From Acidimicrobiales bacterium (GTDB taxonomy: Bacteria > Actinomycetota > Acidimicrobiia > Acidimicrobiales > Iamiaceae): DNA of 64,000 nt. The first letter of the stretch is position 1. Each line of letters begins with the position of its first letter. This document shows positions 1 to 64,000 of the stretch, in pieces. The stretch covers positions 1-64,000 of the forward strand of contig DASZTW010000008.1 of assembly GCA_035547835.1 (NCBI GenBank), in the 5' to 3' direction. Position numbers and translations under genes: made by a program. The notes under the pieces were generated by a model, which searched no databases, had not been told where the DNA came from, and worked only from the letters and a program-made list of their open reading frames with translations.

Positions 1-456
1 CGGCGGCACGCCACTCCCGCCGTCCGTGCCGTCAGCCCCGGCCGCGCCGACGTCGACCGTCAACGGCTGGCTCGGCGTCACCGAGATCGTGCCGGTGACG
101 GTGCCGCCCAGCCCTCCTGCGGCGCCGGTCGTGAACGTGCCGCCGCCGCCCTTGCCGCCCGACCCGCCGCTCGCGGTGACCGTGATCGTCATGACGCCCG
201 CCGGCGGGGTGAACGTCTGGGCCGCGCCGGTGGATGCGTACGTGCACGTGACCGTCGTCCCGACGGCCAGGCAACCGGTGGGCAGTGGATCGGCCTGGGC
301 CGGCGCCGAGGAAGCGATCGGCACCACGCCGATCAGCGCCGCCGCCATGCCGGACGCCGCGAGGTTCCGGATCTTCGAACGCCGGCGACGTGCGCGCACG
401 GTGCGCTCGGGAGAGCTGGGCTGGCGATGTTGGCTGCCCTGTGGCCGAACATGCAT
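1..456 (-). CDS. Secreted glycine-rich protein (3' part outside window)
   Basis: Runs off the left edge, so only the first 152 codons are visible. The ATG at 456 follows a GAGG ribosome site. Residues 1-30 are rich in Arg and Lys, and residues 31-50 are hydrophobic. The stretch ends in Ala-Pro-Ala-Gln-Ala before Asp56, a convincing signal peptide, so the product should be exported. The mature part has Cys62 and Cys71, then Thr/Val strands alternating with Gly-rich loops (GGSGGKGGGG near residue 97). This resembles low-complexity surface or matrix proteins; no enzymatic domain is visible. Function unknown. It is divergent from the LuxR-type regulator downstream. Confidence 0.75.
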   Translation of the reverse strand, partial: MHVRPQGSQHRQPSSPERTVRARRRRSKIRNLAASGMAAALIGVVPIASSAPAQADPLPTGCLAVGTTVTCTYASTGAAQTFTPPAGVMTITVTASGGSGGKGGGGTFTTGAAGGLGGTVTGTISVTPSQPLTVDVGAAGADGTDGGSGVPP

Positions 457-787
457 GGCGGTTCCTCGATCTGATGTGCAGCGTCGCCGACGCGCAACTC
501 GAGGTCGAGATCCGCCCGGTCTCTGCTGATGCTGGTGGTCTGGTTCTGGTGGGGCCCCGACGCAACCCGCTTGGCCCGCTCCGCTGTGTCGACCGTACCA
601 GCCGTCTCGTGGGCCGTGGGTCGTCAGCGTCCCGGTTGGTCGCCCATTGTTTGGCCGATTTGTGTCGGAATCCGACAGAAACGAGCCAATGTGCTGGCGA
701 TCTGCACGGCGTTCACGGGCACGGATGGCGCACCTCGCTGCGAGGAATCCCGGCGGCGGCTCCCGGTCCGGCGAGACTGCGTTGGTG
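457..787. other. Divergent intergenic region with a 15-bp palindrome
   Basis: About 330 bases between the divergent secreted protein and the LuxR-type regulator. No convincing gene is seen. The only clear structure is the palindrome at 663-677, listed separately. Promoters for both flanking genes must lie here, but no pair of -35 and -10 hexamers stands out. Confidence 0.5.
663..677. promoter_or_regulatory. Perfect 15-bp palindrome upstream of LuxR-type gene
   Basis: TGTCGGA-A-TCCGACA has 7-base arms around one central base, about 110 bases before the LuxR-family start. The size and symmetry fit a dimeric regulator operator. The cognate protein is unknown; autoregulation by the adjacent regulator is possible. 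Confidence 0.4.
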
Positions 788-3679
788 ATGCCAGACCTGC
801 TGTGTCCCACCCTCGTCGGGCGCGACGCGGAGTGGGCGCGGTTGCAGGCCGCCCTCGACGGCGTGGGTGCGGGCGTCGGCGCAGCGGTGGCCCTGGTGGG
901 GGAAGCGGGGATCGGCAAGTCCCGTCTCGCGGCGGACCTCGGTCGCCTGGCGTCGGAGCGAGAGATCCCGGTGCTCGTCGGCCGCGCCGTCGATGCCGGC
1001 GCGCCCGCGCCGTATCGCCCGCTGTTCGAGGCGCTCGCCGGATGGTCTCGTGGCGCATCCGACGCGGTCCCGGAGCTCCGCCGGACCAAGGAGCTGCTCG
1101 CGCCCATCGTCCCCGGGTGGCGGGCGGCCGACGAACCGTCGTTCCCGGTCTCCGCGATGGAGCTCGGTGAGGCGCTGCTGCAACTCCTGGGCGCCATCGC
1201 CGATGACCGCGGCTGCGTTTTGGTCCTCGAGGACTTGCACTGGGCCGACGCCGACACCGCGGCGGTGGTCGAGTACGTCGTCGACAACGTTGCGGGCAGC
1301 GGGGTGCTGTGCGTGATGACCGCGCGATCGGAAGGATCCGGCCCCGGGCTGCGGGTGCTACGCACCCTGGCCTCGCGCCGGGCGGTCACCGTGCTCGAGC
1401 TCCGGCGGCTCGCCGAGCCGGAGATCGCCGAGATGGTTCGGCGCTGTCTCCGTTCCGAGGTGCTGTCGGGCGAGGTCGACGCAGTCGCCCGGCGGTTCTC
1501 CGACGGTCTGCCCTTCCTCGTCGAGGAGCTCCTCGCGTCTTCCGTCGCCGGCGGATCGCTCGTCGACGGGCCCGACGGATGGCAGGTGCAAGGTGACGCC
1601 GGTCCCGTGCTCCCGCATGGCTTCGAGGAGCTCGTCCGGCGTCGCGTGGCCGGCCTCGACGAGTGGGAGGCGGGTGTGCTCTCCGCCGCTGCGCTGCTCG
1701 GTTCCCGCTTCGACGCCGGGGTTCTCCCTGAGATCACCGGTCGGTCGCTGCCGGACGTGACCGCCGCCTTGCGCAGCGGGGTTGCGGCTCAGCTGGTCGT
1801 CACCGATTCCTCCGACCCGCGCTCGTTCCAGTTTCGCCATGCCCTCACACGGGATGCTCTCCTCGCCCAGCTGCTGCCGCTCGAGCGGAGCGCGTTGGCG
1901 GGCCAGGTCCTCGCGGCGTTGGAGCGGCACGATCCCGAGCTGGCGGGCGACGCCATCGAGGTGGCGGCGTCGCTCGCCGAGGAGATCGGGGAGCGCGATC
2001 GCGCCGCCCACCTGCTGTTGGTGGGGGCCCGTCGGGCTTCGGCGCGAGGGGCACTGTCGAGCGCCGAGCCCAAGGTGGATCGGGCCTGGCGGCTCGCGAG
2101 TCGCAACAACCCCGAGTGGGCGGAGATCGGCTCGGTCCTCATGGCCGTCCTGACGGAGATCGGCGACGTCGACCGGGCGATCGAGGTCGGCGGGCGCCTT
2201 CTGGCCGACCTTCCGGCGTCCGCTGACGCAGCGGTGATCCACTTGGCCATGGCCCGAGCGGCGGTCGTCGCCGGCCGCCGTGCCAGCGCGTTGCAGTCGC
2301 TCGAACGTGCTCGTGACACCGCGGGCCCTGACCGTGTCGCGGCCGTCGCAGCCGATGCCGACGTGATCGCGGCGGACATCGCGACCGAGAACCGCAGCTA
2401 CGACGAGGCCGAGGCCCTCGCGGCCCGGGCGCTCGGCGCCACCGACCCGGCAGCCGATCCCGCGCGGGGGTGCCATGCGCTCGTGGTGCTCGGACGATGC
2501 GTGCGGTATCGCAACGTCGCGGAGGCGACCGAGATGTTCGATCGGGCGATCGCGATCGCCGACGAGCACGGGCTGGGATCGTGGCGGTTGCGGGCGCTGA
2601 TGGAGCGGGCCTCGCTCGAGCTGTGGGTTTTCGGCGACGGGACACGGCTCGGGGCGGCGCGCGACGAGGTGGCCGCAGCGGGAGCACTGGGTGTCGCCGC
2701 GCAGCTCGACAACATGCTCGGCTGGTTGGCGATCGACCACCGTGAGCCCGAGCAGGCCGACACCGCAGTCGAACGGGGCGTGGCGCTGGCCCAGAAGCTG
2801 CACCTGCATGGGATCCACAAGATGTTGCTGGGCTGCGCGATCGTGGCCGCCGCGCAGCGGGGCGACCGCGAGCAGGTGGCCTTGCGTGCGAGCGAGGCAC
2901 GCCAGGTGCCTGGCGACGACCGCGACCTCGCGCTGATCGAGGCGTGGGCCCGCGTGGAGCTGTGCGTGCCCCGCGACGACCTCGGGCGCCTCGCCGCCGA
3001 GCTCGACGCCACGATGGACCTGCGCCGCCAGCTGTCCGACTTCCCGATCCCGGTGCTCGGGCCGTGGGCGCTCGTCCGGGCCTACCTCGACCGCGACGCC
3101 GAAGCCGCGCTCGCCGAGTTGGCGGCCGATTCGACGATGGTGCACGTGATGAGCGCCGCGCACTGGCGCTATGCGCATGCCATCGTCGTCGGCCGGGCCG
3201 GGGATGGCGCGCAAGCGGCGCGCGAGGTGGCGGCGGGCGACGCGGTCGCCTCCCCGCTGGGCTGGTTCCAGCACTACGCCCGGCGCCTGGTGGCCGAGGC
3301 TGCGCTCGCCGACGGCTGGGGTGAGCCGGTCGAGTGGCTCCGACAGGCGCTCGCCGAGTTCGAGCGACGAGGCCAAGACGAGCTTGCTGCGTCGTGTCGG
3401 CGGCTGTTGTCCCGGGCCGGTGCGCCGGTTCCGCGGCGGGTGTCGAAGACCAGCGCCGTGCCGGAGGACCTGCAGGCGATGGGCATCACCGCTCGTGAGG
3501 TCGAGGTCCTGGAGCTGCTGGCAGTGGCCACGCCGACGCGGGAGGTGGCCGAGCGGCTGTTCTTGTCGCCGCGGACCGTGGAGCGCCACATCTCGAACCT
3601 CGCGGTCAAGGTCGGCGTCGCCGGGCGGGCTGGCGTCGTGGCCTTCGCAGCAGCCCGGTTCGCAACCCCCACGGGGTGA
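788..3679 (+). CDS. Large ATP-binding LuxR-family transcriptional regulator (LAL/MalT type)
   Basis: A 963-residue cytoplasmic regulator. The chosen ATG gives an N-terminus (LCPTLVGRDAEWARLQ) usual for this family; an open frame continues upstream without homology. An AAA-like ATPase domain holds Walker A GEAGIGKS (residues 38-45) and a Walker B-like LVLEDLHWAD near residue 145. A long helical TPR-like middle follows. Residues 899-957 form a LuxR-type helix-turn-helix (TAREVEVLELL...RTVERHISNL). In this family the N-terminal part senses an inducer and ATP hydrolysis switches DNA binding. Targets are unknown; a palindrome lies upstream, and the cupin and TIGR03086 genes follow on the same strand. 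Confidence 0.9.
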   Translation: MPDLLCPTLVGRDAEWARLQAALDGVGAGVGAAVALVGEAGIGKSRLAADLGRLASEREIPVLVGRAVDAGAPAPYRPLFEALAGWSRGASDAVPELRRTKELLAPIVPGWRAADEPSFPVSAMELGEALLQLLGAIADDRGCVLVLEDLHWADADTAAVVEYVVDNVAGSGVLCVMTARSEGSGPGLRVLRTLASRRAVTVLELRRLAEPEIAEMVRRCLRSEVLSGEVDAVARRFSDGLPFLVEELLASSVAGGSLVDGPDGWQVQGDAGPVLPHGFEELVRRRVAGLDEWEAGVLSAAALLGSRFDAGVLPEITGRSLPDVTAALRSGVAAQLVVTDSSDPRSFQFRHALTRDALLAQLLPLERSALAGQVLAALERHDPELAGDAIEVAASLAEEIGERDRAAHLLLVGARRASARGALSSAEPKVDRAWRLASRNNPEWAEIGSVLMAVLTEIGDVDRAIEVGGRLLADLPASADAAVIHLAMARAAVVAGRRASALQSLERARDTAGPDRVAAVAADADVIAADIATENRSYDEAEALAARALGATDPAADPARGCHALVVLGRCVRYRNVAEATEMFDRAIAIADEHGLGSWRLRALMERASLELWVFGDGTRLGAARDEVAAAGALGVAAQLDNMLGWLAIDHREPEQADTAVERGVALAQKLHLHGIHKMLLGCAIVAAAQRGDREQVALRASEARQVPGDDRDLALIEAWARVELCVPRDDLGRLAAELDATMDLRRQLSDFPIPVLGPWALVRAYLDRDAEAALAELAADSTMVHVMSAAHWRYAHAIVVGRAGDGAQAAREVAAGDAVASPLGWFQHYARRLVAEAALADGWGEPVEWLRQALAEFERRGQDELAASCRRLLSRAGAPVPRRVSKTSAVPEDLQAMGITAREVEVLELLAVATPTREVAERLFLSPRTVERHISNLAVKVGVAGRAGVVAFAAARFATPTG

Positions 3680-3885
3680 ACGCGGCCGAAGAACGCGGGC
3701 CAAGAGGTACACCGTCGTCGGGTCGCGAGCTGCCGACCAGGCTGGGTCTGGCCGGAAACCCGCCGTGCAGGTCCTAGATGGGGGTGCATGGGGGTTCGTA
3801 TGGGGGTGGCCCCGATGTGCGCGGGCGGGCAGGAGGCGCATCGTGTCGGACGAGACACGTCCTCCAGCGAACACAGGAGCATCTG

Positions 3886-4335
3886 ATGCCCATCGAGCCC
3901 ATCGTCCTCGCCCCCGAGGACCGCCCCCGATCCCTCAACGTCCTCGGCGAGCAGGTGACCGTCCTCGCCTCGGGTGAGCGGACGGGGAGCTTCGAGATCT
4001 TCTTCCAAGCCGGACCGGAAGGCTCCGGCCCGCCTCCCCACAGCCACCAGTGGGACGAAGCGTTCTACGTGCTGCGCGGCGAGATCCACTTCCAGGTCGG
4101 CGGCGTCGAGCGGACCGCCGGGCCCGGGGCCACGGTCTTCGTCCCGGCCGGGAGCGTGCACTGCTTCCAGCTCGGCGCCGGCGGCGCCGAGGCGCTCAGC
4201 ATCACGTCGCGCCAGGGAGCCTCGGCCATGTTCGGCGCCATCGACCAGCAGATCGCCCCGGATGCCCCCGACCTGGGCGCTCTCGTGGCGATCGCCAGCG
4301 CCCACGGGCTCGACGTCGCGCTCCCGGCGGTCTGA
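3886..4335 (+). CDS. Small cupin-domain protein
   Basis: A 149-residue single-cupin protein. The start at 3886 is preceded by ACAGGAGC, a good ribosome site; an in-frame upstream extension lacks homology. Both cupin motifs are present: motif 1 PPPHSHQWDEAFYVLRGEIHF, whose His and Glu residues would bind a metal, and motif 2 FVPAGSVHCF. Such proteins may be isomerases, dioxygenases or sensors, so the substrate cannot be told. The stop is two bases from the next gene's ATG, so they are probably co-translated. Confidence 0.85.
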   Translation: MPIEPIVLAPEDRPRSLNVLGEQVTVLASGERTGSFEIFFQAGPEGSGPPPHSHQWDEAFYVLRGEIHFQVGGVERTAGPGATVFVPAGSVHCFQLGAGGAEALSITSRQGASAMFGAIDQQIAPDAPDLGALVAIASAHGLDVALPAV

Positions 4336-4337
4336 CG

Positions 4338-4892
4338 ATGAACGCCACCGACGCGCTCGAGCGCGCGCACGACAACCTGCTCGCGGTGGCGAGGAACGTC
4401 ACCGCTGACGACCTCGCCCTCCCGTCGGCATGCGCCGAGTGGGACCTTCGAGCTCTGCTGAACCACGTCCTCGGCGGCGGCTGGATGTTCACCCTCGTGA
4501 ACCGAGGCGAGTCCGCCGGCGAGGATGGCGGTGACCTCGTGGGCGACGACCACGTCAACTCGTGCGTCGAGATGGTCGCCGCGAACCAGGCGTCGTGGCG
4601 GGCCCCCGACGCGCTGGAAGGCGACCGGAGCTACCCGTTCGGCACCTTTCCGGCGCCGATGGCCTTGCACATCAACGTGGGCGAGATCGCGGTCCACACC
4701 TGGGACCTGGCGAAGGCGACGGGCCAGGACGCCACCATCGATCCGGATGTGGCAGAGCTCCTCCTCGGGTTCTACCGGAGCATCCCGCTCGACGAGTTCC
4801 GTGCCCACGGGGCGTTCGGCGTCGAGGTCGAGGTCGACGCGGCGGCGCCGCCGAGCGACCAGGTGCTCGCCCTGCTCGGCTTCCGGCCGTAG
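4338..4892 (+). CDS. TIGR03086-type DinB/maleylpyruvate isomerase-like metal-binding protein
   Basis: A 184-residue protein with the actinobacterial TIGR03086 pattern: a conserved N-terminal helix (ALERAHDNLLAVARNVTADDL), LPSACAEWDLRALLNHVLGG with the first metal-binding His, and the C-terminal HINVGEIAVHTWDLAKATGQ containing two more His. The fold is the DinB four-helix bundle, used by mycothiol- or bacillithiol-dependent enzymes, but this family's reaction is mostly unknown. It starts two bases after the cupin gene and probably shares its transcript. Confidence 0.85.
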   Translation: MNATDALERAHDNLLAVARNVTADDLALPSACAEWDLRALLNHVLGGGWMFTLVNRGESAGEDGGDLVGDDHVNSCVEMVAANQASWRAPDALEGDRSYPFGTFPAPMALHINVGEIAVHTWDLAKATGQDATIDPDVAELLLGFYRSIPLDEFRAHGAFGVEVEVDAAAPPSDQVLALLGFRP

Positions 4893-5352
4893 GGGGTGCA
4901 GACGATGACCGCTGTCAGGTCGATCTGGATCCGGCGCGCCACGGAGCACCAACTCGTTCGGCGGGCCGGGAGTCGTCGGGCTCGCCCGGGCACGACGCGA
5001 GGTTGGGCACCGCCATCGCAGCCACCGACGGTGGTGCTGATGGCTGGTGGCTCGCGGCTGGTGGTGGGTGGTGGCCGTCGCGGGCGGACTTGATCGGTGA
5101 ACAGCGCCGCTTCGAGCGGTGGCGAGACCGGCAAGTCGGGCGTGCGGCGGCCCGTTCTGGTGACGGATCTGGCGCGCGCCGCGCCGATTGCGTCACCGGT
5201 TCGGGCGAGTCGCACCTTCGCCCGTGAGCGGTTCTCGAGGTGGTCCGTGCCGGCACCTACGTGGGGTGTTCGTGCATTCCGGGTGGTCAAGAGGTTCAGA
5301 GGTGGGCGGGCTCGAGTCGGGCTCGCCGGCAATCGAGTGCAGGAGATGCGAG
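4893..5352. other. Intergenic region without recognisable gene
   Basis: About 460 bases with reading frames open by composition only. There is a GT-rich run near 5030-5085 (ctggtggctcgcggctggtg and similar). No RNA gene, terminator hairpin or clear promoter was recognised. Confidence 0.4.
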
Positions 5353-7182
5353 ATGCGAGTTCTCGGCAATGGCAAGGGTGTTCGGAAGGAGGGTGGCGCA
5401 CCGGTCGTGGCGGTTGTCCTGGCCATGGTCGGTGCGGCAGGTCTCTGGGCGCGGGAGAGGTTCCGCCCCGGTCGTCGGCGAGCGTTGCGCGTGGCGGGCG
5501 CGGCCGCGATGGCTGTTCTGGTCGGCGGAGTGGCGACGGCTACGCCCTCGTTCGCCGTGGCGTCGGCACCGCGTGCGGTCGCGCCGGGCGCGGCGGCCAG
5601 CGCGGTGGAGTACCCGATCGAGCTCGCAACCGGCGCGGCATACCACTCGTGTGTGCTGATGTCGGGCGGGTCGGTGAAGTGCTGGGGCTACAACTACTAC
5701 GGCGAGTTGGGTGACGGGACGAGAGAGGACCGGCACACGCCGGTTGCGGTGTCGGGGATCTCGGACGCGACCGCGGTCGCGGTCGGCGGGTATCGCTCGT
5801 GTGCGTTGTTGTCGGGCGGGTCGGTGAAGTGCTGGGGCTACAACGGCGCCGGCGGGTTGGGTGACGGGTCGACCAACGACAGCAACCTCCCGGTGACCGT
5901 GTCGGGGATCTCGGATGCGACCGCGGTCGCCGTTGGTTGGTACCACTCGTGTGCGTTGTTGTCGGGCGGTTCGGTGAAGTGCTGGGGGTACAACCTCGAC
6001 GGCGAGCTCGGTGACGGCACGACCGTCTCCCAGGAGGCGCCGGTCGCGGTGTCCGGGGTCACGGATGCGGTTGCGCTCACGGGCGGCGGCCTCCACTCGT
6101 GTGCGTTGCTGTCGGGCGGTTCGGTGACGTGCTGGGGGTCCAACGGCGAAGGCCAGCTGGGCGACGGCACGACCGCCGTCCGGACGACACCGGTCGCGGT
6201 GTCGGGCATCGCGGATGCGGTTGCCATGGCGAGCGGCAGCGCCCACTCGTGTGCGTTGTTGTCGGGCGGTTCGGTGAAGTGCTGGGGTCGCAACAGCTTC
6301 GGCGAGCTGGGTGACGGGTCGACCACGGCGCACCAGACCCCGGTTGCGGTGTCGGGGATCACCGACGCGACCGCGGTCACCGCCGGCGGCGACCACTCGT
6401 GTGCGTTGCTGTCGGGCGGTTCGGTGAAGTGCTGGGGCCACAACTACCTCGGTGAGCTCGGCGACGGGTCGACCACGGCGCGCCTGAAGCCGGTTGCGGT
6501 GTCGGGGATCACCGACGCGACCGCGGTCACCACCGGCCAGTACCACTCGTGTGCGCTGTTGTCGGGCGGGTCGGTGAAGTGCTGGGGCCGCAACAGCTTC
6601 GGCGAGTTGGGCGACGGGACGACCACGAACCGGTTGACGCCCGTTGCGGTGTCGGGCTTTGACGACACGACGCCCCCGACGGTCACCGCAGTGGTGTCAC
6701 CGGCTCCGAACAGCGAGGGCTGGTACTCGACCGCTCCCACGATCACGTGGGTCGCGACCGACCCGGCGCCGTCGTCGGGCACCCCGACCACGCCGTCGCC
6801 GCTCACCGCCGACACCGAAGGTGACGCGGTCGTGTACACGAGCGGCGAGTCGTGTGACCCTGCGGGCAAGTGCGCGACCGGCACGGCCACGGTCAGCTTG
6901 GACACCACCGCACCGACCATCACCGCCACGAAGACGGGCTCGGGGAACAACACGACGGTCACGTTCCGCTGTGCGGACGGCCTGTCGGGGATCTCGTCGT
7001 GCACCGCGCCGACGAGGGTGGCGCCCGGTGGCCAGGTGACCGGCACCGCGACCGACCGCGCAGGCAACACCGCCACGGTCGTTGTCGCGGGCCCCTCGAA
7101 CGATGCGGCGTGCCTGTTGGTCCCGACGCTGCCGTGGTGTGGAACGTCGCTGAGCTCGTGGCTCGGCGGCCTCGGCCTCTGA
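5353..7182 (+). CDS. Exported RCC1-repeat protein with Ig-like C-terminal part
   Basis: A 609-residue protein whose start follows an AGGAG sequence. A hydrophobic segment near residues 45-65 (ALRVAGAAAMAVLVGGVATA) looks like a signal sequence or anchor. Seven units of 50 residues follow, each with HSCALLSGGSVKCWG, an Asn/Gly turn and GELGDGT, as in RCC1/BLIP-II beta-propeller blades; seven blades would close one propeller. Two Cys per unit could form disulfides outside the cell. Residues about 435-590 resemble bacterial Ig-like modules (TPPTVTAVVSPAPNSEGWY, DTTAPTIT). A binding or surface role is likely; the ligand is unknown. Confidence 0.9.
   Translation: MRVLGNGKGVRKEGGAPVVAVVLAMVGAAGLWARERFRPGRRRALRVAGAAAMAVLVGGVATATPSFAVASAPRAVAPGAAASAVEYPIELATGAAYHSCVLMSGGSVKCWGYNYYGELGDGTREDRHTPVAVSGISDATAVAVGGYRSCALLSGGSVKCWGYNGAGGLGDGSTNDSNLPVTVSGISDATAVAVGWYHSCALLSGGSVKCWGYNLDGELGDGTTVSQEAPVAVSGVTDAVALTGGGLHSCALLSGGSVTCWGSNGEGQLGDGTTAVRTTPVAVSGIADAVAMASGSAHSCALLSGGSVKCWGRNSFGELGDGSTTAHQTPVAVSGITDATAVTAGGDHSCALLSGGSVKCWGHNYLGELGDGSTTARLKPVAVSGITDATAVTTGQYHSCALLSGGSVKCWGRNSFGELGDGTTTNRLTPVAVSGFDDTTPPTVTAVVSPAPNSEGWYSTAPTITWVATDPAPSSGTPTTPSPLTADTEGDAVVYTSGESCDPAGKCATGTATVSLDTTAPTITATKTGSGNNTTVTFRCADGLSGISSCTAPTRVAPGGQVTGTATDRAGNTATVVVAGPSNDAACLLVPTLPWCGTSLSSWLGGLGL
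5644..6693 (+). repeat. Seven tandem 150-bp coding repeats (RCC1 units)
   Basis: The sequence ACTCGTGTG recurs at exactly 150-base steps (near 5644, 5794, 5944, 6094, 6244, 6394 and 6544) with high nucleotide identity between units. Spacing without indels indicates recent tandem expansion or gene conversion under reading-frame constraint. Confidence 0.9.
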
Positions 7183-7202
7183 ACCGGGAGGCCGTAGGTA
7201 GC

Positions 7203-7256
7203 GGGTGTGGGCTGTTACGTACCAGACCGGGCGGAGCGGACTGGCAGCCCACACCC
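7203..7256. terminator. 12-bp inverted repeat after the RCC1 gene
   Basis: GGGTGTGGGCTG (7203-7214) and CAGCCCACACCC (7245-7256) are perfect reverse complements around a 30-base loop, 20 bases after the RCC1 stop. No T-run follows, so this is an atypical terminator or RNA stabiliser. It may instead mark the edge of the mobile region that begins here. Confidence 0.45.
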
Positions 7257-7410
7257 GAACCTGATGAGGGTGCAGCGGCAAACCCGGCAAGCGCTCTTTG
7301 GAGATGCCGAGCCCTCTTCGACACCCGGCGTCCGCGGCGCCTCTCGCTGGCGACTTCGAAGAGCAGTGCTGGGGACCGGTGGTCGCGTGCGGAGCACGCG
7401 TACGGGGCAG

Positions 7411-8661
7411 TCAGGGCGCGAGGGAGCCGACCGGAACCACGGCGATGCCGTCGGGGCGGACGTAGCCGAAGCCTGTCCCGGCGATGACCGCGAGAACTGA
7501 CGGCTCCCCGCTCTTGCGTGTGTCGATCGACTCCCGGAACCGCAGGAGGGCCTCGGCACCCTCGTCGACGAGACCGGCGCCCAGCTTGACCTCGAACGCA
7601 CCCCACCGCCCGTCGGCGAGTTGCACGACAGCGTCTGCCTCGACGCCGTAGTTGTCGCGGTAGTGGAGGACCTGTCCTTCGAGCGGTTGCGCCAGTACGC
7701 GGAGGTCGCGGATGACGAGGGACTCGAACAGGAGCCCGAGGAAGTTGAGATCGGCGAGCAGGCGATCCGGTCCTGCGCCGAGCGCAGCGACCGCGAGCGA
7801 CGGGTCGACGAAGTGCCGCTTGGGTGACGTGCGAAGGTTGGCTCGCGAGCGTAGGTGCGGCGCCCAGGCCGGCTGGTCCTCGATGACCATCAGTCGTTCG
7901 AGGATCGTGAGGTACTCGGCGACGGTGTGCCGGCCGAGCGGGCCGTCCGCGCCTCCGGCATCGGTCGCGAGGACGGTGGTCGCGACCTCGGTCGCGGCGT
8001 TGCGCGCGAGGGCGCGGAAGAGTCGCTCGATGCGTGCCGGATCCCGTCTCGTGCCGGCGACGCGCGACACGTCGACCTCCCGGATCTGCGCGAGGTAGTC
8101 CCGTGCGGCGCGGGAAGCGTCGACCACGCGACGACCCACCTGGGCCGGCCACCCACCGGCGGTGATGCGATCCGCGAGGTCGCGCACCGACAGACCGGGA
8201 TCATCGGAACGGGGAGGCTCGCCCGCCAGCAGGGCTGCGAGGGACACGGCGCCGTTCGTGTGCCCGCTCTCGAAGAGGGTCATGGGGCGCATCCGCAGGA
8301 AGGAGAACCGGCCGGCGCCGGTGTGCCTCGCGACGTCGTCGGCCGGTACGGACGAGCCGGTCAGCACGAACTGGCCGGGAAGGCCTCGGTCGTCGACGGC
8401 CCGACGCACGTGGTTCCACAGGCCCGGCGCGACCTGCCATTCGTCGATCAGCCGCGGGACCGGGCCATCCAGCACGAGTCCTGGGTCAACCGCAGCCGCT
8501 CGCCGCGCGTTGTCGTCGACGTCCAGCAGGACCGAGCTCGCTACTCGTTGACGGGCCGTCTCCGTCTTGCCAGTCGCCTTGGGTCCCTCGAGGACGACGG
8601 CACCGGCAGCGGCGAGGCGGGCATCCAGCTCGGCGTCGACGACTCTGGGCAGGTAGGGCAC
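7411..8661 (-). CDS. DUF4143-family ATPase (AAA plus PD-(D/E)xK-like domain)
   Basis: A 416-residue protein, usual for the family when started at the GTG at 8661 (VPYLPRVVDAELDARL). Walker A is GPKATGKTETA (near residues 22-32) and the Walker B-like motif is PRLIDEWQ. A middle DUF4143 helical region follows. The C-terminal FESLVIRDLR...GVEADAVVQLADGRWGAFEVKLG has the D...ExK pattern of the restriction-endonuclease-like fold. These ATPases are widespread in bacterial genomes, often in mobile or toxin-antitoxin-like contexts, with unclear function. The frame is open beyond the chosen start, so the N-terminus is uncertain. Confidence 0.85.
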   Translation of the reverse strand: MPYLPRVVDAELDARLAAAGAVVLEGPKATGKTETARQRVASSVLLDVDDNARRAAAVDPGLVLDGPVPRLIDEWQVAPGLWNHVRRAVDDRGLPGQFVLTGSSVPADDVARHTGAGRFSFLRMRPMTLFESGHTNGAVSLAALLAGEPPRSDDPGLSVRDLADRITAGGWPAQVGRRVVDASRAARDYLAQIREVDVSRVAGTRRDPARIERLFRALARNAATEVATTVLATDAGGADGPLGRHTVAEYLTILERLMVIEDQPAWAPHLRSRANLRTSPKRHFVDPSLAVAALGAGPDRLLADLNFLGLLFESLVIRDLRVLAQPLEGQVLHYRDNYGVEADAVVQLADGRWGAFEVKLGAGLVDEGAEALLRFRESIDTRKSGEPSVLAVIAGTGFGYVRPDGIAVVPVGSLAP

Positions 8662-9195
8662 GTGCAGGCTCCAACTCGCGGTCAATCCAGAGACCAGATT
8701 GTAGACATCCCAACGACCACTTTGTAGGCATCCGTCCGTTCGTGACGGGGCTGGCGGCACCGGTAGCGCTCCTCCGTCGGAGTCACCAAGAACCCACCGA
8801 CAGCGCCCCTCAGCCATGTCGGCGCACTCGCGGCGCACCTCACGCCGCCAGCGTTCCGTGACCAATCTGTGACCACGGGCCTGCGTCGAACCCTGACCAC
8901 CTCCCGGTGCGGCACCGTGACCTGGGGAAACACCTTGGTGATCGAGTGGGGTGCCGACACAACCCCGCTGACCTGCCGCTACGTGCCGCCTGGACGAGGC
9001 GGTTCCCACTCTAAGGAACTGACTTTCCCACGAGTTCGGTCAGTCCATGGCTCACAGGCCACGGCCCGACCAGGCTCGATCCGGGCCGACGCGGGCGATG
9101 AGGCGCCCGGCCTGGACGTGGGCCAACGGGCGAATGCCCTTGCCGAAGCACGACGGGGCTGTGAGGCTCGGGGCTTCGAAGGAAACGAGTTACTC
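8662..9195. other. Intergenic region with no recognised gene
   Basis: About 530 bases between the DUF4143 ATPase and the small acidic protein gene. On the minus strand just upstream of the ATPase there is a near-repeat, CCTACAAAGTGG then TCTACAATCTGG; the second contains TACAAT, a possible -10 box without a good -35. Frames on both strands are open but unlike any protein I know. Confidence 0.4.
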
Positions 9196-9357
9196 ATGGC
9201 TGTGATCCGAAGCGAATACCCCGACTATCCCGAGACCGACTTCACGACCGAGCAGCTCAACGAGATGTTCCGCGACGAACTCGGTGACGAGGAGTACGAA
9301 CGGATCTTCGGTGATGCCGAGTCAGCTTCACTTCACGACGTACGGCGTCCGCGCTGA
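9196..9357 (+). CDS. Small acidic hypothetical protein (53 aa)
   Basis: The ATG follows GAAGGAAACGAG, a good ribosome site about 10 bases upstream. The product is strongly acidic (YPDYPETDFTTEQLNEMFRD, then ELGDEEYERIFGD) and probably helical. The upstream part of the same open frame looks non-coding, so translation starts here. Size and charge resemble antitoxins or anti-restriction proteins, but no family is recognised. It lies in the mobile patch between two ATPase genes. Confidence 0.45.
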   Translation: MAVIRSEYPDYPETDFTTEQLNEMFRDELGDEEYERIFGDAESASLHDVRRPR

Positions 9358-9452
9358 CGCGAGCAGGGCGCGGGAGAACCACGCGCGGGCTTGGTTTTTG
9401 TGGGAATTCGGCGGCTACCCGAAGACGGCCGTCATGGCGCTTGGCGCGCGGA

Positions 9453-12071
9453 CTACGCCAGTGCGTGCGGTTCGTGCACGCCAAGGTTCTCGCCCCACGC
9501 GCTCAAGGCCTTCAGAACGCGTTGATAGCTCGGTGGGAGAGCTTCGCCGTCCCAATCCGCCACTACCGCCTGGATTGTGCTGAAGTCGTCACGCCGGGCC
9601 ACGCCAAGTCGGTGGAGTACGTGGTTCTTGAACGAGCCCCACGCGGGATCCCAGGTTTCGCGCATCACAGCCCACGACTCAAAGCCCGCGAATTGTGCGC
9701 GCATGCACGCTTCTGGCAGCGCGGCAATGACATCGGGCTCGTCGAACGGTATCGACGCGCACGGCACGCCCCTTTCGCGCAATCCGAGTACCCGGTGCAC
9801 ACTCCGTACCTCGTCAGTCACGTTCGCGTGCGGATCGCCCGCGATGACTTTGAGCTGCTCGCGAGTGACATCGTCGAACAACACCGCTATCGGCAGTCTG
9901 AGGGCCGCGGCGAGCTGGCCCTCTACTAGTGCCCTCGCCTTCGAATGACCACCGATCGGGATGACCACGAGCCGATTATCCGTGAGCGTCTTTGCACCGA
10001 ATGCCTCAAGCACGCATTTGTCGGCCTCGCCCTCCACGACAACCACGCCCTTCACCAACTCAGCCACGCGCGTCCACCCCAACCCAAGGTCATCGGCCAC
10101 ATCGTTCATGCTCTCCATGATCGACAGTTGCATCGACCGCACCTGGGTTCCCCACTCGGGGTCCCGCACGACCCGTAGCACCTGGCCTTGGCCTGGCGCC
10201 AGCCGCAAGAACGGCTGGGCGTGCGTCGCCACGATCGTGGTCCATCGACGCGACATCTCAATGCACCACCGCACTACGTCCTGTTGCGCACGAGGGTGCA
10301 GGTGCAGTTCGGGCTCGTCGGCCAACAACAGATGTGTCATGTCCACTGTTGGTCGCACGGCCAGCACGCGGTCCCTGATGACAGCGGACAGATCTTCGGA
10401 GTCCACGCTGCACGGTGCATCGGCAGCGACCGAGCGGAACCTCGACCGAACATCAGAAATGGCAAGATCGGTGACCAGGCAGACCCATCGCGCGAGTCCC
10501 GACGAGAGGGCGTGGAGCATTGTGAACTCGCCACGCACGTCGACCAATCCAACAGCGAGTTGCGTCACCGCAAGGTGTTCCGGTGGAAGGATCACGATCC
10601 TCCCTGCTTCCGCCAAGAAGTCCGGTGCGAGCTCATTGGCGACCGCCTCCACCGCTAGCAGACTGGCACGGACCGCGGCCTGCGCTTCCATGGACTCAGC
10701 AAACCACTGGTTCGTCGGACCGCCCGTGCCAATGTCATGAGCGAGCAGACGCAGGAACGCCGCGACCTCGTGGAGATCGTCACGCTCGTTGCGCTCGGCC
10801 AGGTCGAGCACCCGATCGGTGAGGGTTATGAGACTCTGCCGATCACCCACCGCCGCCCAGGCATCGTCCCCTTGGGAGTCAATGCCGCGCACGCGCACGT
10901 GGGTCGCACGTCCTGGGCACACGGCGACGCCGTACCGGTCCTCCCAACCGATGGCCGACCTGGCGTGGTCTTCCCAGAAACCCGGGCGCTCGTCGCATTC
11001 ACCGAGGGCGATCGTCGTGACGGTCGATTGGAGGTCACCGACCAGCGGCCTGGCCAAGCTTGGCAGCACCTCAAGCAAGCGCTGCCCAATCGTCTCCGTG
11101 TCGGGGGTGAGGCTCGACGTGGTTACCGAAGGCCCGTTCACCTGGAAGCGGCTGAGTATCTCCGCAGACTCCTCATCCGACTCGACGACTGTTTCGAACC
11201 ACTCGTCCACCAGCGAGCTGCCGCTCTTCGGATGATCGCTGAGGTACTGACAAATGATTTGTCGGCTCTCGCGAATGACGCGCGGCGGTACGGCGATGCG
11301 CCACACCTCGCCCCAGCCAACCAAGGTCGCCTCTCTCAGCACCTTGGCCGCCAGCGGCACGAAGACCTCAGCGACGGCGTCGTCGAGCCCGATCGCCAGA
11401 TACCAGCCCACCAGGTCCGGGTCCGGCGCGGTCGGGAGCGCTGTTCCCTGAACCTCGAAGATCACGTCGCTTGGGTGCCGGTCGTCGCCATAAAGGCCGT
11501 CCGTCGCCGGACTCAGCGCGAGCGCGTTCAGAAGCGACGTCTTGCCCGCTCCGTTACGCCCCGCAAGTACGGTCAACGGACTGACGGGGACGACCGCCTC
11601 GTAGATGCAACGGAAACCCTCGACGTTGGCGCGGGTCACCTGGTAGTTCCCTACCGTGCTGAAGTACGCCTGGATCTCGGCGCGACGCTCATGATCCTGC
11701 AAGGCACGAGCGCGTTGTTCACGACTCGCAAGAACCTTCGGGTGAGTGCGCAACGGCCAAAGGAGCGCTGGATCGTAGTTCGGCACAGGACGCGTCGAGA
11801 ACGTGGTCCTGCCGATCTCTTCCCCAAGCAACGGCCGAACCGTTTGATAGTGGCACCCGAGTGCTTCCGCCACCGCCTTCAGTGGCACACCTCGCGTGCC
11901 CTGGATGAGTCGGCCCTGAGCGAGATAGGCATCTGGCCAACTGTGATGCTCGGGAGCCGACGCGATCACGCCGAGTTCGGCGCGGCGCCTCTCCCGAGCG
12001 CGCTCGCGCTGAGACGCCCCCCAGTCTCCCTTGCCGCCATTCATCGGGTTCCAGTCGGCTGACCACGCCAC
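9453..12071 (-). CDS. OLD-family ATP-dependent endonuclease (AAA plus TOPRIM)
   Basis: A 872-residue protein (863 if the ATG at 12044 is used instead of the GTG). The N-terminal 120 residues include a helix-turn-helix-like segment (LKAVAEALGCHYQTVRPLLG). The ABC/SMC-like ATPase has Walker A GRNGAGKT (171-178), an LSSG signature and Walker B HLLLADEPELHLHP near 580. The C-terminal TOPRIM domain has VVVVEGEADKCVLEAFGA near 675 and VLFDDVT near 729, the acidic metal sites of OLD nucleases. Relatives include phage P2 OLD and GajA of Gabija. No UvrD-like GajB partner is present, so it may act alone. Context and more mixed codon use suggest horizontal acquisition. Confidence 0.85.
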   Translation of the reverse strand: MAWSADWNPMNGGKGDWGASQRERARERRRAELGVIASAPEHHSWPDAYLAQGRLIQGTRGVPLKAVAEALGCHYQTVRPLLGEEIGRTTFSTRPVPNYDPALLWPLRTHPKVLASREQRARALQDHERRAEIQAYFSTVGNYQVTRANVEGFRCIYEAVVPVSPLTVLAGRNGAGKTSLLNALALSPATDGLYGDDRHPSDVIFEVQGTALPTAPDPDLVGWYLAIGLDDAVAEVFVPLAAKVLREATLVGWGEVWRIAVPPRVIRESRQIICQYLSDHPKSGSSLVDEWFETVVESDEESAEILSRFQVNGPSVTTSSLTPDTETIGQRLLEVLPSLARPLVGDLQSTVTTIALGECDERPGFWEDHARSAIGWEDRYGVAVCPGRATHVRVRGIDSQGDDAWAAVGDRQSLITLTDRVLDLAERNERDDLHEVAAFLRLLAHDIGTGGPTNQWFAESMEAQAAVRASLLAVEAVANELAPDFLAEAGRIVILPPEHLAVTQLAVGLVDVRGEFTMLHALSSGLARWVCLVTDLAISDVRSRFRSVAADAPCSVDSEDLSAVIRDRVLAVRPTVDMTHLLLADEPELHLHPRAQQDVVRWCIEMSRRWTTIVATHAQPFLRLAPGQGQVLRVVRDPEWGTQVRSMQLSIMESMNDVADDLGLGWTRVAELVKGVVVVEGEADKCVLEAFGAKTLTDNRLVVIPIGGHSKARALVEGQLAAALRLPIAVLFDDVTREQLKVIAGDPHANVTDEVRSVHRVLGLRERGVPCASIPFDEPDVIAALPEACMRAQFAGFESWAVMRETWDPAWGSFKNHVLHRLGVARRDDFSTIQAVVADWDGEALPPSYQRVLKALSAWGENLGVHEPHALA

Positions 12072-12425
12072 GGCATTAGCCCCAGTGCGGCCCTCCGAGA
12101 GAGTCGGCCACGGCGCTCTGGAACCTCTCGGCAGTTGCTATGAAACCCTAATGACGCCCAAACCCGGCTCGGGCGCCTGACCAGGGCAAACGGGTACTTC
12201 GCTAACACCCCGACCGACACGGTACGCAAAGGCCGCCGCCCGCCGCCCGCCCGACCTCGACCCGATGCGTCTGGCCGCTGGGGTAGGTCGCGTCGCGAAC
12301 CGGGCACGGTAGGTCCCTGCGGGGTCTGACGGGCGGGCGGAATGCGCAACCAGTCCCGGGCCGGAACAACCTGTGAAAGGGGTTGCCCTCACGCTGTCAT
12401 GTGAGCTGTTGCGGGACGCTTGATC
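12072..12425. other. Intergenic region between divergent OLD gene and transposase
   Basis: About 350 bases that must carry both divergent promoters. No terminal inverted repeat matching the far side of the transposase was found by eye. No gene is recognised. Confidence 0.4.
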
Positions 12426-14246
12426 GTGGACAGCATCGCGGAGTCGGCTCGCGAGCCCGCACAGCGAGCAGTCGACGAAGCGTTCAACGCCAACACCACG
12501 AACCGCGCGGCGATCGTCGACAACGACGTCCACTGGGCCAGCGCACTGGTCGACAACTCGGGGCTGCCGGACATCATGGCTGAGTGGGAACACGAGGACC
12601 GGGTTGCGCCCGGCGGTGCACCGCGCCGCTACCCGATCCGGGCGTTGCTGGTGGCGATGACGTTGGCTGCTCGGTTCGGTGAGCCTCAACTGCTCACCAA
12701 CTTTCGCGACATCCTGTTCGAGCGGATCTCCCCGACGGCCCGGGCCAGCCTCGGAGTCCCGGAACCTGCCCATGTGGCGGGGCGTCGGGGCCGTCGCCTT
12801 CAGCGCGAAGCGCAGTACCGCACAGTCCGGACGCGATTCCAGACTCTGGTTGCGCTGGTCGGTGGCCGCCAGATCCCCAATGGCACTCGCCTTACCCCCG
12901 ACGAACTCGCGGCGAGGACCAAAGACGGGGACCCGGAGCGGATCGAACGGTGCGAGGAGCGGCTCCACCGCCTCGTCAACGCGGTACTGGAAGCGAGCGT
13001 CCAGCAGGTGCCGCCCGAACTGCGCCGTCGTTGGGAAGGCTCGGTTGCGGTGGATGCCACGCCCGTGCCGGTGTGGGCGCGGCCACCTCGATACGCCAGC
13101 AAGAAGACCAACGCCAAGGCACGGATCGAGCAGTGCTCGGCTGAGCCCGAGGCAGGGTGGTACATGCGTCACCGTGACCGGCGCGACGGAGCAGACGACG
13201 GACCTGCGCCGCCGCCAAACGCGGGCACGAAGGTGCTCCGCAAGTCGCTATGGACCTACGAGGCAACGCTTGTCGTCTCGGGCGCAGCCGAAGCGGAAGC
13301 TGACGGCACCTTCCCCTACCTCGTCGTTGGGATGGCGCCACTGCACAAGCCGGGCTCTGAGCCCGGCCCGAATGCGCTACGTGCGCTGACCTCGATACGA
13401 GACCGAGGCCACCCCGCACGGTACGTGGCTGGGGACCGGGCATACTCCAACGCCAAGCCCGGGACCTTCCAGCTGCCCGCGCGGGCACTCGGCTACGAGC
13501 CTGTGTTCGACTACCGCGACGACCAGCTCGGGGTACAAGCAACACACGAGGGCGCACTCCAAGTAGAAGGCGGTTGGTACTGCCCGTCAATGCCCCGAGC
13601 CCTCGTGAACGCCACGGCCGACTACCGGGCAGGTCGCATCACGTCCGACGTGTACTACAAGCGCATCGCCGCGCGCCGCGATTACCTCATGCGCCAGAAA
13701 GCACGCCCGGACGCGGACGGTTTCACCCGGCTGACCTGCCCCGCAGCAGGACCGTCACCGGCCGCACGGTGCGACCTCAAGCCACGGTCGCTCACCGATA
13801 AGACCGGCGGCAAGACCCACATCACCCTCGTCGACGACGTGCAGGCACATCCGCCGAAGGTCTGCAAGCAGGCAACGGTGAGCTTCCCGCCGATCGCCGG
13901 GGCCAAGTTCGCCCAGCCGCTCCAATACGCGTCGCGATCGTGGCAGTACACCTACAGCACCCTGCGCAACGCCATCGAGGGCTTCAACGGCTATGCCAAA
14001 GACACCGCGAGCGACGCGCTCGCGTCCGCTGGACGTCGGCGGGTGCACGGCAGGGCGGCACAATCCGTGCTCGTCGCATTCACGATCTGCGGTGTGAACC
14101 TGCGCAAGCTCCGCTCGTTCCTCCGACTCGCCGAAGACGACGGCAGCGGCACGTTGCGCAAACCTCGGCGCAAGCGACGCCTCGGCCCAGTCCTGCGCGA
14201 CCATCTCCCGAGCGGGGCCAAGAGCGGCCTGCCAAACACGAGCTGA
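12426..14246 (+). CDS. DDE-type transposase
   Basis: A 606-residue protein using the GTG at 12426; a TTG two codons upstream is possible. Three acidic residues sit in the right contexts for an RNase H-like DDE site: Asp in VAVDATPVPVW (about 210), Asp in YVAGDRAYSN (about 337) and Glu in TLRNAIEGFNGYAKD (about 518). The Arg/Lys-rich C-terminus (RKPRRKRRLG) fits DNA binding. The open frame is intact. I do not recognise the exact IS family. No flanking inverted repeats or target duplication were found, so this may be an old or atypically bounded element. Confidence 0.8.
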   Translation: MDSIAESAREPAQRAVDEAFNANTTNRAAIVDNDVHWASALVDNSGLPDIMAEWEHEDRVAPGGAPRRYPIRALLVAMTLAARFGEPQLLTNFRDILFERISPTARASLGVPEPAHVAGRRGRRLQREAQYRTVRTRFQTLVALVGGRQIPNGTRLTPDELAARTKDGDPERIERCEERLHRLVNAVLEASVQQVPPELRRRWEGSVAVDATPVPVWARPPRYASKKTNAKARIEQCSAEPEAGWYMRHRDRRDGADDGPAPPPNAGTKVLRKSLWTYEATLVVSGAAEAEADGTFPYLVVGMAPLHKPGSEPGPNALRALTSIRDRGHPARYVAGDRAYSNAKPGTFQLPARALGYEPVFDYRDDQLGVQATHEGALQVEGGWYCPSMPRALVNATADYRAGRITSDVYYKRIAARRDYLMRQKARPDADGFTRLTCPAAGPSPAARCDLKPRSLTDKTGGKTHITLVDDVQAHPPKVCKQATVSFPPIAGAKFAQPLQYASRSWQYTYSTLRNAIEGFNGYAKDTASDALASAGRRRVHGRAAQSVLVAFTICGVNLRKLRSFLRLAEDDGSGTLRKPRRKRRLGPVLRDHLPSGAKSGLPNTS

Positions 14247-14474
14247 CCCCAGCCACGCCCGACTCGCAGTGACCACGCGGCTCACGCCGCGGCTTTGTCG
14301 CGCCCGAGCACGGGCGCTGGTGGGCCCCATCCCGTCACCTCGACCCACGATCGCCGTCTAAGACCGGCCAAACAGGCCGTCGAAGGGCGATCCAGCGCTG
14401 CGAGCCGACACCAGATCCGATCGCGGCGGGTTGTGTCGGCATGGGGCGATCAGATACGTCGGTACCCCATCGAG
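14247..14474. other. Spacer between transposase and tRNA-Leu
   Basis: About 230 bases with a short CG-rich dyad near 14275-14302 (GCGGCTCACGCCGC) that may terminate transposase transcription. No copy of the tRNA 3' end was seen here. Confidence 0.3.
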
Positions 14475-14558
14475 TGGGCGAGGGGGGACTTGAACCCCCA
14501 CGTCCTTGCGGACACAGGCACCTGAAGCCTGCGCGTCTGCCAATTCCGCCACTCGCCC
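14475..14558 (-). tRNA. tRNA-Leu (anticodon CAG)
   Basis: On the minus strand the acceptor stem GGGCGAG pairs with CTCGCCC, followed by discriminator A. The anticodon stem CAGGC/GCCTG encloses the loop TTCAGGT, giving anticodon CAG. A long variable arm (TGTCCGCAAGGACGT) and T-arm GGGGG-TTCAAGT-CCCCC complete a class II leucine tRNA. CCA is not encoded. Its 3' end faces the mobile patch at 7.4-14.2 kb, a classic integration geometry, but no integrase or attachment repeat was found. Confidence 0.95.
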
Positions 14559-14631
14559 GAGTGGTGTAGCCGGGTCAGGTTAGCGCGACCCCCTACGGCC
14601 CACGAACGGTGATCGCGGCCAAGATGACCCC

Positions 14632-15540
14632 ATGACCGCGCCGCGCGCCACGCGCCGCCAGGTGCTGAGGGCGGCGGGTTCGGTGGGCCTCGGGGCGTTG
14701 TCATGGGGGCTGCTCGGAGGTTGCGGCTTGCTCCGCGCCGCGGGTCCTGATGTGCCGGCAGCGACGCGGGCGTGGGGCCCGTCGCCGTTGCAGGCAGCCG
14801 ACCTCTACCTCCCGCTCACCAACGCCTCGCTGCCCGCGGCGTCGCTGCCCGTCGTGGTGGTCATCCACGGCGGATACTGGTCACCGCCGTGGAACCGTGC
14901 CATCACCGCGGCCCTCGCGTCGGCGCTGGCGGGACGGGGGTGGGCGGCGTGGAACGTCGACTACCGCTCGCTGGGCCAGGGGGGCGGCTGGCCGGGCACG
15001 TTCGACGACGTGGCGGCGGGTGTCGACGAGCTCGCGTCGCTGGTCACCGAGTACCCGCAGCTCGACCTGAGCCGCGTGGCGGCCGTCGGCCATTCGGCAG
15101 GCGGGCCGCTCGCGCTGTGGGCGGCAGCGCGTCCGAAGCTGCCTGCGGGCGCGCCGGGCGCCAACCCGAAGGTGACGGTGCGGGGGGTGGCCTCGCTGTC
15201 AGGGGTCGACGATCTCGGCGCCTGCGCGGACAGCGACGCGGGAGACGGCGCGTGCCGGCGGCTGTTGGGCGGCACCCCGCAGACGGCGCCGCGCCGCTTC
15301 GCCCTCGCCGACCCGATGCAGCTCGTGCCGTTGCACGTGCCGCAGCTGGTGCTCAACGGCCTCGCCGACGCCACCGTCTCGCCCGACACGGCGCGACGGT
15401 ATGCCGCTCGGGCTGCGGCGAGCGGTGACCGGGTGCAGCTCGCGCTGCTCCCCGGCGTCGACCACAACGAGACGGTTGTGCCGCGCGGCGCGCCGTGGGC
15501 GACCCTGGTGGCCGCGCTGCGACCGATGTTCCTCGGCTGA
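14632..15540 (+). CDS. Exported alpha/beta-hydrolase (esterase/lipase-like)
   Basis: A 302-residue protein. The N-terminus TRRQVLRAAGSVGLG is a twin-arginine-like signal. LLGGC near residues 27-31 resembles a lipobox, so it may be a Tat-exported lipoprotein. The hydrolase core shows the oxyanion motif VVVVIHGGYW, nucleophile elbow AVGHSAGG, and a late GLADATVSPDTA...PGVDHNETV supplying the acid and His. This is the BD-FAE/kynurenine-formamidase-like group. Substrate unknown; probably a carboxylic ester in the envelope or outside the cell. Confidence 0.85.
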   Translation: MTAPRATRRQVLRAAGSVGLGALSWGLLGGCGLLRAAGPDVPAATRAWGPSPLQAADLYLPLTNASLPAASLPVVVVIHGGYWSPPWNRAITAALASALAGRGWAAWNVDYRSLGQGGGWPGTFDDVAAGVDELASLVTEYPQLDLSRVAAVGHSAGGPLALWAAARPKLPAGAPGANPKVTVRGVASLSGVDDLGACADSDAGDGACRRLLGGTPQTAPRRFALADPMQLVPLHVPQLVLNGLADATVSPDTARRYAARAAASGDRVQLALLPGVDHNETVVPRGAPWATLVAALRPMFLG

Positions 15541-15561
15541 TTCCCTAAGGGGGATGGGGTG

Positions 15562-15905
15562 TCAAGCGGTTCGTCTGTTGACGTGATCGTGGCGTGGCGG
15601 GGACGATTGGTGGTGGGGAAGGTCGCCCCGTCTGTCCATGCCGTTGGTGTGTGACCTCACCTGTGCCTTGAGCACTTGTTGGGGGGCCTTCCCCATTCGG
15701 TGGCGGGCGCGTTGGTCGGCGGTGACGGTGAACTGTTCGGCGATGATCTGCTTCGCTTCGGCGGGCGTAACCGGTCGGCCGTCGATGTCGCAGATCACGT
15801 AGGGGGTGCCGCGTTGGAGGACCCGCCAGGCCCGTTCTGCGAGGCGGGCGCCGCCGTCAGGCTGGACCGCTCCGAGGCGCGCGCCGGTGCGCAGTACGCT
15901 CCCGC
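15562..15905 (-). pseudogene. Truncated C-terminal fragment, probably of a transposase or plasmid-type protein
   Basis: The minus-strand frame encodes protein-like sequence with internal logic (RAWRVLQRGTPYVICDIDGRPVTPAEAKQIIAEQFTV, then MGKAPQQVLKAQVRSHT). Its upstream end runs into the TetR gene on the other strand with no proper start, so it looks like a surviving 3' end. The style recalls C-termini of actinobacterial IS proteins, but I cannot name the family. It may mark a past insertion upstream of the TetR gene. Confidence 0.4.
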
Positions 15906-15910
15906 TCGCG

Positions 15911-16558
15911 ATGTCTGCGAGCGAGCCCCGACGGGCGCTGCCACGCGGCCCGCACGGGCTGTCGCGCGAGGAGGTCGAGCGCTCGCAGCGACGCCGGCTC
16001 TTGCAGGCCACCACCGATGTCGTGTCCGAGCGCGGCTACGTGAAGACCACCGTTGCGCACATCCTCGAAGCCGCCGGTGTGTCCCGGGCGACGTTCTACG
16101 CGTTGTTCGCCGACCGCGAGGCCTGCTTTCACGCGGCGTACGCGGCCAACGCAGAGATGGTGGCCGAGGTGATGGAAGCAGAGTTGCGCAAAGTGCGCGC
16201 CGATCGCGACCGCACCCCCCTCGACCGGTTGAGCCGGTTGCTGTACGTGTACCTCGACGCCTTGCGCAGCGCGCCCACGCTCGCGCGGGTGTTCCTCGTC
16301 GAGGTGTACGCGGGTGGCCCGGCCGCCATCGAGCAGCGTCGCCAGTCGCTCGACCGGTTCGTCGACCTGGTGGCCGAGACCCACCGCGGCGAGAAGGGCG
16401 TGCTCGGCACACGCGCCGACCAGCGGTTCGCCGCCCAGGCCTTTGTCGGTGCGGTGAGCTCACTCGTGACCAACGCGGTCGGCGTCGGCGAGACCGACCG
16501 GCTGCTCGATCTCCACGCGCCGCTCATGAAGCTGGCCCGCCAGATCACAAAGTCATAG
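15911..16558 (+). CDS. TetR/AcrR-family transcriptional regulator
   Basis: A 215-residue protein using the ATG at 15911. The N-terminal TetR helix-turn-helix is clear: RRRLLQATTDVVSERGYVKTTVAHILEAAGVSRATFYALFADREACFHAAY. The C-terminal ligand-binding domain is helical and begins near residue 75. It lies just upstream of a secreted esterase on the same strand (78-base gap), which may be its target. The preceding DNA contains a truncated IS-like fragment, so its original promoter may have been replaced. Confidence 0.88.
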   Translation: MSASEPRRALPRGPHGLSREEVERSQRRRLLQATTDVVSERGYVKTTVAHILEAAGVSRATFYALFADREACFHAAYAANAEMVAEVMEAELRKVRADRDRTPLDRLSRLLYVYLDALRSAPTLARVFLVEVYAGGPAAIEQRRQSLDRFVDLVAETHRGEKGVLGTRADQRFAAQAFVGAVSSLVTNAVGVGETDRLLDLHAPLMKLARQITKS

Positions 16559-16636
16559 ACATGAGTGTTTATCTCTTGTAGGGTGCCTCCCAATCGACAA
16601 GCGCGCGGCCGGGGGTCGGCCGTGGGGGAGGTCGCG

Positions 16637-18103
16637 ATGCGACGCACGGCTTGGTTGGGTTTGGCGCTGCTCATGGCCATGGCGGTCGGGGTGTTACCCC
16701 TGGCGACCGCGCCACCGGCGGCCGCCGACGCGCCGACGATGAGCTCGGGCCACGGCATCACCGTCACCGGGTGGCGCTGGATCAGCGCCCGCACGTTCGA
16801 GGTCGACATCAGCACCGCCGACATCGCGCCCGTGGCGGTGAACGGGCCCAACCGCGTGCGGGTCACCCTGCCGAACGACTACTTCTCCTCCGGCACCACC
16901 CGCTACCCGGTGCTGTACCTGCTGCACGGCGGCGCGGGCGGCAACAGCGCCCAGTGGACCACCGGCGGCGGCGCCGAGGAAGCCATCACCAACGGCCAGC
17001 CGCTCATCACCGTGATGCCCGACGGCGGCAAGGTCGGCTGGTTCACCAACTGGGTCAACCAGAGCCAGGGCGCCCAGAACTGGGCCGACTTCTACCTCAA
17101 CCAGCTGATCCCGTGGGTCGACGGCAACTTGCGCACCATCGCCACCAAGCAGGGCCGGGCCATCGCCGGCCTGTCGATGGGCGGCTTCGGCGCCGTGCGG
17201 TTCGCGCAGGACCGCCCCGACCTGTTCGCCTTCGTCGGCAGCTTCTCCGGCGCCGTCGACCTCGGCGACTCCGGCACCCGCACCGTCGTCACCGAACAAG
17301 CCGTGCAATACGGCTTCAACGCCTACGGCCCGTTCGGCAACCCGTTCTGGCCCTTCGACGGCACGTGGAACGCGCTGAACCCGCTGAACCGGGCGTCGCG
17401 CCTGCAAGGCGTGTCGGTGGCGCTCTACGCGGGCGGCGGCAGCAACGACCAGGACGTGCTCGAAGGCACCATGCGCGCCTCGGCCGATCGCTTCAAGGCC
17501 GCCCTCGACGCGGCGGGCGTGCCGGCCTTCTACTGGATGTACGGTCGCCCCGGTGCGTCGCTGCCGTGGGGCTGCGACGGCGGCCACAACTTCGGCTGCT
17601 GGAACTTGGCGCTCAGCGACGCCGTGCCACGCATGATGACCGTGCTGTCGCACCCCGGCGCCGGTGGAGGCACCCCGCCGCCAGCGCAGCCGGTCGCCGA
17701 CGGCGGCTTCGAAGACGCCGGGCTCGGCGCCTGGGCGTGCACCACCAACTGCGGCGCCGACCACGGCGCAGGCCTCGCCCACAGCGGCGCTGGCAACGGC
17801 TGGGTGCGCAACGACACCGGCTGGAACGACATCCACCAGACCATCGCCGTGCAGGCCAACCACACCTACACCGTCACGGCGTGGGTGCGAACGTCGGCCA
17901 ACAACACCGACGGCTACTTCGGCCTGCGCACGCTCGGCGGCCAAGTGCTCGGCGAGACGCAGTTCGCCAACCTCGGCGACTACACCAAGCTCACCGTCAA
18001 CGTGAACACCGGCGCCAACACCAGCGTCGTGCTCTACGGCGGGCTGTGGGCGAACGGCGACACCTGGCTGCAGATCGACGACGTCGCCGCGGTCGCCCAG
18101 TAG
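16637..18103 (+). CDS. Secreted esterase (EstD/Ag85-like) with C-terminal carbohydrate-binding-like module
   Basis: A 488-residue protein. The start follows GGGGGAG with 6-base spacing. The signal peptide MRRTAWLGLALLMAMAVGVL ends near PAAADA. The catalytic domain (to about residue 345) has YPVLYLLHGGAGG, nucleophile elbow IAGLSMGGFGAVRFA and a late His in DGGHNFGCWN, as in the esterase D/antigen 85 family. A short Pro-rich linker leads to a beta-rich module (DGGFEDAGLGAWACTT...HTYTVTAWVRTS) like CBM4/9 domains. It probably deacylates a polysaccharide or transfers acyl groups in the envelope. Confidence 0.88.
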   Translation: MRRTAWLGLALLMAMAVGVLPLATAPPAAADAPTMSSGHGITVTGWRWISARTFEVDISTADIAPVAVNGPNRVRVTLPNDYFSSGTTRYPVLYLLHGGAGGNSAQWTTGGGAEEAITNGQPLITVMPDGGKVGWFTNWVNQSQGAQNWADFYLNQLIPWVDGNLRTIATKQGRAIAGLSMGGFGAVRFAQDRPDLFAFVGSFSGAVDLGDSGTRTVVTEQAVQYGFNAYGPFGNPFWPFDGTWNALNPLNRASRLQGVSVALYAGGGSNDQDVLEGTMRASADRFKAALDAAGVPAFYWMYGRPGASLPWGCDGGHNFGCWNLALSDAVPRMMTVLSHPGAGGGTPPPAQPVADGGFEDAGLGAWACTTNCGADHGAGLAHSGAGNGWVRNDTGWNDIHQTIAVQANHTYTVTAWVRTSANNTDGYFGLRTLGGQVLGETQFANLGDYTKLTVNVNTGANTSVVLYGGLWANGDTWLQIDDVAAVAQ

Positions 18104-18249
18104 GCGACGCGCCGGTGGGCGGACACCGGGGGCCGGCGGGCTGACCGCCGGCCCCTTCGTCGCGTACGCGACCGAAAGGAAGGTCTCCGGAGCACGTAGC
18201 CTGGCGAGTTGCTGAACGCGGCCCGAACGGGTCGCGGCAGGAGGAGCTC

Positions 18250-21200
18250 GTGACCGAGAACGCTGGGGCGTCCGGCGACCAGACCGGGTCCCCACTCGTC
18301 GCCGACGAGGTGACCATCGACGTCCCCGCGGGCGGCCGGGTCTACGTGGTGAGCGACCTCTTGCTCCGCCAGGCCCCCGACGACGCCGCCGAGGCCGCCT
18401 CCACCGAGATGGCCCGCTCGATCGACGCCATCACCGGCCCGGCGGTGCTGATCCTCAACGGCGACACGTTCGACCTGCTCGGCGAAGGGCACCTCGACCC
18501 GATGGCGGTGCTCGGCGCACACGGCCGCCTCACCAAGGCGCTCGCAGCGTTCGCGGAGGGCCCCGACCGGCGCCTGGTGGTCATCCCCGGCAGCCGCGAC
18601 CACTGCCTGGCTTGGCACACACCGGCGGTCCGCAACGTGCAACGCCGCATGACCGCGGAAGTCGCGCTGGCGGTCGAGCTGTCGATTGCGACTGGCCAGG
18701 GCACCAAGGCCGTGCGGGTCGAGCACGGCAGCCGCTTCGATCCGGCCTACGCGTTCGACGACCCGCGCAACCCGGGCGAGTCGCCGCTCGGCCAACACCT
18801 GGTGAGCGACTTCCTGCCGATCCTGCGTCGCCCCGGCGCCGCGTGGCTCGACGGCATCGAGCACTTGGCCAACGCCGACGACGTCTCGGCGTTCGTCGGG
18901 TCGCGCCTCACGTACCGGCGGGTCTTGCGCCGCTTCGGGTGGTTGGCCGTGCCGTTGCTCGTGGCGGTCGGCCTGATGATCGCCAGCGTGATCGCCCACG
19001 CGGCCGGCGGGCACCACGGGGTGGGCCGCACGTTGCGGGCCTGGGCCGCGGGTGTCGGTTTGTCGTCCGCTGTGTTGTTGGCGGTCGTCGGGCTGGTCAG
19101 CGCGCTGTGGTGGTGGTCGGTCCGCGACCCGTTGTCGCTGTTCACGCTCGAGTCGATCTCGGGCGACGAGCACCACCCGAACGACCCGCCGCGGGCCGCC
19201 GGACACCGCCTGGTCGCTGAGGGCCACACCGGCTTCATCACCGGCCACACCCGCAGCGCCGAGCTCGCCGACCTCGGCGGCGGGTTCTACGCCAACGCCG
19301 GTTGCGCCACCGTCGTCGTCGAGCGTCGACCCGGTCGCTTCGGCCTGCTCGACGCGTTCGGCGCCGTGCGCCAGACCTCATACCTCGTGCTCGAAGCCGG
19401 GCCCGACCTTCGCGTCTCGCTCCATCACCAGCGCCAGCCGATCGTGTCGTCGACGACCACCATCGAGCGGCTCTGCACCCGTACCTGCGCCGGCGCCAGT
19501 CCCAACGTGCAGCCGGGCGACGCCGGGCGGGTCGCCACGTGGCCGGGCAGCCCGCCGTGGCCCGACCAGGAAGCGCCAGGGCTGGTTCGCACCCGCGCCC
19601 GCCGGGTCGGCGCCCTCGTCGCGGCGGTCGTCGGCCTCGTCGACCTCGTCTCCGCCGTCACGCCACCGGTGCGGGCCCGGCTGCGGGCGGTCGACGACCT
19701 GCTCCCCCTCGTGGTCTCCCAGACGGCCGCCGCCCTGGTCGTCCTGGCCGGCCTCGCGCTGTTGCTGCTGGCCCGTGGGCTGCGCCGCGGCCACCGCACC
19801 GCGTGGGTGGCGGCGATCGTCTTGCTGTGGTCGTCGTTCCTGCTCCACGTGGTGAAGGGGCTCGACTTCGAGGAGGGACTGGTCGCGCTCGTCGCCGGCC
19901 TGTTCCTGTTGTTCAACCAGCGCTTCTTCCGGGTGAAGTCCGACGAGTTCTCGCGCCAGCGGGCGAGCGCCACGATCCTCGGCGGGGTCGGCATCGCCGT
20001 GGCGGCCGGCGTCGCCGCGGTGATGTTGTTCCACGGCCACGATCCCCGGCCGTCGTTGCCGCACTCGTTTCTCGCGGTGGTCGAGCGACTGATCGGCGAC
20101 ACCAGCCGGCACCTGCCGGAGCGGATCGACGACTTCCTGTCGCCCAGCCTGCTCGCCGCGTCGATCGGGCTGGTCATCGCCGCGGGGTGGATCGCGTTCC
20201 GGCCGGTGGTCGGCCAACGGCTCGCCGCCCCCGCACCCGAGGCCGAGGAGAACGCCCGGCGCATCGTCGGGCTGTACGGCGCCGACACGCTGGCCTACTT
20301 CGCCCTCCGCGACGACAAGCGCTGGTTCTTCTGGGGCGACACGGTCGTGGCGTACGCGGTCACCAACGGGGTGGCGCTCGTGTCACCCGACCCGATCGGC
20401 CCGGTGTGGGAGCAGCGGCGCGCCTGGTTCGCCTTCCGCGAGTTCGCCGACGAGCACGGCTGGCCGGTTGCGGTCATGGGCGCGTCGCACGACTGGCTGC
20501 CCATCTACCACGCATCGGGGATGCGCGACATGTACGTCGGCGACGAAGCCGTGGCCGATGTGCGGCGCTTCTCGCTCGAGGGCGGCAAGAACAAGGGCTT
20601 GCGCCAAGCCGTCAACCGGATCGCCAAGTACGGCTACCGGATGGACTTCTTCGACCCCACCGACGTGCCGGCCGACGTCGAACAGGGGCTGCGGAACCTG
20701 ATGGCGGGGTCGCGCCGCGGCGAGGTCGAGCGCGGGTTCTCGATGACGCTCGGCCGGGTGTTCGATCCCCGCGACGAGGGCCTGCTGCTGGCGGTGTGCT
20801 TCGGGCCCGACGGCAGCCCGGCGGCGTTCTGCCAGTACGTGCCGGCGCCCGGTGTGCAGGGCTACTCGCTCGACTTGATGCGCCGGTCAGAGGCCGAGCA
20901 CCCCAACGGCCTGACCGATTTCGTGGTCGTGCGCACCATGGAGCACTTGCGAGAGCAGGGGATGGTCGGGCTCGGCCTCAACTTCGCGACCATGCGGGCC
21001 GTGCTCGCCGGCGAGCGGGGCGAAGGGGTCACCCCGCGGATCGAGAAGTGGTTCTTCTCGAAGATGAGCGACTCGATGCAGATCGAGTCGTTGTGGCGCT
21101 ACAACGCCAAGTTCGACCCCGACTGGGTGCCGCGCTACGCGTGCTACGAGTCCACCGAGCACATGCTCGCCTCGGCGTTCGCGCTGGCGAAGGCCGAGTC

Positions 21201-21369
21201 CTGGTGGGAGATCCCGGTGCTCGGCCGCTTCTTCCAACCCAGAGACGAGCGCGACGCCGCCGCGGCGGCGAAGGCCCCGGTCACCGAGTCGACCGACCCC
21301 GGCGCGCCCGTTGATCCGGCTCCGCCGTCGACCCCCGCGGAGCCGTCGACCCCGGTGGGGATCCGGTGA
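18250..21369 (+). CDS. Calcineurin-like phosphoesterase domain fused to MprF/LysX-like DUF2156 transferase
   Basis: A 1039-residue membrane protein; the GTG start follows GGCAGGAGGAG. Residues 30-340 resemble a metallophosphoesterase, but several metal ligands are replaced: DxH is D36-L-L38, GNHD is GSRD (114-117), HGH is HGS (159-161) and GHTH is GHTR (332-335); the GDxxD motif (D72, D75) remains. Membrane segments lie near 231-252, 270-290, 485-508, 518-536, 543-558, 575-595 and 634-652. Residues 668-1000 are DUF2156, the GNAT-like transferase of MprF, which adds aminoacyl groups to phosphatidylglycerol. The last 25 residues are Pro/Thr-rich and come from a minisatellite. Confidence 0.85.
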   Translation: MTENAGASGDQTGSPLVADEVTIDVPAGGRVYVVSDLLLRQAPDDAAEAASTEMARSIDAITGPAVLILNGDTFDLLGEGHLDPMAVLGAHGRLTKALAAFAEGPDRRLVVIPGSRDHCLAWHTPAVRNVQRRMTAEVALAVELSIATGQGTKAVRVEHGSRFDPAYAFDDPRNPGESPLGQHLVSDFLPILRRPGAAWLDGIEHLANADDVSAFVGSRLTYRRVLRRFGWLAVPLLVAVGLMIASVIAHAAGGHHGVGRTLRAWAAGVGLSSAVLLAVVGLVSALWWWSVRDPLSLFTLESISGDEHHPNDPPRAAGHRLVAEGHTGFITGHTRSAELADLGGGFYANAGCATVVVERRPGRFGLLDAFGAVRQTSYLVLEAGPDLRVSLHHQRQPIVSSTTTIERLCTRTCAGASPNVQPGDAGRVATWPGSPPWPDQEAPGLVRTRARRVGALVAAVVGLVDLVSAVTPPVRARLRAVDDLLPLVVSQTAAALVVLAGLALLLLARGLRRGHRTAWVAAIVLLWSSFLLHVVKGLDFEEGLVALVAGLFLLFNQRFFRVKSDEFSRQRASATILGGVGIAVAAGVAAVMLFHGHDPRPSLPHSFLAVVERLIGDTSRHLPERIDDFLSPSLLAASIGLVIAAGWIAFRPVVGQRLAAPAPEAEENARRIVGLYGADTLAYFALRDDKRWFFWGDTVVAYAVTNGVALVSPDPIGPVWEQRRAWFAFREFADEHGWPVAVMGASHDWLPIYHASGMRDMYVGDEAVADVRRFSLEGGKNKGLRQAVNRIAKYGYRMDFFDPTDVPADVEQGLRNLMAGSRRGEVERGFSMTLGRVFDPRDEGLLLAVCFGPDGSPAAFCQYVPAPGVQGYSLDLMRRSEAEHPNGLTDFVVVRTMEHLREQGMVGLGLNFATMRAVLAGERGEGVTPRIEKWFFSKMSDSMQIESLWRYNAKFDPDWVPRYACYESTEHMLASAFALAKAESWWEIPVLGRFFQPRDERDAAAAAKAPVTESTDPGAPVDPAPPSTPAEPSTPVGIR

Positions 21370-21617
21370 CCCCGCGGAGCCGTCGACCCCGGTGGGGACC
21401 CGGTGACCCCCGCGGAGCCGTCGACTGGTGGGGACCCCGTGACCCCGCGGAGCCGTCGACTGGTGGGGACCCCGTGACCCCGCGGAGCCGTCGACCGGTG
21501 GGGACCCGGTGACCCCGCGGTCCGGTCGACCCCGGTGGGGACCCGGTGACCCCGCGGAGCCGTCGACCGGTGGGGACCCGGTGACCCCGCGGTCCGGTCG
21601 ACCCCGGTGGGCCCGGT
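21330..21617 (+). repeat. Minisatellite, about eight units of 35-37 bp
   Basis: Units built on GTGACCCCGCGGAGCCGTCG begin at 21366, 21403, 21439, 21474, 21509, 21546 and 21581, with a partial unit before 21366. The array starts inside the 3' end of the MprF-like gene, and that gene's stop is the TGA of a unit. Units vary slightly (AGCCGTCG versus TCCGGTCG), implying an older array with interspersed variants. There are no unique spacers, so it is not a CRISPR. Confidence 0.9.
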
Positions 21618-21659
21618 GTGCGAGCCGGGGGGGGGCCGGCGGGGAGCTGACCCCGCCGA

Positions 21660-22394
21660 TCAGGCGTTGCCGAACATCATCAGCCACTGGTCCTTGCTGC
21701 TCGGGCGGAACACCACGTTGCGGCTGCGCGTCTCGGCCATCGACGCGGAGGGCTTCTCGGAGTAGAGGTGGCCGGGGAACAAGATGGTGTCGTCGGGCAC
21801 TTTCGCCAGCCGCTCGGTGAGCGAGAACCACATCTGCTCCGGGTCGCTGCCGGGCAGGTCGGTCCGGCCGCAGCCGTCGAGGAACAGCGTGTCGCCCGAG
21901 ACGAGCCGGCCCTCGACCAAGAAGCACTGGCTGCCTGGCGTGTGGCCAGGCGTGTGCACCAGCGTGATCGGGATCTCCCCGACGGTGACGATGTCGCCCG
22001 AGTCGTGGGTGACGAGCGCGCCGCGGTCGATGCCCGTGGCCTTCAGCACCCACTCCTCTTCGTCGGCCTGCACGTGGATGGGCACGTCGACCCGCTCCAC
22101 GATGTCGGTGATCCCCGCGATCGAGTAGCCCGCCAGCGAACCGCCCACGTGGTCAGGGTGGTAGTGGGTTGCGAGCACGCCGGTGAGGCGCATGCCGTCG
22201 GCTTCCAACATGTCGAGTGCGCCGGGCACGTCGTATGCCAAGTCGACGGCCACCGCCTCGCCCGTCTCGCGGTCGCCGAGCAGATACACGAAGTTGGCCA
22301 TCTGCATCGCCATCATGTCGTCGACGGCCAAGTCGAGCCCCGACAGCAGCTGCCGGAAGTAGAAGCGGTCGTTGTCCACGGTCGTGCCGGTCAT
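21660..22394 (-). CDS. Metallo-beta-lactamase-fold hydrolase (glyoxalase II/persulfide dioxygenase-like)
   Basis: A 244-residue protein started at MTGTTVDNDRFYFRQ; a longer in-frame extension is low complexity. The hallmark metal site THYHPDHVGG (HxHxDH) is present, with HTPGHTPGSQCFLVEGRLVSGDTLFLDGCGRTDLPGSD and ILFPGHLY supplying the remaining His and Asp ligands. GRTDLPGSD with a terminal GH resembles hydroxyacylglutathione hydrolases and persulfide dioxygenases. It could act on a mycothiol thioester or on persulfide sulfur; the sequence does not decide. Two palindromic repeats lie upstream. Confidence 0.88.
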   Translation of the reverse strand: MTGTTVDNDRFYFRQLLSGLDLAVDDMMAMQMANFVYLLGDRETGEAVAVDLAYDVPGALDMLEADGMRLTGVLATHYHPDHVGGSLAGYSIAGITDIVERVDVPIHVQADEEEWVLKATGIDRGALVTHDSGDIVTVGEIPITLVHTPGHTPGSQCFLVEGRLVSGDTLFLDGCGRTDLPGSDPEQMWFSLTERLAKVPDDTILFPGHLYSEKPSASMAETRSRNVVFRPSSKDQWLMMFGNA

Positions 22395-22420
22395 CCCTGC
22401 ATCGTACGGACCCCCACCCT

Positions 22421-22465
22421 GCTGTGAGCACTTGGCCACCTGGGAGGTGGCTACGTGCTCACAGC
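22421..22465. repeat. Dispersed palindrome family 1, copy a
   Basis: A 45-bp near-perfect palindrome starting GCTGTGAGCACTTGGCCACC and ending GTGCTCACAGC. The 21-base arms differ at two positions around a 3-base loop. It lies 27 bases upstream of the hydrolase start. Further copies are at 22505, 34396 and 48274. Confidence 0.9.
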
Positions 22466-22504
22466 GGCGGGGGGTTCGCGGGGGTTCGCGGTCACCCCCA
22501 TCCT

Positions 22505-22549
22505 GCTGTGAGCAGTTGGCCACCTGGGAGGTGGCTACGTGCTCACAGC
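22505..22549. repeat. Dispersed palindrome family 1, copy b
   Basis: A second 45-bp copy 84 bases after copy a, differing by an AGCAG left arm. The stop codon of the PaaX-like gene (22543-22545) lies inside its right arm, so the repeat forms the gene's end. The run GGGGGTTCGCG is repeated between and after the two copies. Confidence 0.9.
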
Positions 22550-23712
22550 GGCGGGGGGTTCGCGGGGGTTCGCGGGGGTTCGCGGAAGTTGGTCGCCCAG
22601 GTGGACTTGAACGCTGCGTCGTAGCGGTCGTAGTCGGCGCGCAGGGCGGGGCCCGGCCAGTCGGGCGCGAGCAGCGCGGGCGGCAAGAGGGGATCGGCCT
22701 GGAAGTGGCGCAAAACGGCAGCCGACACCACGAAGCCCGGCGGCAGGGCCGTGGGGTCGCCGGCTTCGAGGGCGTCGACGAGCTCCCCGAGCGCGGCCTG
22801 CAACAGCCGGCACCGCTCGGACCACCCGTCGAGGTCCCACAGCTCGGCGGCGAGCGCGGCCGGGTCGTCGGCGGGATCGGCCGACAGCTCCCGGCACTGG
22901 GCACGCACGATCCGCTCCGGGTCGTCGGCGGGGTCGGCCGACAGCTCCCGGCACTGGGCACGCACGATCCGCTCCGCCTCGGCGGCCGCGTGGTCGTCGT
23001 GAGCGTCGGGCGGCTCGACAGCCGGCCTCGGCTCGGCACCCGCGTCTGGCTCGGCACCCGCGTCTGGCTCGGCACCCGCCTTTGGCTCGGCACCCGCCTT
23101 TGGCTCGGCAACCGACTTCGGGTCGGCACCCGCGTCTGGCTCGGCACCCGACTTCGGCTCGGCCTCGGCGCGCTCGGCACCCGTGTCTGGCTCGGCACCC
23201 GCGTCTGGCTCCGCATCCGACTCCGGCGCGGGTCCGGGGGGCACGACGGCACGGATGTGGTGCGGCCCGGCGGCGGCTGCACGGAGGTTGTCGGGGCGGA
23301 GCCACACGCCTTCGCGCCACTCGGCCAGGCGCAGGGCAGCCATGGCGGCGCGCAGCTCGGCGCGCTCGTTGGCCGACCGGCCGGAGTCGGCCACCACCAC
23401 CTCCACGCGCCAGCGGCCCTGCCACGGTTCGGTGCGCCCCGAGCGGCTGCGGCTCTGGCGCGCCTGGCGGTCGAGGAGCGCGCCCGACAGTCGGTAGTGG
23501 CCGTCGTCGGCCACGAGCTCGCCTGCGCTCACCATGCGCGACACCGCCACCCGCACCGTGCCCTCGGCGATGCCGAACAGCTCCCCGGTGCGCACCAGCA
23601 TGCGGGCGGGCAGGCGTGGCGGGTCGATGCCGAGCAGCGTCGACGCGAGCACCGATCGGGCCGTGTACGGACGCTCGTCGGCCAGCACCGCCTCGACCGC
23701 GGATGGCGTCAC
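22543..23712 (-). CDS. PaaX-like transcriptional regulator with a low-complexity insertion
   Basis: A 389-residue protein from the GTG at 23712. The N-terminal winged helix (ARMLVRTGELFGIAEGTVRVAVSRMVSAGELVADDGHYRLSG) and the next domain (PWQGRWRVEVVVADSG...LAEWREGVWLRPDNL) match PaaX, the phenylacetyl-CoA-responsive repressor family. PaaX proteins are normally about 270-310 residues; here an insertion of AEPDAG/AEPKAG units (nucleotides about 23030-23225) and a tandem 19-residue duplication (ERIVRAQCRELSADPADDP) lengthen it. The family C-terminal region (LLPPALLAPDWPGPALRADYDRYDAAF) is intact. The repressed genes are unknown; the desaturase is divergent from it. Confidence 0.85.
   Translation of the reverse strand: MTPSAVEAVLADERPYTARSVLASTLLGIDPPRLPARMLVRTGELFGIAEGTVRVAVSRMVSAGELVADDGHYRLSGALLDRQARQSRSRSGRTEPWQGRWRVEVVVADSGRSANERAELRAAMAALRLAEWREGVWLRPDNLRAAAAGPHHIRAVVPPGPAPESDAEPDAGAEPDTGAERAEAEPKSGAEPDAGADPKSVAEPKAGAEPKAGAEPDAGAEPDAGAEPRPAVEPPDAHDDHAAAEAERIVRAQCRELSADPADDPERIVRAQCRELSADPADDPAALAAELWDLDGWSERCRLLQAALGELVDALEAGDPTALPPGFVVSAAVLRHFQADPLLPPALLAPDWPGPALRADYDRYDAAFKSTWATNFREPPRTPANPPPL
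22861..22974 (-). repeat. Tandem 57-bp duplication within the PaaX-like gene
   Basis: Two adjacent 57-base units (22861-22917 and 22918-22974) are almost identical and keep the frame, duplicating 19 residues. An array of 18-base GCTCGGCACCCGCGTCTG-like units lies upstream in the same gene (about 23030-23225). Confidence 0.85.
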
Positions 23713-23976
23713 GCCTCTCGACCCTGCGTGTTCGCCCACCGGGACTGCTGTCGGGCCCTTCGCTCTGCGCAAGCGCCGGCGCCGCGAACCCCACCGGTCT
23801 GACCCGCAGCCCTGTGCCTGTCGGTGTCCGACGGTTGGGGTGCGGTGGACGCCCCGACCGCCGAGCCCGGCGGACTCGCGGCCAGCCACCTGTCGCCTTT
23901 CGCCGGTTCCGATCCGTCGAGCGCCCCAACCGCAAAGCCTGGCCGGGCAGCCCGGCCAGCCGCCACATTACGGAGC

Positions 23977-24004
23977 TTGCTCATCTGTTCAATAGGTGTA
24001 ACAT
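23977..24004 (+). promoter_or_regulatory. Leaderless promoter of the desaturase gene with overlapping dyad
   Basis: TTGCTC (23977-23982) and TAACAT (23999-24004) are 16 bases apart. The ATG follows 7 bases after the -10 box, so transcription would start at or next to the start codon. A loose dyad TGTTCA...GTAACA (23986-24003) overlaps the -10 box and could be an operator. Confidence 0.5.
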
Positions 24005-24011
24005 AGCGGCC

Positions 24012-25043
24012 ATGGCGACGACCATGGTCCCACCCCCAGCGGCGACCCCCGACGTCTTGCCCACCGACCGGTTGTTGGTCAGCGGCAAAGCCGTGCCCGA
24101 GCTGCGCAGCGAGCTGCGGCGCATCCCCGACTGGCGCAACGCCATCGCGGTGGCCGGCGTGTGGGTGCAGTCGCTCGGCTTCATCGTGGCCGCGGTGTGG
24201 ATCGGCACCTGGTGGTCGTACCTGTTGTGCTTCTGCCTCATGGGCCGAGCGCACGCCATGTTCGCCAGCCTCATGCACGAGTCGGCTCACCGGCTGCTGT
24301 TCTCCAACAAGAAGGTCAACGACTTCGTGGGCAAGTGGGTGGTCGGCTACCCGGCGTTCACCGTCACCGACCTGTACCGGCGCGGCCACATGGCGCACCA
24401 CAAGGACGAGTTCGGCCCCAACGAGCCCGACATGAACCTCTACGTCGGCTACCCGGTGAGCCGTGCGTCGCTGCGCCGCAAGCTCGTGCGCGACGCCGTG
24501 GGCATCTCCGGGTGGAAGAACCTCAAGGGCCTGTTCCGCGGCTTGCGCAACGACTTCGCCCGCAAGCACGCGCTGCGCATCATCGCCTTCCAGATCGTGT
24601 TCATCGCCGCGTCGATCGCGTCGGGCCACTGGTGGGTCTACTGGGCGATGTGGTTCCTGCCGTGGATGACCCAGTGGCGGGTGATCAACCGGCTGCGGGC
24701 CATCGCCGAGCACGGCGGCATGGTTCGCTCCGACGACCGGCGCGACGCCACCCACTCGGTGCGCCAGCACTTCCTCGCCCGCTTCTTCATGGTGCCGTAC
24801 AACATCGGCTGGCACCTCTCGCACCACGTCGACATGGGCATCCCGTGGCGCAACCTCCCGAAGTACCACCGTGAGCTGGTCTCGGCGGGCTATGTCACGC
24901 CGCAGCTCGAGTACCGCAGCTACCCGCAGCTGTGGAAGGCGCTCGGGTCGGGCACCGCCGAGGGACGCATGGGCGCCGGGCGCGACACCGCCCCCGACGC
25001 GGCCGCTGCTGCCGAGGAAGAAGGCGTGCTCGCCGGGCTCTGA
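24012..25043 (+). CDS. Membrane fatty acid desaturase
   Basis: A 343-residue integral membrane di-iron enzyme. Histidine boxes are complete: HESAH (LMHESAHRLLF), HMAHHK after YRRG, and HLSHHVD near the end; an extra HGG at AIAEHGGM is also typical. Hydrophobic spans occur near residues 50-80 and 190-220. It should introduce a double bond into an acyl chain using O2 and an electron donor; no ferredoxin or reductase gene is adjacent. The start is supported by the leaderless promoter. The C-terminus is Ala/Glu-rich. Confidence 0.9.
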   Translation: MATTMVPPPAATPDVLPTDRLLVSGKAVPELRSELRRIPDWRNAIAVAGVWVQSLGFIVAAVWIGTWWSYLLCFCLMGRAHAMFASLMHESAHRLLFSNKKVNDFVGKWVVGYPAFTVTDLYRRGHMAHHKDEFGPNEPDMNLYVGYPVSRASLRRKLVRDAVGISGWKNLKGLFRGLRNDFARKHALRIIAFQIVFIAASIASGHWWVYWAMWFLPWMTQWRVINRLRAIAEHGGMVRSDDRRDATHSVRQHFLARFFMVPYNIGWHLSHHVDMGIPWRNLPKYHRELVSAGYVTPQLEYRSYPQLWKALGSGTAEGRMGAGRDTAPDAAAAAEEEGVLAGL

Positions 25044-25326
25044 CAGACCTCGCCAGCATCTGGGCTGCGGGTCGCCCGTCCACGTGGGTGGCTTGCGCCC
25101 GAACGGTGTGCGTGAAGGCTGCTCGGGGCCGACTTGGAGCACACGGCGGGCAGGGCGTCGCGTGGGGCTGCGCCCGAACGGTGTGGGTGAAGGCTGCTCG
25201 GGGACGACTTGGAGCACACGACCGGCATCTCATGCGGGGGCGTCGAGCAGCCACCCCGCACGGTCCGCGAGACTCGGCGCGACGCGATGCGCGCCGGCTG
25301 ACAGGCGGGCGTGAGGGGGACCAGCG
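25044..25326. other. Intergenic region with a direct repeat
   Basis: A 283-base spacer between the desaturase and GlcD-like genes. It is dominated by two 52-base direct repeats listed separately. No gene is seen. The GlcD-like gene is preceded by AGGGGGACCAGCG. Confidence 0.4.
25094..25220. repeat. Two 52-bp direct repeats, 75 bp apart
   Basis: TGCGCCCGAACGGTGTG begins units at 25094 and 25169. Each runs 52 bases to GGAGCACACG, with two differences between them. The 23-base intervening sequence is unrelated. Confidence 0.85.
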
Positions 25327-26724
25327 ATGCCTGCCACCATGAGCCTGTTCGCCGAGGTGCTGCCCGCTGATTGCGTGGTCGCGGGCGACGCGGTGTCGGA
25401 CGACTACGCCCACGACGAGTGCCTCACCGTCGACGCGGTCGCTCCCGCTGCGGTGTTGTTCCCGACCTGCACCGAAGAGGTGTCGGCGATCCTGCGCGTG
25501 GCCGACCAGCACCGCATCCCGGTCACGGCCCGAGGCTCGGGCACCGGGCTGTCGGGATCCGCCGTCCCCCGAACGGGCGGGGTGGTCGTGAGCTTCGAGC
25601 GGATGAACCAGCTGCTCGAGCTCGACGTCGACAACCAGGTGGCCGTGGTGCAACCCGGCATCACGCTGGCCGAGCTCGACGAGCACACCGCCGCCGCAGG
25701 ACTGCTGTATCCGGTGTATCCCGGCGAGTACAGCGCGAGCCTGGGCGGCAACGTCGCCACCAACGCGGGCGGCATGCGGGCGGTGAAGTACGGCGTGACC
25801 CGCCAGCACGTGCTCGGTCTCGAAGTGGTCCTCGCCGGCGGCGAAGTGATCCGCACCGGCGGCAAGGTGATGAAGTCGTCGACCGGCTACGACTTGACGC
25901 AGCTGTTCACGGGGTCAGAGGGCACGCTCGGGCTGACGACCGAGGTCACCTTGCGGTTGCAGCCGCGCCTGCCGTGCCGCGCCACCGTGATGGCGCCGTT
26001 CGCGACGCTCGACCAGGTCACCGCCGCAGTGCCGAGAGTGGTGGCCAGCGGGCTCGACCCCACCATCCTCGAGTACATCGACCTGCTCACGTTGAGCGCC
26101 ACGCTCGACCACGTCGGTCTCGACCTCGGGATCCCCGACGACATCCGCCAACAAGCCCTCGCCTATCTGGTCGTCAGCCTCGAAGGCCGTCAGCAGGCCT
26201 GGCTCGACGACGACGTCGAGGCCCTCGGCGCCTTGCTCGACGGGCTCGGCGCGCTCGACGTGTACGTGCTGCCCGACCACGCGGCCGTCGGGCTGATCGA
26301 GGCGCGCGAGAAGGCCTTCTTCGTGGCCAAGGCCAACGGCGCCGACGACATCGTCGACGTCGTCGTGCCGCGGGCCTCGATCGCGGACTTCATGGGGAAA
26401 GTGGCCGACTTGGCCGCGGCCGAAGGGGCGTGGATCGCCGGGTGTGGCCACGCCGGCGACGGCAACGTGCACCTCGCCGTCTTCCAAGCCGATTCCGAGC
26501 GGCGCAGTCGCCTGCTCCGCGCCTTGTTCGAGATCGGCGTCGGTGCCGGCGGTGTGATCTCCGGCGAGCACGGCATCGGTCTGGCCAAGAAGGCGTACTA
26601 CCTGGCCTTGGAAGACCCGGTGAAGGTCGAGTTGCAACGCCGCATCAAAGCCGCGTTCGACCCGCACGGCATCCTCAACCCCGGCAATTTGTTCGACCCC
26701 ACTGATGGAGTGACCGCCCCGTGA
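25327..26724 (+). CDS. FAD-linked oxidase, GlcD/D-lactate dehydrogenase-like
   Basis: A 465-residue flavoprotein of the VAO/GlcD family. The FAD-binding region includes FPTCTEEVSAILRVADQHRIPVTARGSGTGLSGSAVP and the diagnostic PGEYSASLGGNVATNAGG. The C-terminal substrate domain ends with GCGHAGDGNVHLAVF, ISGEHGIGLAKK and FDPHGILNPGNLF, whose His residues act in catalysis in relatives. It should oxidise a 2-hydroxy acid to a 2-oxo acid. Its GTGA overlap with the ThDP enzyme suggests that enzyme consumes the 2-oxo acid. The exact substrate is unknown. Confidence 0.88.
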   Translation: MPATMSLFAEVLPADCVVAGDAVSDDYAHDECLTVDAVAPAAVLFPTCTEEVSAILRVADQHRIPVTARGSGTGLSGSAVPRTGGVVVSFERMNQLLELDVDNQVAVVQPGITLAELDEHTAAAGLLYPVYPGEYSASLGGNVATNAGGMRAVKYGVTRQHVLGLEVVLAGGEVIRTGGKVMKSSTGYDLTQLFTGSEGTLGLTTEVTLRLQPRLPCRATVMAPFATLDQVTAAVPRVVASGLDPTILEYIDLLTLSATLDHVGLDLGIPDDIRQQALAYLVVSLEGRQQAWLDDDVEALGALLDGLGALDVYVLPDHAAVGLIEAREKAFFVAKANGADDIVDVVVPRASIADFMGKVADLAAAEGAWIAGCGHAGDGNVHLAVFQADSERRSRLLRALFEIGVGAGGVISGEHGIGLAKKAYYLALEDPVKVELQRRIKAAFDPHGILNPGNLFDPTDGVTAP

Positions 26725-28295
26725 CCGATTCGACCCCGATCATGAACGGCGCGCAGGCGCTCATCCGCACCCTGGTCGGCGCCGGCGTCGACACGTGCTT
26801 CGCCAATCCCGGCACGTCGGAGATGCACTTCGTGGCGGCGCTCGACGACGTGCCCGAGATGCGCGGCGTGCTGGCGCTGTTCGAGGGCGTGGCCACCGGT
26901 GCCGCCGACGGCTACGCCCGCATGGCCGACAAGCCCGCGGCCACCTTGTTGCACCTCGGGCCCGGCCTGGGCAATGGCCTGGCCAACTTGCACAACGCCC
27001 GCCGCGCGCACGTGCCGGTCGTGAACCTCGTGGGCGACCACGCCACGTACCACCACCGCTATGACGCGCCGCTCGAGTCCGACATCGACGGGTTGGCGCG
27101 CAACGTGTCGGGGTGGGTTCGCCACGCCACCCGTCCCGACGACGTGGGTGCCGACGGGGCGGCCGCGGTGGCCGCGGCGGTCGGCCCGCCCGGGCAAGTC
27201 GCCACGCTCGTGTTGCCCGCCGACGTGTGCTGGCTCGACGGCGGCGTCGTGGCGCCGCCACCGGTGCTCCCTGCGCCGCCGCTGGTCCCCGCTGACACGC
27301 TCGAAGCGGCGGCGAAGGCGCTCACCGGCGGCGAGCGCTGCGTGGTGCTGCTCGGTGGCACGGCGTTGCGCGAGCGGTCGTTGCGGGCGGTCGACCGCAT
27401 CGTGCAGGCCACCGGCGCCGCGTTGTTCGCCGAGGTCTTCCCCACCCGGCTCGAGCGCGGCGCCGGGCTGCCGGCGATCGACCGGCTCGGATACCTGGCC
27501 GAGTTCGCGACCGCGCAGATCGGCGACGCCCGGCACGTGATCCTCGTCGACGCGCCCGAACCCGTCTCGTTCTTCGCGTACCCCGGCAAGCCCAGCCGTC
27601 TGGTGCCGCCCGGTTGCGAGGTGCTCGCGCTGGGCGGACCCGGCACCGACCGGGCCGACGCGCTGGAACGCCTCGCCGATGTCGTGGCGCCAGGCGTCGA
27701 ACCGCGGGTGCAGCCTTCGTCGCGCCCCGACCGACCCACCGGCGCGCTCAACGGCGAGACGGTTGCCGCTGCGGTGGGTGCGCTGTTGCCGGAAGGCGCG
27801 ATCGTGGCTGACGAAGCCAACACCTCGGGATTGTGGGCACCCATGGCCACCGCGGGCGCGCCGCGCCACGACTGGCTGACGCTCACCGGCGGTGCCATCG
27901 GCATGGGCCTGCCGTTGGCGACGGGGGCGGCGGTCGCCTGTCCCGATCGCAAAGTGGTGTGCTTCGAAGCCGACGGCAGCGCGATGTACACGCTCCAAGC
28001 GTTGTGGACACAGGCCCGCGAAGGTCTCGACGTCACGACCATCGTGTTCTCGAACCGTTCCTACGCCGTGCTGAACCTCGAGCTGTCGCGGGTCGGTGCC
28101 GAAGCGGGCGGACCAGCCGCCACCGCGATGCTCGACTTGACCAAGCCCGAGCTCGACTTCGTGGAACTGGCCGCCGGCATGGGGGTGCGCGCGACCCGGG
28201 CCACCACCGCGGAGGAGTTCACCTCCGCGCTCGAGCGCGCGCTGGCCGAACCGGGACCCACCTTGTTGGAAGCCGTGGTGCCCAACAGCTTCTGA
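26721..28295 (+). CDS. Thiamine-diphosphate enzyme (acetolactate synthase/benzoylformate decarboxylase-like)
   Basis: A 524-residue ThDP enzyme. The N-terminal Pyr domain has VDTCFANPGTSEMHFVAAL and the catalytic Glu in VLALFEGVATGAADGYARM. The C-terminal PP domain has LTGGAIGMGLPLATGAAVA and the cofactor motif EADGSAMYTLQALWTQAREGLDVTTIVFSNRSYAVLN. It is shorter than true acetolactate synthases and has no small subunit beside it. With the coupled oxidase it could decarboxylate or ligate a 2-oxo acid such as glyoxylate or an aryl-glyoxylate. The GTG start overlaps the preceding stop by four bases. Confidence 0.85.
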   Translation: MTDSTPIMNGAQALIRTLVGAGVDTCFANPGTSEMHFVAALDDVPEMRGVLALFEGVATGAADGYARMADKPAATLLHLGPGLGNGLANLHNARRAHVPVVNLVGDHATYHHRYDAPLESDIDGLARNVSGWVRHATRPDDVGADGAAAVAAAVGPPGQVATLVLPADVCWLDGGVVAPPPVLPAPPLVPADTLEAAAKALTGGERCVVLLGGTALRERSLRAVDRIVQATGAALFAEVFPTRLERGAGLPAIDRLGYLAEFATAQIGDARHVILVDAPEPVSFFAYPGKPSRLVPPGCEVLALGGPGTDRADALERLADVVAPGVEPRVQPSSRPDRPTGALNGETVAAAVGALLPEGAIVADEANTSGLWAPMATAGAPRHDWLTLTGGAIGMGLPLATGAAVACPDRKVVCFEADGSAMYTLQALWTQAREGLDVTTIVFSNRSYAVLNLELSRVGAEAGGPAATAMLDLTKPELDFVELAAGMGVRATRATTAEEFTSALERALAEPGPTLLEAVVPNSF

Positions 28296-28467
28296 CACGA
28301 CGGCGCCGCCGGGTCGGAACGCGCCCCGCCCCGGACGTGGCCGGTTCAGGACGCGCCCGGCGCCGGACGTGGCGGTTCAGGACGTGGGCGGCGCCGCCGG
28401 GCCGGTTCCGGACGTGGGCGGCTCCGGACGTGGCCGGCTCCGGACGCGCCCGGCTCCGGACGTGGCT
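28296..28467. repeat. Degenerate GGACGTGGCCGG-type repeat
   Basis: The convergent spacer holds about ten loosely spaced copies of a 10-14 base motif (CCGGACGTGGCCGG, CAGGACGTGGGCGG and variants). It reaches the 3' end of the SufR-like gene. No gene and no canonical terminator. Confidence 0.6.
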
Positions 28468-29187
28468 TCAGGACGTGGCCGGTTCGGGCGACGCTTCCAA
28501 CTCGACCGGTTTCGGCGGTGCCATGTGGCCGTGCAGCTGGCAGTGGCCCCGCATCGGGTCGTGGGGTACCAACTCGTCGACTTGGAGACCGCCGACTTCG
28601 TCGGCCACCCCGTAGGCCATCCCGAGGTGGAGGTTGCACACCGTGTCGGGATCGGCGGCCGCGCTCGACGCGAAGGGACAGGCCTGCAGCTCGACCTCGA
28701 ACCGTTCGCCTCGATGGCGGATCTGCGGTTCGAAGCCCTGCCGGGCCATCTCTTCAACGAGGTCGTCGACCGCGGTGGCCGCCGTCGACGGCGGCGCGCC
28801 GAGCCGGCGCGGTCGGACTGCCCGTCGGCCGACCTCGATGGGGGAGTCGCCGCTGCGGATGATCTCGGTGAGCAACAGCGACAGGCGTTCATAGGGTCCA
28901 CCCGCGCCCCATCGGGCGTCGGCGGCGGGGCCCACCGAGTAGCGCAGCCGGGGGCGCCCCCGCCCGGTCGATGGCGCTTTGCCTTCGACGACCAGGTCGG
29001 CTTCGACCAGCTTGGCCAAGTGCTGGCGGATCGCGTTGTGGTGGACCTCGAGATGCTCGGTGAGCTCCGCGATGTCGACCGGCCGATCGGTGTCACGGAG
29101 GTAGCAGAAGATCGCGTAGCGCGTGGGGTCGCCGAGCGCCTTGGCCTGGCGTTGCAGCGCGGCCGCGCCGGCCGCCGGTGCGGTCAC
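28468..29187 (-). CDS. SufR-like iron-sulfur transcriptional regulator
   Basis: A 239-residue protein from the GTG at 29187, which overlaps the globin stop by four bases (GTGA). The N-terminal winged helix (RQAKALGDPTRYAIFCYLRDTD...HHNAIRQHLAKLVEADLVVE) is followed by a C-terminal region with Cys170 (ACPF), Cys184 (VCNLH) and Cys216 (GHCQLH). SufR family members use such Cys to bind an Fe-S cluster and repress suf genes when clusters are plentiful. Its transcription unit is divergent from sufBCDT, and both promoters share a dyad. The last residues fall in a simple-repeat zone. Confidence 0.85.
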   Translation of the reverse strand: MTAPAAGAAALQRQAKALGDPTRYAIFCYLRDTDRPVDIAELTEHLEVHHNAIRQHLAKLVEADLVVEGKAPSTGRGRPRLRYSVGPAADARWGAGGPYERLSLLLTEIIRSGDSPIEVGRRAVRPRRLGAPPSTAATAVDDLVEEMARQGFEPQIRHRGERFEVELQACPFASSAAADPDTVCNLHLGMAYGVADEVGGLQVDELVPHDPMRGHCQLHGHMAPPKPVELEASPEPATS

Positions 29188-29684
29188 CGCCCTACCGCCC
29201 TGGTCGGTGCCGACACCGGCATGCCGTTCGCTGGTCCGCCGCCGGCCGAGGCGCCGTACTCGATCGACTCCGGGATCGCGACCGGCGCGTCGAGGAACTG
29301 GTTGCTGTGCACCCTCGCAACATTGCACGCCAGCGCGACAGCGCGCTCGGCGTTGGGTCCGGACCACCCGCCGCGCACGGTCTGTTCGAACAGCGTGAGC
29401 CACCGCAAGAAGTGCGCGTCGGTGAACGAGCGCTGCTGGTGGACTTCCTTGTGGGCGCGGAACGGGTTGCCCGCGTAGCCTTGGATCCCGAGCAGGGCTC
29501 GGCACCAGAACGCGGTCAACTTCTCGAGGTGCTCGGGCCAGTCGACTTGGGCCACGTCGTTGAACAACGGGCCCAGAATCGGGTCGAGATCGACGTCCCC
29601 GTAGAATCGAGTGACCATCTCCGCGATCTGGCCGGGGTCGTCGAGGTCTCGGCAAGGAACGGGAGGCTGTGCGTGCACCGCCAT
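29184..29684 (-). CDS. Group III truncated hemoglobin
   Basis: A 166-residue globin using the ATG at 29684; a GTG at 29678 fits a leaderless start better. The diagnostic region is FWCRALLGIQGYAGNPFRAHKEV followed by TDAHFLRWLTLFEQTVRGGWSGPNAERAV, carrying the proximal His and conserved Trp. These heme proteins bind O2 or NO and are linked to nitrosative or oxidative stress. Coupling to a SufR-like gene and divergence from suf suggest protection or sensing for Fe-S clusters. The C-terminal tail (about 25 residues) is Gly/Ala/Pro-rich. Confidence 0.85.
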   Translation of the reverse strand: MAVHAQPPVPCRDLDDPGQIAEMVTRFYGDVDLDPILGPLFNDVAQVDWPEHLEKLTAFWCRALLGIQGYAGNPFRAHKEVHQQRSFTDAHFLRWLTLFEQTVRGGWSGPNAERAVALACNVARVHSNQFLDAPVAIPESIEYGASAGGGPANGMPVSAPTRAVGR

Positions 29685-29685
29685 A

Positions 29686-29714
29686 TTTGTAGCGAACAGC
29701 GGAGAAATAAGCAA
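29686..29714 (-). promoter_or_regulatory. Promoter of the globin-sufR unit
   Basis: On the minus strand TTGCTT (29714-29709) and TACAAA (29691-29686) are separated by exactly 17 bases. The expected start is near 29678-29680, giving a leaderless or nearly leaderless message. The -35 box overlaps the dyad at 29712-29727. Confidence 0.6.
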
Positions 29715-29727
29715 CGTCCCGGCGTTG
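29712..29727. promoter_or_regulatory. Candidate SufR operator between divergent promoters
   Basis: CAACG-TCCCGG-CGTTG is a perfect dyad whose left arm overlaps the minus-strand -35 box and whose right arm overlaps the plus-strand -35 box. It contains CAAC...GTTG, which recalls the inverted repeat reported for cyanobacterial SufR, though the spacer differs. One bound dimer could block both promoters. Confidence 0.6.
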
Positions 29728-29753
29728 TAAATCTCTGTCGCGTGCTGTTAGAA
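29725..29753 (+). promoter_or_regulatory. Promoter of the suf operon
   Basis: TTGTAA (29725-29730) and TTAGAA (29748-29753) are 17 bases apart. The sufB GTG starts 8 bases after the -10 box and there is no Shine-Dalgarno, so a leaderless transcript is likely. Confidence 0.6.
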
Positions 29754-29761
29754 ATGGCGCC

Positions 29762-31200
<1,439 letters not shown>

Positions 31201-31201
<1 letters not shown>

Positions 31202-31947
31202 TGCTGCACATCGAAGGTCTCACCGCGTCGATCGCCGGCCGCAAGATCCTGCAAGGCCTCGACCTCGACATCGCCGCGGGCGAAGTCCACGCAGTGATGG
31301 GCCCCAATGGTGCCGGCAAGAGCACGCTCGCGGCGGTGCTGGCCGGGCGCGACGGTTACGACGTCAGCGGCACCGTCACGTTCGAGGGGGCCGACCTGCT
31401 GGCGCAGCTCCCCGAGGAGCGGGCCGCCGCCGGCGTCTTCCTCGCGTTCCAGTACCCGGTCGAGATCCCCGGCGTGGGCAACACGTACTTCTTGCGCACC
31501 GCCGTGAACGCGGTGCGCGAAGCCCGCGGCCAGGAGACGTATGACGCCCGCGGGTTCCTGAAGGCCGTGCGCGAGCAGATGGCTGCGCTCGGCATCGGCG
31601 ACGAGTTCCTGCGGCGGTCGGTCAACGCCGGCTTCTCCGGCGGGGAGAAGAAGCGCAACGAGGTCCTCCAGATGGCGCTCATGGAGCCGAAGTTCGCCAT
31701 CTGCGACGAGACCGACTCCGGCCTCGACATCGACTCGCTGCGCGTGGTGGCCGAAGGGATCCAACGGCTGCGGACGCCCGAACGGTCCATGCTCGTCATC
31801 ACCCACTACCCGCGCCTGCTCGAGTACGTCGTGCCCGACCACGTGCACGTCCTCGATCAGGGCCGCATCGTGCGCAGCGGCGGTCCGGAGCTCGCTCACG
31901 AGTTGGAGGCGCACGGGTACGGCGACCGCGTCCCGGTCGGTCCATGA
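31201..31947 (+). CDS. sufC: Fe-S assembly ATPase SufC
   Basis: A 248-residue ABC-type ATPase. Walker A GPNGAGKST, Q-loop FLAFQYPVEIPGV, signature FSGGEKKRNEVLQ and Walker B FAICDETDSGLDIDSL (with the Suf-specific ETDSGLD) are present, with His in ITHYPRLL. SufC powers conformational change in the SufBC2D scaffold. It overlaps sufB by one base and sufD by four (ATGA). Confidence 0.97.
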
Positions 31948-33311
31948 CCAAGCCGGCGCCGGCTGCGACCACGGGTTCGGCCGACCCGGCACCCGACGCG
32001 CCCGCCGGCACGTTGGCCGCCGCTGGTTGGCGCCAACAGGCCCGTGCAGAAGTGCGCGCCTGGTTGGGCGTCAACTCGATGCCCACCCGCCACGACGAAG
32101 CGTGGAAGTACACGCCGTTGAAGCGGCTCGAGGAGCACGACGCCGAGCAGCAGGCCGACCCGGTCGCAGCGCCCGACCGCGGCGTGATCGACGAGCTGGC
32201 CGGCTCGCACGGCAGCGTCCGGCTGGTGTTCGTCAACGGGCGCTTTTCCGCCGCCGCCTCCGACGTCGCAGCCGAACCATCGTCGGGTGTGGTGGTCGGC
32301 GCCTTGTCCACGCTGGCTGCCGACGGGTCACCGGCCGCGCGCTCGGTCGAACAGCAGGTGGCGGCCCGCCGGTCGTCCCGCTTCGACGGCTACCAGGCCC
32401 TCAACACCCTGTACAGCCCCGACGCGGCGGTCGTGTGGCTGGCCGAAGGCGCCACGCTCGAGGGTCCCGTCCACATCGTCCACTTGTCGCTCCCGGGCTC
32501 GGCGCCGAGCGCCTCGCACCCCCTCACGTTCGTGTGCGCGGCACCGCGGAGCACCCTGCAGGTCGTCGAGACGTACGCCGGCCTGCCGGGCTTCGGGCTG
32601 GTCAACGCCCGCACGTCGCTCGCGGTGTCGTCGGGTGCGAACGTCACGTACGAGCGGGTGCAGTCGGAGGCTGCCGACACCGTCCACGTCGGGCACACCG
32701 GCGCCGTGCTCGCACGCGACGCCAACTTGCGCACGAGCTCCCTGCAGCTCGGTGGCGACCTCGCCCGCGCCGCGCTCGACGTGGTGCTCGCCGGCGAGGG
32801 TGCCCACGCCGATCTCTCCGGGCTGTACCTGCCCGACGGCGTGCAGCACCTCGACAACGTGGTCACGGTCGACCACGCCGCGTCGCGCACCACCAGCCGC
32901 CAGCTGTACAAGGGCGTGATCGACGACGCCGGCCACGGCTGCTTCACGGGCCACGTGATCGTGCAGGCCGGCACCGCCGCAGTCGACGCCGCGCAGACCA
33001 ACCGCAGCTTGCTGCTCAGCCGCACCGCCCAGACCGACACGCGCCCCTGGCTCGAGATCCTCGCCGACGACGTTCGCTGCTCCCACGGGGCGACCGTCGG
33101 CCGGCTCGACGAAGAGTCGTTGTTCTACCTGCGCGCTCGCGGCATCCCCGAGGCCACCGCCCGCGCCGTCCTGGTCGGCGCCTTCGCCGGCGAGGTGCTC
33201 GACACCATCGCCGTCGAGTCGCTGCGGAACCAGCTCGCGCACGAGATCGCCGCCGCAGGTCACATCCCGCTCGAGGTCCACGGCGAGGTCGACCGCGAGG
33301 TCGGCGAGTGA
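31944..33311 (+). CDS. sufD: Fe-S assembly protein SufD
   Basis: A 455-residue protein. The N-terminus has the RHDEAWKYTPLKRLEEHD segment. The beta-helix core and C-terminus show GHVIVQAGTAAVDAAQTNRSLLLS, DVRCSHGATVGRLDEESLFYLRARGIPEATARAVLVGAFAGEV, the SufB/SufD pattern with the conserved His. It pairs with SufB in the SufBC2D scaffold. The ATG overlaps the end of sufC by four bases and its stop overlaps the next GTG. Confidence 0.95.
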   Translation: MTKPAPAATTGSADPAPDAPAGTLAAAGWRQQARAEVRAWLGVNSMPTRHDEAWKYTPLKRLEEHDAEQQADPVAAPDRGVIDELAGSHGSVRLVFVNGRFSAAASDVAAEPSSGVVVGALSTLAADGSPAARSVEQQVAARRSSRFDGYQALNTLYSPDAAVVWLAEGATLEGPVHIVHLSLPGSAPSASHPLTFVCAAPRSTLQVVETYAGLPGFGLVNARTSLAVSSGANVTYERVQSEAADTVHVGHTGAVLARDANLRTSSLQLGGDLARAALDVVLAGEGAHADLSGLYLPDGVQHLDNVVTVDHAASRTTSRQLYKGVIDDAGHGCFTGHVIVQAGTAAVDAAQTNRSLLLSRTAQTDTRPWLEILADDVRCSHGATVGRLDEESLFYLRARGIPEATARAVLVGAFAGEVLDTIAVESLRNQLAHEIAAAGHIPLEVHGEVDREVGE

Positions 33312-33889
33312 GCCCCGCCGGCCACGACCTGCCCGGCCCGTCCGACGACGGCTGGACCGAGGTCATCCGCCACTGCGTCGCGGTCACGGTCCCCGACGGC
33401 GACCGCATCGTGTTGGTGCCCGGCACCAAAGTCGAGGTGCTCCAACGTATGGGCGACAGCTGCACGGTCCGCAACGAGTACGGCCACCTGCTGCGCGTGG
33501 GCGGAGCGGACTTCGATGCGATCGGGCTCGAAGCCTCCGAGCGGGCGGTGATGATCTCCGGCGCGTCGTCCGGGCCGTTCGAGATGGACGCCGTCACCGC
33601 CGCGCTGCACACCGTGTACGACCCCGAGATCCCCGTGAGCATCGTGGACCTCGGTCTGATCTACCGGTGCGACGAGATCGTCGACGGCGACGGCAAGCGC
33701 CGCATCGAGATCGACATGACCATGACCTCGCCCGGCTGCGGCATGGGCGACATCTTGTGCGACGACGCGGCGCGGGTGGTGCGGGCCGTCCCCGGCGTCG
33801 ACGACGTGGTCATCAACCTCGTCTTCGATCCGCCCTGGGGCCTCGACCGCATGACCGAAGAGGTCCGCCTCGAGCTCGGCCTGCTGTAG
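33308..33889 (+). CDS. sufT: SufT-like Fe-S maturation protein (DUF59/MIP18)
   Basis: A 193-residue protein. An N-terminal SufT-specific beta part (VIRHCVAVTVPDGDRIVLVPGTKVEVLQRMGDSCTVRN) precedes a DUF59 domain: ALHTVYDPEIPVSIVDLGLIY, then MTMTSPGCGMGDILCDDAARVV with the conserved Cys, and LVFDPPWGLDRMTEEVRLELGL. DUF59 proteins help transfer Fe-S clusters to targets. The GTG overlaps the sufD stop (GTGA). No sufS or sufU follows. Confidence 0.93.
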   Translation: MSPAGHDLPGPSDDGWTEVIRHCVAVTVPDGDRIVLVPGTKVEVLQRMGDSCTVRNEYGHLLRVGGADFDAIGLEASERAVMISGASSGPFEMDAVTAALHTVYDPEIPVSIVDLGLIYRCDEIVDGDGKRRIEIDMTMTSPGCGMGDILCDDAARVVRAVPGVDDVVINLVFDPPWGLDRMTEEVRLELGLL

Positions 33890-33908
33890 AGGGCGGTTGG
33901 AGGCGGGC

Positions 33909-34370
33909 GTGGGCACGGTCGTGGTGGCGGTCCACCTGCTCGCGGTGAGCACGTGGGTCGGGAGCATGGTCACGATCGCCGTGTTCGCCCGGGCCAGCCG
34001 CAAGCTGCTCGACGACCGGTCACGGGTGGCGCTGTTCGCCTCGGTCGGGCGAACCTTCGCGGTGGTCGGTCCGGTGGCGCTGGCGGTGTCGCTCGCGACG
34101 GGCCTGATCATGGCCGGCGTGCCCTCCGAGTGGCGCCCGACGGTGTGGGCGGCGGGCGCCCTCGGCGCCGCCACGATCGTGGTGGCCGTCGTCGCCATGC
34201 GCCAGGCTCATCGCATGACGGGCCTCCGTCGACGGCTCGCCGAGTCCGGCGAAGGCGCCGAGGCCGTTGCCCGCGGCGCCCGTGCAGCCGATGGTCTGCG
34301 TGGTCTGCTGGGCCTGCTGACCCTGGCAGCCCTGGTGGTCGAAGCCGCCGCCGTCGTCGCAACCCACTGA
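33909..34370 (+). CDS. Small membrane protein, CopD/DUF2269-like
   Basis: A 153-residue protein; the GTG start follows GGAGGCG. Four hydrophobic helices are predicted: VVVAVHLLAVSTWVGSMVTIAVF, TFAVVGPVALAVSLATGLIMAG, TVWAAGALGAATIVVAVVAM and LLGLLTLAALVVEAAAVV. The early HLLAVSTWVGSM motif resembles CopD-type membrane proteins, where the His can be a metal or heme ligand. It begins 19 bases after sufT and may be in the same operon. Function not established. Confidence 0.75.
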   Translation: MGTVVVAVHLLAVSTWVGSMVTIAVFARASRKLLDDRSRVALFASVGRTFAVVGPVALAVSLATGLIMAGVPSEWRPTVWAAGALGAATIVVAVVAMRQAHRMTGLRRRLAESGEGAEAVARGARAADGLRGLLGLLTLAALVVEAAAVVATH

Positions 34371-34395
34371 CGAGTGTCCCCCGTCGTCAATCCCT

Positions 34396-34440
34396 GCTGT
34401 GAGCACTTGGCCACCTCCCAGGTGGCCAAGTGCTCACAGC
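34396..34440. repeat. Dispersed palindrome family 1, copy c (perfect)
   Basis: A 45-bp palindrome with perfect 21-base arms around the loop CCC. It sits between the convergent ends of the membrane protein gene and larC, so it could act as a bidirectional terminator. Shares GCTGTGAGCACTTGGCCACC with copies near 22.4 and 48.3 kb. Confidence 0.95.
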
Positions 34441-34459
34441 TCGGGGTTGTTGGGGTTGG

Positions 34460-35677
34460 TCAGGACGCGGGGTCGGCGGGCCCTTCGTCGTGAGAGTGGT
34501 CGTGGCCGTGGGTGTGGGTGCGGGCCCGCCAGGCGGACTCGGCGTCGGACAGCACCTCGCGCACGGGGCGCCCGGACCGGGTCGCAGCCCGCGCCGCGTC
34601 GTCGAACTCGGCTTTCACCCGACCCGGCGACACCTTCACCCGGATCGGCGCGCCGTCGACGTCGACTTCGTCGATGGCACGCGTCTCGGGCCAGCGCTCG
34701 AGTCGCTGGCCCCGCACGCCCAGGCTCCCGGTCTCGGCGGTCAGCACGGACGAGATCTGGCGGGCCAGCGCAACGTCGGCCAACGCGCTGACGGTGTGGG
34801 CGGGCCGGCCCTTCTTCATGAGGATCGGGGTGATCCACGCGTCGTGCGCGCCGGCTTCGAGGAGCGCAGCGACGGCGTGGGCGAGGACTTCGCCCGTGGC
34901 GTCGTCGACGTTGGCCTCGAGCAGGACCACCGGCTGGCCGTCGACCAGCGCCCCGTCGCCCGCCGGATCGCCGATCACGACCTGCAAGAGGTTGGGTCGT
35001 CCGTCGATCTCGCGGCTACCGGCGCCGAACCCCGTGGCTCGGATCGTCAGCGGCGGCAGCGGGCCCCATCCGGTGGCGAGCGTGGCGACCAGCGCGGCTC
35101 CGGTCGGCGTCGTGAGCTCGAAGGGGACTTCGATGCCGCGGACCGGTGCGTCGCGCAGCAGCTCGACGACGGCCGGGGCCGGGTTCGGAAGGAGGCCGTG
35201 CGCCGCCCGGACCATCCCGATGCCGTGGGTCACCGGGCTCGACCACACCTCGTCGATGTCGAGCAGCTCCAGCGCTGCGCAAGTGCCGACCACGTCGACG
35301 ATCGCGTCGATCCCGCCGACTTCGTGGAAGTGGACTTGGCTGGCGGGCTTGCGGTGGAGCCGGCCTTCGGCTTCGGCCAGCCGGTGGAACACCGCCAGCG
35401 CCCGCGTGCGGACCCGGTCGGGCAGGCGTGCTTCTTCGACCAGCGCGGTGATGTGGCCGGCCGTGCGCACGACCGACGTCTCCTCGGCCTGCACGTGGAC
35501 CTTCGTGCCGGCGATGCCGCACCGCAGCACGGGCTCCGCGGTCAGCTCCCAGCCGGGCACCGGCAGCCGCTCGCACAGCGCACGCACTTCGTCGAGGTCG
35601 GCGCCGGCGTCGACGAGGGCGCCGAGGGCCATGTCGCCGGCGATCCCCGAAAAGCAGTGGAACCAGGCCGTGGTCAC
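34460..35677 (-). CDS. larC: Nickel-pincer cofactor biosynthesis protein LarC
   Basis: A 405-residue LarC using the GTG at 35677, which overlaps the larB stop by four bases. Family landmarks: N-terminal WFHCFSGIAGDMALGALVDAGA, VHFHEVGGIDAIVDVVGTCAAL, PFELTTPTGAALVATLATGWGPLP and ANVDDATGEVLAHAVAALLEAGAHDAWITPILMKKGRP. LarC inserts nickel into the pyridinium dithiocarboxylate made by LarB and LarE, giving the cofactor of lactate racemase-type enzymes. The His-rich tail (HTHGHDHSHDEG) may bind nickel. LarE and LarA are not in the window. Confidence 0.93.
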   Translation of the reverse strand: MTTAWFHCFSGIAGDMALGALVDAGADLDEVRALCERLPVPGWELTAEPVLRCGIAGTKVHVQAEETSVVRTAGHITALVEEARLPDRVRTRALAVFHRLAEAEGRLHRKPASQVHFHEVGGIDAIVDVVGTCAALELLDIDEVWSSPVTHGIGMVRAAHGLLPNPAPAVVELLRDAPVRGIEVPFELTTPTGAALVATLATGWGPLPPLTIRATGFGAGSREIDGRPNLLQVVIGDPAGDGALVDGQPVVLLEANVDDATGEVLAHAVAALLEAGAHDAWITPILMKKGRPAHTVSALADVALARQISSVLTAETGSLGVRGQRLERWPETRAIDEVDVDGAPIRVKVSPGRVKAEFDDAARAATRSGRPVREVLSDAESAWRARTHTHGHDHSHDEGPADPAS

Positions 35678-36753
35678 GACGCCGCCCGCTTCCCCGCGCC
35701 CGCCGCCGGCCCCGCCACCGACGTGGGCGGGGAAGCGGTCGCCGGGTCGATCGGTTCTCCCCCCAGTCCGGGTGCGCATTCGGTCGTGGGCGGGGAGGTG
35801 GTTGTCGGGTCGACCGTTTCTCCCCCCAGTTCGGGAAGGGGGGTGGTGGCGCCGGCGGTGTGCAACAAGCGCAGCGTGGCGCTGGCCGCGCCGTAGCCGT
35901 TGTCGATGCCGACGACGGTGATGCCCGCCGCGCACGACGACAACATGGCCAACAACGCCGTGACCCCCTCGAGCCCCGCGCCGTAGCCGACGCTGGTCGG
36001 GACCGCCACCACCGGTGCACCGGTGAGGCCGCCGACCACGCTCGCCAGCGCACCTTCCATCCCGGCCACCACGATCACGATGTCGGCCGATTGGAGGGCC
36101 TCGACCGAGTCGATCAGTCGGTGCAGCCCCGCTACGCCGACGTCGGTGAGTCGCCTTGGCGCGACGCCGTGTGCGGACAGCACGGCGGCGCACTCGTCGG
36201 CCACCGGGAGGTCGGCCGTGCCGGCGGCGACGATGACGACCTGCGGCCCGGCATGGGCGTCGATCGGGCTGGCGTCGACCGCCGGGCCCGGGCTGTCGCC
36301 GTGGGTGTGCTTGGCGCCGGGCGATCCCGCAATCTCGACGGGTGCCGCCTCGCCACCGTGGTCGCCCCTTGCGGCGTCCGAACCGGTTCGAGCGGTCCAG
36401 GTCTCCCGCGCACGCCAGACCAGGGTCGCCGTGCCCGACGGTCCTGCGGTCGCCGCGGCACCAGGGTGTGCGGCGGCGAGCGCGGCGGCCTGCGTCGCGT
36501 CGGCGCGGCTGACCACCACCGGTCCGGTGCCGCCGCGCAGCAGCTCGTCGACGATCGCCACGCATTGGGCCGGCGTCTTGCCCGGGCCGTACACGGTTTC
36601 AGCCGTGCCGTGGCGGAGCGTCCGGTGGTGGTCGACGCGGGCGAAGCCCAAGTCGGCGAACGGCAGGCGCCGCAGCTCAGCGACGGCGTCGTCGGCGGTG
36701 CAACGGCCGGTCCGCACGTCGTCGAGCAACTGCCGGATGGCCCGTTCGTCCAC
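35674..36753 (-). CDS. larB: Nickel-pincer cofactor biosynthesis protein LarB (extended)
   Basis: A 359-residue LarB; relatives are usually about 250 residues. Core motifs: FADLGFARVDHHRTLRHGTAETVYGPGKTPAQ at the N-terminus, then the PurE-like half VVIVAAGTADLPVADECAAVLSAHG, VVAGMEGALASVVGGLTGAPVVAVPTSVGYGAGLEGVTALLAMLSSCAAGITVVGIDNGYGAA. LarB carboxylates and hydrolyses nicotinic acid adenine dinucleotide. A roughly 45-residue insertion separates the halves, and about 60 extra C-terminal residues come partly from a 63-base tandem repeat. Confidence 0.9.
   Translation of the reverse strand: MDERAIRQLLDDVRTGRCTADDAVAELRRLPFADLGFARVDHHRTLRHGTAETVYGPGKTPAQCVAIVDELLRGGTGPVVVSRADATQAAALAAAHPGAAATAGPSGTATLVWRARETWTARTGSDAARGDHGGEAAPVEIAGSPGAKHTHGDSPGPAVDASPIDAHAGPQVVIVAAGTADLPVADECAAVLSAHGVAPRRLTDVGVAGLHRLIDSVEALQSADIVIVVAGMEGALASVVGGLTGAPVVAVPTSVGYGAGLEGVTALLAMLSSCAAGITVVGIDNGYGAASATLRLLHTAGATTPLPELGGETVDPTTTSPPTTECAPGLGGEPIDPATASPPTSVAGPAAGAGKRAAS
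35723..35848 (-). repeat. Two 63-bp tandem units in the larB 3' end
   Basis: Units starting at 35723 and 35786 (GTGGGCGGGGA...) are in frame and encode a repeated LGGE-x-x-DP-x-T-x-SPPT segment. This accounts for part of the unusual C-terminal extension of LarB. Confidence 0.75.
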
Positions 36754-36772
36754 GTCACTATCCTGTCGGCCC

Positions 36773-37759
36773 GTGCCACCCGCCGCCGCATCCCCGTCCG
36801 GAAACCCGCCCGCGGCGGCCTCGCCGCCGCCCCGCCAAGTGGCGTTCCTCGGCCCGCCGGGCACGTTCACCGAGCAGGCGCTGCGCACGCAGCCCGACTT
36901 GGCCGCTGCCGAGCTGGTCGTGCTCCCGTCGATGCTCGACGTGCTCCACGCGGTCGACGACGGCAAGGTCGAAGCGGGGTTCGTCGCCATCGAGAACGCG
37001 ATCGAGGGGTCGGTCAGCATCGCGGTCGACACGCTGGCGTTCGACGTCGACCTCCTGATCCAGCGGGAAGTCGTGCTCCCGGTCCACATGCACCTGCTCG
37101 GCGTGCCCGGCGCGACGCTCGACCAGGTGCGCGAAGTCCGTTCGATCCCGGTGGCTGCCGCCCAGTGCCGGCGCTTCCTGCACGAGAAGCTGGGTGGCGA
37201 CGTGCCGCTCGTGCCGGTTGACTCCACCGCAGAGGCCGCCCGCCGAGTGGCCGAGGGCGGCGATCCCTCCATCGCCGCCCTCGCCAACGGCTTGGCCGCC
37301 GAGAACTTCGGGCTCGACGTGCTTGCGGAGGGCGTCGAGGACCATCCCGACAACGCCACCCGGTTCGTCGCCGTGCAACGCCAGGTGGTGCCGGCGCCCA
37401 CAGGTCACGACAAGACCACGTTGGTCATCTTCCAGCATGCCGACCGGCCCGGTTCGCTGCTCGCCATCCTCCAGGAGTTCGCGGCCCGGTCGATCAACCT
37501 GACGTGGCTGGAGTCCCGGCCCACCAAGCGGGGGCTCGGCGACTACTGCTTCTTGTGCGACTTCGAAGGCCACATCGCGGACGAGGTCGTGGCCGACTGC
37601 CTCCGCAGCCTGAAGGCCGAGCAGGCTGACGTGAAGTTCCTCGGCTCCTATCCCGCCGCCGGCGACCACGGCCCCGCGGTCCGTGCCGGCGTGGCCGAGG
37701 CCTACCGCCGCGCCGACGACTGGCTCACCGAACTCCGTCGCCACGTCCGCCCCACCTGA
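36773..37759 (+). CDS. pheA: Prephenate dehydratase
   Basis: A 328-residue enzyme; the GTG start lies 19 bases from the divergent larB start. Prephenate dehydratase signatures: FLGPPGTFTEQALR, AFVAIENAIEGSVSIAVDTL-like GFVAIENAIEGSVS, and the substrate motif DHPDNATRFVAV, where Thr and Arg act in catalysis. Residues about 210-285 are an ACT domain (KTTLVIFQHADRPGSLLAILQEFAARSINLTWLESRPTK) for phenylalanine feedback. It converts prephenate to phenylpyruvate. No chorismate mutase domain is fused. Confidence 0.95.
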   Translation: MPPAAASPSGNPPAAASPPPRQVAFLGPPGTFTEQALRTQPDLAAAELVVLPSMLDVLHAVDDGKVEAGFVAIENAIEGSVSIAVDTLAFDVDLLIQREVVLPVHMHLLGVPGATLDQVREVRSIPVAAAQCRRFLHEKLGGDVPLVPVDSTAEAARRVAEGGDPSIAALANGLAAENFGLDVLAEGVEDHPDNATRFVAVQRQVVPAPTGHDKTTLVIFQHADRPGSLLAILQEFAARSINLTWLESRPTKRGLGDYCFLCDFEGHIADEVVADCLRSLKAEQADVKFLGSYPAAGDHGPAVRAGVAEAYRRADDWLTELRRHVRPT

Positions 37760-37990
37760 CGCCCGCCGACCCTCGCGCCCGCGCCCACCCCCCACCCCCG
37801 CCGACCGGCACCGAAATCGCCAGAATCTTGCGATTCGTGCAGAAGTGGTTGGCTGGCTCAACCGGTCGATGCAACGAGTTCGGCGAGGCCCGCGCCCGGC
37901 TCGTTCTTCGTGCGGAAATGGCTGCTCTGTCGCCACTTGTGCACGAAGGTCGGGGCGCCTCAGTCGGCGAGATAGTCTCGTGGCCCATTC
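37760..37990. other. Intergenic region with three copies of a 15-bp motif
   Basis: About 230 bases before tRNA-Ser. TTCGTGCAGAAGTGG (37834-37848), TTCGTGCGGAAATGG (37907-37921) and the reverse complement of TTCGTGCACAAGTGG (37933-37947) are clearly related. A dyad AATCGC...GCGATT (near 37815-37835) precedes the first. The tRNA promoter probably lies after the third copy. Confidence 0.5.
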
Positions 37991-38084
37991 GGAGAGGTGC
38001 CGGAGTCTGGTCGATCGGGCCTCCCTGCTAAGGAGGTGGCGGGGGCAACCCTGTCCGTGGGTTCGAATCCCACCCTCTCCGCCA
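37991..38084 (+). tRNA. tRNA-Ser (anticodon GCT)
   Basis: Acceptor stem GGAGAGG/CCTCTCC with discriminator G and encoded CCA (38082-38084). Anticodon stem CCTCC/GGAGG encloses CTGCTAA, giving anticodon GCT. A long variable arm (GGCGGGGGCAACCCTGTC) and T-arm GTGGG-TTCGAAT-CCCAC make a typical class II serine tRNA. Confidence 0.97.
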
Positions 38085-38274
38085 AATCCACCGCGCCAGC
38101 GCGTGCCCCGGCCGGCCCTCGGGTCGGCCGGTTTGCGTACCGGCCCTGCCCGGCTCGGGCGGTCGGCCCTCCGTGGTGGCGCGGTGACGTGGCGTGCCTC
38201 GCGCGCCAGAGGCGTGCGCGCGGGCACCGTCAGCCGTCGCCGGCGTCGCCGGCGTCGCCGGCGCGCGGGCGCCG

Positions 38275-38649
38275 TCAGCCTTGTCTGTCGTCGCCGACGT
38301 CGCCGGCGTCGCGGGTCTGGCGGGCCTTGCGGACCTTCGGCGGCGCTTTGATCCACCATGCCGCGTCGACCAACTCGGCCAGCTCGCCAGGGTCGACCCT
38401 GTCGAGGTCGACGAGGATCGCCCCGTAGCCGTCGTAGTGCGGGGTCGTGTAGAAGGCCGGGTCGCCCGAAGCGAGCAGCGCCTCCTTCTCGTCGAGCTCG
38501 CACATCAGCACCAGCCCGCCCTCCTGCTCGCTGCGCAACCGGGCGAAGCCCTTGCCGGCCACCTTGAGCGAGGGCGTCCGGAACCACGTCGACTCCTCCA
38601 CTTCGGGCAGTGCGGTGCCGATGCGCACGACGTCGTCCCAGGTGGGCAT
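38275..38649 (-). CDS. MmcQ/YjbR-family protein
   Basis: A 124-residue protein; the ATG follows GGAGGACC. The family pattern is clear: IGTALPEVEESTWFRTPSLKVAGKGFARL, the central LVLMCELDEKEALLASGDPAFYTTPHYDGYGAILVDL and the final LAELVDAAWWIKAPPKVRK. These proteins have a MotA-C/CyaY-like fold and unknown, possibly nucleic-acid-related, function. The C-terminal tail (DAGDVGDD) is encoded by GTCGCCGGC-type simple repeat DNA. It follows the LLM oxidoreductase by 17 bases on the same strand. Confidence 0.88.
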   Translation of the reverse strand: MPTWDDVVRIGTALPEVEESTWFRTPSLKVAGKGFARLRSEQEGGLVLMCELDEKEALLASGDPAFYTTPHYDGYGAILVDLDRVDPGELAELVDAAWWIKAPPKVRKARQTRDAGDVGDDRQG

Positions 38650-38666
38650 GGCGGTCCTCCGATACG

Positions 38667-39698
38667 TCAGGCGGCGGTCACGGCTCGGGCGACTTCGCCC
38701 CACCGGCCGAGGTTGGACGGGTCGGCGGCGATCGACGGTTCACCGAGGTACATCACCAACCGGGTGGCGACTCCCCGGTAACGGTCGACCAGCGCGCCGG
38801 CAAGGTCGTCCCAGGTGGCCACGACGGCGAAGTGCTCGAGCATCTCGTCGGTGATCAGGGCCGCCATGCCGGCGATGTCGCCTGCCTTGAGCCGCTCGTT
38901 CAGTTTGGCCGACGTGCCCTCGAAGCCGAGGTCGTCGAACTGGAAGCCGTAGTTCTTGGTCGACCCGTAGAACGCGATCTGCGCCCGCGCCCGCTCCAGC
39001 AACGGCGCCCGCTCCTCGGGGCTGTCGCCGGGAATCGCGAACACCGGGATGGTCAGGTCGACTTCGGACGGGTCGCGCCCGGCCTCGGCCGCGCCTTCAG
39101 CCACGCCGGGCAGCAGCCGGTCATGGAGGTAGGGGACGGAGTGGAAGGGGTGGACGTGGATCCCGTCGGCCACTTCGCCCGCCATGCGGCACATCCACGG
39201 CCCGACGGCCGACACGTCGACCTTCACGTCGCCGTGCCCGTGGCGGCGCGGCGCCCACATCGCCGGCAGCAGCGACAGGTTGTAATACGGCCCTGCGTGG
39301 TGCAGCGGCTCCTCGCCGCGGAAGGCACGGAAGCACGCTTTGACGGCTTCGAGGTAGTCACGCATCCGGGGGCCGGGCGGGTCGAACTCGGCGCTGTAGC
39401 GGCGCTCGATGTGGGCCCGCACCTGGCTGCCGAGCCCGAGCCGGAACCGCCCACCGGTGTTCTCGGCCAGCTCCCACGCCAGCCCCGCCGCCACCATCGG
39501 GCTGCGCGGGAACGCCACGGCGATGCCGGTCGAGAACTCGAGGGTGGGCGCCGCGGTCGCCGCTGCGGCGATCGACATCCACGGCGTCTGCGTCTGCTCG
39601 GTGAACAACATCCCGGAGAACCCGGCCCCTTCGATCGAGCGTGCGAGCTCAGCCGTGCGGTCCCATGTGTTGGCGCCGGTCATCAGATCGAATCGCAT
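38667..39698 (-). CDS. LLM-class F420-dependent oxidoreductase (TIGR03617-like)
   Basis: A 343-residue (beta-alpha)8 barrel oxidoreductase. Motifs: GANTWDRTAELARSIEGAGFSGMLFTEQTQTPWMSIAAAA, FSTGIAVAFPRSPMVAAGLAWELAENTGGRFRLGLGSQVRAHIERRYSAEFDPPGPRMRDYLEAVKAC and GPYYNLSLLP, the luciferase-like pattern of actinobacterial F420 enzymes. It probably uses reduced F420 to reduce, or oxidised F420 to oxidise, an unidentified metabolite. It heads a two-gene unit with the MmcQ-type gene. Confidence 0.9.
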   Translation of the reverse strand: MRFDLMTGANTWDRTAELARSIEGAGFSGMLFTEQTQTPWMSIAAAATAAPTLEFSTGIAVAFPRSPMVAAGLAWELAENTGGRFRLGLGSQVRAHIERRYSAEFDPPGPRMRDYLEAVKACFRAFRGEEPLHHAGPYYNLSLLPAMWAPRRHGHGDVKVDVSAVGPWMCRMAGEVADGIHVHPFHSVPYLHDRLLPGVAEGAAEAGRDPSEVDLTIPVFAIPGDSPEERAPLLERARAQIAFYGSTKNYGFQFDDLGFEGTSAKLNERLKAGDIAGMAALITDEMLEHFAVVATWDDLAGALVDRYRGVATRLVMYLGEPSIAADPSNLGRWGEVARAVTAA

Positions 39699-40101
39699 CC
39701 CGGCATCCTCGCACCCGCAAGGTCTCAGGGCTGCGGGTCGACGGCCGCCACCCGTTCGAGCGCGACCTCGAGCGCGATCTGCCGGTACCGCTCGCCGTGC
39801 TCGGCGGACGCCTGGGTAGCCCTCGACACGGGCGTCGCCCTCCTGCCTGGTCCGAAGCGCAGCGGCACGCGCCCAGAGCGCTCCGCCCGCTCCACGTGCT
39901 CACCGCGCAATGGTTGGCGGGCCCGAAGCCGCCGTGCCGGCGCGGCCCGGGGGTGCGACGGGAGGGACGGGTGGCGCGGGCCGGGGGTGCGAGGGGTGGG
40001 ACGGGTGGGGCGGGCCGGGGGTGCGACGGGAGGGGCGGGTGGGGCGGCCCGGGGGTGCGACGGGTAGCGTGGATCCGAACCGCCAGAAGGGAGACCGCGA
40101 G
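39699..40101. other. Intergenic region with minisatellite
   Basis: About 400 bases between the divergent LLM and HD-domain genes. The right half is a 34-bp minisatellite listed separately. A minus-strand frame ending at 39725 encodes a plausible 55-residue tail (HGERYRQIALEVALERVAAVDPQP), but it has no good start and its upstream part is repeat DNA, so I do not call a gene. Confidence 0.45.
39942..40068 (+). repeat. Minisatellite, 3.7 units of 34 bp
   Basis: Units starting GCGGSCCGGGGGTGCGA begin at 39942, 39976, 40010 and 40044 with a strict 34-base period and few differences. It ends just before the HD gene's ribosome site. Confidence 0.9.
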
Positions 40102-40704
40102 ATGACGGACACGCAAGCTCATCCCGAGGCCAAGCCACGCGCCCAGTTCCACGCCATGACCGAGGGCACCAAGGCCGACTGGGACATCATCGCGGTCGAG
40201 ACCATCAACCTCGCGGTCGGACTGCCCGACCGGGTGCTCGCTCACTTGCGGGTGCTCGACGGTGACCAGGGCGGCTTCGCCGTCGACCGGCTCGAGCACT
40301 CGTTGCAGACCGCCAGCCGGGCAGCCCGCGACAACCGCGACGACGAGTACGTGCTGTGCGCGCTGATCCACGACATCGGCGACACGCTCGGCAGCTTCAA
40401 CCACGCCGACATCGGCGCGGCGATCCTCAAGCCGTTCGTCAGCGAGCAGAACCACTGGATGCTCGAAAAGCACGGGATCTTCCAGGGCTACTACTTCTTC
40501 CACCACCTCGGCCTCGACCGCGACCTGCGAGAGCAGCACCGCGGCCATGAGTGGTTCGACTACACCGCCGAGTTCTGCGCCGAGTACGACCAAGTGGCCT
40601 TCGACCCGTCGTACGACAGCTACCCGCTCGAGCACTTCGAGCCGCTCGTGCGCGAGCTGATGGCCGCGCCCAAGCGCAGCATCTACCGCGGCGACAGCAG
40701 CTGA
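40102..40704 (+). CDS. HD-domain protein (PhnZ/MIOX-like oxygenase or hydrolase)
   Basis: A 200-residue protein; the ATG follows AGAAGGGAGACC. Metal-ligand pattern: RLEHSLQTASRA, then ALIHDIGDTLGSFNHADIGAAIL (HD pair plus a further His), and FQGYYFFHHLGLD. It ends in FDPSYDSYPLEHFEPLVRELM. The layout with an extra FQGYYFFHH segment resembles small mixed-valence di-iron HD oxygenases such as PhnZ more than nucleotide phosphohydrolases, but this is inference. The stop lies inside the first unit of a 60-bp tandem repeat. Confidence 0.8.
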   Translation: MTDTQAHPEAKPRAQFHAMTEGTKADWDIIAVETINLAVGLPDRVLAHLRVLDGDQGGFAVDRLEHSLQTASRAARDNRDDEYVLCALIHDIGDTLGSFNHADIGAAILKPFVSEQNHWMLEKHGIFQGYYFFHHLGLDRDLREQHRGHEWFDYTAEFCAEYDQVAFDPSYDSYPLEHFEPLVRELMAAPKRSIYRGDSS

Positions 40705-40850
40705 CCGGGTCGCCCACCGCGTCACCCGCGACGGCCGACCGCCGCGCACGGCTGCACCAGCTGACCGGGTCGCCCGCCGCGTCACCCGCGACGGCCGACG
40801 GCCGCGCACGGCTGCACCAGCTGGCCGGCGCGCCCACCGCTGCCGGCCGC
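40698..40850 (+). repeat. 60-bp tandem repeat, 2.5 units
   Basis: Units beginning CAGCTGACCGGGTCGCCC start at 40698 and 40758, with a diverged third at 40818. The first unit contains the stop codon of the HD-domain gene, so the array grew from the gene's end. Confidence 0.9.
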
Positions 40851-40889
40851 TGATCGCCGAGCCGGCGGTGTCGCGAGCTGACCGATCGG

Positions 40890-41270
40890 TCAGGGAACGG
40901 ACGTCGAGGTGCTCGACGTGGCCTGGGTCGCCGCGGTGGTGGTCGACGTCGAGGTGGCGTTCGCAGTGGTGGACGTGGACGCCGGACCGCTTGCGGTCGT
41001 CGCGGTTGCCTTCGATGTCGTGGTCGACGCCGGTGCCCGCGTGGTGCTCGTGGCGGTGCCCGGGCGCGTGGTGGTCGTGCGCGACGACGGTCGGGTGGTC
41101 GGCGTGGCTGGCTTGGTGGTGGTGGCCGGGACGAACGGGACGTACGTCGCCTTGGACGGTGAGTCCGGGCGGACGAACAGCCACAGCGTGAGCGTGCCCA
41201 GGAACACGACGGCGAGCACCACTGTCGAAGTCCGCAGCCCCCGCGGCCCGATCGTGCGAGCGATCCTCAT
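40890..41270 (-). CDS. Membrane-anchored Thr/Ser/Pro-rich protein
   Basis: A 126-residue protein with one N-terminal transmembrane helix (TSTVVLAVVFLGTLTLWLFV, residues about 14-33). A long extracytoplasmic tail consists almost entirely of Thr, Ser, Ala and Pro (ATTTKPATPTTRPSSRTTTT and similar), as in wall-spanning or glycosylated stalks. Its ATG overlaps the stop of the upstream MscS gene by four bases (ATGA), so the two are co-translated. Function unknown. Confidence 0.7.
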   Translation of the reverse strand: MRIARTIGPRGLRTSTVVLAVVFLGTLTLWLFVRPDSPSKATYVPFVPATTTKPATPTTRPSSRTTTTRPGTATSTTRAPASTTTSKATATTASGPASTSTTANATSTSTTTAATQATSSTSTSVP

Positions 41271-42244
41271 GCGCCGCCCTCGCCCCTGCCGGCGTCCGGC
41301 GTACCGCCGCTCCCGCCCGTGGGGGATCCGCCGTCCCTCGACGACCCCGCGTCGGCGCCGGTGTGGTCGAGCGTGTCGCTCGTGGCGTCGTCGGTGCTCA
41401 GCGTCGGGATCGCGGCCACGATCCCCGCTTGGCGCATGGCCGACGCGATCCGCGACCGCAGGTCGCGTCCCACCATGTTCTGCTTGCCGGGCTGGGTCCG
41501 CGCCACCACCCGCAGCTGCAGCGATTCGACGTCGAGGTGTTCCACGCCCATCACCGACGGGCGGTCGAGCAGCAGCGGCCGCAGGGTCGCGTCGGCGAAG
41601 GCCTCCTCGCACACCCGGCGCAGCACGTCGGTGAGCACGGCGATGTCGGTGCCGACGGCCACGGGCACGTCGATCACTGTGCGCGCCCAGTCCCGCGAGG
41701 TGTTGGTGACCTGTCGGATCTCTCCGTTGGGGATGATGACCAGCTCACCGGTGTACGTCCGCAGCTTCGTGGCCCGCAGCGTCACTTCCTCGACGGTTCC
41801 GGTGATCCCGGTGGTCGTGCCGGGCGGCGAGATGCGGATGACGTCGCCGAACCCGTATTGGCGTTCGACCAGCACGAAGAACCCCGACAGCAGGTCCTGC
41901 ACCACTCGTTGGGCACCGAAGCCGATGGCCACACCGGCCACGGCGGCAGGGGCGACGAGGCTGGTGAGCGGCAGGCCGAACCGGGCGATGATCAACATGA
42001 ACGCCACGAAGTACGTCAGCCCGACGAACACCCACGACAGCACTTGGGTGACCGCGTACATGTGCTTGACCCGGTCGTCGGGCAGCTCGCCGGCCGCTTG
42101 TTGCGAGTCGGTGCGGGCATGGAGGTCGGTCATGACCTTGCCGGCGACCCACTGGCCGAGGCGGGCGAGGAGCACGGCACCCACCGCGATCAGCACGATC
42201 TGGAGACCGTCTCCCCGGGCCCAGTGCGACAGGTCGTCGAACAT
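41267..42244 (-). CDS. Small-conductance mechanosensitive channel MscS-like
   Basis: A 325-residue channel. Transmembrane helices near residues 14-35 and 65-90 precede the pore helix LTSLVAPAAVAGVAIGFGAQRVVQDLLSGFFVLVERQYGFGDVIRI, the MscS hallmark. The beta domain (GTVEEVTLRATKLRTYTGELVIIPNGEIRQVTNTSRDWAR) and alpha/beta C-terminal domain follow. The last 45 residues are Gly/Asp/Ser-rich. It releases solutes on hypo-osmotic shock. It is translationally coupled to the Thr-rich membrane protein and divergent from the monooxygenase gene. Confidence 0.93.
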   Translation of the reverse strand: MFDDLSHWARGDGLQIVLIAVGAVLLARLGQWVAGKVMTDLHARTDSQQAAGELPDDRVKHMYAVTQVLSWVFVGLTYFVAFMLIIARFGLPLTSLVAPAAVAGVAIGFGAQRVVQDLLSGFFVLVERQYGFGDVIRISPPGTTTGITGTVEEVTLRATKLRTYTGELVIIPNGEIRQVTNTSRDWARTVIDVPVAVGTDIAVLTDVLRRVCEEAFADATLRPLLLDRPSVMGVEHLDVESLQLRVVARTQPGKQNMVGRDLRSRIASAMRQAGIVAAIPTLSTDDATSDTLDHTGADAGSSRDGGSPTGGSGGTPDAGRGEGGA

Positions 42245-42307
42245 CCCAACCCTTCTTAGTGCGTCGCGGGTGGGGGCGCGGGGCGTCGACGGTCACACGT
42301 CGAAGGG

Positions 42308-42325
42308 CTTGACCCGCGGGTCAAG
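42308..42325. promoter_or_regulatory. Perfect 18-bp palindrome upstream of the monooxygenase
   Basis: CTTGACCCG-CGGGTCAAG is fully symmetric and ends 20 bases before the monooxygenase ATG. It includes TTGACC, a possible -35 box. A weaker dyad TCGACG...CGTCGA (42286-42303) lies next to it. It is probably an operator; the regulator is not adjacent. Confidence 0.6.
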
Positions 42326-42345
42326 ATTTGCCTTGACTGGTCCGC

Positions 42346-44205
42346 ATGGGGACGACGGGGGACCGCACGACCGCTGACCAGCCGACCGCTCGACCTGCCG
42401 ACCGCGCCGCCACGAGCACGATCGACAAGGAAGCGCTGAAGCGCAAGTACCGCGAGGAGCGAGACAAGCGGTTGCGTCCCGACGGCAATGACCAATACCA
42501 GCCACTCACCGGCCGCTTCGCGCGGTACGCCGTCGACCCGTACCGCGAAGTCGAGCCGCGCGACCCGGTCACCGACACGGTGACGGTCGCCTTCATCGGC
42601 GGCGGCTTCGCGGGGCTCGTCACCGGCGCACGGCTCAAAGAGGCCGGCATCGACGACGTCCGCATCGTCGAAAAGGGTGGCGACTTCGGCGGCACCTGGT
42701 ACTGGAACCGCTACCCGGGCGCCCAGTGCGACACGGCGAGCATGGTCTACATGCCGTTGCTCGAAGAGACCGGCCACATGCCCTCCGAGAAGTACGCCCA
42801 CGCACCGGAGATCCTCGAACACTGCCAGCGCATCGCCAAGCAGTTCGGCCTGTACGACCACGCGCTGTTCCACACCGAGGTCACCGACCTCGAGTGGGAC
42901 GCGGTCGCGTCGAGCTGGATCGTGCGGACCAACCGCGGCGACCAGTTCCGGGCCCGGTTCCTCGCCATGGGCACCGGCCCCCTGCACGTGCCGAAGCTGC
43001 CGGGCATCGCGGGCATCGACGAGTTCGCCGGCCACTCGTTCCACACGAGCCGCTGGGACTACGACTACACGGGCGGTGACCCGTCCGGCGCGCCGCTCGA
43101 CGGGCTCGCCGGCAAGCGGGTGGCGATCATCGGCACCGGTGCCACCGCCGTGCAGTGCATCCCGCACCTCGCCGCCGCGGCGGGCGAGCTCTTCGTCTTC
43201 CAGCGCACCCCGTCATCGGTCGACGTGCGCGCCAACCAGCCGATCGACCCCGAGTGGTTCGCGTCGATCGCCACGCCCGGCTGGCAGCGACGGTGGCTGG
43301 AGAACTTCACCGCCAACCAGGCGGGTGGCAGCGCCGACGAAGACCTCGTGATGGACGGCTGGACCGACCTGTCGCGCCGGATCCGCTCGAAGGTGATGGA
43401 GCTGCCGGCCGACGAGCTGACGCCGCAGGGCATGCTCCGCGCCTTCGAGGACTCCGACTTCGAGAAGATGTCGGAGATCCGGGCCCGCGTCGACTCGGTC
43501 GTGCACGACCCCGCGACGGCCGAGGGGCTCAAGGCCTGGTACCGCCAGCTGTGCAAGCGACCCTGCTTCCACGACGAGTACCTCCAGTCGTACAACCGGC
43601 CGAACGTCCACCTGGTGCACACCGACGGCAAGGGCGTCGAGCGCATCACCGAGACGGCGGTGGTCGCCGGCGGCAAGGCGTACGAGGTCGACTGCATCAT
43701 CTACGCGTCGGGCTTCGAGGTCGGCACCCCGTTCACACGGCGGGCCGGCTACGACGCCACCGGCCGCGACGGGCTGAAGCTGTCGGAGAAGTGGGCCGGG
43801 GGGATGCGGACGATGCACGGCACGCACGTGCACGGGTTCCCCAACTTGTTCATCGTGCAGCTCACCCAGGGCGCCAACTTGATCTCGAACGTGCCGCACA
43901 ACTTCACCGAGACCGGTTTGACGGTCGCCAAGATCGTGCGCCACGCGCTCGACGGTGGGCACCGCGAGGTCGAGGTCACGCAAGAGGCCGAGGACGCCTG
44001 GATCGACTTGCTCCTGTCGGGCCCGACGTTGCCCCGCGTGATCGGCAGCCCCGATTGCACGCCCGGCTACTACAACAACGAGGGCCAACCGTCGCGTACC
44101 GGCAGCGAGCTGTTCGTCGGTTACCCCCTCGGCGCGTCGGCGTTCTTCGAGTACCTCCAGGCCTGGCGCGACAAGGGCGACTTCGAAGGCCTCGAGTTCC
44201 GCTGA
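42346..44205 (+). CDS. FAD-dependent Baeyer-Villiger-type monooxygenase
   Basis: A 619-residue flavoprotein. The FAD Rossmann motif [21 protein letters not shown] is followed by [18 protein letters not shown], the BVMO fingerprint [19 protein letters not shown], and the NADPH Rossmann motif [18 protein letters not shown]. These match cyclohexanone/phenylacetone monooxygenase relatives, which insert oxygen next to a ketone using NADPH and O2. The long N-terminal extension (about 75 residues, with [13 protein letters not shown]) is common in the actinobacterial subgroup. No lactone hydrolase is adjacent. Confidence 0.92.
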
Positions 44206-44380
44206 GCCGTTCCACCCCGGGAACCCGCCCCGGCCTGCCCTCCCCCGATCCGGCCTCCCAAACCCCGTGGTGGTGGGGAAGTGGTTGCCCTGACGACCAG
44301 ATCCCACCCGGGTTGTGAAGGTGGAAGGGGGCGGGGTCCGGGTGGGGACGGCGTGGGGACGGGCGCTCGGGGAGTAGAGC

Positions 44381-45046
44381 TCAGGTGAGCTCTTGGACCA
44401 TCAGCTGCTCGTGGTGGCGGGCCCCGGTGGGGGAGCGCATGCCGGGCACGGGTGGGGTGCCGCCGTGGCGGCGGAAACCCATCGCCTCGAAGAAGGCGAT
44501 CCCCGCGGTGTTCTCGGCCAACGTGCCGAGGTGGCAGCCGGCGATCCCGTCGGCGCGCAACCGGTCGAGCCAGCGTTGCATCAGCAGGCGTCCGGCGCCG
44601 CGGCCGCGGGCCACGGGGAGCAGGTCGATGTGCAGGTGCGCCGGCCAGCGTGGGTCATACGTGTCGCGGGCCGGGAGCCGCCGCCGGGCTGCGTCGACCG
44701 CGATGTCGCCGACCGCCCTCCAGATGAACCCGGCCGTGCCTCTGCGGACCAGGAGGTGGCGCCCCCCGATCAGGTGTCGCCCGATGATGTTCTCGGGCGG
44801 GTCGGCCTGGCGGGTGTCGCGGCAGCCCATCAAGTAGCCGACGACCTCGCCGTCGAGCTCGACCACGCCACACGACTCTGGCTCCTTGTCGGTGTAGTAG
44901 CCGGTCCACGTGTCGGCGAAGCTGTCCTCGTCGGCCCAGTACCAGTCGGCGGGGTCGCCCATGTAGCCGGTGACGTGGCAGATGCGCCGCACGGCGGGCC
45001 GGTCCTCAGGCCGGTACCCGCGCACGATCAGGTCGCCGTCGCTCAT
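44381..45046 (-). CDS. GNAT-family N-acetyltransferase
   Basis: A 221-residue protein with an N-terminal GNAT beta strand and helix (LIVRGYRPEDRPAVRRICHVTGY). The acetyl-CoA loop appears as LHIDLLPVARGRGAGRLLMQRWLDRLR, followed by CHLGTLAENTAGIAFFEAMGFRRHG. The family often acts on peptides or small amines; here the acceptor is unknown. The preceding 175 bases hold no gene, and a hairpin lies just upstream of its start. Confidence 0.88.
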   Translation of the reverse strand: MSDGDLIVRGYRPEDRPAVRRICHVTGYMGDPADWYWADEDSFADTWTGYYTDKEPESCGVVELDGEVVGYLMGCRDTRQADPPENIIGRHLIGGRHLLVRRGTAGFIWRAVGDIAVDAARRRLPARDTYDPRWPAHLHIDLLPVARGRGAGRLLMQRWLDRLRADGIAGCHLGTLAENTAGIAFFEAMGFRRHGGTPPVPGMRSPTGARHHEQLMVQELT

Positions 45047-45071
45047 GCCCGGAGATTACGACCAACCCCAG

Positions 45072-45113
45072 TCCGGGCACCCCAGCCCCCCAGGGCACGG
45101 TCAGGTGCCCGGA
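45072..45113. repeat. Dispersed hairpin family 2, copy a
   Basis: TCCGGGCACC (45072-45081) and GGTGCCCGGA (45104-45113) are perfect arms around a 22-base loop, with flanking AACCCCAG/GATTGGGTT extending the pairing. It lies after the TetR gene end and upstream of the GNAT gene. Related copies are at 55.06 and 57.3 kb. Confidence 0.7.
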
Positions 45114-45150
45114 ACGGATTGGGTTCGGTGCAGGGGGTGGACAGGGGTCC

Positions 45151-45717
45151 TCAGGGCGCGGGGGACGCGGCCGGCAACGTGATGGCGGCTTCGAGCCAGC
45201 GTTGATACTCGTCGAAGGTGGTCTGGAGCTGGCGGCGGTCGACGGGATGCTCGCGCTGCTGGGTGCCGATGAGGATGGCGATGCCGATGCGTGCCAGCAC
45301 GCGGGCACGGTCGGGCTCGATGCCGGCCAGCTCGAACGCCAACTGGAGGCCGTCTTCGCGGAGCTGGTCGACGCGGGCGAGGACGTCTGCCGCCCGCGGG
45401 TCGTCGCGGGCGAGCGCCCGGATGGCGGTCTCGGCTTCGTGGTGCAGTCCCCACGTGCCTTCGAGCTTGGCGACTTCGAGCCGACCGACCGGGTCGGTCT
45501 CGGCCAGGCTCCGCAGCGTGGCCTCCTCGCCGCGGTGCTCCCAGTACTCGTAGAGGCGATCCAGGAACGCCGGGACGCTGGCGAAGTGGTGGTAGAAGCT
45601 GCCCTTCGTGACCTCGAGTCGGCGGCACAGGCTGGCGATCGTGATGCCTTTCGGGCCGTCTTCCGCCAGCAGGTCGAGCGCCGTCTCGAAGTAGTCGTTG
45701 GGGGTTCGTGCGTCCAC
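45151..45717 (-). CDS. TetR-family regulator of the adjacent dehydrogenase-P450 pair
   Basis: A 188-residue protein from the GTG at 45717. A longer frame starting at 45807 is rejected because it would place coding sequence over the operator. Helix-turn-helix: ALDLLAEDGPKGITIASLCRRLEVTKGSFYHHFASVPAFLDRLYEYW. The C-terminal helices form the ligand pocket. It is divergent from the zinc alcohol dehydrogenase, and the palindrome CATACCTCAAGGTATG lies between them, which suggests control of both directions. Confidence 0.88.
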   Translation of the reverse strand: MDARTPNDYFETALDLLAEDGPKGITIASLCRRLEVTKGSFYHHFASVPAFLDRLYEYWEHRGEEATLRSLAETDPVGRLEVAKLEGTWGLHHEAETAIRALARDDPRAADVLARVDQLREDGLQLAFELAGIEPDRARVLARIGIAILIGTQQREHPVDRRQLQTTFDEYQRWLEAAITLPAASPAP

Positions 45718-45804
45718 GATGCCTCGATCCTGTCTCGCCCTCACCGGTCGACCGCCGCGTCGGGCCGCTTGCACGACCGTACGAGCGACCCTAGAGTCAG
45801 CGAC

Positions 45805-45820
45805 CATACCTCAAGGTATG
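45805..45820. promoter_or_regulatory. TetR operator candidate
   Basis: CATACCT-CA-AGGTATG has 7-base arms and a 2-base centre. It lies in the divergent region, with TATGTT (45817-45822) as a possible -10 box for the dehydrogenase gene on one edge and TATGGT on the other strand. Confidence 0.65.
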
Positions 45821-45861
45821 TTCTGACGGCGGGCGGTCCGCCGGTTTCAGGGGGAATCCAC

Positions 45862-46953
45862 ATGCAGATCACCGCGGCCGTGCTCCGTGCCCGCGAGGAG
45901 CCGTACCAGCTCGAGACCGTCGAGCTCGCCGACCCGGGCCCGGGCGAAGTGCTCGTGCGGGTCGTGTCGGCCGGGATGTGCCACACCGACATGATCCCGA
46001 GGTCCGAGGCCATCCCGCTGCCGCTGCCGTTGATCACCGGGCACGAGGCGTCGGGCGTGGTCGAGGCGCTCGGCGAGGGCGTGGAAGGCATCGAGGTCGG
46101 GGACCACGTCGTGGTGTCGTTCGACTCGTGCGGCCAGTGCGAGAACTGCACCAAGGGCCAGCCCGCCTATTGCGACACGTTCGTGATCCGCAACTTGTTC
46201 GGCCGGCGGCTCGACGGCAGCACCACTGTGACCGACGAATCGGGCGCGGAGATCTCGGCCCGCTGGTTCGGCCAGTCGTCGTTCGCCACCCACGCCGTGG
46301 CCACGAGCCGCAACGTGGTGGTGGTCGACAAGTCACTCCCACTCGAGCAGCTCGCCCCGTTGGCGTGCGGCATCCAGACCGGCGCCGGCACGATGCTGAG
46401 CGCGCTCGACGTGCAGCCCGGCACGTCGGTCGCCGTGTTCGGCGCCGGAGCCGTCGGCCTCGCGGCCGTGATGGCCGCCAAGGTCGCCGGCGCCACCACG
46501 ATCGTGGTCGTCGACCTCCACGAGCACCGGCTCCAGCTCGCCAAGGAGCTCGGCGCCACCCACACCATCGACGGCAACGCCAGCGACCTCGTCGGTCAGA
46601 TCCTCGGCATCACCGGCGGCGGGGCCCACTACGCGCTCGACACGACCGGCGTGCCCGCCGTGATCACCGCCGCGCTCCAAGGCCTGCGGATGACCGGCGC
46701 GTGCGCGCTGGTGGCCGTGCAACAAGGCGACCTCGTGCTCGACGGGGCCGTCCTGCTCGGCAAGACGTTGGTCGGCGTGTTCGAGGGCAGCGTCGTCCCG
46801 CAGGAGTTCATCCCCCGCATGATCGAGTTGTGGCAGGACGGCAAGTTCCCGTTCGACCGCCTCATCGAGACGTTCCCGCTGTCGCAGATCAACGAAGCCG
46901 AGCAGGCCTCGATCAGCGGCAAGGTCATCAAGCCCGTGCTGGTCGTCGGCTGA
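45862..46953 (+). CDS. Zinc-dependent alcohol dehydrogenase (aryl-alcohol dehydrogenase-like)
   Basis: A 363-residue medium-chain dehydrogenase. Catalytic zinc ligands: Cys in VSAGMCHTDM, the GHEASGVVEALGEGV His-Glu, and a later Cys in LACGIQTGAG. The structural zinc site appears as CGQCENCTKGQPAYC. The NAD-binding fold is SVAVFGAGAVGLAAVMAAKVAGATTIVVVDL. The ribosome site is AGGGGGAATCCAC. It sits 50 bases before the P450 gene, so an alcohol produced by hydroxylation may be oxidised here. Confidence 0.92.
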   Translation: MQITAAVLRAREEPYQLETVELADPGPGEVLVRVVSAGMCHTDMIPRSEAIPLPLPLITGHEASGVVEALGEGVEGIEVGDHVVVSFDSCGQCENCTKGQPAYCDTFVIRNLFGRRLDGSTTVTDESGAEISARWFGQSSFATHAVATSRNVVVVDKSLPLEQLAPLACGIQTGAGTMLSALDVQPGTSVAVFGAGAVGLAAVMAAKVAGATTIVVVDLHEHRLQLAKELGATHTIDGNASDLVGQILGITGGGAHYALDTTGVPAVITAALQGLRMTGACALVAVQQGDLVLDGAVLLGKTLVGVFEGSVVPQEFIPRMIELWQDGKFPFDRLIETFPLSQINEAEQASISGKVIKPVLVVG

Positions 46954-47003
46954 CCATCGCGTCACCGACGATCCGACCAAGCAGCATCGAAGAAGGAGGA
47001 GTC

Positions 47004-48263
47004 ATGGTCAGCATCGCCGAAGCCGTCGACACCCGAGGCCTGTTGTTCATCGACCCCAACGAGTGGGCCGACATGGACTCCTGGCACGAGCGGGTCGCCG
47101 AGATCCGCCGCACCGCGCCCGTGCTCGAGGTGGAGTTCGACGAGTTCTCGCGCTTCTACGTGCTCACGCGCCACGAAGACGTGTTCGCCGTGTCACGCGA
47201 CAACCAGCACTGGCTCAACACGTCGTGGTCGGTGCTCGGCCCCGACGCGCAGATGGACGAAGTCATGGCGTCGGGCATGCCGCTGCCCAAGTCGCTCGTG
47301 CACCTCGACGGCACCACGCACCGCGACCACCGGCGGGTCACCAACGACTGGTTCAAGCCCGCCGCGGTGAAGGGACGCCAGCCTCGCATCGACGAGATCG
47401 CCGACCACTTCGTGCAAAAGATGCGCGACTTGGGGGGCGAGTGCGACTTCGCAGAGGACATCGCCAAGCCGTACACGCTGCACGTGATCATGGACATCTA
47501 CGGCGTGCCCGAAGAGGACGAGCCGCTGATGATGGAGCTCACCCAGGGCATCTTCGGCGCCGCCGACCCCGAGTACCTCGGCGACGCGGAAGACCCGCAG
47601 GTCAAGCTCGTGGCCACCGTGATGCGGTACATCCAGTACTTCAACGAGGTCACCGAGAACCGCCGGGCCTGCCCGGTCGACGACCTCGCCACCGTGATCG
47701 CGAACGGCCAGATCGACGGCTGCCCCATGGGCGACGAAGAGCGGCTCTGGTACTACATCATCGTGGCCACCGCCGGCCACGACACCACCTCGTACGCCCT
47801 GTCGGGCGGCCTCGAGGCCATGCTGCGCGACCCCGACCAGATCTGGGCGCTGCGCGACGACCCGGACCTGCTGGTCGGCGCCACCGACGAGGTGATCCGC
47901 TGGACGGCCCCCGTGCGGCACTTCATGCGCTACGCCACCGAGGACATGGAAGTCGGCGGGGTGACGATCCCCGAAGGCGGCCGGGTGCTGCTGTCGTACC
48001 CCTCGGCCAACCGTGACGAAGACGTGTTCGAGAACTCGATGACCTTCGACGTGCGACGCACCGACGCCGACAAGCTCATGTCGTTCGGCATGGGCGCCCA
48101 CTTCTGCCTCGGCTCGCAGTTCGCCCGCCGCGAGGTGCGCACCATGTTGGCCAAGCTGTCGCAACAGCTCGATCACATCGAGCCCGCCGGCGACCCCAGC
48201 TGGTCACTGTCGCACTTCGTGAGCGGCGTGAAGCACCTCCCCGTGCGCTACCGCTTCAAGTAG
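47004..48263 (+). CDS. Cytochrome P450
   Basis: A 419-residue soluble bacterial P450 with a strong AAGGAGGA ribosome site. The I-helix oxygen motif is IVATAGHDTTSYALSGG, the K-helix ExxR is DEVIRW, and the heme loop is MSFGMGAHFCLGSQFARREVR with the thiolate Cys. It hydroxylates an unknown lipophilic substrate using ferredoxin electrons; no ferredoxin gene is adjacent. Co-transcription with the alcohol dehydrogenase under the TetR regulator is likely. Confidence 0.95.
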   Translation: MVSIAEAVDTRGLLFIDPNEWADMDSWHERVAEIRRTAPVLEVEFDEFSRFYVLTRHEDVFAVSRDNQHWLNTSWSVLGPDAQMDEVMASGMPLPKSLVHLDGTTHRDHRRVTNDWFKPAAVKGRQPRIDEIADHFVQKMRDLGGECDFAEDIAKPYTLHVIMDIYGVPEEDEPLMMELTQGIFGAADPEYLGDAEDPQVKLVATVMRYIQYFNEVTENRRACPVDDLATVIANGQIDGCPMGDEERLWYYIIVATAGHDTTSYALSGGLEAMLRDPDQIWALRDDPDLLVGATDEVIRWTAPVRHFMRYATEDMEVGGVTIPEGGRVLLSYPSANRDEDVFENSMTFDVRRTDADKLMSFGMGAHFCLGSQFARREVRTMLAKLSQQLDHIEPAGDPSWSLSHFVSGVKHLPVRYRFK

Positions 48264-48273
48264 CCCGAACGCA

Positions 48274-48318
48274 GCTGTGAGCACTTGGCCACCTGGTGGG
48301 TGGCTGAGCGCTCACAGC
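48274..48318. repeat. Dispersed palindrome family 1, copy d
   Basis: A 45-bp copy between P450 and thyA: left arm GCTGTGAGCACTTGGCCACC, right arm GGGTGGCTGAGCGCTCACAGC with a few mismatches. It begins 10 bases after the P450 stop and could terminate that operon. Confidence 0.9.
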
Positions 48319-48383
48319 AGGATGGGGGGTAGGGCGCATGGTGGGGTGGATGGCCGCGACGGTGGGCGGCGCGTGGCACGCTG

Positions 48384-49184
48384 GTGACCTTGCGGCCGTA
48401 CCTCGATCTCCTTCGCCACGTCTATGAGCACGGCGCCGACAAAGGTGACCGCACCGGCACGGGCACGCGGTCGGTGTTCGGGCACCAGATGCGCTTCGAC
48501 CTGCAAGCCGGGTTCCCGATCGTCACCACCAAGAAGGTGCACCTCCGCTCGATCGTCAACGAGCTGCTGTGGTTCCTGCAAGGGTCGACCAACGTGCGCT
48601 GGCTCCAAGAGCGCGGCGTCACGATCTGGGACGAGTGGGCCGACCCCGACGGCGAGCTCGGCCCGATCTACGGCTACCAGTGGCGCTCGTGGCCGACGGC
48701 CGACGGTGGCCACATCGACCAGATCGCGCGGGTCATCGACCTGATCCGCACCGACCCCGACTCGCGCCGGATGGTGGTGTCGGCGTGGAACGTGGGCGCG
48801 CTGGCCGAGATGCGGCTGCCGCCGTGCCACGCGTTCTTCCAGTTCTCGGTCACCGACGGGCGGCTGTCGTGCCAGCTCTACCAGCGCAGCGCCGACCTGT
48901 TCCTCGGGGTGCCGTTCAACATCGCCAGCTACGCGCTGCTCGTGCACCTCATCGCCGCGCAGACCGGCCTCGACGTCGGTGAGCTGATCTGGACCGGCGG
49001 CGACTGCCACATCTACGTCAACCACTTCAGCCAGGTCGAGACCCAGCTCGTCCGGGAGCCGCTCGAGCTTCCCCGCCTGGTGCTCGCCCGCCGCCCCGCC
49101 AGCGTGTTCGACTACCGGTTCGAGGACGTCGACCTCGTCGGTTACCAGTCGCACCCGGCCATCAGCGCACCCGTGGCGGTGTGA
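48384..49184 (+). CDS. thyA: Thymidylate synthase
   Basis: A 266-residue ThyA. Landmarks: [56 protein letters not shown], the catalytic [14 protein letters not shown] with the nucleophilic Cys, [20 protein letters not shown], and [14 protein letters not shown]. It methylates dUMP with methylene-tetrahydrofolate, producing dihydrofolate, which the coupled dfrA product reduces. The GTG start is chosen from family length. Confidence 0.97.
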
Positions 49185-49684
49185 CCCGCCTCACCCTCGT
49201 CGCCGCCCGCGCCCGCAACGGCGTGATCGGCCGCGACGGCGGCTTGCCGTGGCGCATCCCGGCCGACTTGGCCCATTTCAAGGCCACGACCATGGGCGCG
49301 CCCATCGTGATGGGCCGCCGCACGTGGGAGTCGATCGGCCGACCGTTGCCCGGCCGGCGCAACGTGGTGGTGAGCCGCAACCCCGAACTCGCGGTCGACG
49401 GGGCGGAAGTGGTGCCGTCGCTCGACGCGGCCCTGGCGGTGTGCGGCGATGTGCCCGAGGTGTTCGTGATCGGCGGCGCCGAGCTGTACGCCGCGGCGTT
49501 GCCGGTCGCGGACCGGCTGGTGCTCACCGAGGTCGACGCCGACGTCGACGGCGACACGTACTTCCCGCCCCTCGATGCGCGCGAGTGGCAGGCCACCTCG
49601 ACGGAGGCCGGCGAGCCCGGCAATGGGGGAGCCGACGCGCTGCCGTACCGGTTCGTCACCTACGAACGGCGCGGCGCCGGCTGA
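49181..49684 (+). CDS. dfrA: Dihydrofolate reductase
   Basis: A 167-residue enzyme. Motifs: [62 protein letters not shown], later [25 protein letters not shown] with the NADPH-binding GG. The catalytic acid is Asp in PADLAHFK. The GTG start overlaps the thyA stop by four bases. Together they complete the dTMP cycle. Confidence 0.96.
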
Positions 49685-49821
49685 ACGCAGGAGGCGGCTC
49701 AGGCCAGGTCGAGGTGCAGGCCGGCGGCGGCGCATGTGGTCACGAGCGCCGTTCGCTCGGTCTGTCAACGGTGGGCGCCTGACGGCGTGGGCCCGCCGGC
49801 GGCCATCTGATCTGAACGACC

Positions 49822-49863
49822 GTCCAGAAGTCTCTGGACAGATGTCCACACTGGCCCTAGGGT
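49822..49863 (+). promoter_or_regulatory. TetR promoter with two overlapping operators
   Basis: GTCCAGA-AGTC-TCTGGAC (49822-49839) and TGGACA-GA-TGTCCA (49835-49848) are perfect overlapping dyads. TGGACA (49835-49840) also reads as a -35 box, 17 bases from TAGGGT (49858-49863). A GTG start lies 7 bases after that -10 box, giving a leaderless message that the TetR protein would repress. Confidence 0.65.
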
Positions 49864-49870
49864 GGCCGAC

Positions 49871-50536
49871 GTGCCGACCACCCGCCCCCGCGTCCACGGG
49901 CCGTCCGCAACCCGGCGGCGCGAAGCGCTGTTGCAGGCCACCCGCGAGCTGGCGGCCGAGCGGGGCGCTGGCGCGGTGACCCACCGGGCGGTCGCCAAGC
50001 GTGCCGGACTCCCGCCGTCGACCACCAGCTACTTCTTCGACTCGATCGACGATCTCGTGTCCGAGGCGCTCGTGGTCTTCGCGGCCGAGTCCAGCCAGCG
50101 CATCGCCGACCTCGCAGTGGAGCTGCCCGACGGGTCGAGCCCCGCCGACGTGGCCGACGCCGCCGCAGCCCGGCTCACCGCCACACCCACGTCCGACGCG
50201 CTGGCCGAGATCGAGACGTACCTGGCCGCGGCGCGCGACCCTGCGCTGCGACCGGCGGTGGCCGAGGCGATGGCCACCTTCGAGCGGGCCACGGTCGCCG
50301 CGCTCCGGGCCGCCGGCGCGGCGCGGGCCACCGCAGGTGCGCGGGCCTTCGTGGCGCTGTCGGACGGCTTCCTGGTGCGGCACCTCGCCGACCCCCGCCC
50401 CGACGACGCGGCCCAGTTGCGCCGTGCGCTGCTCGCCTTGTCGATCTTCCAGCTCCTCACCGACGAAGAAGTGCAAACCTTCGAGCGTCGACTCGGTGGA
50501 GCGCTGTTGTCCGAGGAGGACCCAACCGATGCCTGA
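49871..50536 (+). CDS. TetR-family regulator of the putative sphingoid/amine cluster
   Basis: A 221-residue protein from the GTG at 49871, chosen because the -10 box lies 7 bases upstream; a GTG at 49862 is possible. Helix-turn-helix: RRREALLQATRELAAERGAGAVTHRAVAKRAGLPPSTTSYFFDSIDDLVSEAL. The effector domain is Ala-rich and helical. Its end overlaps the start of the PLP-lyase gene by eight bases, so regulator and pathway genes are co-transcribed and autoregulated through the palindromes upstream. Confidence 0.9.
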   Translation: MPTTRPRVHGPSATRRREALLQATRELAAERGAGAVTHRAVAKRAGLPPSTTSYFFDSIDDLVSEALVVFAAESSQRIADLAVELPDGSSPADVADAAAARLTATPTSDALAEIETYLAAARDPALRPAVAEAMATFERATVAALRAAGAARATAGARAFVALSDGFLVRHLADPRPDDAAQLRRALLALSIFQLLTDEEVQTFERRLGGALLSEEDPTDA

Positions 50537-51929
50537 TTTCCCTTACACCGACCGGTTCACCGTGAACCGCACCTTGCCCGAGAAGGGCCGTCCACGCGAG
50601 GACGTGCTCGCCGAGCTCCGCACGATGGCCACCGAGGAGGACCAGTTCTGGGAGACCGGCAAGTGCTCGGGAACCATGTACTGCGGCGACCACGACCATT
50701 ACGCGTTCCTCGACGAGGCGTTCGGGCTGTACGCACACGTCAACATCCTCCAGCGAGACATGTGCCCCAGCGCCACGAAGATGGAGGGCGAGGTCATCGC
50801 CATGGCCCTCGACCTCCTGCACGCAGAGGCGGTCACCGACAGCGAGGCAGTCGGCATGGTGACCACCGGCGGCACCGGCAGCATCCTCCACGCCGTGCTC
50901 GCCTACCGGGAACACGGCCGCGAGCGCCGGGGCATCACCCAACCGAACTTCATCAAGCCCGAGACCGGCCACCCGGCGTTCGACAAGGCGTGCCACTTGT
51001 TCGGCATCGAGCTGCGCAAGGCACCGATCGACCCCACGACGACCCAAGTCGACGTTGACTGGGTGGCCGACCACATCGACGAGAACACCATCGCCATGAT
51101 GGGGTCGGCCTGCAACTACGGGTACGGCACGATCGACCCGATCCCCGAGCTCGGCGCGCTGGCGCTCGAGCGGGGCATCGGCCTCCACGTCGACGGCTGC
51201 CTCGGTGGGTTCATCCTCCCGTTCGGCCAGGAGCTCGGCTACAGCCCGATCCCCCTGTTCGACTTCCGGGTCCCCGGCGTCACCAGCATCTCGGCTGACA
51301 CCCACAAGTACGGCTACGCGTTCAAGGGCACGTCCACCTTGTTGTTCCGCGACAAGGCATTGCGCAACGCGCAGTACTTCTTCTTGCTCGACTGGAGCGG
51401 CGGAAAGTACATGTCGCCCGGCATCGAAGGCTCACGGTCCGGTGGCTTGCTGGCCGCGACATGGGCCTCGATGGTGCAGCTCGGCCGCGAGGGCTACCTC
51501 GAGTACGCCCGGCAGATCTTCTCGACTGCGGACAAGATGAAAGCCGCCGTGCGGTCGCACCCAGAGTTGCGGATCATGGGCGACCCCACGTTCTGCTTCA
51601 GCTTCACCTCCGACGTGTTCGACATCTACCACGTGGTCGACGCCATGCGACCCAACGGCTGGCGCTTCAACGGCCAGCAGTACCCCAACTCGATCCACAT
51701 GGCGGTGACCCGCCCGCAGACGCAGCCAGGTGTGGCCGAGGCGTTCGCAGACGACCTCGCCGCGGCGGTCGAGACCGCCAAGGCGAAGGACGCGGCCGGC
51801 GAGCAGGCGTTCTCCGCGGCGATCTACGGCGGCGTCGCCGGCGGCCTCACGTCGGAGACCGAGGAGTTCATAACCGGGATCATGGCCGACATGCTCGACA
51901 CCCAGCAGTCGGTCCCACCGGTCGGCTGA
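50529..51929 (+). CDS. Sphingosine-1-phosphate lyase-like PLP enzyme
   Basis: A 466-residue PLP-dependent enzyme. It follows the S1P-lyase pattern closely: KCSGTMYCGDHDHYAFLDEAF, RDMCPSATKMEGEVIAMALDLL, TGGTGSILHAVLAYREH, KPETGHPAFDKACHLFGIELRKAP, GSACNYGYGTIDPIPELGALA, LHVDGCLGGFILPF, FDFRVPGVTSISADTHKYGYAFKGTS with the Schiff-base Lys260, and DWSGGKYMSPGIEGSRSGG. S1P lyase cleaves phosphorylated long-chain bases to an aldehyde and phosphoethanolamine. It lacks the N-terminal membrane helix of eukaryotic enzymes, as in other bacteria. Generic PLP decarboxylase activity is the alternative. Confidence 0.88.
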   Translation: MPDFPYTDRFTVNRTLPEKGRPREDVLAELRTMATEEDQFWETGKCSGTMYCGDHDHYAFLDEAFGLYAHVNILQRDMCPSATKMEGEVIAMALDLLHAEAVTDSEAVGMVTTGGTGSILHAVLAYREHGRERRGITQPNFIKPETGHPAFDKACHLFGIELRKAPIDPTTTQVDVDWVADHIDENTIAMMGSACNYGYGTIDPIPELGALALERGIGLHVDGCLGGFILPFGQELGYSPIPLFDFRVPGVTSISADTHKYGYAFKGTSTLLFRDKALRNAQYFFLLDWSGGKYMSPGIEGSRSGGLLAATWASMVQLGREGYLEYARQIFSTADKMKAAVRSHPELRIMGDPTFCFSFTSDVFDIYHVVDAMRPNGWRFNGQQYPNSIHMAVTRPQTQPGVAEAFADDLAAAVETAKAKDAAGEQAFSAAIYGGVAGGLTSETEEFITGIMADMLDTQQSVPPVG

Positions 51930-51959
51930 GCGGGGACATCGGTTGAACGGGGAGATCGG

Positions 51960-53627
51960 GTGAGCGACGAGACGGTGCGACAAGGGCGGGCCGACGCCTC
52001 CCCACCGGCGACCAGGGCATCGGGCGCGGCGGGCGGGGTCGGCGCGCCGGCCGACCGGTCGAACCGCTACGTGCTGGCGGTCGACCTCGGCACCGGCGGA
52101 CCGAAAGTCGGTTTCGTGTCGTTCACCGGCGAGGTCGCGTGGAAGGACCACGTGCTGGTGGAGACCCGCCACGGTCCCGGCGGCGCGGCCACCCAAGACG
52201 CCGGGGAGTGGTGGCGCGTCGTGTGCGAGACCGCCAAGCGAGGCCTCGCCGAAGGCCCGGTGCGCGGCGAGCAGGTCCAGGCCGTGAGCATCACGGGCCA
52301 GTGGGCCAGCACCGTGCCGGTCGACGCGTCGGGCGAGCCGGTGGGCGACTGCGTGATGTGGATGGACACCCAGGGCGGGCCGTACTCGGCGAAAGTCGTG
52401 GGCGGCGCGGTGCAGGGGTACGGCGCCCGTGCGCTCGCCACGTGGGTGCGCCACACCGGCGGCGTGCCGGCCGCCACCGGCGACGACCCGGTGGGCCACA
52501 TGCTGTTCCTGCAACACGACCGGCCCGACGTGGCCCGCGCCGCCCGCTGGTATCTCGAACCGGTCGACTACTTGTCGATGCGCTTCACCGGCATCCCGGC
52601 CGCGAGTCACGCCTCGATGACCGGCGCGTGGCTCACCGACAACCGCCGTCTCGACGTGCTCGACTACGACGACACGCTGGTGCGCATGGCCGGCATCGAC
52701 CGCGCCAAGCTGCCCCCGCTGGTGCCGACCGGCTCGATCATCGGGAACGTGACCGCGGCGGTGGCCGCCGACCTCGGCATCTCACCCGACGCCGCAGTCG
52801 TCACCGGCACCCCCGACCTCCACTCGGCCGTGATCGGCTCGGGGTGCGTGGGCGACTGGGAAGCGCACATGACCATCAGCACCACGTCGTGGATCAGCTG
52901 CCCTTTCGACGCCAAGAAGACCGACGTGGTGCGCCAGATGGCCACCGTGCCCGGCATCACCAATGACCGCTACCTGATCGCCAACAACCAGGACACCGCC
53001 GGCCGGTGTTTCGAGTGGTTCCGCGACAACGTGGCAGCTTCCGGCGCGGGCGATGGCGCGGGCGTGGCGGCTCCCGGCTACGACCGGCTCTGCGAGCTGG
53101 CGGCGGCAGTGCCCGCCGGGTCGGGCGACGTGATCTTCACGCCGTGGCTCACCGGCGAGCGCTCACCGATCGACGATCGCAACGCCCGAGGCGGCTTCCA
53201 CAACGTCGGACTCTCGACCACCCAGGCCCATCTCGCGCGGGCAGTGCTCGAAGGGGTCGCGTACAACTCGCGCTGGTTGTTGCACGGCGTGGAGAAGTTC
53301 GCCAAACGGCGGCTCGACCCGATCCGCATCATCGGCGGCGGCGCCCAGGCCGACTTGTGGTGCCAGATCATGGCCGACGTCACCGACCACACCATCGAGC
53401 GCGTGGCCGAACCGCTCCACGGTGGCCTCCGGGGCGCCGCGGTGTTCGCGGCCATGGGCCTCGGTGCCGTGCGGCGCGACGAAGTGCGGTCGCTGATCCC
53501 GGTCGACGCCACGTTCAAGCCCGACCCCGCCAACCGCGCGGTCTACGACCGGCTGTTCGCCGAGTTCCCGGGCCTGTACAAGGCGCAAAAGGCCATGTTC
53601 GCCCGGCTCAACCGGGCAGGGAGGTGA
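51960..53627 (+). CDS. FGGY-family carbohydrate kinase
   Basis: A 555-residue kinase from a GTG start; the first 35 residues are an Ala/Gly-rich extension. N-lobe: YVLAVDLGTGGPKVGFVSFTGEVAW and SITGQWASTVPVD. C-lobe: TGTPDLHSAVIGSG, PWLTGERSPIDDRNARGGFHNVGLSTTQAHLARAVLEGVAY, the adenosine motif IRIIGGGAQADLWCQIMADVTDHTIERV. The family phosphorylates sugars or polyols. Placement between an S1P-lyase-like enzyme and a GS-like ligase suggests an amino-polyol or lipid-head substrate, which is inference. It overlaps the next gene by four bases (GTGA). Confidence 0.9.
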   Translation: MSDETVRQGRADASPPATRASGAAGGVGAPADRSNRYVLAVDLGTGGPKVGFVSFTGEVAWKDHVLVETRHGPGGAATQDAGEWWRVVCETAKRGLAEGPVRGEQVQAVSITGQWASTVPVDASGEPVGDCVMWMDTQGGPYSAKVVGGAVQGYGARALATWVRHTGGVPAATGDDPVGHMLFLQHDRPDVARAARWYLEPVDYLSMRFTGIPAASHASMTGAWLTDNRRLDVLDYDDTLVRMAGIDRAKLPPLVPTGSIIGNVTAAVAADLGISPDAAVVTGTPDLHSAVIGSGCVGDWEAHMTISTTSWISCPFDAKKTDVVRQMATVPGITNDRYLIANNQDTAGRCFEWFRDNVAASGAGDGAGVAAPGYDRLCELAAAVPAGSGDVIFTPWLTGERSPIDDRNARGGFHNVGLSTTQAHLARAVLEGVAYNSRWLLHGVEKFAKRRLDPIRIIGGGAQADLWCQIMADVTDHTIERVAEPLHGGLRGAAVFAAMGLGAVRRDEVRSLIPVDATFKPDPANRAVYDRLFAEFPGLYKAQKAMFARLNRAGR

Positions 53628-55015
53628 GCGCCGTGGGCCGTGCCGACGACGGACGGTTGACCACCGAGACGCTCGCTGCGGCGGCCGATCGGGGCGACGT
53701 CGACACGGTGATCGTCGGGTTCACCGATCCGTACGGTCGCTTGGCCGGCAAGCGGTGCGACGTATCGTTCTTCCTCGACGACGTCGTCGGCGCCGGCACC
53801 CACGCGTGCGACTACCTCCTCACCGCCGACATGGAGATGGAGCCGGTGCCGGGCTACCAGTTCGCCAACTGGGCCGCCGGCTACGGCGACGTCCACCTGG
53901 CGCCCGACCTCGCCACGCTCCGCGTCGCCGACTGGCTCGACCGCACCGCGATCGTGCTGTGCGACGTGGCCGATCCCGCCACCCACCAACCGGTCACGGT
54001 CGCGCCCCGCTCGATCCTGCGGCGCCAAGTCGACGCGGCGAGCGCCACCGGTCACCAGGTCATGGCGGCCACCGAGCTCGAGTACTACCTGTTCCGCACC
54101 AGCTACCGCGACGCCCACGAGCAGGGGCATGTGCGGCTCGATCCGGCCAACCACTACATCGAGGACTACCAGCTGCTCGCCGGCAGCCGGACCGAGGACG
54201 TCAACGGCGCCGCCCGACGGCACTTGTCGCGCTCGGGCGTTCCCGTGGAGAGCTCCAAAGGCGAGTGGGGGACCGGCCAGCACGAGCTCAACGTGCGCTA
54301 CGCCGAAGTCGTCGAGATGGCCGACCGCCACGTGCTGCTGAAGCAGTGCGTGAAGGAGACCGCCGACCGTTTCGGGATGAGCGCGACGTTCATGGCCAAG
54401 CCGGTCACCGACTGGGCCGGGTCGAGCTGCCACGTGCACCTCAGCTTGTGGCGCGACGGCGTCAACGCGTTCGACGGCGACCAGCAGGTCGGCCGCTTGT
54501 CGTGCTCCGACGAGTTCCGCTGGTTCCTCGGCGGCGTGCTCGCCCACCTGCCTGAGGTGATGGTCTTCTACGCGCCGACCGTCAACAGCTACAAGCGCTA
54601 TGTCGACGGCTCGTGGGCGCCCACCCGCGTGGCATGGAGCTACGACAACCGCACGGCCGGGGTGCGCGTCGTGGGCCAAGGGCCCAGTTTGCGTATCGAG
54701 TGCCGCGTGCCGGGCGCGGACTGCAACCCGTATCTCGCGCTGGCCGGGCTGCTCGCCACGGGGTTGGCGGGGATCGCGGATCAGGTCGACCCGCCCGCCG
54801 CGTTCGACGGCGACATCTACGGTGCCGCCGAGCTGCCCGGCGTGCCCCGGTCGCTGGACGCAGCCACCGATGCCTTCGCGGCGAGCTCGTTCGCGGCCGC
54901 GGCGTTCGGTGCCGACGTGGTCGAGCACTACACGCACTTCTTCCGAACCGAATCCGCCGCGTTCGCCGCGTCGGTCACCGACTGGGAACGAGCCCGCTAC
55001 TTCGAGCGGATCTGA
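53624..55015 (+). CDS. Glutamine synthetase-like gamma-glutamyl ligase
   Basis: A 463-residue member of the glutamine synthetase superfamily. Beta-grasp N-terminus (VDTVIVGFTDPYGRLAGKRC) and catalytic motifs MAATELEYYLF, GTGQHELNVRYAE, DWAGSSCHVHLSLW, VNSYKRYVDGSWAPTRVAWSYDNRTAGVRV and RIECRVPGADCNPYLALAGLLA. Members outside nitrogen assimilation (PuuA, GlnA4, IpuC types) attach glutamate to amines such as putrescine, ethanolamine or isopropylamine. With an aldehyde dehydrogenase and an amidotransferase following, it probably glutamylates an amine. A GTG at 53633 is an alternative start. Confidence 0.88.
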   Translation: MSAVGRADDGRLTTETLAAAADRGDVDTVIVGFTDPYGRLAGKRCDVSFFLDDVVGAGTHACDYLLTADMEMEPVPGYQFANWAAGYGDVHLAPDLATLRVADWLDRTAIVLCDVADPATHQPVTVAPRSILRRQVDAASATGHQVMAATELEYYLFRTSYRDAHEQGHVRLDPANHYIEDYQLLAGSRTEDVNGAARRHLSRSGVPVESSKGEWGTGQHELNVRYAEVVEMADRHVLLKQCVKETADRFGMSATFMAKPVTDWAGSSCHVHLSLWRDGVNAFDGDQQVGRLSCSDEFRWFLGGVLAHLPEVMVFYAPTVNSYKRYVDGSWAPTRVAWSYDNRTAGVRVVGQGPSLRIECRVPGADCNPYLALAGLLATGLAGIADQVDPPAAFDGDIYGAAELPGVPRSLDAATDAFAASSFAAAAFGADVVEHYTHFFRTESAAFAASVTDWERARYFERI

Positions 55016-55055
55016 CCAGGGGTCCGCACTCCCGACGAACCCCAGGAAACGACCG

Positions 55056-55105
55056 TTCTGGGCGCGGCAGGGTGGTCCCCGGGGCACACGGTGAGGTGCC
55101 CAGAA
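55056..55105. repeat. Dispersed hairpin family 2, copy b
   Basis: TTCTGGGC (55056-55063) and GCCCAGAA (55098-55105), with ACCG before the left arm. The 34-base loop itself has a CCCC/GGGG core. It lies between the ligase stop and the SDR start and may attenuate or process the operon message. Confidence 0.65.
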
Positions 55106-55125
55106 TCGACAAGAGAGGGTTGGGA

Positions 55126-55899
55126 ATGAGATTGGATGGCAAGGTCGCGCTGATCACGGGCGCGGCATCGGGCATCGGGCGGGAGGCCGCAACGCTGTTC
55201 GGCCGCGAAGGAGCGGCGGTGGTGGCGGTCGACATCGACAAGGCCGGCGCCGACGCGACCGCCGAGCTGGTCACCGCCGCCGGTGGCCGCGCGATCGGGA
55301 CCGCCGCCGACGTGGCCTCGGCGGCAGATTGCGAAGCGATGGTCGCCGCGGCTGAGGCCGAGTTCGGCCGGCTCGACGTGCTGTTCAACAACGCCGGGAT
55401 CATGGACTCGGCCGACGACGACGCCATCTCCACCGGCGAAGACACCTGGGACCGCACCCTCGCCATCAACGCCAAGGGCGTGTTCCTCGGCTGCAAGTAC
55501 GGCATCCCCGCGCTGCAGCGCACCGGCGGAGGGTCGGTGATCAACACTGCGTCGTTCGTGGCGCTCGTCGGCGCGGCCACTTCCCAAGTCGCGTACACGG
55601 CCAGCAAGGGCGCGGTCTTGGCGTTCACCAGGGAGCTGGCGGTCATCCACGCCCGCCAAGGCATCCGGGTCAACGCGCTGTGCCCGGGCCCGCTGCGCAC
55701 CGAGCTGTTGATGAAGTTCCTCGACACCGAGGCGAAGCAGCAACGCCGTCTGGTGCACATCCCGATGGGACGCTTCGGCGAAGCCGCCGAGATCGCCAAG
55801 GCCGCGCTGTTCCTCGCGTCGGACGACGCGTCGTTCATGACGGGCGCCGAGCTCGTCGTCGACGGCGGCATCACCGCCGCGTACGTCACGCCCGAGTGA
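55126..55899 (+). CDS. Short-chain dehydrogenase/reductase (SDR)
   Basis: A 257-residue classical SDR. Cofactor motif ALITGAASGIGREAATLFGREGAAVVAVDID (Asp after the second strand favours NAD). The family NNAG is FNNAGIMD, the catalytic Ser lies in INTASFVALVG, and YxxxK is in VAYTASKGAV. The C-terminal ASFMTGAELVVDGGITAAY is typical. In its operon it could oxidise a hydroxyl on the gamma-glutamylated intermediate or the sphingoid chain. It precedes the aldehyde dehydrogenase by 7 bases. Confidence 0.93.
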   Translation: MRLDGKVALITGAASGIGREAATLFGREGAAVVAVDIDKAGADATAELVTAAGGRAIGTAADVASAADCEAMVAAAEAEFGRLDVLFNNAGIMDSADDDAISTGEDTWDRTLAINAKGVFLGCKYGIPALQRTGGGSVINTASFVALVGAATSQVAYTASKGAVLAFTRELAVIHARQGIRVNALCPGPLRTELLMKFLDTEAKQQRRLVHIPMGRFGEAAEIAKAALFLASDDASFMTGAELVVDGGITAAYVTPE

Positions 55900-55906
55900 G
55901 CACGAG

Positions 55907-57301
55907 GTGACGGTGGAGCAAGAGACGATCAGCCCAGTCGACGGCTCGGTGTACGTCACCCGGCCACTGGCCAGCGGCGCCGAGATCGATGGCGTACTCG
56001 GCGCTGCCGCTTCGGCGCACGCCGGGTGGAAGGCAACCCCGGTGGCGGAGCGAGTGGCCGTGTGCCGTGCCGCCGCGGCGCACCTCGAAGCCCGTGCCGA
56101 CGAGGTGGGTGAGGCGCTCACGTGGCAGATGGGCCGCCCGATCGCGTACTCGCCCAAGGAGATCAGCGGTGGGTTCCGCGAGCGAGCGGCGTACATGCTC
56201 GATGAGGCCGAGGCTTCGCTCGCCGATCTCGACGTGGGCGACAAGGCGGGGTTCACCCGCTTCATCCGCCGCGAGCCGCTCGGCACCGTGTTGGTGCTGG
56301 CGCCGTGGAACTACCCCTACCTCTGCTCGGTCAACGCGGTGCTGCCGGCGCTCGCCGCCGGCAACTCGGTCGTGCTGAAAGTCGCCGCGCAGACCCCTTT
56401 GGTGGCCGAGCACTACGCCGATGCGTTCGTGGCGGCCGGGCTGCCCGACGGTGTGTTCCAGTTCGTGCACGCCGACCACGCCGCGGTGGCGTCGATGGTG
56501 GGCGACGCCCGCGTCGACTTCGTGGCGTTCACGGGATCGGTCGGTGGCGGGCACGCCGTCGTCGAAGCGGCCGCCAACCGGTTCGTCGGGCTCGGCCTCG
56601 AGCTCGGCGGTAAGGACCCGGCTTACGTCCGAGCCGACGCGCCCATCGCCGCAACTGCCGCGGGCCTCGTCGACGGTGCGTTCTTCAACTCGGGCCAGTC
56701 GTGCTGCGCCGTCGAGCGGATCTACGTCCACCGCGATCGCTACGACGAGTTCGTCGAGGCCTTCGTGGCCGAGGCACGAGGCCTTCGCCTGGGCGATCCC
56801 ACCGACCCGAGCACCACGTTGGGTCCGTTGGTGCGGCCGAGCGCGGCCGACGCGGTGCGCGAGCAGCTCGCCGACGCCGAGTTGCGCGGCGCACGTCCGC
56901 TTCTCGACCCCTCGCCGTTCGCCGAGGCCGCCCGCGGTGGTGCGTACCTGGCGCCCCAAGTGCTCGTCGACGTCGACCACACCATGGCGTTGATGACCGA
57001 GGAGACCTTCGGCCCGGCGATCGGCATCATGGCGGTGGGCGGCGACGACGAAGCAGTGGCGCTGATGAACGACAGCCGATACGGCCTCACGGCGTCGGTC
57101 TGGACGGCCGACGTCGAAGCCGCCATCGCCATCGGCGACCGGGTCGACACGGGCACCTGGTACCTCAACCGCTGCGACTACCTCGACCCGGCGCTGGCGT
57201 GGACGGGCGTGAAGGACTCCGGCCGCGGCTGCACCCTGTCGACGCTCGGCTACGAAGCACTCACCCGGCCCAAGTCCTTCCACCTGAGGCTGCCCCAATG
57301 A
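55907..57301 (+). CDS. NAD(P)-dependent aldehyde dehydrogenase
   Basis: A 464-residue ALDH from a GTG start. Motifs: VLVLAPWNYPYLCSVNAVLPALAAGNSVVLK, FTGSVGGGHAVVEAAANRFVGLGLELGGKDPAYV with the catalytic Glu, and FFNSGQSCCAVERIYV with the nucleophilic Cys, then EETFGPAIGIM. This resembles succinate-semialdehyde and gamma-glutamyl-aldehyde dehydrogenases. Candidate substrates are the fatty aldehyde from the S1P-lyase-like enzyme or a gamma-glutamylamino aldehyde. A nested hairpin directly follows its stop. Confidence 0.93.
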   Translation: MTVEQETISPVDGSVYVTRPLASGAEIDGVLGAAASAHAGWKATPVAERVAVCRAAAAHLEARADEVGEALTWQMGRPIAYSPKEISGGFRERAAYMLDEAEASLADLDVGDKAGFTRFIRREPLGTVLVLAPWNYPYLCSVNAVLPALAAGNSVVLKVAAQTPLVAEHYADAFVAAGLPDGVFQFVHADHAAVASMVGDARVDFVAFTGSVGGGHAVVEAAANRFVGLGLELGGKDPAYVRADAPIAATAAGLVDGAFFNSGQSCCAVERIYVHRDRYDEFVEAFVAEARGLRLGDPTDPSTTLGPLVRPSAADAVREQLADAELRGARPLLDPSPFAEAARGGAYLAPQVLVDVDHTMALMTEETFGPAIGIMAVGGDDEAVALMNDSRYGLTASVWTADVEAAIAIGDRVDTGTWYLNRCDYLDPALAWTGVKDSGRGCTLSTLGYEALTRPKSFHLRLPQ

Positions 57302-57304
57302 CCC

Positions 57305-57352
57305 TTCTGGGCTGCTTTCTACGCGCTGGGACGCGTAATTTTCAGCCCAGAA
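57305..57352. repeat. Dispersed hairpin family 2, copy c (nested)
   Basis: Outer arms TTCTGGGCTG (57305-57314) and CAGCCCAGAA (57343-57352) enclose inner arms TACGCG (57320-57325) and CGCGTA (57332-57337). CGG follows the outer arm, as in copies a and b. It starts 3 bases after the aldehyde dehydrogenase stop and could end the operon or protect its 3' end. Confidence 0.85.
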
Positions 57353-57407
57353 CGGTGGTGGGAACGGTGGTGGGTGGGTGTGGGTGTGGGTGTGGGAGGT
57401 GGGCGTG

Positions 57408-58121
57408 ATGTCGGGGCGGTTGCGGATCGGGCTGTTGGAGTGTGACCACGTCGATGACAGGTTCCGGCGTGCCACCGGCGGCGACTACGCGCACTTGTTC
57501 CGCCAGTGGTTGGTGCCGCACACCGACGACCTCGAGTTGGTGCCCTTCGACGTGGTCAACGGCGACCACCCCGCTCGCCCCGACGAGTGCGACGGCTGGT
57601 TGTGCACGGGCTCGCGCGCGTCCGTCTACGACGGCGAGTCGTGGATCCACGAGGCGCAGCAGTTCGTGGCTGACGTGGTCGCCGCCGGCCGCCCGTACGT
57701 CGGGGTCTGCTTCGGGCACCAACTCCTGGCGCAGGCGGTCGGCGGCCGGGTCGAGCGTGCGGACAGCGGTTGGGGTGCCGGGGTGCGGCGCATCGATGTC
57801 GTGGCGCCCCAGCCGTGGATGCGTCCGGGGTCGCCGACGCTCGACCTGCACTTCATGCACCAGGACCAAGTCGTCGACTTGCCGCCCGGCGCCACGCTGG
57901 TCGGCAAGACCGACCACTGCCCGAATGCGATGTTCGCCGTCGGCTCGGCGTTCGGGGTGCAGGCACACCCCGAGTTCGTGCCGGAGTACACCGAGGCGCT
58001 GCTGCTCGCCCGCCAACTCCGCATCGGCGCAGCCACCACCGATGCCGCCCTCGCCAGCCTGCGCCAGCCGACCGACGAGGGGTTGATCGCCCGCTGGGCC
58101 CTCCGTCTCTGGGCGGGTTGA
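57408..58121 (+). CDS. Class I glutamine amidotransferase (gamma-glutamyl hydrolase-like)
   Basis: A 237-residue GATase. The nucleophile elbow GVCFGHQLLAQAVGG carries the catalytic Cys, and VQAHPEFVPEYTEALL the His-Glu pair. N-terminal IGLLECDHVDDRFRRATGGDYAHLF and FDVVNGDHPARPDECDGWLCTGSRASVYD are typical of standalone GATases. With a GS-like ligase and aldehyde dehydrogenase nearby, it plausibly removes the gamma-glutamyl group at the pathway end, as PuuD does for putrescine; PuuD itself is of a related but different subtype. The ATG start at 57408 follows a G-rich stretch. Confidence 0.88.
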   Translation: MSGRLRIGLLECDHVDDRFRRATGGDYAHLFRQWLVPHTDDLELVPFDVVNGDHPARPDECDGWLCTGSRASVYDGESWIHEAQQFVADVVAAGRPYVGVCFGHQLLAQAVGGRVERADSGWGAGVRRIDVVAPQPWMRPGSPTLDLHFMHQDQVVDLPPGATLVGKTDHCPNAMFAVGSAFGVQAHPEFVPEYTEALLLARQLRIGAATTDAALASLRQPTDEGLIARWALRLWAG

Positions 58122-58171
58122 GCCAACCGGCGCACGTCCACACGGAGTCGATCGGGCGCGTCCCGTGCCGG

Positions 58172-59878
58172 CTATTTCCAGCGGCGGGTGTTGCGCAGCG
58201 CGGTGGCCATGATCGTGAGGGTCGGGTTGTGGCCACCCGAGGAGGGGAACGTGCTGCCGTCGGCGACGAACAGGTTGTCGAGGTGGTGGAAGCGACCTTC
58301 GCCGTCGGTGACGCTCGTGGCCGGGTCGGCACCCATCCGCATGCCGCCCATGATGTGCTCGGTGGTCGGCACGTCGTTGCCGGCCACCATCGTGCCGTCC
58401 GACGCGGCGTCGGGCACCGCGGTCACGTGCGCCGCGCCGGCCCGCCGCAGGATCTCGGCCACGTACGGCAGGTAGAACTTCTGCGCTTCGAGCTCGTGCG
58501 GACCCGGCGAGTACGTGATGCGGGCAACGGGCAGCCCCCGGTAGTCCTTCACGTTCGGGTCGAGATCGACGGTGTTCGTGGCGTACGGCAGGTCCTCGCC
58601 GATGAGCTGGATCCCGCACATGCGGTCGCGCAGGATGCTGGCGCGCATGAGCTGCTTGAACTCGGTTCCGAACGGCTTGTCGGGCTGGAGCACAGTGAGC
58701 AGGTAGCGGTACGTGTTGGCTTCGGCGATGGGATTCTGCGTGCCGCCGAGCTCCATCGTGCCGCCACGGAAGTACGGCAGGCCGGCTGCCTTGGCGGCGT
58801 CGCGTGCGCCGGGGAAGTCGGGGTCGGCGAAGTCGTCGGCCACGTGGGTGGTCGAGCGACCCCGGCCTGCGTGGGGTCGCTCGTCGAGGAAGATGCCGGT
58901 GCCGTCGGTGAACCAGTGCTGCATGAAGCGGGTGCCAACGGTGTGGTTCGGGTCGGGCAGCTCCGACAGCAGGGCGAGCCGGACGGTCTCGATGGCCAGG
59001 CAGGCCAGCACCACCACGTCACCTGACTCGGTGTGTCGGTGGCCCTTGTCGTCGATCCAGGTGACGCCGGTGGCCTTGCTGCCGGACGTGTTGACCTTCA
59101 CCACCCACGACCGGGGCCGCAGCTCGGCGCCGGCTTTCAACGCACGCCGCAACGGTGCGAGCGCGCCGACGCGCGCATGGATCGGGCAGCCGAAGCCGCT
59201 GCACTGCCCGCAGTTGTTGCACGCTGGTCGGCCGTCGTGCTCGACGCTGTTGATGGCCATCGGGGCCAAGAACGGGTGCAGCGGCGGGTCCAGCGCCTGG
59301 CAGCCTTTCACCATCAACAGCGACGAGTGCTGCGGCGCGCCCGCCGGCATCGGCAGCGCCTTCGTGCGGGGCGCGTGCTCGAGCGACGGCTCGGCCGCCA
59401 TCTGGGTGATGTCGCCCGCCACGCCGATGAGCGCCTCGACTTCGTCGTAGAAGGGCGAGATCTCCTCGTAGGAGAACGGCCAGTCCTCGACATCGGCGCC
59501 GCCGACCGGGCCGAGCAGCGAGTGCTTGCGGAAGTCGATGTCCCAAAATCGCGGCGTCTTGGCGTCCCAGTGCACGGTGCCGCCGCCCACCGTCTGAGGC
59601 AGGTCCTGCACGGCGCCGGTGTAGCGGGGCTTGGTGTCGGCGGCGTGCCAGCGGTAGGTGCGTGGCTCGGCGTCGGGATCGGGCTTGCCGAAGGAGCGCT
59701 CGCCCTTCAGCTCGTCGCTTGACCACTTGGTGCCGGGGGTGGCCCTGGTCAGGTCGTCGAACCAGTTGTCGCCCTTCTCGAAGATGACGACGTCGTAGCC
59801 GGCCTCGGCCAGCACCATCGCGGCGGTCGAACCGCCGGCGCCGCTGCCGACCACGAGTGCTTTGCGTCCGCTGGCCAT
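58172..59878 (-). CDS. GMC-family oxidoreductase (gluconate dehydrogenase-like large subunit)
   Basis: A 568-residue FAD enzyme. N-terminal ALVVGSGAGGSTAAMVLAEAGYDVVIFEKG binds FAD. VGGGTVHWDAKTPRFWD and the C-terminal GGHNPTLTIMATALRNTRRW with the catalytic His-Asn pair are GMC hallmarks. A Cys cluster (CNNCGQCSGFGCPIHARVGAL) may hold an Fe-S centre or disulfides. It lies one base after the Tat-exported subunit-3 gene, forming a gluconate 2-dehydrogenase-type pair that oxidises an alcohol, sterol or sugar. No cytochrome subunit is adjacent. Confidence 0.9.
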   Translation of the reverse strand: MASGRKALVVGSGAGGSTAAMVLAEAGYDVVIFEKGDNWFDDLTRATPGTKWSSDELKGERSFGKPDPDAEPRTYRWHAADTKPRYTGAVQDLPQTVGGGTVHWDAKTPRFWDIDFRKHSLLGPVGGADVEDWPFSYEEISPFYDEVEALIGVAGDITQMAAEPSLEHAPRTKALPMPAGAPQHSSLLMVKGCQALDPPLHPFLAPMAINSVEHDGRPACNNCGQCSGFGCPIHARVGALAPLRRALKAGAELRPRSWVVKVNTSGSKATGVTWIDDKGHRHTESGDVVVLACLAIETVRLALLSELPDPNHTVGTRFMQHWFTDGTGIFLDERPHAGRGRSTTHVADDFADPDFPGARDAAKAAGLPYFRGGTMELGGTQNPIAEANTYRYLLTVLQPDKPFGTEFKQLMRASILRDRMCGIQLIGEDLPYATNTVDLDPNVKDYRGLPVARITYSPGPHELEAQKFYLPYVAEILRRAGAAHVTAVPDAASDGTMVAGNDVPTTEHIMGGMRMGADPATSVTDGEGRFHHLDNLFVADGSTFPSSGGHNPTLTIMATALRNTRRWK

Positions 59879-59879
59879 G

Positions 59880-60758
59880 TCAGCCCCCCGGCCGGATGAG
59901 GGTGGGCGAGCTCGGCGAGCCCGGCGCGGTCGCCGTGATCAGCTTCACGGCCTTGTCGACGATGCCCGCCGGCTGCAATGGGTCGGGCGGGTCCGGCTGG
60001 GACACCTGCGCGTCGGTGTAGCCCTTGGGTTGGCGATCGCCGGCGAACTTGATCTCCTTCCAGCCGACCAGGTCGTGGTTGCCGCCGTACTCCGGCACTG
60101 CGTAGCAACCCTCGATCGCGTGTTGGAACAGCACGTCGGTGAACCCGGTGGCGCCTTGTGGCAGGTGGGCAATCTTGGGGTTCTTGGCCAGCGCTGCGTC
60201 CTGCTGTGCCTTGGTGGCCTTGGTGAAGTCACCCCCGGCGAGCCGGTCGAGCGCGGGGATGCCCGCTCGGTAGCACGTGGTCAGCCCGTCGACGCGGGCC
60301 TTCCAGTGCGAGCGCAACGCGTCGTTGAGCGGGAGAAAGTCGGCCATGTCGTCGTGGCTGTTCCCGGAACGGTTGCTGAACGGACCGCCTCCGTACACGA
60401 GGGGCTTGTCGTACCGCAGCGCGCCGAGCAGGCCGTTGATGTAGTCGACGACGCCGGCTTCGCGGGCGCCGGGATGGCCGGCCTCGGTGGGGTCGTCGGT
60501 GGGGCCGGGGATGAGGCGGGCGGTGGCCTCTTCGACCACCGCCCGCTCGTGGTCGGTGAACGCCTTGTACGGCGACGACGACTTCGTGCAACTGGTGAGG
60601 TCGACCCCGGCGGCGACCGCGAGGGTGAGCAAGCTGCCGCCGACCAGGACCGAGCGCCGCGAGACGGTGGGTCCACCGCTGGCGCGGCCCCCGGGACCGG
60701 CCGCGGCGACGGCGGCCGAAGTTGCGGATCCGGGCCGAGCCGGTCGATCAGTGCCCAT
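59880..60758 (-). CDS. Gluconate 2-dehydrogenase subunit 3-like Tat-exported protein
   Basis: A 292-residue protein with a twin-arginine signal (SRRSVLVGGSLLTLAVAAGVDLTSC, residues about 33-58), possibly lipid-modified at the Cys. The body contains the subunit-3 pattern: FTDHERAVVEEATARLIPGPTDDPTEAGHPGAREAGVVDYINGLLGAL and later HAIEGCYAVPEYGGNHDLVGWKEIKFAGDRQPKGYTD. This subunit escorts the GMC partner through Tat to the outside of the membrane. The stop is one base from the GMC start. Confidence 0.9.
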   Translation of the reverse strand: MGTDRPARPGSATSAAVAAAGPGGRASGGPTVSRRSVLVGGSLLTLAVAAGVDLTSCTKSSSPYKAFTDHERAVVEEATARLIPGPTDDPTEAGHPGAREAGVVDYINGLLGALRYDKPLVYGGGPFSNRSGNSHDDMADFLPLNDALRSHWKARVDGLTTCYRAGIPALDRLAGGDFTKATKAQQDAALAKNPKIAHLPQGATGFTDVLFQHAIEGCYAVPEYGGNHDLVGWKEIKFAGDRQPKGYTDAQVSQPDPPDPLQPAGIVDKAVKLITATAPGSPSSPTLIRPGG

Positions 60759-60780
60759 TCGGTCCCCCTGGATGTGAGAT

Positions 60781-60799
60781 GCGGTGACGTCGTCACCGC
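60781..60799. promoter_or_regulatory. 19-bp palindrome upstream of the GMC pair
   Basis: GCGGTGACG-T-CGTCACCGC is a perfect dyad with 9-base arms and one central base. It lies 23 bases before the subunit-3 ATG and 40 bases after the Zn-alcohol dehydrogenase stop. It could be an operator for the last two genes or an intercistronic hairpin. Confidence 0.6.
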
Positions 60800-60838
60800 G
60801 CCGTGTGGTTGCCGAGAGCTGCCCCCTGCGCTCGCGTC

Positions 60839-62065
60839 TCAGCGGAAGTCGAACGCCACCTTGATGGCGCCTGTGGTGCCCTGGTCGACGATGGTGGTGA
60901 ACGCGTCGCGCCACTGCTCGAGCCGGAACTGGTGCGTGAGCATCGGCGTGAGGTCGACGCGGCCGGTGCGGACGAGGTCGAGGTAGTGCTCGATGGCGTG
61001 GGCGCGGCGGCCTTCGACTTCCTCGATGCCGAAGGCATTGGAGCCGATCAACCGCAGCTCCTTGAAGTACCACGGCGTCCACTCGAAGCGGCCGGGCGAG
61101 CTCACCCCGAGTTGCACCAGCGCACCTCGGGCGGCGAGCACCCGGAGCGCGACCTCGACCGTGGCGGGCGCGCCGACGGTGTCGTACACGACGTCGACCC
61201 CGCCCGGCCACGCCACCGGCAGGCCGTCCCAGGGCTTGCGCAGCACGCCGCCCGACCAGTCGGCCACTGCCTCGACCAGGTCGGCGGCCGGCTTCGGGGC
61301 GAAGACCTTCGCCCCCAGCGCGGCCGCGAGCTCCGCCTGCGCGGGCCACAGCGCGGCGACCCCGACTTCGACCGTGGGGTGCAGCGCGCGGAGGATGGCG
61401 GTGGCTGTGGTGCCGAGCGCGCCGGCGCCGTAGACGAGGACCCGCCCGCCGTCGGGTGGAGGCGTGCGGGCGATCGCGTGGAGCGACACCGAGAACGGGT
61501 CGGCCAGCACAGCGGCTTCGTCGGCCACCTCATCGGGCACCGGGAAGACCATGGTGCGGTGGGCGGGCAGCCGCTCGGCGAACCCGCCGGTGGCGTCGGC
61601 GGAGTTGCCGGTGTGGATGCCGGGCTGCAGCCGACCGTCGTGGAAGTGGTGGCACAAGCTGAGCTCGCCTGCCTGGCAGGCTGGGCAAGGCGGGTCGATG
61701 CCCCGTGGCCCGCACGACAACCACGGGTTCAGGACCACCCGGGTGCCGGGCTCGAGCTCGACGTCGGGGCCGGTGTCGCTGACGGTGGCGAGCACCTCGT
61801 GGCCGAGCACTTGGGGGAACGAGATGAACGCGGTCATCGGGTTGTCGACCGCGTCGTCGAAGTCCATCAGCACTTGCTTGCTGTCGGACCCGCAGATGCC
61901 GCACAGCGTGGTGTCGAGGACCATCCAGTCCGGGCCGATGAGCGGCGGGTCGGCCACGTCTTGCAGCGCCATCGGCGTGGTGGCGAGGTGGTGCAGCAGT
62001 TGCGGCGCGTCGGCCGGGGGTGGGTCGACCGGTTCGTGGTCGACCCCGAACACGAGCGCTTTCAC
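60839..62065 (-). CDS. Zinc-dependent alcohol dehydrogenase
   Basis: A 408-residue medium-chain dehydrogenase from the GTG at 62065, overlapping the SDR stop by four bases. LDTTLCGICGSDSKQVL carries a catalytic zinc Cys and GHEVLATVSDTGP the His-Glu. PCPACQAGELSLC is part of the structural zinc site. The NAD fold is RVLVYGAGALGTTATAILRALHP, and ADPFSVSLHAIA holds the late ligand. Overall it resembles threonine/sorbitol dehydrogenase-like enzymes. Translational coupling ties it to the SDR. Confidence 0.9.
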   Translation of the reverse strand: MKALVFGVDHEPVDPPPADAPQLLHHLATTPMALQDVADPPLIGPDWMVLDTTLCGICGSDSKQVLMDFDDAVDNPMTAFISFPQVLGHEVLATVSDTGPDVELEPGTRVVLNPWLSCGPRGIDPPCPACQAGELSLCHHFHDGRLQPGIHTGNSADATGGFAERLPAHRTMVFPVPDEVADEAAVLADPFSVSLHAIARTPPPDGGRVLVYGAGALGTTATAILRALHPTVEVGVAALWPAQAELAAALGAKVFAPKPAADLVEAVADWSGGVLRKPWDGLPVAWPGGVDVVYDTVGAPATVEVALRVLAARGALVQLGVSSPGRFEWTPWYFKELRLIGSNAFGIEEVEGRRAHAIEHYLDLVRTGRVDLTPMLTHQFRLEQWRDAFTTIVDQGTTGAIKVAFDFR

Positions 62066-62904
62066 GTGGCCGTCCCGTCCGGCGTGTCGCCGCCCATTGC
62101 GTCGGCCCACGCGAAACCCTCGCCGGCCATTGCTTGGCGGGCCATGTCGGCGGCGCCTGCGAGGTAGCCGTCGATGTCGGCCGTCTTGAACTCGACCACG
62201 GCTTTCATGTCGGGCAGGTAGTGCTCGAACTTCTCGCTCTCGATGGCCGCGACCACCCCGTCGGCCACCGGGCCGGCGGGCTCCTTCGGCCCCTCGTAGA
62301 TCGGGTCGTCGTTGCCGGGCTGGTCCCAGATCTCGGTGTCGATCGCGCCGGGCAGCAACAGGCGGATCTCGAGCGGGGTGTCAAAGAGGTCGACCTGCAT
62401 CGCCTCGGCCCAGCCGCACAAGGCGAACTTGCTCGACGCATACGCCGCCTCGCGGGGGACGCCGACCCGGCCGGCGAGGCTCGACACGAACACCAGCGAG
62501 CCCTTCCCGCGCTCGAGCATGCGGGGCAGCAGCCGGAGGGTCATCTGCACCGGCGAGTGGAAGTTGACGCGCAGCACCTCGTCGATCTCCGCCGGCACGA
62601 GATCGGTGACGTGTCGGCGTTTGGGGATGCCGGCGTTGTGCACCACGACGTCGAGCGGACCGAGCTCGTCCCACGCCGTGTCGGCGAGTGTCTCGGCCGC
62701 GGCCAAGTCGCCCAAGTCGACGGACCACATCCGCGAGTCGGGTGCGTGGACCTTGCAACGGTCGAGCACCTCGGCCAACCGGTCGGCCCGCCGGGCGACG
62801 ATGCCGACGGTGACCCCCCGTTCGGCCAGCCGCTCCGCGAGTAGCGCGCCGATGCCGGACGACGCCCCCGTGACCAGCGCTCGCATCCCCGGTTCGAGCT
62901 TCAT
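62062..62904 (-). CDS. Short-chain dehydrogenase/reductase (SDR), second copy in region
   Basis: A 280-residue SDR whose ATG follows GGGAGGCAGCCG. RALVTGASSGIGALLAERLAERGVTVGIVARR (Arg-Arg favours NADP), VVHNAGIPKR, catalytic VFVSSLAGRVG and AAYASSKFAL are present. The C-terminus is long with TADIDGYLAGAADMARQAM. This subgroup includes lipid-acting SDRs, for example 3-ketosphinganine reductase-like and acyl-chain reductases, so a lipid substrate is possible but unproven. It heads a four-gene minus-strand unit. Confidence 0.9.
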   Translation of the reverse strand: MKLEPGMRALVTGASSGIGALLAERLAERGVTVGIVARRADRLAEVLDRCKVHAPDSRMWSVDLGDLAAAETLADTAWDELGPLDVVVHNAGIPKRRHVTDLVPAEIDEVLRVNFHSPVQMTLRLLPRMLERGKGSLVFVSSLAGRVGVPREAAYASSKFALCGWAEAMQVDLFDTPLEIRLLLPGAIDTEIWDQPGNDDPIYEGPKEPAGPVADGVVAAIESEKFEHYLPDMKAVVEFKTADIDGYLAGAADMARQAMAGEGFAWADAMGGDTPDGTAT

Positions 62905-63232
62905 CGGCTGCCTCCCGGTCCGGCACCATACCATGACGCCCGTGTCAGGTTTCGGGCCCAGCGGAGCCCCCGATCCGCTGCTGTGAGCAGTTGACCACCG
63001 TGGAAGTGGCTGAGGACCTGCGCGGGTAGGTCGCGTGGCGGATCGTCGAGTCGGGGGCGTCCGCGGCCAGGACGCAGGACGACGGCCCCCACCAGCGAAG
63101 CCGAGGACGAGGACGCCGCCGCGGGCGTCATCCGGCCGGCGAGACGCTGCGCACGCCTATCCGCGCAGGTCCTCAGTGCTCGCAGCAGGTCGGGTGGGTG
63201 GACGGGCGGGACGTGGGTGGCGTCCGTGGGCG
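62905..63232. other. Intergenic region with large composite inverted repeat
   Basis: About 330 bases between two minus-strand genes. It is mostly filled by the 207-bp element at 62980-63186. TATGGT on the minus strand near 62927-62932 may be the -10 box of the SDR gene. Confidence 0.45.
62980..63186. repeat. 207-bp composite element with 20-bp inverted arms and family-1 ends
   Basis: CTGAGGACCTGCGCGGGTAG (63010-63029) pairs with the sequence at 63157-63176 at 19 of 20 positions. Outside them are GCTGTGAGCAG on the left and the reverse complement of GCTGCGAGCAC on the right, the ends of palindrome family 1. The 127-base interior is GC-rich with no clear frame. It looks like a family-1 palindrome with an expanded or inserted centre. 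Confidence 0.7.
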
Positions 63233-64000
63233 TCAATGGACGAGGTCGGCCTGGTAGGGGAGACACGACGGGTCGCGCTTCCACGAGTTGTCGCCGAGGT
63301 CGAGGACCCGGCCCGCGCCGGCGATCAGGGAGCACTCGACCCGAGAGCCGATCGTGAACGACGCGTTGAACAGGAAGTTGTCGTTGCCGCTCGCCGCGGC
63401 CCTCAACACGCCGGGGTACGCGTTGGCGGGCGCGACGAGGTAGCCGAGGAAGTCGCCGGCGGTGCCGATCGACAAGTAGCCCCGCATCCCCGGCACGGCC
63501 GATCGGACGCCGAGGGCGATCTGCGGGTAGGCCTCGCCCGGTTCGCCCGAGATGAGCAACGGCCCGATCCGGCCCGAGTACGTGACGGTCTGGACGAGTG
63601 GCCCGTCCGCCCAGGGCGGCCCGGCACGGAGGATCTGCGCGTCGATCGCCGAGCCGCCATCCATCAGCCCGAGGACGGTGGGGTTGGTGGCCACGTCGTG
63701 GATCACCGCGCGCTGGAGGTCGACCACGGCGGGACCGAGCAGCGGCGTGGATCTCCGGACGGCCACGTCGACTTTCGCCATGACCCGGTCGGCGTAGGAG
63801 TCGAGGGCGCAGAGGCTCTGCGCGGCCCCCTTCAACGTCCGGTTCGGGCAGTCGCCACGCTCGGGCTGCGTGCGGCCCAAGGTGCCGACCTGATCGAACC
63901 CGAACCCGCCGTAGCGGGCCGCCATCTTGCGCGACACGACCCCGGGGTAGTCGGCCGACACCAAAGTGTTGTCCGAGCCGAGCACGGTCGGGTGTGCCGA
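63233..64000 (-). CDS. Neutral ceramidase-like protein (5' part outside window)
   Basis: 256 codons are visible; the frame continues past the right edge. SAHPTVLGSDNTLVSADYPGVVSRKMA matches in style the HPTSM...NTLISGDNKG segment of neutral/alkaline ceramidases, and GFGFDQVGTLGRTQPERGDC sits where those enzymes have a conserved Q-x-GD segment. Later LLISGEPGEAYPQIALGVRSAV resembles their PGE-x-T region, followed by GYLSIGTAGDFLGYLVAPANAYP. Metal ligands would lie mostly upstream. The enzyme would hydrolyse an N-acyl bond in ceramide-like lipids, outside the cell. Assignment rests on pattern recognition only. Confidence 0.6.
   Translation of the reverse strand, partial: SAHPTVLGSDNTLVSADYPGVVSRKMAARYGGFGFDQVGTLGRTQPERGDCPNRTLKGAAQSLCALDSYADRVMAKVDVAVRRSTPLLGPAVVDLQRAVIHDVATNPTVLGLMDGGSAIDAQILRAGPPWADGPLVQTVTYSGRIGPLLISGEPGEAYPQIALGVRSAVPGMRGYLSIGTAGDFLGYLVAPANAYPGVLRAAASGNDNFLFNASFTIGSRVECSLIAGAGRVLDLGDNSWKRDPSCLPYQADLVH

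Follow-up and report, generated by a model that had tools for sequence, protein, structure and literature searches.

A candidate single-gene OLD-type defence protein with a rare N-terminal extension and an altered TOPRIM motif in a small actinobacterial branch

Can an OLD protein protect a bacterium by itself, as the product of a single gene? OLD proteins that occur in isolation are rare, and little is understood about them; single-gene defence is named as an open question in the available part of PMC10568477. E. coli YbjD gives part of the answer (PMC13261556, available part). The question is raised again by a gene at 9453..12071 (minus strand) of the window, which is the whole 64,000-nucleotide stretch of DNA analyzed in this study and belongs to contig C8 of a 3.70-Mb draft genome. 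The original prediction was that this gene encodes a stand-alone OLD nuclease with an AAA plus TOPRIM core as in GajA and with a helix-turn-helix (HTH)-like N-terminal region, and that it could be a single-gene defence system.

Domain make-up, class, and neighborhood of the OLD-type gene

The ORF starts with a GTG codon at 12071, ends with a stop codon at 9453, and has no internal stop codon over 872 codons. Translation could alternatively start at an in-frame ATG codon at residue 10. The 872-aa protein scores above the Pfam cut-offs for AAA_15 (PF13175; 51.2 bits, cut-off 32.1), AAA_21 (PF13304; 42.4 bits, cut-off 27), and DUF2813 (PF11398; 22.5 bits, cut-off 21), the last of which I take to be the YbjD family. 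The match to OLD-like_TOPRIM (PF20469) at residues 674-733 is barely above the cut-off (24.5 bits versus 23.2). Thus, an OLD-type protein having both the AAA part and the TOPRIM part is encoded by one ORF, as was predicted. The Pfam matches and a reading of the sequence placed the Walker A motif GRNGAGKT at residues 171-178 (11538..11561, minus strand, as for all of the protein features below) and the Walker B motif LLLADE at residues 581-586 (10314..10331). The LSSG sequence at residues 522-525 (10497..10508) is a candidate ABC signature, and His617 is the H-loop histidine. The two halves of the ATPase are about 400 residues apart. In a phmmer search, the top PDB sequence match was the OLD protein of T. 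scotoductus (TsOLD; 6p74) with an E-value of 3e-10. The PADLOC models of GajA, AriA, and Old match the protein in two stretches at 52-53 bits, the AriA match (53.2 bits) being located on the ATPase halves. A structure of the whole protein was also predicted with 10 viral OLD rows aligned, and its pLDDT of 42 was too poor for a fold search.

It is known that OLD proteins are classed by genomic context (PMC10568477 and PMC12796447, available parts). By context, the window protein is a Class 1 OLD. Neither a helicase nor a reverse transcriptase was found among the scanned neighbors of the gene, in agreement with the prediction that no GajB helicase or reverse transcriptase adjoins it. Like P2 Old, TsOLD, and E. 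coli YbjD/OldB, all of Class 1, the window protein is one polypeptide composed of an ABC-type ATPase with Walker A and B motifs and a C-terminal TOPRIM of the OLD type, with no helicase or reverse transcriptase partner. In contrast to these proteins, it has an N-terminal extension, and its length of 872 aa exceeds those of the TsOLD chain (528) and YbjD (552) (PMC13261556, available part). It is better called a variant than a standard Class 1 member because its catalytic residues fail the conservation of metal A and metal B residues stated for Class 1 homologs in the available part of PMC7049728. The full metal set of the OLD family (E, DxD, and the metal-B residues) is incomplete in the window protein; the first Glu, the first Asp, and Asp684 are kept.

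Three other classes were considered and rejected. Gabija (Class 2) was ruled out since there is no GajB and no adjacent UvrD/PcrA/Rep-like helicase. The window protein shares the ATPase-TOPRIM layout of GajA but differs from the Gabija protein in the absence of the GajB-type helicase, in the altered DxD motif, and in the extra N-terminal domain. A retron (Class 3) was ruled out since there is no reverse transcriptase in the scanned neighbors and no ncRNA family match; an Rfam scan of 4000-18000 matched tRNA only. PARIS (Class 4), whose AriB is a TOPRIM nuclease cutting tRNA, was ruled out since the ATPase and the TOPRIM of the window protein are fused in one ORF. The archaeal Class 5 protein Cran1, which has a role in the cell cycle and not in defence, resembles the window protein in having an OLD layout outside the known multi-gene defence systems. 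However, Cran1 differs in being archaeal and essential and in having all active-site residues conserved, as reported in the available part of PMC12796447. Searches of open-access literature for N-terminally extended or HTH-bearing OLD proteins, for DUF2813, and for DUF3097 turned up no paper seen to describe this architecture.

Is the gene really stand-alone? An ATPase gene with AAA_14 and DUF4143 (117.3 bits) lies at 7411..9009 (minus strand), 443 bp from the OLD-type gene and on the same strand. This is a candidate defence gene resembling PDC-S01 (224.3 bits with PADLOC). Thus, the gene stands alone in the sense that it has no helicase or reverse transcriptase partner, but not in the sense that it has no possible defence neighbor. 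An RCC1-repeat protein is encoded at 5188-7182 (plus strand), including an array of 150-bp direct repeats at 5643-6692. On the other side, a transposase-like ORF of 608 aa (12420-14246, plus strand) is divergent from the OLD-type gene; it resembles IS5-type sequences only very weakly (E 0.081), has no Pfam match, and occurs once in the genome. A tRNALeu gene (14474-14558, minus strand) lies past this ORF at the edge of a region of lower GC3. GC3 is lower in the OLD-type gene (0.756), the DUF4143 gene (0.79), and the transposase-like gene (0.795) than in the genes at 14632-15540, 16565-18103, and 18250-21369 (0.90-0.94). Four 20-kb stretches from the same family around the homolog of the gene at 14632-15540 were compared. 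None of the seven tested window genes of 647-14246 has a match there, and genes to the right match in three of the four stretches. The lower GC3 and the lack of matches for the genes of 647-14246 place the OLD-type gene in accessory DNA. A tRNA-borne integrative element was also considered and rejected, since the window holds no second occurrence of any 12-mer of 14441-14560 and there is thus no att repeat.

A small actinobacterial branch and its TOPRIM active site

Sequence comparison places the window protein in a small actinobacterial branch. A branch model was built from six members: the window protein, L003 (genome G154), L031 (G283), L032 (G582), L097 (G748), and L079 (a copy on an Arthrobacter plasmid). 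L103, a fragment in G560, was used only for reading the motif and is outside the six-member model. When one member was left out in turn, the omitted member still scored 48.1-100.8 bits. The window protein had the lowest score (48.1 bits against the model built without it). With this window-omitted model, a branch fragment (L098) scored 37.5 bits, and the best score otherwise found outside the branch was 27.2 bits for a DUF3097 protein.

How common is the branch? In a tblastn search of 198 related genomes, 25 had a match with an E-value of 1e-3 or lower; besides the own genome, strong matches were found only in G031 and G154. At the class level, three of 395 genomes match at 1e-10, and at the phylum level, two of 396 genomes match at 1e-9, the own genome being counted in each case. 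A C-terminal profile search added G748 as well as fragments in G607 and G560. The fragment in G560 (L103, 1396-1854), a genome of the same genus as G582, is probably a gene remnant. No relatives were found when plasmids, phages, viral contigs, and genome contigs were searched with the window protein. The branch model found 12 loci in viral contigs, all of which are distant OLD-like relatives, and nothing was found when phages and viral contigs were searched with L031. Plasmid searches with L003 and with L031 each found the same single Arthrobacter plasmid locus. At this locus (L079, about 4852-6978 of the megaplasmid), the first part of the OLD-like gene is in another frame, and the gene looks broken or affected by a sequence error.

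The TOPRIM core of the window protein (residues 674-735; 9867..10052) was delimited by the PF20469 match and by an alignment to TsOLD. In TsOLD, the metal A residues are E377, D431, and D433, and the metal B residues are D381, S478, and E480, in addition to R487 (PMC7049728, available part). Glu680, Asp684, and Asp733 of the window protein align with the metal residues of TsOLD, while Val735 replaces D433. Thus, the DxD position is occupied by Asp733-Asp734-Val735 (9867..9875), with Val for the second Asp. The corresponding motif is DNV in L003, L079, and L103, DHI in L031, DHA in L032, and DKL in L097. DxD is present in none of the seven readable branch members, the form being D-x-(V/I/A/L), and the first Glu and the first Asp of the TOPRIM are kept throughout the branch. 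Outside the branch, DxD was read by eye in 14 of 16 ORFs (L070, which is cut short, was left out), the exceptions being L053 and L069. A regex scan of 82 ORFs, whose counts were set aside because many rows are misplaced, found L028, L009, and L058 outside the branch to be also without DxD. The loss of the second Asp is a mark of the branch, although it is not unique to the branch. The original prediction of an ordinary GajA/OLD core was right about the ATPase-TOPRIM layout and needs revision at the active site. Further downstream, Glu778 in the FDEPD sequence (residues 776-780; 9732..9746) is a candidate metal-B ligand by comparison with the classical xLExD stretch. Lys815 (9627..9629) is a candidate catalytic Lys, as a Lys is aligned in five of the six branch members and in DUF3097 rows.

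Can such a TOPRIM still cut? The available part of PMC6755086 reports that BpOLD with the single mutation D457A cleaves without discernible change and that nicking can be supported by a single metal site. The BpOLD result indicates that an enzyme without the second Asp may still be active. In P2 Old, killing was abolished by the D455A mutation, which lies at the DxD motif (PMC7049728, available part). The TOPRIM of the branch may be active, weakened, or dead. I lean toward the explanation that the window protein is a single-gene, ATP-gated defence protein of the OLD kind in a rare actinobacterial branch, and that its TOPRIM may nick rather than degrade. By analogy with characterized OLD proteins, the ABC-type ATPase head, which is dimeric in TsOLD, would be a nucleotide-gated sensor or switch. 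The trigger would be a disturbance by a phage or a plasmid, for example a shift in nucleotide levels, the presence of DNA ends, or the blocking of a repair complex of the host. The triggered head would then release the TOPRIM to cleave nucleic acid (DNA or tRNA), and replication or the cell would be stopped. A weaker or nicking-type nuclease, not a processive one, would be expected because the second Asp is replaced while Glu680, Asp684, Asp733, the downstream acid, and the Lys remain.

There is an appreciable, though clearly smaller, chance that the TOPRIM is accessory or has lost its catalytic activity and that the ATPase part and the N-terminal extension sequester or sense a phage or host factor, as in YbjD. 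The absence of the second Asp from all of the readable branch members fits this explanation. So does the match of DUF2813, presumably a YbjD-type model, to the window protein and to L002 (38.1 bits), the only other protein found with the extension. Moreover, the TOPRIM of the stand-alone E. coli YbjD is dispensable for its anti-phage effects (PMC13261556, available part), so that a nuclease role of the window protein is not assured. On the other hand, Glu680, Asp684, Asp733, Glu778, and Lys815 are all kept in the window protein, and the branch-wide presence of the first Glu and the first Asp suggests selection on the metal site. The role of the TOPRIM can be tested directly in a branch like this one, which combines an altered TOPRIM with a front domain of its own.

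The N-terminal extension

The region before the ATPase was predicted to be about 120 residues in length. It was found to comprise residues 1-143 (11643..12071). A second copy is present in L002 (genome G031, contig C127), with 42% identity over residues 22-134 and a tblastn E-value of 5e-23. Over residues 22-260, the window protein and L002 share 38% identity; L002 is interrupted by the contig end. The remainder of L002 was not found in G031, where one weak match reads as an FtsE-like gene. L003 and L032 start at the ATPase and have no extension, and L031 has just a few residues ahead of the ATPase. The extension is thus real but very rare, with one other copy found. It is likely to be a translated domain because its conservation between the window protein and L002 equals that at the start of the ATPase.

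Is the extension an HTH? A possible HTH lies at residues 64-83 (11823..11882), which read LKAVAEALGCHYQTVRPLLG. The HTH_23 model of Pfam matches the extension at 16.7 bits, under the cut-off of 24.6. In a single-sequence AF2 model of the N-terminal 145 residues, there are helices at 64-71 and 75-82, with a mean pLDDT of 55 that is too poor for a fold search. As the HTH pattern, I assumed A-x3-G-x5-hydrophobic-x2-hydrophobic. The window extension has this pattern, while L002 lacks one key position of it. The pattern also occurs in 793 of 10,000 shuffles of the window extension (about 8%). Thus, its presence is not significant, and this test speaks against the HTH reading. No HTH match came up when a profile of the extension was searched against PDB sequences. 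The matches to a bilin lyase-isomerase (E 0.0075) and an azoreductase (E 0.66) in this search were taken as chance. While the extension itself stood up, its HTH nature is only suggested. In the single-gene defence explanation, the extension would be an added module for recognition or partner binding, possibly of the HTH type and possibly DNA-binding.

Kinship with DUF3097 and genomic contexts of the relatives

The actinobacterial DUF3097 proteins (PF11296) resemble the branch in having a TOPRIM-like VEGxHD ... D-H-L stretch and a downstream (W/F)K. L003 matches DUF3097_C at 22.4 bits, below the cut-off. Of 26 relative genomes, 16 have DUF3097; Corynebacterium glutamicum is the one control genome of 14 that has it. 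With the six-member branch model, all 15 DUF3097 loci score at 19.8-31.4 bits, which is about level with classical OLD nucleases. The best ORFs other than the branch, branch fragments, and DUF3097 are L109 (25.9 bits) and L004 (20.1 bits). None of 30 loci of ordinary TOPRIM proteins scores with the full branch model; among the matches listed for the six leave-one-out models, two such loci score (4.7 and 2.9 bits) with one model. The converse is weak: with the DUF3097 model, L003 scores 16.3 bits and the window protein is not picked up. By hhalign, the branch matches DUF3097 with 86.6% probability versus 93.6% for classical OLD. I read the branch as lying between DUF3097 and classical OLD proteins, which is not a proven merger. 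In the open-access literature, one paper was found for DUF3097, naming it just within a list of DUFs. The link offers a starting point for work on this protein, which is conserved in actinobacteria.

The window protein might instead be a conserved cellular factor for DNA repair or chromosome maintenance, related to DUF3097 and Cran1-like proteins, and not a defence protein. The scores of all of the DUF3097 proteins with the branch model and the wide presence of DUF3097 in the relative genomes are in favor of this, as is the cellular role of the OLD protein Cran1 (PMC12796447, available part). However, the patchy distribution of the branch at the class and phylum levels, the accessory location of the window gene, and the defence neighbors make such a role rather unlikely.

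What surrounds the relatives? PADLOC was run on the neighbors of four of the seven loci (the window, G154, G283, and G748), and strong matches were found in three of the four. In G283, PsyrT (825 bits) and PsyrA (273 bits) are followed by the OLD-like gene and then a PbeA-like helicase (201 bits). In G748, a DruE-like helicase (614 bits) and the OLD-like gene are followed by ZacA (394 bits), ZacB (561 bits), ZacC (1110 bits), and DarG (432 bits). In G154, a short HNH-like ORF upstream scores 28 bits, too weak to count, and a GHKL-type ATPase and a methyltransferase are nearby. The OLD-like gene of G582 is flanked by a 5′-nucleotidase and a SnoaL gene, with no defence-like gene directly adjoining according to Pfam. 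A glyoxalase gene is on the visible side of L002 in G031, and next to the Arthrobacter plasmid copy are an ORF that matches nothing and a gene for a protein with sigma-70 region 4. Across the contexts compared, there is no partner gene common to the branch members, and the scans of neighbors named no UvrD-like match.

The original prediction would have been undermined by close homologs consistently embedded in a known multi-gene system with parts missing here. No such system is shared by the branch, and the neighborhood comparison gave no sign of missing parts at the window gene. It is quite improbable that the gene is a remnant of a Gabija-like or other multi-gene system that has lost its partner, since the ORF is intact, the partners vary (PsyrTA; DruE-like plus ZacABC; 5′-nucleotidase), and the defence clusters of the relatives have no partner gene in common, even though GajA is the best PADLOC model by E-value (52.9 bits, partial, in two stretches) and helicases lie in the gene clusters of the G283 and G748 relatives. 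A role in defence is probable for the window protein and is the best guess because relatives in two genomes sit amid strong PADLOC matches and the window gene adjoins the PDC-S01-like gene.

A broader idea can be put forward tentatively. The branch may represent an undescribed actinobacterial class of OLD proteins, with a D-x-(V/I/A/L) TOPRIM of ancestry shared with DUF3097, whose members would be add-on modules moving between defence clusters. The sub-branch of the window protein would have gained a recognition domain of its own and would act alone.

An arrangement of several systems was observed at L113 (1586-15846). A DruE-like helicase gene, the OLD-like gene, and the ZacABC genes form one run on the same strand there, after which comes the DarG gene on the opposite strand. 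This locus is possibly a composite defence cluster.

Follow-up and report, generated by a model that had tools for sequence, protein, structure and literature searches.

The window, meaning the whole 64-kb stretch of DNA that was analysed, contains a suf locus composed of two divergent units. The globin-sufR unit lies on the minus strand, with the regulator as its second gene, after the globin, and sufBCDT lies on the plus strand. The genes are as follows.

28468–29187, minus strand: SufR-like ArsR-type regulator, its start overlapping the globin stop (GTGA)
29184–29678, minus strand: group III truncated globin (Pfam Bac_globin)
29762–31201, plus strand: sufB (NF008773/TIGR01980, above cut-off)
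31201–31947, plus strand: sufC (TIGR01978, above cut-off)
31944–33311, plus strand: sufD (TIGR01981, above cut-off)
33308–33889, plus strand: sufT (DUF59; TIGR03406 at 193.9 bits, just below the cut-off of 202.6; PF01883)

The globin encoded at 29184–29678 resembles solved group III globins, the closest being 2ig3 (E 2.6e-10, residues 19–104). Its start is GTG 29678 if the transcript is leaderless, and an in-frame ATG is also present at 29684. Genes for sufS, sufE, and sufU are absent alongside the suf operon (29762–33889). The window's type of SufB is patchily distributed in the order, being found in 15 of 148 genomes. A second SufB (approximately 42% identity) is present in many members of the family, as an additional or sole copy, and is absent from the window's genome.

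Several repeats are found in the window. A tandem array at 5641–6656 (150-bp unit, 6.8 copies) has a length that is a multiple of three and looks like a coding repeat. Another, at 21333–21618, comprises 7.5 copies of a 35-bp unit, and a GC-rich array with a 32-bp unit (28308–28482) covers the last part of sufR and continues into the sequence that follows. The dispersed inverted repeat CTGTGAGCACTTGGCCACC...GGTGGCCAAGTGCTCACAG occurs at 22422–22464, 22506–22548, 34397–34439, 48275–48293, and 62981–62999. Its arms are present in about 104 copies (at most one mismatch) in the 3.7-Mb genome, against 0 in the control, and the copies are often in tandem with a spacing of about 73 bp, as in a REP-like family.

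Putative promoter elements for both units can be read between the divergent genes.

29686–29691, minus strand: putative −10 (TACAAA) of globin-sufR, with a 17-bp spacer from the −35
29709–29714, minus strand: putative −35 (TTGCTT) of globin-sufR
29725–29730, plus strand: putative −35 (TTGTAA) of sufB
29748–29754, plus strand: putative −10 of sufB, either TTAGAA or TAGAAA

Both putative promoters match the consensus weakly, and a scan of the region returned none at 9/12 consensus. The letters agree with the promoters as read by the initial annotation, including the 17-bp spacers and the starts 6–8 bases after the −10. For the sufB −10, TTAGAA (29748–29753) preserves the 17-bp spacer, and TAGAAA (29749–29754), with an 18-bp spacer, is the better hexamer. 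The GTG at 29762 has no alternative sufB start upstream, and an in-frame stop is present at 29708. Leaderless starts are plausible because no Shine-Dalgarno sequence is visible before sufB.

The regulator has an N-terminal ArsR/DeoR-type winged helix-turn-helix (HTH) domain, with PF12840 and PF01022 both above cut-off, and its predicted model matches ArsR repressors (Z 13.1, rmsd 2.0 over 84 residues). C170, C184, and C216 are unchanged throughout two sets of 21 and 30 orthologues, and these three cysteines are candidate Fe-S cluster ligands. Their spacing is C-X13-C-X31-C, not C-X12-C-X13-C-X14-C. The TIGR02702 (SufR_cyano) model scores 24.9 bits against a cut-off of 178.8, and aligns to the HTH part only. 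The protein is therefore best named SufR-like; it is not a member of cyanobacterial SufR. Orthologues of sufR lie near suf in some relatives and elsewhere in others, and in the window the gene adjoins the suf operon. In its predicted model, the C-terminal half (residues 95–225) matches TRAPP/Bet3 proteins (Z approximately 11) and, weakly, H-NOX folds, a likeness that would be one of shared fold and shows no function.

The initial annotation placed the operator of this regulator at a dyad between the two promoters.

29712–29727, no strand: CAACG-N6-CGTTG dyad, judged to be a chance occurrence

A single SufR dimer on this dyad was proposed to block both −35 boxes. The dyad is indeed present (CAACG at 29712–29716, TCCCGG as the six central bases, and CGTTG at 29723–29727), it is central, and it overlaps both putative −35 boxes as claimed. 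It also recalls CAAC-N6-GTTG, the SufR site in cyanobacteria (PMC8593673) and, according to PMC11995493, in Streptomyces avermitilis. Written in the same terms, however, the dyad in the window is CAAC-N8-GTTG, a spacing that is wrong for the known site. Dyads whose arms are 5 or longer and whose spacer is at most 12 arise in 47% of dinucleotide shuffles of the 78-bp region and in 74% of the window's 78-mers. Across the 3.7-Mb genome the exact dyad has about 13 copies, counting this one. The annotation had itself named alignment across relatives as a check, and CAACG-N6-CGTTG, CAAC-N6-GTTG, and CAAC-N8-GTTG were each found in 0 of 60 upstream regions of the relatives' sufR and sufB. Further, the recognition helix found in relatives with a different, TTCTAG box is retained in the window regulator. 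We consider a single dimer acting at this dyad very improbable; the dyad is probably accidental and has no necessary part in the regulation proposed below. Nor was the CAAC...GTTG repeat an unexpected link for an actinomycete, as had been suggested: PMC11995493 reports that S. avermitilis SufR binds CAAC-N6-GTTG and that GAAC-N6-GTTG is kept in C. glutamicum. The dyad was also considered as a terminator and rejected; it is the sole terminator-like site listed (minus strand, 5-bp stem), and shuffles average 2.0.

A different sequence is conserved. Genomes of the order Acidimicrobiales, about 400 in all, were compared, and relatives were found by an alignment-based scan; a scan of genome contigs with the single SufR protein had returned none. 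A palindromic motif was searched for de novo in the regions upstream of sufR orthologues and window-type sufB, from the family and the order, with the window left out of the input. The motif found was the palindrome TATTTCTAG-N6-CTAGAAATA, well above shuffle level in about 40 of the 60 sufR/sufB upstream regions, with a central spacer of 6 in 83 of 84 boxes. Among named genomes (Acidimicrobiia MAGs, Aquihabitans, and Ilumatobacter), 54 of 79 sufR upstream regions carry a box of at least 13 bits, against 0 of 79 shuffles, with training and test sets of the position weight matrix (PWM) overlapping in some genomes. The recognition helix (H/N)HNA(I/V)RQHLxxL is common to the window regulator and the box-carrying relatives. 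Relatives with the same divergent arrangement of globin and sufB have one box between the two genes.

Candidate sites are present at the locus and in the rest of the genome, with scores from a PWM built from the relatives without the window.

29684–29707, no strand: candidate SufR-like operator, TATTTGTAGCGAACAGCGGAGAAA
29730–29753, no strand: weak second box, AATCTCTGTCGCGTGCTGTTAGAA, spanning the sufB core promoter
Own-genome contig C17 (L126 1041–1499): second truncated globin gene, behind the genome's best SufR-type box

The first box scores 17.8 bits (shuffle p 0.0013) and is the top site of the 64 kb, the runner-up scoring 6.9. Within the globin-sufR promoter it overlaps the −10 and the spacer, and most of it falls inside the interval first reported. 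The second scores 5.6 bits, fifth best in the window (shuffle p 0.009). In the rest of the genome, the only match with at most three mismatches is directly before the second globin on C17; at 28.2 bits it is much nearer the consensus than either window box. Pfam did not recognise this second globin. The search for genomes in which to footprint 29684–29707 turned up none above about 65% SufR identity.

The first box is imperfect, its right arm fitting an 8-bp spacer slightly better than 6. A reading of the box with an 8-bp spacer suits its arms, but was rejected on the near-uniform spacer of 6 across the boxes. The imperfection could reflect decay of both boxes at the locus, leaving suf and globin-sufR constitutive and the regulator serving mainly the C17 globin with its intact box, as the scores of the three sites and the preference of the window site for a non-canonical spacer would suggest. 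We judge this decidedly unlikely: 17.8 bits is within the relatives' range and far above all else in the 64 kb, and the site overlaps a promoter's −10 region.

The genes beside the boxes point to a regulon for nitric oxide (NO) response and Fe-S repair. They comprise sufR, hemerythrin-DUF2249, DUF2249, NnrS-like, DUF59, two globin types, cupredoxin, and sufBCDT. The name NnrS-like is provisional and stands for a membrane protein in which DUF2249, at the N-terminus, is the only domain that Pfam sees. Neither of two type-B globins was recognised by Pfam, and they were called as globins on visual inspection and on their resemblance to window-type globins. Boxes of at least 17 bits lie at most 200 bp before a listed gene in 97 of 139 cases, against 9 for random placement, the list being partly drawn from genes already seen near boxes. 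Haloarchaea induce both DUF2249 proteins and a truncated globin when denitrifying (PMC11218638). The window's own genome has no DUF2249 genes, and therefore the regulon there would be small.

A real box could be read by some other regulator, for example of the Rrf2 or Crp/FNR type, with SufR merely one of its targets. The box does stand before many genes other than sufR, and the link to SufR comes from comparing sequences. Against this, box and SufR orthologue co-occur strongly across 147 genomes, with 22 of 28 against 21 of 119 (Fisher p 1.7e-9). In addition, boxes adjoin sufR more often than any other gene (49 boxes), a count made on loci that had been retrieved by way of SufR, and no other regulator was seen repeatedly beside boxes in the course of a non-systematic inspection. 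We therefore regard another reader of the box as unlikely, and favour the SufR-like protein.

The regulator can be compared with several characterised systems. Like SufR of Synechocystis and S. avermitilis, as described in PMC8593673 and PMC11995493, it has an ArsR/DeoR-like HTH, C-terminal cysteines, a gene beside suf, and an operator with a 6-bp central spacer, and autoregulation with suf repression would be expected. It differs from them in its operator (TATTTCTAG-N6-CTAGAAATA rather than CAAC-N6-GTTG), in missing TIGR02702, in the C-X13-C-X31-C cysteines, and in a wider target set. SufR of Mycobacterium tuberculosis (Rv1460) is likewise an actinobacterial suf repressor with a leaderless sufR and three key cysteines, C203/C216/C244 (PMC6034842). 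However, there sufR heads the suf operon, whereas here it is divergent and second after the globin. In cysteine spacing the window protein (X13/X31) is nearer to ArnR of C. glutamicum (X13/X29) than to M. tuberculosis SufR (X12/X27). ArnR, compared here by cysteine positions, is a winged-HTH protein with cysteines 179/193/223, and is described in PMC12343034 as a [4Fe-4S] repressor of the flavohaemoglobin gene hmp that is released by NO. Unlike the regulator here, it controls nitrate respiration as well as hmp, and no suf link is reported there. The same paper describes NsrR regulons, in which an Fe-S repressor similarly governs NO-detoxifying globin genes such as hmp; NsrR is of the Rrf2 family, whereas the window regulator has an ArsR-type HTH.

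The box, its distribution, the genes around it, and the conservation of the recognition helix and cysteines are directly observed; we infer binding of the box by the SufR-like protein, a cluster on that protein, and NO as its signal. We consider it likely that the locus is part of a regulon of Acidimicrobiales marked by TATTTCTAG-N6-CTAGAAATA in which a SufR-like Fe-S dimer represses globin-sufR and suf until damage occurs. The dimer, its Fe-S cluster held by the three invariant cysteines, would bind 29684–29707, over the −10 of its own promoter, and more weakly 29730–29753, over the sufB promoter. In this cluster-bound form it would repress both globin-sufR and sufBCDT. Loss of the cluster to NO or other damage would cause the dimer to let go of the DNA, so that the globin, for NO removal, and SufBCDT, for cluster repair, would be made together. 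There are published precedents: suf is induced by NO in M. tuberculosis (PMC10848736), and ArnR, with its three cysteines and [4Fe-4S] cluster, loses DNA binding with NO (PMC12343034). Control of both units by the regulator, as the initial annotation proposed, thus probably holds, with the operator elsewhere than at the CAACG dyad; its signal of cluster sufficiency is modified, as the company of the box points to NO and Fe-S damage rather than to sufficiency alone. Doubt attaches mainly to two points: that SufR itself is the protein reading the box, and that the window's imperfect copies are still functional.

Most likely the regulator is of a known kind, and the conserved palindrome gives it a new operator and a wider regulon. 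In Acidimicrobiia more broadly, the SufR-like Fe-S protein may well be the master repressor of the NO-stress response, filling the role of NsrR with a fold unrelated to it, and TATTTCTAG-N6-CTAGAAATA would tie Fe-S assembly to truncated globins, hemerythrin-DUF2249, DUF2249, and NnrS-like proteins. If so, Actinobacteria do not all share CAAC-N6-GTTG as their SufR operator, and one repressor governs Fe-S assembly, globins, and DUF2249/hemerythrin proteins in a large, mostly uncultured class. The proposal would also supply a working hypothesis on the DUF2249 proteins, so far unexplained, and a scannable motif that may predict NO-response genes in organisms few can grow.
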